A stretch of DNA of 14,116 nucleotides from Sphingobium sp. (GTDB lineage Bacteria; Pseudomonadota; Alphaproteobacteria; Sphingomonadales; Sphingomonadaceae), in the NCBI GenBank assembly GCA_020051025.1, contig JAGVJS010000079.1, positions 1-14,116 on the forward strand, given 5' to 3'. Below are positions 1 through 14,116 of the stretch, piece after piece (within the stretch, counting starts at the first letter, position 1; every line of letters begins with the position of its first letter). The position numbers and the translations under genes were made by a program. The notes under the pieces are model-generated. The model was not told the origin of the DNA. It did not search any database and saw only the letters and a list, made by a program, of their open reading frames with translations.

Positions 1-164
1 ACGACCGTGGGGGCCGGCCGGTCGGGATCATGGACATGCCAATTGCCGCCCGGCAGGATCGGCGTATCCTTGAAACCCAGCTTTCCAGGCTTGTCCTGCG
101 CCTGAGCCAGCGTGCCGGCCATCAGACCGACCGCCATTGCCATGCCGATGGGAATGCGCTTCAT
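1..164 (-). CDS. DUF1080 / 3-keto-disaccharide hydrolase family protein, exported (N-terminal 54 residues only)
   Basis: Only the first 54 codons are present; the gene runs off the left edge of the window. The ATG at 164 follows a strong purine-rich site (AGGAGG, on the complement of 172-180). Residues 1-22 form a signal peptide (basic MKR, a hydrophobic stretch, then AQAQ). The mature start, with GFKDTPILPGG followed by WHVHDPDRP, resembles the opening of DUF1080 proteins, a concanavalin-like beta-sandwich family whose characterised members cleave 3-keto-glycosides. The gene lies 19 bp after the exported isomerase, so it should be the fifth gene of the leftward operon. The family call rests on a short N-terminus and on context; the catalytic region is not visible, so the activity is inference. 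Confidence 0.6.
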   Translation of the reverse strand, partial: MKRIPIGMAMAVGLMAGTLAQAQDKPGKLGFKDTPILPGGNWHVHDPDRPAPTV

Positions 165-183
165 CCTCTCGCCTCCTCCTGTC

Positions 184-1095
184 TTATGCTTTGTCGATCG
201 CCCGATAGGCCGCGATCAGCCGATCTTCGCCTTCGCGACCGGCGATCGAATTGCCATGTTCCATGCCGATCACGCCGCCATAATTACGGCTGCGCAGCCA
301 GCGGACGATATTGGCATAGTTGATCTCGCCCGTGCCCGGTTCCTTGCGGCCCGGATTGTCGCCGAACTGGATATAGCCGATTTCCGCCCAGCAGGCGTCG
401 AGCGTCGGGATGATGTTCCCGGACTGAATCTGTTCGTGATAGACATCCGCCAATATCTTGACGCCGGGGCTGTTCGCGCCGCGCGCGACGGCATAACCCT
501 GCGCGATCGATTGCATGTAGACGCCCGGATGATTGGTGCGGGTGTTGAGCGGCTCCATCACCAGCGCCAGGCCATGGGGTGCGACGATATCTCCGGCACG
601 GCGCATGCAGTCGATGATGCGGCCGGTCTGGATATCCTGCGGCACCTTGCGGTCCATGAAGCCGGTGACGACGGTCGCATGTTTCGCATTGAGCCGCTTG
701 GCGACCTCCACCGACGAGCGGACATCGGCGAGGAAGGCTTCGCGTTCAGCATCGTCATTCGCGCCCAGCAACGGGCGGAAGTCGGCCCATTTGGGCATGG
801 AGGCGACGAACACGCCCATGGTCATGCCGTACCGGGCCAATGCCCTGGCCATTGCTTCCTGCTGTGCGACCGGGCGGGCGCGGGCTTCATTGTCTTCCCA
901 TGCCGTGAAACCCTGATCGGCGGCATAGGCGATCTGTTCGAGCAAACCGCCACGGCTGGCGAAGCTGCCTTCATGCGGGGCATAGGCGAGCGAGAAACGG
1001 GCGGCGTTGGAACTGCCCTTTCCAACTGCGGCGATGGCGGGTGCTGCGGCGGTTGCCAGCCCGGCGGCAATCATAGCGCGGCGAGACAGGGTCAT
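184..1095 (-). CDS. Tat-exported hydroxypyruvate-isomerase-like TIM-barrel sugar isomerase
   Basis: This 303-residue protein starts with a twin-arginine signal (SRRAMIA at residues 4-10, hydrophobic run to about 22, AxA-type cleavage), so it is probably folded with its metal before export to the periplasm. The rest is a xylose-isomerase-like TIM barrel (AP endonuclease 2 superfamily). The block NPGRKEPGTGEINY (247-260) is characteristic of the hydroxypyruvate isomerase (Hyi) branch. Metal ligands appear intact: E181 (VMEPLN), D217 (ILADVYHE), Q243 (YIQFGD) and E279 (GMEHGN), with spacing that matches the Glu-Asp-Gln-Glu set of E. coli Hyi. Its ATG overlaps the MFS stop as ATGA, suggesting translational coupling. 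True hydroxypyruvate isomerase activity is unlikely for an exported protein; a keto-sugar isomerase or hydratase in the 3-keto-glycoside route fits better. The family call is firm and the substrate is inferred. Confidence 0.88.
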   Translation of the reverse strand: MTLSRRAMIAAGLATAAAPAIAAVGKGSSNAARFSLAYAPHEGSFASRGGLLEQIAYAADQGFTAWEDNEARARPVAQQEAMARALARYGMTMGVFVASMPKWADFRPLLGANDDAEREAFLADVRSSVEVAKRLNAKHATVVTGFMDRKVPQDIQTGRIIDCMRRAGDIVAPHGLALVMEPLNTRTNHPGVYMQSIAQGYAVARGANSPGVKILADVYHEQIQSGNIIPTLDACWAEIGYIQFGDNPGRKEPGTGEINYANIVRWLRSRNYGGVIGMEHGNSIAGREGEDRLIAAYRAIDKA

Positions 1096-2381
1096 GCGCG
1101 CGTTCCCCGACGACCGGCGCGTCGTTCCGCCAGCCAGATCCCGCCGAAGACGACCAGCAGGGCGATCGGTACGAAGGTCAGGCGGGCGAAGGATTGCGAG
1201 GCGGCGGCATCTTCCACGGCACGCAACGCTTCGCCGGTCAGGCGGGTGAAGGCTTCGGGTCCGCCGGCGATTTCCACTTTCGCCCGGTCGAACATCTCGC
1301 CCAGTTGCGGCAGAACGAAGAAGCTGGCGAGCGCGCCTGCCGATCCGACCAGACCCAGCGCCCAGCTGTCTCCACGCGGATAGCGTTCCGCGACCGAGGC
1401 GAGCATGGTCGGCCACATGGCGCAAACGCCCAGGCCCCAGACGGTCGAGGCGAGGATGGCGGACACGGGCGATTGCGCCTGCGACAGCAGGAACAGGCCG
1501 ATCGCCGCGAGCAGGCTGGACACCCAGAGCAGACCGGGATTGGACAGGCGCCCGGCGATCTTCCCCGCAAAATGGCGGAAGACGAACATCAGCGCGCTGA
1601 CATAGACCAGCAGCAGGATGCCGCGCATGCCCACGCGATTGGTGAGCGCGACGTCGATCCACTGGCCCGGCGCCAGTTCGGACGAGGCGGTCAGGAACAT
1701 CGCGCCGAACCAGATGAAGAAGCTGGGGCGGCGGAACACTTCCAGCATCATGTCCTTCATCGCCCGGCTGCCCGCCGTGGCGGGCGGCGCGGGGAAGCTG
1801 GTGGTCGCAGCGATTGCGATGACGCCGACGGCGGGAAGATAGGCCAGGCCCATGATCGCCTGCCACGGCAGGGCGGAGGCGAGGAAGACACCCGCAAGGC
1901 CGCCGACGATCAGCCCGCCGGGATACCAGGCATGGAGGACGTTCAGGCGGTGGGTGGTGTCTTCGGGATAGAGGCGGGCGGTGAGCGGATTGATCGACGC
2001 TTCGGCAAAGCCCCAGCCAATGCCGGAGAGCAGCATGCCGAACCAGACCAGATGATAGACGGTCATGCCGGTCGCCATGCTGCCCGCGCCCACGATCAGC
2101 GTCGTGCCGATCAGGAAGGCGACGCCGCAACCGATGAGGACGCGGCGGATGCCGAGCGTATCGAGGAAGGCGCTGACCACAAAGACGGTGATCGAAAAGC
2201 CGAGAAAGGCGGAGCCGAGCGCCGCGCCGATCATTTCCCCCGCCGCGATCGGCGCGATCGGGTCGATCCATTCCGCCTTCAGGCTACTGGCGATCGCCGC
2301 ACGCAATGCCGCACTCATCGAAGCAGTGAAGAGCGCCAATACACTCAGCCAAAACAGCCTCTGCCGGTTGATAACCGTCAT
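1092..2381 (-). CDS. MFS transporter, probable sugar or sugar-derivative permease
   Basis: The 429-residue product is almost entirely hydrophobic helices, consistent with about 12 membrane spans (for example residues 9-30, 45-75, 80-105 and the last near 400-420), which fits the Major Facilitator Superfamily. A loop motif after the second span (FLDTLGIRRVLIGCG) resembles MFS motif A, and the C-terminus is short and basic (ERRAGRRGTRA). The start is supported by AGGAGAG a few bases upstream on the minus strand. It sits 65 bp behind the cytosolic TIM-barrel gene, and its stop overlaps the start of the Tat-exported isomerase. The likely role is inner-membrane uptake of the monosaccharide or keto-sugar produced in the periplasm by the DUF1080 and isomerase proteins. 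The sequence alone does not show the substrate. Confidence 0.85.
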   Translation of the reverse strand: MTVINRQRLFWLSVLALFTASMSAALRAAIASSLKAEWIDPIAPIAAGEMIGAALGSAFLGFSITVFVVSAFLDTLGIRRVLIGCGVAFLIGTTLIVGAGSMATGMTVYHLVWFGMLLSGIGWGFAEASINPLTARLYPEDTTHRLNVLHAWYPGGLIVGGLAGVFLASALPWQAIMGLAYLPAVGVIAIAATTSFPAPPATAGSRAMKDMMLEVFRRPSFFIWFGAMFLTASSELAPGQWIDVALTNRVGMRGILLLVYVSALMFVFRHFAGKIAGRLSNPGLLWVSSLLAAIGLFLLSQAQSPVSAILASTVWGLGVCAMWPTMLASVAERYPRGDSWALGLVGSAGALASFFVLPQLGEMFDRAKVEIAGGPEAFTRLTGEALRAVEDAAASQSFARLTFVPIALLVVFGGIWLAERRAGRRGTRA

Positions 2382-2403
2382 CCCGCTCTCTCCTACCCTG
2401 TTG

Positions 2404-2429
2404 TCCCGGCTGGTCCTTTTATGCCGGGA
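2404..2429. other. Inverted repeat in the gap between the TIM-barrel gene and the MFS gene
   Basis: The 65-bp gap 2382-2446 is the only real break inside the leftward operon. It holds a perfect 7-bp inverted repeat, TCCCGGC and GCCGGGA, around a 12-base loop. Neither side is followed by a T tract, so it is not a clear terminator. It could lower read-through or stabilise an mRNA end, giving different levels of the two operon halves. Confidence 0.3.
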
Positions 2430-2446
2430 TCATATCCTGATTGCTG

Positions 2447-3508
2447 TCAGGCGAGGCCCAGCCAGCGCCTGTTGTTAGCGGGATCGCCGCCGCCAGCAAA
2501 ATCATCGAACGCCCGCTCCGGCCGGCGGATCATATGCGCCTCGATAAAGGGCGCGCCTTCGCGCGCGCCATCCTCGGGATGCTTCAGGCAGCATTCCCAT
2601 TCCAGCACGGCCCAGCCATCATAGCCATATTGAGTGAGGCGGGAGAAAATGCCGGTGAAATCCACCTGCCCGTCGCCCAGCGAACGGAAGCGGCCGGGCC
2701 GATCCACCCAGTCGGCATAACCGCCATAGACGCCGGCCTTGCCGGTAGGATTAAACTCCGCGTCCTTCACATGGAACATCTTGATGCGGTCATGATAGAT
2801 GTCGATGAACTGGAGATAGTCCATCGCCTGCAACACGAAATGGCTCGGATCATAGAGGATGTTGGCGCGGCTATGGCCACCGACTGCATCCAGAAACCGT
2901 TCGAAGGTCAGGCCGTCGTGCAAGTCCTCACCCGGATGCAGTTCGTAGCAGAGATCCACGCCCTCTTCCTCGAACGCGTCCAAGATCGGACGCCAGCGCC
3001 GCCCCAGTTCTGCAAACGCCTCTTCGACCAGCCCCGCGGGCCGCTGCGGCCAGGGATAGATGAAAGGCCATGCGAAAGCACCGGAGAAGGTCGCGTGCGC
3101 CTTCAGCCCCAGTCGCCGGCTGGCCTTCGCAGCCAGCTTCAGCTGATCGACCGCCCATGCCTGTCGTTCGGCCGGCTTGCCACGCAATTGCGGCGGCGCG
3201 AAATTGTCGAAGGCCGCGTCATAGGCCGGGTGGACCGCGACCAGCTGCCCCTGCAAATGGGTCGACAATTCGGAAATCTCAACGCCGGCTTCGCGGCAAC
3301 GCCCCGCCAGTTCGTCACAATAATCCTGACTATCGGCCGCCAGCGCCAGATCCATGCAGCGCGCATCGTTGCTGGGCACCTGAATGCCCTTATAGCCCGC
3401 AGCTGCCATCCAGCGCGCGGCATTATCCAGCGTGTCGAAGGGTGCCGCATCGCCCATGAACTGGGCGAGGAAGATGGCGGGGCCGCGCATACTGTTTTCC
3501 AGGGTCAT
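2447..3508 (-). CDS. Cytosolic sugar phosphate isomerase/epimerase (metal TIM barrel)
   Basis: The 353-residue protein lacks a signal peptide and belongs to the xylose-isomerase-like TIM-barrel (AP endonuclease 2) superfamily that also contains IolE and tagatose/psicose epimerases. Four metal ligands are visible at barrel strand ends: E189 (CYELHPGED), D220 (LYDPSHF), H246 (MFHVKDAEF) and E303 (VLEWECCLKHPEDG). This subgroup is often encoded next to Gfo/Idh dehydrogenases, as here. Its ATG overlaps the cytochrome c stop as ATGA (3505-3508), so the two are probably coupled. An in-frame ATG six codons downstream is a possible alternative start. The likely reaction is epimerisation, isomerisation or dehydration/hydration of a keto-sugar supplied by the dehydrogenase encoded divergently. 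The family call is firm; the substrate cannot be read from the sequence. Confidence 0.87.
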   Translation of the reverse strand: MTLENSMRGPAIFLAQFMGDAAPFDTLDNAARWMAAAGYKGIQVPSNDARCMDLALAADSQDYCDELAGRCREAGVEISELSTHLQGQLVAVHPAYDAAFDNFAPPQLRGKPAERQAWAVDQLKLAAKASRRLGLKAHATFSGAFAWPFIYPWPQRPAGLVEEAFAELGRRWRPILDAFEEEGVDLCYELHPGEDLHDGLTFERFLDAVGGHSRANILYDPSHFVLQAMDYLQFIDIYHDRIKMFHVKDAEFNPTGKAGVYGGYADWVDRPGRFRSLGDGQVDFTGIFSRLTQYGYDGWAVLEWECCLKHPEDGAREGAPFIEAHMIRRPERAFDDFAGGGDPANNRRWLGLA

Positions 3509-3873
3509 TTCAGGCTCTTCAGATAAGTGATGATCGCAGCGCGCTTGGCCGGATCGGGCGTACCGATCGGCATACGGGTGCCGGGCACCTTCTTCATAGG
3601 CGCCGCCAGAAACGCGTCGAGGCTCTGATCGTCCCAGCGCAGTTTCGACGCCTTGAGCGCGGCCGAATAATTGAAGCCGGGCAGCGACGCCGCCGGGCGG
3701 CCGGCAACACCGTTCAGATTGGGACCAATGCCGCTTTTGCCATCCTTTTGGACATTATGGCAGGCGCGGCAGGCGCCAAAAGCTGCGGGAGGCGTCTGGG
3801 CACTCGCCGATATAGAGATTGTTGCTGCAATGCCCGCGATAAGTATCAGACTGAGGTTGGCTACCCTGCACAT
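3505..3873 (-). CDS. Periplasmic class I cytochrome c (mono-haem)
   Basis: The 122-residue product begins with a signal peptide (MCRVANLSLILIAGIAATIS, then ASAQ). The mature domain has a haem-binding CRACH motif (CxxCH) near its start and KKVPGTRMPIG supplying the methionine ligand, followed by the C-terminal helix KRAAIITYLKSLK, as in small cytochromes c related to c2/c552. I chose the ATG at 3873 because GGAG lies 8 bases upstream and the signal peptide starts there; an in-frame ATG at 3909 lies inside the operator palindrome and lacks a ribosome site. It is the first gene of the leftward operon. The likely role is electron acceptor for a periplasmic sugar dehydrogenase (for example a GMC-type glucoside 3-dehydrogenase), which is not in this window and is therefore inferred. 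Confidence 0.88.
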   Translation of the reverse strand: MCRVANLSLILIAGIAATISISASAQTPPAAFGACRACHNVQKDGKSGIGPNLNGVAGRPAASLPGFNYSAALKASKLRWDDQSLDAFLAAPMKKVPGTRMPIGTPDPAKRAAIITYLKSLK

Positions 3874-3879
3874 CCTCGA

Positions 3880-3885
3880 CTCTCC
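3880..3885 (-). promoter_or_regulatory. Ribosome binding site that decides the cytochrome c start
   Basis: On the minus strand GGAGAG lies 6-8 bases before the ATG at 3873, while no such site precedes the upstream in-frame ATG at 3909. Confidence 0.6.
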
Positions 3886-3907
3886 ATTTTGTTTATTCTT
3901 GCTATTC

Positions 3908-3921
3908 ATTTACCGGTAAAT
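3908..3921. promoter_or_regulatory. LacI-family-type operator palindrome in a divergent promoter region
   Basis: ATTTACCGGTAAAT is a perfect 14-bp palindrome with a central CCGG core, the form typical of LacI/GntR(E. coli)-class operators. It sits in the 112-bp region between the leftward operon start (3873) and the rightward Gfo/Idh start (3986), so one site could control both. On the minus strand two TTGATC copies (3929-3934 and 3935-3940) could serve as a -35 element, which would place the palindrome across the spacer and -10. No LacI-family gene is in the window; the regulator must lie elsewhere. Confidence 0.6.
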
Positions 3922-3928
3922 CATGTGA

Positions 3929-3940
3929 GATCAAGATCAA
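3929..3940 (-). promoter_or_regulatory. Candidate -35 region of the leftward operon (tandem TTGATC)
   Basis: GATCAA occurs twice in tandem, so the minus strand reads TTGATCTTGATC. Either copy resembles a -35 hexamer, and a weak -10 (TAAATG) follows the nearer copy at 16 bp, overlapping the palindrome. The promoter placement is a guess from composition. Confidence 0.3.
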
Positions 3941-3973
3941 GAATGGTTGCGCTACCTGTGCGCTGGCAGAAAG

Positions 3974-3979
3974 AGGAGG
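3974..3979 (+). promoter_or_regulatory. Ribosome binding site that decides the Gfo/Idh start
   Basis: A strong AGGAGG lies 6 bases before the ATG at 3986, supporting that start over the in-frame ATG at 3947, which has no such site and would add 13 basic residues before the dinucleotide fold. Confidence 0.7.
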
Positions 3980-3985
3980 AGAGAG

Positions 3986-5134
3986 ATGACAGAACGAGCT
4001 TTGCGCCTGGCGATGGTGGGTGGTGGAGAGGGGGCTTTCATCGGCGCCATCCACCGCGCGGCCGCTGCGCTGGATGGCGACTGGCAACTGGTGGCAGGCG
4101 CTTTCAGCAGCGATCCCGAACGCAATCGACGGTCGGGTACGGCGTTGGGAATCGCCGAATCGCGCATCTATGATAGCCTCGACCTGTTGCTGGCGGCGGA
4201 GGCCGCGCTGCCCGCCGACCAGCGCGTCGACGCCATATCCATCGTGACCCCCAATCATCTGCACGCGCCCATGGCCATCGCCGCGCTCGATGCCGGGTTC
4301 CACGTCTTCTGCGAAAAACCGATGGCGCTCAGTTCGGCAGAGGCCCGGCTGATCGCGCAGGCAGCGGAGCGATCCGGCCGTCATTTCGGCCTCGCCTTCA
4401 CCTATAGCGGCTACCCGCTGGTGGAAGAGGCACGGGCTCGGGTGGCGCGCGGTGATTTCGGCAAGATCCGTCTGGTCCACGTCGAATATTCGCAGGGCTG
4501 GCTGAGCCAGCCGATCGACCGTGACGGGAACAAGCAGGCGGAATGGCGCACCGATCCCGCGCGGGCGGGCCTGGGCGGATGCCTGGGCGATATCGGCACC
4601 CATGCCTTCCATCTGGCCGAACATGTGTCGGGACTCGAAGTGCGCGCGCTGTGCGCCGACCTTACTACCCATGTCGAGGGTCGACGGCTGGACGACGATG
4701 TGGCCGTCCTGTTGCGCCTGGACGGCGGCGCGCGCGGGACATTGAAGGCCAGCCAGATTGCGGCGGGCGATGAAAATGGGCTGAAGCTGCGCATCCATGG
4801 CGAACATGGCGGGCTGGAATGGTCGCAGATGGAGCCGAATACGCTGACTCTGCGCTGGCTCGACCGGCCGGCGGAACTGGTGCGAGCGGGCGGTCCGGGC
4901 CTTGCGCCCTCCACGCTGCCACGGCTGCGCACGCCGGCCGGACACCCGGAAGGCTATATCGAAGCCTTCGCCAATCTCTACCGGCTTTTTGCCGCGCGTA
5001 TTCATGCCAATGCCGGCGATCCGGCTGACGGATTCCCGTCGATCGAGGCGGGGTTGCGAACCATGGCCTTTGTCGAGACCGTGATCGCCAATGCGGCATC
5101 CGACCAGAAATGGAGCGCCATCACGCACGGCTGA
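3986..5134 (+). CDS. Gfo/Idh/MocA family NAD(P)-dependent sugar dehydrogenase
   Basis: The 382-residue cytosolic protein has an N-terminal Rossmann fold, with the dinucleotide loop as LAMVGGGEGAFIG (8-20), then VTPNHLHAP (88-95) and the family signature CEKPMAL (109-115), in which K111 is the usual catalytic lysine. The C-terminal domain carries GDIGTHAFHLAEHV (201-214), giving the D202 and H206 pair typical of inositol- and glucose-oxidising members. It lacks a signal peptide, unlike the Tat-exported glycoside oxidoreductases of this family. It is transcribed alone and away from the leftward operon from a shared control region. The likely job is NAD(P)-linked oxidation of a sugar to its 3-keto form, or the reverse reduction of a 3-keto-sugar, in partnership with the TIM-barrel enzyme. 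The family is certain; substrate and direction are inferred. Confidence 0.9.
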   Translation: MTERALRLAMVGGGEGAFIGAIHRAAAALDGDWQLVAGAFSSDPERNRRSGTALGIAESRIYDSLDLLLAAEAALPADQRVDAISIVTPNHLHAPMAIAALDAGFHVFCEKPMALSSAEARLIAQAAERSGRHFGLAFTYSGYPLVEEARARVARGDFGKIRLVHVEYSQGWLSQPIDRDGNKQAEWRTDPARAGLGGCLGDIGTHAFHLAEHVSGLEVRALCADLTTHVEGRRLDDDVAVLLRLDGGARGTLKASQIAAGDENGLKLRIHGEHGGLEWSQMEPNTLTLRWLDRPAELVRAGGPGLAPSTLPRLRTPAGHPEGYIEAFANLYRLFAARIHANAGDPADGFPSIEAGLRTMAFVETVIANAASDQKWSAITHG

Positions 5135-5144
5135 GCATTTGAGC

Positions 5145-5175
5145 GGGCGCGATGATGGCTGCCATCATCGCGCCC
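5145..5175. terminator. Probable bidirectional terminator (perfect 15-bp inverted repeat)
   Basis: GGGCGCGATGATGGC at 5145-5159 is followed after one base by its exact reverse complement at 5161-5175. It lies between the convergent Gfo/Idh (stop at 5134) and ThuA (stop at 5165) genes and includes the last codons and stop of the ThuA gene. There is no T tract on either side, so termination is inferred from symmetry, position and GC content. Confidence 0.6.
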
Positions 5176-5929
5176 CTCGCCCGGTCGCCGTCCAATATAT
5201 GCCGCCCATCAGATGATCGAGATAGCGGGCATCCCGATACATTTCGCCGTCATGGCCAAGCGTGGTGACGAAGACGCGTCCGCCTTCATAACGGTGGTAC
5301 CAGGCGACAGGATGGTCGCGCCCCATCGGTTTCGCCACCTGGCCGGGCCAGATTTTGCTAGGGTCGTAGCTGTCTTCGTCAACATTCAGGACGGGGGCGA
5401 TGGCGATATTGAACGGATTCGACGTGGTGTAGAATTCGTCGCTCCATATCCAGCGATCAGGCAAGCAGTAGGTCGCGGGGAAGCCCGGATCCTGCACGGT
5501 GACCACGCCAGTCTGCAACATGGGATGGACGCCGACAGACCGGCCGACCAGTCGCTCGTACCACGGCCAGGCGCCCGATGGCATGATCGCGGCGCGATGG
5601 ACCACGATCGCATTGCCGCCCCTGCGCATATAATCCTCGAAATGCGCGCGCTGCGACGCGTTCAGTTGTTCGGCCGGCGCGTTCAGGAAGATGATCGCGG
5701 CATAGCGGCTGAGATCGCCATCGAAACTTTCCGGCCTGTTGCTCCAGTCGAAGGCGAAAGCATGAAGTTTGGCCAGTCGTTCCAGACTGTCGCGCGCGAT
5801 CGGGATATATTCATAATGATAGGTGCTGGGCGTCGCCAGCACGAGCAGCCTATATTGGCTGTCGGCCTGCGCAGCGGACGCGCCGGTCAGCAGCAGCAAG
5901 GCGATCAGCAGACGCCGCAGGATCGGCAT
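5165..5929 (-). CDS. Exported ThuA-domain protein (trehalose-utilisation-like, class I glutamine amidotransferase fold)
   Basis: The 254-residue protein has a clear signal peptide (MPILRRLLIALLLLTGASAA, then QAD) and a ThuA-like domain over the rest. Visible family features are LLVLATPSTYHY (28-39), the strand AAIIFLNAP (77-85), IVVHRAAI (108-115) with H111, WSDEFYTTSNP (162-172), and MGRDHPVAWYHRYEGGRVF (202-220) leading to TTLGHDGEMY with H225. ThuA works with the Gfo/Idh protein ThuB in rhizobial 3-keto-trehalose and maltitol metabolism, but its own reaction is not settled. The gene lies 79 bp downstream of the TonB receptor in the same direction and converges on the Gfo/Idh gene. An AGGAG lies 12 bases before the ATG, rather far. 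A periplasmic role on keto-sugars is an inference from neighbours. Confidence 0.85.
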   Translation of the reverse strand: MPILRRLLIALLLLTGASAAQADSQYRLLVLATPSTYHYEYIPIARDSLERLAKLHAFAFDWSNRPESFDGDLSRYAAIIFLNAPAEQLNASQRAHFEDYMRRGGNAIVVHRAAIMPSGAWPWYERLVGRSVGVHPMLQTGVVTVQDPGFPATYCLPDRWIWSDEFYTTSNPFNIAIAPVLNVDEDSYDPSKIWPGQVAKPMGRDHPVAWYHRYEGGRVFVTTLGHDGEMYRDARYLDHLMGGIYWTATGRGAR

Positions 5930-5958
5930 GATTCAGCCATACTCCTGAAAAAGAAGAT

Positions 5959-5982
5959 GTCCCGGCCGTACAGGACCGGGAC
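5959..5982 (-). terminator. Candidate terminator or attenuator after the TonB receptor gene
   Basis: In the 79-bp gap between receptor and ThuA genes, GTCCCGG and CCGGGAC form a 7-bp stem around a 10-base loop. On the minus strand it is followed by ATCTTCTTTTT, so a T-rich run begins a few bases after the stem. This could partly terminate receptor transcripts, leaving ThuA expressed at a lower level by read-through. Confidence 0.5.
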
Positions 5983-6008
5983 GAGTTTGGGGAGGCTTCA
6001 ATAAGAGG

Positions 6009-8984
6009 TCAGAAGTTGAAGCGGACACCCGCGCGATAGATGCGGCCCAGCGTGTCGTAGAGCGCCGGGTTGATATCCAGACCGGTGTTGGTCTGGGGCG
6101 AGGCGACCGGATCCTTGTCGAACAGATTGTCGACCTTGCCATAGATGGACAGATTGCCGCTGAACTTGAAGGTCGCGCCGATATCTACGTAGAAGGCGCC
6201 CTTCATCTTGTTACGGTCGATCGTCGGATGGTTTGCGGTCGATGCCGGGCAGGACGACTGGCAGACCACATATTGATTGCCGAACGTGCCATCGCTGAAC
6301 CAGCGTTCCTGCACCGTCAGGCTGAACCGGTCGCTGTCATAGGTTTGCACGGCGAGCCATTTCCAGTTTGGCGTCGCGCCATTGTTCGCGCCGGCCTGAT
6401 CAACCGGATCGACGCCGGCGATGCCGGCATTGACGATGAATTTCTGGATGTGGGTGCCCAGCGCACGGACCGTGAAGTTGCCCGGCAGACCCAGCGGCTG
6501 CTGCCACTGATAGCTGGCCTCGATATCGAAGCCGCTGGTTTTCCAGGACGCCAGATTGAACGGCTGGACATTGACGAAGTTGGTGCCCTGCGCGCCGTCC
6601 AGCTGGAATCCGCCGCAAAAGGTCTGATTGCCTTCAAAGCAGAAGCGCACGATCTGGTCGGCGGACAGGCTGGATACGACGCCGCTCAGCTTGATGTTGT
6701 AATAGTCGAACGACAGGCTGAGGCCCGGCAGCCATTCCGGCCGCGCCAGCACGACGCCCAGTTCGGTGTTTCGCGCGACTTCCGGGCGCAAATTGGGATT
6801 GCCGACAACATTCTGGAAGACCTGCACCGCCTGATTGCGGAACGGATCGTTGAAGTTGGGCAAGGTCGTGACCGTCGGCGCGGCGAAGAGTTCCGACAGG
6901 TTGGGCGCGCGCACGTCGCGTGAGGTGACAGCGCGCAGGCGCAGGCCGCTGAGCGGCGTATCCCAGGTGCCGCCAACCTTCCATGTCCACACCGTGCCAG
7001 AGGTGCTGTAATGGGTGCCGCGCCCGGCTGCGTTCAGATTGGCGCGACCGATGGACTGGCTGTCGAATATAGGCAGATCAACTTCCAGATAGCCTTCATA
7101 GACTTCATATTTGCCACGGCCATTCTTGTAGTTGCCGGCAGCCCAGTTGCTGCCCAGTTGGGCATTGAGCAAAGGGTCGGCCGGATAATCGGGGCTGTTG
7201 GGGCTGAGCGGCGACACGCCCGCGCCATAGGGATCGGCATTCACGCGGTAAAATTCACGGCGATATTCGCCGCCGAACGCGATCGACACCGGGCCGGCCC
7301 ACAGGTCGAAGGGGTTGCCCGAGAGGTTGAGGCTGGCGACGTCCTGGGTCAGCTTGGTATGCTGGAAAGGGCCATTTTCGTGCGGGGCGACATAAGCGAG
7401 CGCGGAAGCGGACGGCGCGAAATTGCCGAAGATGTTGATCGGCTGGCAGCCATTGGCGCGCGCCACCGGGTCGCGGCAGACGATCGCACCGTTAAGGGTT
7501 ATCGCATCGGTCGCAGCGACATAGCGGTTCTGCAACACGATATCGCGGACCCGAATGTCGGAAATGGTGATGCCATGCTCATAATAGGCATCGTAATTCC
7601 AGTCGGTGCCGCCCAGATCGAACTTGCCCTTCAATCCGCCGACGAAGCGATATTGTTTCCGGTCGGTATAGACTTGCGGATCGGGGAAGGAGGCATTGCT
7701 CGACCCGAAGCCGAAAGAGGTAATACCGGCGGTAGCGCAGGCATCGCGCACCGATTGCGGCAGATAGGGATTGGCGCACTGCACAGTCAGGCTGGCGCGG
7801 CCATAGCCGGGACTAGGCTGGTTATTGGTCTTTACCTGCGCCACATTGACCGTGACATAGGCTTCATTGTCCGGGGCAAAGTCGAAGCCGATCCGGCCAT
7901 AGCCGTTGATGCGCTCCAGCTTCGATTTGAGCGAAGCGCCCGACCCCGGAGCACCCGACAGATCGCCGCCTTCGCAGAAGCTGTTGCCGCGATAGCAGTT
8001 GGTGACGGCACCGGTGCCGGTGGGGACGCCGTTCGAGCCATAATTGAACTGATAGGGCGTGCCATCGGGAGCAAAAGCGATGCCCTGGAGCGGGCCATTG
8101 TTGATGAGGCCATAGCGCGCATATTGATAGGGTTGCGCATAGTCGCGATAATTGAACTGCGGCAGGCCGTTATTGGTCTGGCCAGTGTTCATCAGCGTGG
8201 TGGCGCGATACCAGTTGCGGCTACCGGCCAGATCCGTGCCGAAATCGCCCGCCCCAACGCCGCCTTCATGATCATATTCGCCGCTCAGCACGACATGCAG
8301 GCGATCGTCCATGAAGGATTTGCCATAGGCCGCCTGAACCAGTGCGGTTTCATCATCGCCATATTTGGTGATGCTGCCCAGCACATTGCCCTTGAACCCT
8401 TCGAAATGCGTGTCGGTGATGAAGTTGACGACACCGCCGACCGCGTCCGAACCGTAGGAAGCCGACGCGCCGCCGGTCACGACGTCCACGCGCTTCACCA
8501 GCAACTGCGGGAACATGCTGATGTCCGGCACGCCAGTCACGTTGGCGCCGACGACGCGCTGGCCATCGAGCAGGGTCAGGGTGCGGATCGGCTGGAGGCC
8601 GCGCAGAGAGAAGGAACTGAGGCCCTGCTGGCCGCTCGACGTGCTGAAGGTGCCGGTCGCCGCGCCGGTCGATCCCTGAAGCGAGGGCAATTGCGCAATG
8701 GTGTTGAAGATGTTGGGCTGCGCATTATTGGCGATCTGCTCTTCACCGATCACCGTGGTCGGTGTGGGCGCATTGAAGCCGCTGGTGGTGATGCGCGATC
8801 CGGTGACGACAATATCGGCGGCGCGGGGCGCGGCGGCATCGTCGGCCTGATCCTGCGGCGCGATGCTCTGGGCCTGTGGCGCGGACACGTTCTGGGCCTG
8901 CGCCATGCCGGCCAGCGCCATGGTCGCCACCGCCGCCAGGCTGACGCCGGCCAGTTGCCGATGGATTGCGATCGTCACTTTCAT
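6009..8984 (-). CDS. TonB-dependent outer-membrane receptor
   Basis: The 991-residue protein has a signal peptide (residues 1-30, ending AGMAQA), a TonB box (ADIVVTGSRI, 56-65), a plug domain (about 70-195) with SSFSLRGLQPIRTLTLLDGQ and VDVVTGGASASYGSDAVGG, and a long beta-barrel that ends RAGVRFNF with the terminal phenylalanine needed for barrel insertion. The start is supported by GGAAGG just upstream. It is typical of large sphingomonad/Caulobacter receptors for oligosaccharides and other bulky nutrients rather than a small siderophore receptor, though sequence alone does not prove this. Its promoter region carries the same 16-bp dyad as the GH55-like fusion gene upstream, so the two are probably co-regulated and the receptor likely imports that enzyme's substrate. 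No domain insertion or break is seen. Confidence 0.93.
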   Translation of the reverse strand: MKVTIAIHRQLAGVSLAAVATMALAGMAQAQNVSAPQAQSIAPQDQADDAAAPRAADIVVTGSRITTSGFNAPTPTTVIGEEQIANNAQPNIFNTIAQLPSLQGSTGAATGTFSTSSGQQGLSSFSLRGLQPIRTLTLLDGQRVVGANVTGVPDISMFPQLLVKRVDVVTGGASASYGSDAVGGVVNFITDTHFEGFKGNVLGSITKYGDDETALVQAAYGKSFMDDRLHVVLSGEYDHEGGVGAGDFGTDLAGSRNWYRATTLMNTGQTNNGLPQFNYRDYAQPYQYARYGLINNGPLQGIAFAPDGTPYQFNYGSNGVPTGTGAVTNCYRGNSFCEGGDLSGAPGSGASLKSKLERINGYGRIGFDFAPDNEAYVTVNVAQVKTNNQPSPGYGRASLTVQCANPYLPQSVRDACATAGITSFGFGSSNASFPDPQVYTDRKQYRFVGGLKGKFDLGGTDWNYDAYYEHGITISDIRVRDIVLQNRYVAATDAITLNGAIVCRDPVARANGCQPINIFGNFAPSASALAYVAPHENGPFQHTKLTQDVASLNLSGNPFDLWAGPVSIAFGGEYRREFYRVNADPYGAGVSPLSPNSPDYPADPLLNAQLGSNWAAGNYKNGRGKYEVYEGYLEVDLPIFDSQSIGRANLNAAGRGTHYSTSGTVWTWKVGGTWDTPLSGLRLRAVTSRDVRAPNLSELFAAPTVTTLPNFNDPFRNQAVQVFQNVVGNPNLRPEVARNTELGVVLARPEWLPGLSLSFDYYNIKLSGVVSSLSADQIVRFCFEGNQTFCGGFQLDGAQGTNFVNVQPFNLASWKTSGFDIEASYQWQQPLGLPGNFTVRALGTHIQKFIVNAGIAGVDPVDQAGANNGATPNWKWLAVQTYDSDRFSLTVQERWFSDGTFGNQYVVCQSSCPASTANHPTIDRNKMKGAFYVDIGATFKFSGNLSIYGKVDNLFDKDPVASPQTNTGLDINPALYDTLGRIYRAGVRFNF

Positions 8985-9050
8985 TGATCCTTCCCCTTTA
9001 TATCCGGCCTCCCCTCCCGGAGCCGGTCGCGCCCATGGCGGGCGATCATG

Positions 9051-9064
9051 TAAAACCTATATTC
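9051..9064 (-). promoter_or_regulatory. Candidate -10 region of the TonB receptor gene
   Basis: The minus strand reads GAATATAGG here, the most AT-rich element in the 137-bp region 8985-9121. A weak TTAAGT lies 17 bp upstream of AATATA and overlaps the edge of the dyad at 9084-9099. The segment also resembles half of that dyad (ACCTAT shared). The placement is tentative. Confidence 0.25.
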
Positions 9065-9083
9065 GCGCCATGCCGGCCGCACT

Positions 9084-9099
9084 TAAGACATAGGTCGTA
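9084..9099. promoter_or_regulatory. Shared operator-like dyad, copy A (upstream of the TonB receptor)
   Basis: TAAGACATAGGTCGTA matches its own reverse complement at 12 of 16 positions, with GAC and GTC arms about a TA-containing centre. Including flanks, 19 of 21 positions (9080-9100) are identical to copy B at 12203-12223. It lies about 100 bp before the receptor ATG. It is the best candidate binding site for the GntR/FCD regulator encoded at 12858-13538. Confidence 0.6.
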
Positions 9100-9112
9100 G
9101 ATGCGGCCGCAA

Positions 9113-9128
9113 GCCCTGATTTCAGGGC
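9113..9128 (-). terminator. Short inverted repeat at the 3' end of the GH55-like fusion gene
   Basis: GCCCTGA and TCAGGGC pair across a 2-base centre, overlapping the stop codon of the fusion gene. There is no T tract, so it is a possible weak terminator only. Confidence 0.35.
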
Positions 9129-12100
9129 CTTGCCGCGTAGAGCGCGTGATGCGTCAGGATGAAGAGCGTCCGCCTGTCCGGTCCGCCAAACAGGATCTGC
9201 AAGGGGCGATCGGGCACATCAATGCGCCCCGTTTCCTTGCCGTCCGGGCCATAGACGAAGATCTGCCCGTTCGCGACATAGACACGGCCCTGACCATCGA
9301 CGGCAACGCTCTCGCCGCCGCGGTTGGCGAAGGGCTTGAGATCGGTCAGCGTGCCGCCCGCCCCCACGGTGCCGCTATAGGTCACATTCTCCGACCCGTT
9401 GGTGACGAACAGGCGTTCGCCCACCTTGCCGCCGACAAAGCCATTGGCGTTCAGACCGTCCGACCAGCGCCAGCCCGTATGGTCGATCGGCCCCTGCTGC
9501 CATGTGCGGAAGGCTGGCAAGGACAGGCTGCCGTCAGGCGACAGATATTCCTTCGCCTTGGGCGTGCCGACATCGCGCGCGAACATGTCGGCAAGCGTGG
9601 TGAAATCGTAGGTCTTGTGGTCGAGCTGGTCGCGAAATTCGCCATTATTCCACCAGTTGACCGGCAGCAGCGTCCTTGCCGACCCGCCGGTCCGCACCGG
9701 GGTCGGCTGGATCAGGGTCATCTGATCCTTCGGGCCGTCCGGGTCGATCGAATAGACGCCCCCCTTCGGCCCCAGCGAGGACAGAACAAGCAGGTGCCCC
9801 GATCCGTCGACCGCCAGATTGATGGCGTCGAGCGCATTGTCGCGCACGATTTCCAGCCCCTTGACCTGCGTCCAGCGATGGATGCGCTGGAAGCGGCGGT
9901 CGATGAAATAGAGTGCGCCTTTCGCATCCACCGCCGCGCCGGAGATCGACCAGAAACCGTCCTCCAGCTTTTCGACCCTGGCGCTGCTGGGCGGCGTGGC
10001 CGCGATCTTGCGGTCGGATGCGCCGATGTCGAGGCTGGCAAATTCGCGCTCGCGCACGAACAGCTTGCGGCTGACATCCTCGATCGCATTGTCGAACGGA
10101 TATTTGCTGGCTCGCAGGAAGGTGCCGCAGCCTTCATCGTCGCAGGTCGCATAGCCGCTTTCCGCATTGATATGCACGTTGCGGAAGCGGATGTCGCTGG
10201 AGTTAGTCAGCTTCACCGCGCTTTTTTCCGGCGCATAGGTGCGCGTGACCCGATAGCCATGATAGTTGGCGAACAGCAGATTGCTGGAATTGCGGATGTC
10301 GAGCGAGATGGCGTCGGGCCCGTCATCGACCTCCTGCTCGGTCTGCGGGGCAAGGAACTCCCAATTCTGCACATTGTCGAGGACGATCTCGTTACGGGCA
10401 TGATGTTCGACCGACATTTCATAGACATGGCCGGGCGTGCTGGTGTTGGTGATATGCAGGCCCGATTGCGCGAAACTGTTGGGACTCCACACGTCGGCGA
10501 AGGTGCCGCCGCCGCCATCCGTCACCCAGATGCTGGGATATTGCGCGTCGAGCCGCCCGTCCGTGACCGGATCGCCGGTATTGACCCGCAGCGCGCCCAG
10601 CATCTTGCCATCGGCGGTCGGCGTACCGCCGCCGCCCATGATCTTGACGTCCTCGACCAGACTTTTTTCGCCCGACCGCCACAGCAGGGCGGAAGCGCGC
10701 GGGTTGATGCGGCCGGTGAAGAGGCCGAGGCCCGACAGGATATTGTCGCCGCCTTTGGGACTTTCCAGGATCGGCAGCACGGATCCCAGGCCGGCATGGG
10801 CAGGATTGTCGTCGGGGATATAGAGCTGGGTGATAGCCGGATGCAGGCCGATCAGCACGCTGTCGGGGCGCAGGGTCAGCTTGTTCGTGACCTTGTAGAA
10901 TCCGGTCGGGAAATAGAGGATGCGATGACTGTCGATCGCCTTCTGGATTGCGACGGTATCGTCCGCCTTGCCATCCCCCATCGCGCCCAGCGTGCGGATA
11001 TTGACCCAGTCGCTCATAGGCGGCAGGTCGCGGATAGCCCCTTCGCGCCGGGCGGGCATGGCGGAGAGCGGCTGGATATCCGCTTGCGTCTTATATTCGC
11101 CGCTATGGCCGAGGTCAGGCACGGAAAGGCCATAGGAGAAGCTGGCGACCTTATAGGCCTTGCCCTTGCCGTCGATTGTCTTGCCGCTGTCGCGGAAACG
11201 GGCGAAGACGGGGCTGTTCTCGACAAGCGCATTATCGAAGCCGATCTGGGTAAAGACATTCTTCTCGTTCGAAATGACGATGCCGGCCTTCGATATATTT
11301 GCGAAGCGGACATCCTTGCCCCAGAGGCTGTCGCTATAGCCGCGGTCGATCTCTATCCCGACCGGCGTGTTGCGGATAGCGACGTTGACGAGCGTCAAGT
11401 CGACCTCATGCTCGCGAATGGCCGCGTCGCGCTGGCCGTCGAAGGTCGAATCCAGCAGGGTGAACTGCCAGGCGGGAGAGGTTTTTTCCGTGACGATGCC
11501 ATAGCGGCCGCCCTGAAAATGGACATTTTCGATGACATTGCCCGCCTGATAGACGCCGGCGAAGGCGGTGCCGAGCCGGAATTCCATATGGCTGAGGAAG
11601 GCATGCTGCGCCATGCGGAAACGCACGCCGGCAGCCGCCGGATTGCCCGCGCCGATCTCGATATCGACATTGCTCATCGAGGAATAGAAAGTGCCGGAAT
11701 TAGCGTCGCGGACGATCTTGTCGCGCGGCACCACGGTCGGCACCGGGACCGGCACCTGACCAACTTTATATTGGTCGCCGCCGGCGAAGATCACCATGGT
11801 CGACACGCCCTGCTGGAAGCCCGGCGTATTGGCGCCGAGCAGCAGGACGGGCCGGGTCGGCCCGACGCCATAGACACGCACGCCCGCCGGCACGATCAGC
11901 GATCGGGTGATGCGATAGGTGCCCGACGGCAGGAAGACGAGGCCATGGCCGGTCTTGTCACGGGCCTGATCCAGTGCCTGCTGAATCGCGGCACTGTCGT
12001 CCGCCTTACCGTCGCCCTTCGCCCTGACCGTCACCGCATGGGGTTCATCCGGGGCGACCGGGAAGACGGAAGGACCAGCGGCCCAGGCCGGCGCGCTGAG

Positions 12101-12145
12101 GGTCGTCGCCGCCAGTAACGCCGCGATCATGCTGCATCGGATCAT
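9122..12145 (-). CDS. Exported GH55-like double beta-helix protein fused to an SMP-30/gluconolactonase-type propeller
   Basis: The 1007-residue product has a signal peptide (MIRCSMIAALLAATTLSA, then PAWA). Two tandem pectate-lyase-superfamily beta-helix domains follow, each opened by the same signature: AKGDGKADDSAAIQQALD (42-59) and GAMGDGKADDTVAIQKAID (387-405). This doubled layout is that of GH55 exo-beta-1,3-glucanases. The second helix carries VEHH (E580) and, 23 residues on, QTEQE (E603), resembling the paired glutamates of GH55. From about 725 to 1007 lies a six-bladed propeller of the SMP-30/gluconolactonase type (ALYFIDRRFQRIHRW at 744-758, QILFGGPDRRTLFI at 983-996). The ATG at 12145 has GGAGAGG 5 bases upstream; the in-frame ATG at 12214 lies in the operator dyad. 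Likely role: periplasmic beta-glucan oligosaccharide cleavage linked to gluconate formation. Lactonase activity is doubtful, since the first metal glutamate appears replaced by S735. Confidence 0.85.
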   Translation of the reverse strand: MIRCSMIAALLAATTLSAPAWAAGPSVFPVAPDEPHAVTVRAKGDGKADDSAAIQQALDQARDKTGHGLVFLPSGTYRITRSLIVPAGVRVYGVGPTRPVLLLGANTPGFQQGVSTMVIFAGGDQYKVGQVPVPVPTVVPRDKIVRDANSGTFYSSMSNVDIEIGAGNPAAAGVRFRMAQHAFLSHMEFRLGTAFAGVYQAGNVIENVHFQGGRYGIVTEKTSPAWQFTLLDSTFDGQRDAAIREHEVDLTLVNVAIRNTPVGIEIDRGYSDSLWGKDVRFANISKAGIVISNEKNVFTQIGFDNALVENSPVFARFRDSGKTIDGKGKAYKVASFSYGLSVPDLGHSGEYKTQADIQPLSAMPARREGAIRDLPPMSDWVNIRTLGAMGDGKADDTVAIQKAIDSHRILYFPTGFYKVTNKLTLRPDSVLIGLHPAITQLYIPDDNPAHAGLGSVLPILESPKGGDNILSGLGLFTGRINPRASALLWRSGEKSLVEDVKIMGGGGTPTADGKMLGALRVNTGDPVTDGRLDAQYPSIWVTDGGGGTFADVWSPNSFAQSGLHITNTSTPGHVYEMSVEHHARNEIVLDNVQNWEFLAPQTEQEVDDGPDAISLDIRNSSNLLFANYHGYRVTRTYAPEKSAVKLTNSSDIRFRNVHINAESGYATCDDEGCGTFLRASKYPFDNAIEDVSRKLFVREREFASLDIGASDRKIAATPPSSARVEKLEDGFWSISGAAVDAKGALYFIDRRFQRIHRWTQVKGLEIVRDNALDAINLAVDGSGHLLVLSSLGPKGGVYSIDPDGPKDQMTLIQPTPVRTGGSARTLLPVNWWNNGEFRDQLDHKTYDFTTLADMFARDVGTPKAKEYLSPDGSLSLPAFRTWQQGPIDHTGWRWSDGLNANGFVGGKVGERLFVTNGSENVTYSGTVGAGGTLTDLKPFANRGGESVAVDGQGRVYVANGQIFVYGPDGKETGRIDVPDRPLQILFGGPDRRTLFILTHHALYAARP

Positions 12146-12150
12146 AGCCG

Positions 12151-12157
12151 CCTCTCC
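12151..12157 (-). promoter_or_regulatory. Ribosome binding site that decides the fusion gene start
   Basis: On the minus strand GGAGAGG lies 5 bases before the ATG at 12145 and directly upstream of a good signal peptide. The other in-frame ATGs at 12163 and 12214 have no such site. Confidence 0.7.
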
Positions 12158-12206
12158 ATTCATTGCGTTGCGTGCAGGGCTAGGAGGCGCGACAGGCTTT
12201 GGCACT

Positions 12207-12222
12207 TGCGACATAGGTCGTA
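12207..12222. promoter_or_regulatory. Shared operator-like dyad, copy B (between the fusion gene and gntK)
   Basis: TGCGACATAGGTCGTA matches its reverse complement at 12 of 16 positions; its inner ten bases are a GAC/GTC inverted repeat and the whole element nearly repeats copy A. It lies in the 211-bp divergent region 12146-12356, about 62 bp before the fusion gene ATG and 135 bp before the gntK ATG, so it could control both. Otherwise this region shows only an AT-rich TTTATA near 12244-12250 that might be a -10 for gntK. Confidence 0.6.
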
Positions 12223-12356
12223 GTTTTCAGGCCCCTGTCCGCACATTTATAGGCAAGCGCACCACCACGATGGCCCCATGGCCTCGTTCGCCTGCAAGGG
12301 ACGCGCCCGTGCCGTCATCATCGCCATCCTCAGCCCCCACTGACCAGTCGAATCCC

Positions 12357-12851
12357 ATGGCCATCATCGTCATGGGGGTGAGCGGCTGCGGCAAATCGAC
12401 GCTGGGGGCGTTGCTGGCCGAGGCGCTGGCCTGCCCCTTTCTGGAAGGAGACGATTTCCACGCGCGCGAAGCGGTGGCCAAGATGCGCGGCGGGAAGCCG
12501 TTGACGGATGAGGATCGCTGGCCCTGGCTCGACCGGTTGGGCGCGGCGACTGCGACAGCGAGCGAGACACATGGCGCGGCGGTCGCTGCCTGTTCCGCCT
12601 TGCGGGAAAGCTATCGCGACCGGCTGCGATCGGCGATCGGCAGCCAGTTGCGGTTCGTGCTGCTGGATACTGATCGGGAGACATTGCTGGCGCGCATCAG
12701 CAACCGGCCGGGCCATTATATGCCTGCGACTTTGCTGGACAGCCAGCTTGCGACGCTGGAGCGGCCCGCGCCCGACGCGCATATGATGATCCTGACCACT
12801 GACGCCCCACCGGACTTGCTGCGTGACCGGGTATTGAACTGGCTCGCCTGA
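12357..12851 (+). CDS. gntK: Gluconokinase (D-gluconate to 6-phosphogluconate)
   Basis: The 164-residue length is normal for the GntK family. It has a P-loop, GVSGCGKST (7-15), then GDDFH (31-35) and MRGGKPLTDEDRWPWL (43-58), the gluconate-binding and core region. These are followed by ACSALRESYRDRLR (78-91) and RPGHYMPATLLDSQLATLE (117-135), all strongly conserved in gluconokinases. It phosphorylates gluconate with ATP in the cytosol and feeds the Entner-Doudoroff pathway. The reading frame is open upstream to 12129, but the P-loop fold starts right at MAIIVMG; no clear ribosome site precedes 12357, so a start further up (for example near 12270) cannot be excluded. It is divergent from the fusion gene and converges on the GntR gene with only 6 bases between stops. 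Confidence 0.95.
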   Translation: MAIIVMGVSGCGKSTLGALLAEALACPFLEGDDFHAREAVAKMRGGKPLTDEDRWPWLDRLGAATATASETHGAAVAACSALRESYRDRLRSAIGSQLRFVLLDTDRETLLARISNRPGHYMPATLLDSQLATLERPAPDAHMMILTTDAPPDLLRDRVLNWLA

Positions 12852-12872
12852 CCCGTTTCAGGGCATCAGGCG
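12845..12872. terminator. Probable bidirectional terminator between gntK and the GntR gene
   Basis: CGCCTGACCC and GGG-CA-TCAGGCG form a stem of 10 pairs with a 2-base bulge and a 6-base loop, spanning both stop codons (gntK at 12849-12851, GntR at 12858-12860). No T tract follows on either strand. Confidence 0.55.
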
Positions 12873-13538
12873 ACGGCGGCCTTCCCATAAGTGCCAGCGC
12901 ATGGCGAGCGCCGCGCCTTCCGGATCCTGCGCACGGATGGCGGCGACGATCTGTTCATGTTCGCGCAGCATCGTGGCGATGACGTCGGGCGGGCGCGAAC
13001 GGCTGATATCGACGCCGGCGCGCATGATCTTGTCCACATCGCCATGCAGCGCGTCGAAAGCGATCAGGAAGGCCGGATTGCCGGTCGCCTCGGCAATGCG
13101 TCGGTGCAGTTCCATATCCTCGACATGGGCCGGTTCGCTGGACAGGAGCGCGGCGCGCAACATTTCCATGCCATCCTCGACATAAGCCATTTCCTGCACA
13201 GTCCGGCGGGTCGCGGCCAGACGCGCCGCCTCCGCCTCCAGCACGAAGCGCACTTCATAACTGCCAAGTGTCGTCGGCAGTTCAGTCGATGGCATGAACA
13301 TGGCAAGACGATCGGACGGGCGGCTCTTGACGAAGGAACCGGCGCCCCGCCGCGCCTCTGTAATGCCGTCCGATGCCAGCCGCATCAGCGCTTCGCGCAC
13401 GATCGCGCGGGACACGCCGAACATTTCCGCCAGCCGCGCCTCCGACGGCAGACGCGCGCCGACCTCCAGACCGTCCGACTTTATGATGTCGACGATCTGG
13501 GCATAGACATGGTCGGAAAGGCGCGCCTGGCTCATCAT
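12858..13538 (-). CDS. GntR-family transcriptional regulator, FadR/FCD subfamily
   Basis: The 226-residue protein has an N-terminal winged helix-turn-helix (about 5-72) with ARLPSEARLAEMFGVSRAIVREAL and the wing RRGAGSFV, both typical of GntR proteins. An all-helical FCD ligand domain follows (about 90-220). The metal/ligand residues of FCD proteins are visible: D141 and H145 (DMELHRRIAEATGNP), H194 (LREHEQI) and H216 (MRWHLWEG). Two adjacent ATGs (13538, 13535) are both possible starts. It follows the GntP permease gene by 14 bases, so they form an operon. Such regulators usually respond to a small organic or sugar acid; gluconate or 6-phosphogluconate is the likely effector here, and the two dyads at 9084 and 12207 are candidate operators. 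Both of the last points are inference. Confidence 0.92.
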   Translation of the reverse strand: MMSQARLSDHVYAQIVDIIKSDGLEVGARLPSEARLAEMFGVSRAIVREALMRLASDGITEARRGAGSFVKSRPSDRLAMFMPSTELPTTLGSYEVRFVLEAEAARLAATRRTVQEMAYVEDGMEMLRAALLSSEPAHVEDMELHRRIAEATGNPAFLIAFDALHGDVDKIMRAGVDISRSRPPDVIATMLREHEQIVAAIRAQDPEGAALAMRWHLWEGRRRLMP

Positions 13539-13552
13539 GATCCATCCCCTAG

Positions 13553-14116
13553 TTAGAAGAGGCTGCTCGCGACAAGCACCAATAGCAGACCGACGACCGC
13601 CACCACCGTTTCCATGATCGACCAGGTGCGGAAGGTGCCGGGCATGTCGGTGCCCAGATAGCTTTTCACCAGCCAGAAGCCCGGATCGTTGACATGGGAG
13701 AAGAAGAGCGAACCGGCGCCAATGGCAAGGACCATCCATTCCGGGTCCACGCCCGAGGCCGCAACCAGCCCCTGCATCACGCCGGCCGTGGTGATGGTCG
13801 CCACCGTGGCCGAACCCGTCGCCAGCCGGATGCAGACCGACACGCCCCAGGCGAGCAGGATCGGTGAAATCGCGCCGCCCTGGGCAATGCGCACCAGCAT
13901 GTCGGACAGGCCGGCCGTCACCAGCACCTGCTTGAGCGCGCCGCCCGCGCCGATCGCGAGGATGATGCCGCCGGCGGGCGTCATTGCTTCGGTCCAGATC
14001 GCATTCTGAACGGTGCGATCGGTGATGCGGCGGCCGAACAACAGGGGCAGCGCGACCAGCACGGCGACCAGCAACGCGACGACCGGATCGCTGACCCAGG
14101 CGAGCCAGTGGAAATG
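13553..14116 (-). CDS. GntP-family gluconate:H+ symporter (C-terminal 187 residues)
   Basis: The reading frame is open to the right edge, so the N-terminal half and start lie outside the window. The visible part has several membrane helices and GntP-family blocks: RLATGSATVATITTAGV, the intramembrane segment conserved in GntT/GntP, and the C-terminal SHVNDPGFWLVKSYLG followed by TWSIMETVVAVVGLLLVL. The family imports gluconate and related sugar acids with protons across the inner membrane. With gntK on the other side of the regulator, gluconate is the most likely substrate. It is first in a two-gene unit with the GntR regulator. Family members also take up idonate, fructuronate or glycerate, so the substrate rests on context. 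Confidence 0.92.
   Translation of the reverse strand, partial: HFHWLAWVSDPVVALLVAVLVALPLLFGRRITDRTVQNAIWTEAMTPAGGIILAIGAGGALKQVLVTAGLSDMLVRIAQGGAISPILLAWGVSVCIRLATGSATVATITTAGVMQGLVAASGVDPEWMVLAIGAGSLFFSHVNDPGFWLVKSYLGTDMPGTFRTWSIMETVVAVVGLLLVLVASSLF

Follow-up and report, generated by a model that had tools for sequence, protein, structure and literature searches.

A predicted exported fusion of a GH55-like double beta-helix with an SMP-30-related propeller at a gluconate locus of Sphingobium sp.

The closest described systems each resemble one part of a fusion protein found in Sphingobium sp. The GH55 beta-1,3-glucanases CtLam55 (5m5z), PcLam55A (3eqn), MnLam55A (8jhh) and SacteLam55A (4pew) are the closest known relatives of its helix part. 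For its propeller they are members of the SMP-30/gluconolactonase family, namely XC5397 (3dr2), 3e5z, the Caulobacter crescentus xylonolactonase (7plb) and the propeller of DrSOD. The last of these is found in Deinococcus radiodurans, where an SMP-30-type propeller lactonase is likewise joined to an unrelated exported enzyme, a Cu/Zn-SOD (PMC12362111). The gene under study lies in a stretch of 14,116 nucleotides, referred to here as the window.

The fusion gene (9122..12145, minus strand) encodes a protein of 1007 aa comprising a probable signal peptide, a double beta-helix and a propeller. The whole open frame extends over 9122-12214 on the minus strand and gives 1030 aa counted from the first ATG; the ATG at 12145, which the preliminary description had used, gives 1007 aa and is matched by orthologues, for instance two (L005 and L006) that align over residues 1-1007. 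That description assigned no strand to 9122..12145. A plus-strand ORF (9101-12118, 1005 aa) overlaps the gene and is not the protein described. Residues 1-23 (12077..12145, minus) form a probable Sec signal peptide, predicted by reading the sequence as a hydrophobic stretch ending AWA-A, and the protein would thus be exported; residues 1-20 have low confidence in the structure model. The first beta-helix covers about residues 37-362 (11060..12037, minus) and the second about residues 380-707 (10025..11008, minus), each opened by a GDGKADD motif (residues 44-50 and 390-396, respectively), and they are followed by the propeller at residues 717-1007 (9125..9997, minus). PF12708 matches the protein in two stretches (2.9e-36, Pfam) and PF08450 lies in the same frame, in agreement with the original reading of two GDGKADD-opened helices and a propeller in one polypeptide.

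The helix-propeller architecture is an established family, whose spread the preliminary description could not state. A search for the same domain order recovered the fusion in 35/94 genomes of the genus. A scan of species genomes gave 108 relatives, of which the best 80 yielded 73 loci; the neighbourhood counts below are based on these. The fusion recurs in Sphingomonas and Caulobacter and is rare in the wider class. In databases, 4641 proteins match at E <= 0.001, and both domains are present in all 120 among the matches listed. Across 385 genomes of the class, the helix profile hit a single other protein over its full length apart from the source gene, plus six short partial matches, and the propeller profile found only the two genomes with full-length helix matches. 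At the thresholds used, a strong match to either half is thus accompanied by the other half. Database names for the family, such as 'glycosyl hydrolase family 28-related protein' and 'gluconolaconase', are uninformative. The 'gluconolaconase' of an Acidobacterium is reportedly mentioned in one paper; a search of the open-licence PubMed Central literature, weak as evidence of absence, found no paper describing the fusion.

The likeness of the helix part to GH55 is well founded. Its alignment to fungal GH55 reaches an hhalign probability of 99.40, against 0.51 and 0.05 for controls with reversed and shuffled columns, and the protein has the GH55 arrangement, in which two parallel beta-helix domains form a single cleft. 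The two glutamates named earlier as a GH55-like pair, E580 and E603, emerge from profile alignments as the equivalents of the catalytic pair. E580 (10406..10408, minus) aligns with MnLam55A E591 and SacteLam55A E480 of the water-activating relay, and E603 (10337..10339, minus) with the general acid, MnLam55A E614 and SacteLam55A E502. H581 adjoins E580, so that the Glu-His of GH55 (E480-H481) has its counterpart in E580-H581 alongside the acid. Both glutamates are Glu in 32/32 rows of a smaller alignment and 119/119 rows of a larger one, and they probably share one cleft, given their equivalence to GH55 residues that do so.

Around this pair, conservation is partial. The GH55 proton relay (Thr/Glu-149, Gln-174, Ser-198, Glu-480) is not kept as a whole: its Gln and Glu are retained as Q180 and E580 (119/119 rows), while position 150 is S in 74, P in 42 and Q in 3 rows and the relay Ser position, 201, is A in 63 and V in 56. 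The Tyr that orients the acid from three residues beyond it (GH55 Y505) is also lost, position 606 being V in 61, A in 48, G in 8, S in 1 and Y in 1 of 119 rows. Of the GH55 aromatic block and subsite -1 (F152, W444, W446, D449), F153 and W553 are kept in 119/119 rows; F153 and Q180, both in the first helix, are invariant. The second Trp and the Asp are left unpaired by hhalign, and HMMER against 8jhh pairs them with W540 (118/119 rows) and D543 (D in 69/119 only). The wall of subsite -1 appears altered. With the orienting Tyr lost and the subsite -1 Asp missing or poorly kept, beta-1,3-glucan is only a candidate substrate.

The propeller had been described as an SMP-30/gluconolactonase-type module. 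Its kinship to SMP-30 is supported by sequence, a function as a lactonase is not supported. PF08450 matches residues 915-999 with 47.6 bits (cut-off 26.3), the best stretch spanning profile positions 151-245 only, and the first five Foldseek matches of the isolated propeller are all gluconolactonase or propeller-lactonase chains. The sequence matches speak against a propeller unrelated to SMP-30; geometry alone does not set this propeller apart from NHL or WD-type propellers. The SMP-30 metal ligands (Glu, Asn, (Asn), Asp) are absent as a set. The Glu site is S in 68, G in 47 and A in 4 of 119 rows, or, in an alternative register that places I734 there, I in 28, L in 3 and V in 1 of 32 rows. 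The Asn site is Y in 64, N in 38, H in 16 and T in 1, and the Asp site is E in 118 and D in 1 (119 rows each). These positions rule out a canonical gluconolactonase. A strongly conserved stretch at residues 828-895 (9461..9664, minus), PVNWWNNGEFRDQLD ... WQQGPIDHTGWR, is found in the propeller, of which residues 827-838 fall in a gap when aligned to lactonases. Most likely the propeller would bind substrate or shape the helix cleft.

A bifunctional enzyme, as the preliminary description proposed, would need a hydrolase joined to a working lactonase whose metal site has been rebuilt. Residues that could bind metal are available in N776 and E945 (each kept in 118/119 rows), E836, N834, E919, R942 and N959 are each kept in at least 118/119, and the D. 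radiodurans SOD offers a precedent for joining a propeller lactonase to a different enzyme (PMC12362111). However, the Glu ligand is gone in 119/119 rows and the Asn site differs from row to row. Moreover, a distinct SMP-30 protein that carries the full ligand motifs is encoded nearby in 17/73 loci and also in the source genome. This makes the bifunctional reading very unlikely.

Coupling of the fusion locus to gluconate use is supported by its neighbours, which include the gluconokinase, GntP permease and TonB receptor first described and whose link to gluconate is conserved beyond the source genome. A TonB-dependent receptor is the next gene on the same strand (6009..8984, minus; nearby in 60/73 loci). 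Divergent from the fusion is a gluconokinase of GntK/IdnK type (12363..12851, plus; 61/73 loci), which scores 172.4 bits against TIGR01313 (cut-off 113.75). It is followed by a GntR/FCD regulator (12858..13538, minus; 52/73 loci), with the start at 13538 estimated and a longer ORF beginning at 13739, and by a GntP gluconate permease, of which truncation near the contig end leaves only the C-terminal part (13553..14074, minus; 29/73 loci). In Asticcacaulis, the TonB receptor, gluconokinase, fusion and a gluconate symporter form an operon in one direction, and Duganella has a similar gene row.

Some copies stand in other contexts. Five acidobacterial loci, two of them with little flank, showed no gnt gene at the threshold used; one acidobacterial copy (L075) has an esterase and a protein with an arabinofuranosidase domain as neighbours, and one copy in L062 is near 3-keto-glycoside genes. 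Such settings, together with the orienting Tyr lost in 117/119 rows and the relay Ser replaced by Ala or Val in 119/119, would suit a GH55 fold put to other chemistry (lyase, epimerase-like or another glycosidase) on a non-glucan polymer, or a binding protein, with the gnt neighbours belonging to a wider sugar-acid island. We consider this quite unlikely in view of the retained acid/base pair, the entire two-domain GH55 arrangement, the strong gluconokinase linkage and a strong palindrome common to the locus.

Enzymes able to make gluconate accompany the fusion in many genomes. A separate relative of lactone-forming oxidoreductases is encoded alongside the pathway, and relatives of this enzyme and of the lactonase occur together in 16/73 fusion loci and in the source genome. 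Within the genus, the fusion and an exported aldose oxidoreductase are both present in 32 genomes, each is alone in 3, and neither is found in 56, counts that are uncorrected for kinship. In a set of 20 chosen genomes of other genera, all bearing the fusion and so with no fusion-free control, 17 have a relative of the oxidoreductase, 10 have a membrane glucose dehydrogenase over the cut-off, and 19 have at least one of these.

The preliminary description suggested that the fusion couples oligosaccharide release to gluconate production. Linkage and the palindrome bear out a tie to gluconate genes; the lactonase module proposed for it lacks support, given the lost metal ligands and the separate SMP-30 protein. 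Our preferred explanation, held tentatively and at somewhat less than an even chance, is an exported hydrolase that feeds periplasmic oxidation to gluconate, with a propeller that is not the lactonase. An oligosaccharide would be brought in by the TonB receptor and cleaved by the fusion, a probably inverting GH55-like glycoside hydrolase whose SMP-30-related C-terminal propeller is devoid of the SMP-30 metal site. Hydrolysis would take place in the cleft between the two helices, with E603 as the general acid and E580, aided by Q180, activating water. The freed aldose may then be oxidised in the periplasm by the exported aldose oxidoreductase, and the lactone opened by the separate SMP-30 gluconolactonase. 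Gluconate would enter through GntP or another carrier and be phosphorylated by gluconokinase, and the palindrome would switch the fusion, gluconokinase and TonB receptor together.

This palindrome, TACGAC-N4-GTCGTA, occurs twice in the window with one mismatch each. One copy (12207..12222) sits some 60 bp ahead of the fusion start, within the promoter region from which the fusion and gluconokinase genes diverge; the other (9084..9099) precedes the start of the TonB receptor by some 100 bp, in the stretch that separates it from the fusion. Two sites compare with 0.15 expected and were reached in 5/200 shuffles. Sites with at most two mismatches lie in the fusion/gluconokinase promoter region of 58/71 loci, and a site is found upstream of the receptor in 46/59. 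The 73 loci contain 82 sites within three mismatches of the 16-mer, compared with 1 when each locus was Markov-shuffled once, and a half-site scan (<=2 mismatches) gave 123 sites against 56 in reversed sequences. Because the pattern read backwards is commoner than the palindrome itself in 9 of 10 genomes scanned in full, the placing of the sites, not their number, is the evidence. In 21 sequences searched upstream of the fusion, neither of two fixed GntR-type patterns had a match. With the palindrome common to both promoter regions, the fusion, gluconokinase and TonB receptor look co-regulated. In a scan of nine loci, the TonB receptor and gntP were preceded by different palindromes, that of the receptor being TACGAC-N4-GTCGTA. 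This sequence was found neither upstream of gntP nor upstream of the oxidoreductase; both have a different palindrome in the loci looked at and so may fall outside the fusion's regulon.

The palindrome ties gluconokinase and the TonB receptor to the fusion, but not the oxidoreductase, which slightly lowers the likelihood of the preferred explanation and slightly raises that of direct gluconate release, its fullest form included. In this reading, which takes up an alternative raised in the preliminary description, the fusion would cleave glycans capped with gluconate or gluconolactone, the helix cleft cutting beside the cap while the propeller recognises the terminal aldonate or lactone. Such caps might arise, for instance, where other microbes or an oxidoreductase have oxidised reducing ends. 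In the Asticcacaulis operon, no oxidoreductase or lactonase is annotated within 21 kb, in a gene table incomplete by its own description, and none of 14 Caulobacter loci has the exported oxidoreductase within the flank. The Asticcacaulis operon and the similar Duganella row, in which receptor, gluconokinase, fusion and symporter persist, suggest together with the Caulobacter loci and the palindrome's absence before gntP and the oxidoreductase that the gluconate may come from the fusion's own activity. The propeller's kinship to lactone-hydrolysing enzymes and the apparently altered subsite -1 point the same way, and an oxidoreductase relative from C. crescentus, described as crystallised with maltotriose, suggests that oligosaccharide ends may be oxidised. 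We nevertheless find direct release rather doubtful: aldonate binding by the propeller is without residue-level support, and the dehydrogenase or oxidoreductase in 19 of the 20 genomes means that gluconate can come from glucose. Its fullest form, an aldonate-releasing hydrolase of a new kind that combines a reshaped GH55-derived subsite with a metal-free, cap-recognising propeller derived from SMP-30 and, together with the co-regulated genes for TonB receptor and gluconokinase and with a symporter for gluconate, makes a complete system for importing and using oxidised glycans, is unlikely.

If the fusion feeds gluconate metabolism, a large family with uninformative names gains a function, and it becomes predictable which sugar polymers undergo oxidative processing in the periplasm of sphingomonads and Caulobacter. 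Were the cap-cleaving reading true, bacteria would have here a system for taking up oxidised oligosaccharides, for instance the leftovers of oxidative polysaccharide-degrading enzymes.

Among known systems, the C. crescentus operon for an aldose-aldose oxidoreductase and a gluconolactonase (CC1225/CC1224; PMC4628093) is related through both its enzymes, whose relatives co-occur with the fusion. The published description of that operon, in the part considered here, names no GH55-like protein, whereas the enzyme pair here accompanies the fusion (PMC4628093). The DrSOD propeller is described as retaining Glu/Asn/Asn/Asp and Ca, unlike that of the Sphingobium fusion (PMC12362111). With the GH55 glucanases, the fusion has in common the two-helix arrangement, the Glu/His pair, the general acid and an invariant Gln; it differs from them in the replacement of Tyr by Val, Ala or Gly and of the relay Ser by Ala or Val, and in its additional C-terminal propeller.

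The fusion gene reported in the preliminary description is real, spanning 9122-12145 on the minus strand and encoding 1007 amino acids, with an N-terminus that, judging by its sequence, looks like a Sec signal peptide. Its Pfam matches comprise two stretches of PF12708 plus PF08450 (partial). The neighbors named with it, a gluconokinase, a GntP permease (its end only) and a TonB receptor, are also present, together with a GntR/FCD regulator. The source is a draft genome (2.44 Mb, 433 contigs, 60.9% complete). On the plus strand, a stop-free open frame of 1005 amino acids (9101-12118) runs antiparallel to the fusion gene, most probably as the shadow frame that a GC-rich gene can produce.

A search of other genomes, proposed in the same description, found that the two-domain architecture recurs. 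The best 80 of 108 relatives from a species-genome scan yielded 73 fusion loci, distributed among sphingomonads, Caulobacter, Phenylobacterium, Duganella, Peristeroidobacter and Acidobacteria. With the window's genome included in each sample, the fusion occurs in 35 of 94 genomes of the genus (genome G411 holding a fragment only), in full length in 2 of 385 of the class, and in 3 of 398 of the phylum; it is also found on four plasmid records. The family is already in databases: 4641 of 7997 scored proteins match at E <= 0.001, and all 120 matches listed, the window's own included, combine PF12708 with PF08450 at identities of 77% or higher. Named proteins with 88-94% identity among the matches listed come mostly from Sphingobium and a few from Sphingomonas. 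One close homolog (P0029), entered under the fungus Friedmanniomyces endolithicus, is probably bacterial contamination of that assembly. No functional description of the family was found in the open-licence PubMed Central literature.

At least 46 of the 73 loci encode a second fusion copy. A midpoint-rooted FastTree tree separates the copies into one group of 60 sequences and another of 59; the latter contains all 46 second copies and the five Acidobacteria, with one sequence attached to it weakly. In L010, L067 and similar relatives, the second copy separates the TonB receptor from ThuA; in the window these genes are only ~80 bp apart (5929-6009), so the second copy is absent there.

The GH55-like anatomy and the catalytic pair (E580 and E603) are well supported. 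Elsewhere in the site, 117 of 119 aligned homologs have Val, Ala or Gly in place of the acid-orienting Tyr, and all 119 have Ala or Val in place of the relay Ser; the position held by Thr, Glu or Gln in GH55 is occupied by Ser (74), Pro (42) or Gln (3). The second Trp and the Asp of subsite -1 are gapped in the hhalign alignment; the HMMER register places them at W540 (118/119) and D543 (69/119). The acid/base pair is thus that of GH55, whereas the site recognizing the terminal glucose appears altered, and for this reason we call the fusion GH55-like and do not claim β-1,3-glucan as its substrate.

The link to gluconate genes is likewise well supported. Using tblastn (at least 40% identity and 60 bits), gluconokinase was detected near the fusion in 61 of these 73 loci, the TonB receptor in 60, GntR in 52 and GntP in 29; where at least 2 kb upstream was available, gluconokinase was found in 60 of 67. 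None of the tested neighbors passed these thresholds at five acidobacterial loci, two of which have little flank, and a GntR/FCD regulator lies nearby in one (L075). That the fusion performs some other chemistry is unlikely and ranks below the two leading readings. At two loci (L045 6273-7211 and L052 10924-11868), an esterase-like alpha/beta hydrolase adjoins the fusion locus; the L045 protein comes closest to the NCBIfam model for pectin acetylesterase PaeX, scoring below cut-off.

A palindrome, TACGAC-N4-GTCGTA, ties together the fusion, gluconokinase and TonB receptor. The window has two sites with one mismatch each, between gluconokinase and the fusion (12207-12222) and upstream of the TonB receptor (9084-9099), against 0.15 expected by chance; two were reached in 5 of 200 shuffles. 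When up to two mismatches are allowed, 58 of 71 testable loci have a site ahead of the fusion and 46 of 59 have one ahead of the TonB receptor; another 19 fall elsewhere in the 1.23 Mb of the 73 loci, whose reversed sequences gave 56 in total. Three of the 19 (L014, L054 and L060) are perfect and directly downstream of a fusion gene; none of these three loci yielded a TonB receptor. Ten whole genomes contain 2 to 7 sites each (up to one mismatch), and the locus pair, matched by contig and position, accounts for two of them in nine genomes and one in the Caulobacter genome G837. The adjacent GntR/FCD protein is the obvious candidate for its regulator. In the loci examined, the palindrome was not seen upstream of gntP or the oxidoreductase, where a different one occurs, which may be a second regulator's site. 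Upstream of gntP it reads AATCTGTCTAACAGATT in L005 and L006 and AACCTGTCCAACAGATT in five Novosphingobium loci (L026, L027, L030, L057 and L067), in L057 visible from the oxidoreductase side too. The TonB-receptor element of Caulobacter loci L033, L034, L037-L040, L043, L055 and L056 is a perfect palindrome, TACGACCATGGTCGTA; many loci of this genus continue with genes for a LacI regulator and an MFS carrier.

We tentatively favor the reading that the fusion is a hydrolase supplying released sugar to periplasmic oxidation. Among the 94 genus genomes, 32 encode both the fusion and a Gfo/Idh/MocA oxidoreductase (E <= 1e-60), 3 only the former, 3 only the latter and 56 neither (Fisher 2.8e-18, kinship ignored); for gluconokinase, called by family cut-off, the counts are 33, 2, 4 and 55 (Fisher 1.4e-18, kinship ignored). 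Of the 32 genomes with fusion and oxidoreductase, 20 have the two no more than 12 kb apart and six, including the window's, have them on separate contigs; in the remaining six they share a contig but are separated by 34 kb to 3.3 Mb (from contig coordinates), which speaks for a tie beyond map position. Of 20 fusion carriers chosen from other genera, 19 encode an oxidoreductase relative (E <= 1e-60; 17 genomes), a membrane glucose dehydrogenase scoring above cut-off (10 genomes) or both. The main rival, that the fusion frees gluconate directly from capped glycans, is less probable. It draws on an Asticcacaulis plasmid ordered LacI, TonB, gluconokinase, fusion and gluconate symporter, the last four codirectional and the fusion flanked by gaps of 35 bp and 2 bp, and on Duganella, where gluconokinase, TonB, GntP and fusion are side by side. 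No oxidoreductase or lactonase is annotated in the 21 kb of the plasmid shown (PLSDB gene tables are incomplete); if nothing else at these loci makes gluconate, the fusion might be its source.

Next to the gluconate locus, window 184-5929 encodes two AP_endonuc_2 TIM-barrel proteins, an MFS permease, a cytochrome c, a Gfo/Idh/MocA oxidoreductase and ThuA. This cluster may be a 3-keto-glycoside route, since in L062 the TIM-barrel and permease orthologs lie near a PF06439 3-keto-disaccharide hydrolase and a GMC oxidoreductase. The nearest NCBIfam model to the window's oxidoreductase is levoglucosan dehydrogenase (116.6 bits, cut-off 650).

Periplasmic oxidation of the released sugar, as in the favored reading, has candidate enzymes close to the fusion. 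Of the 73 loci, 22 encode a Gfo/Idh/MocA oxidoreductase whose leader, judged from the sequence, is Tat-like, 17 encode a stand-alone SMP-30 protein that also has a leader, and 16 encode both; in the window's genome the pair lies on contig C400 (878-1972 and 1975-2955). The stand-alone family, this copy included, keeps the metal-ligand motifs, and the protein of L067 matches XC5397 (5.5e-36). The fusion's own propeller is without these ligands; the lactonase activity ascribed to it is not supported, and an active, rebuilt lactonase, also ranked below the two leading readings, is the most doubtful of those weighed. The C400 oxidoreductase matches the Caulobacter crescentus aldose-aldose oxidoreductase (1.7e-150), which is described as producing aldonolactones (PMC9795676) and as forming a putative operon with a gluconolactonase (PMC4628093).
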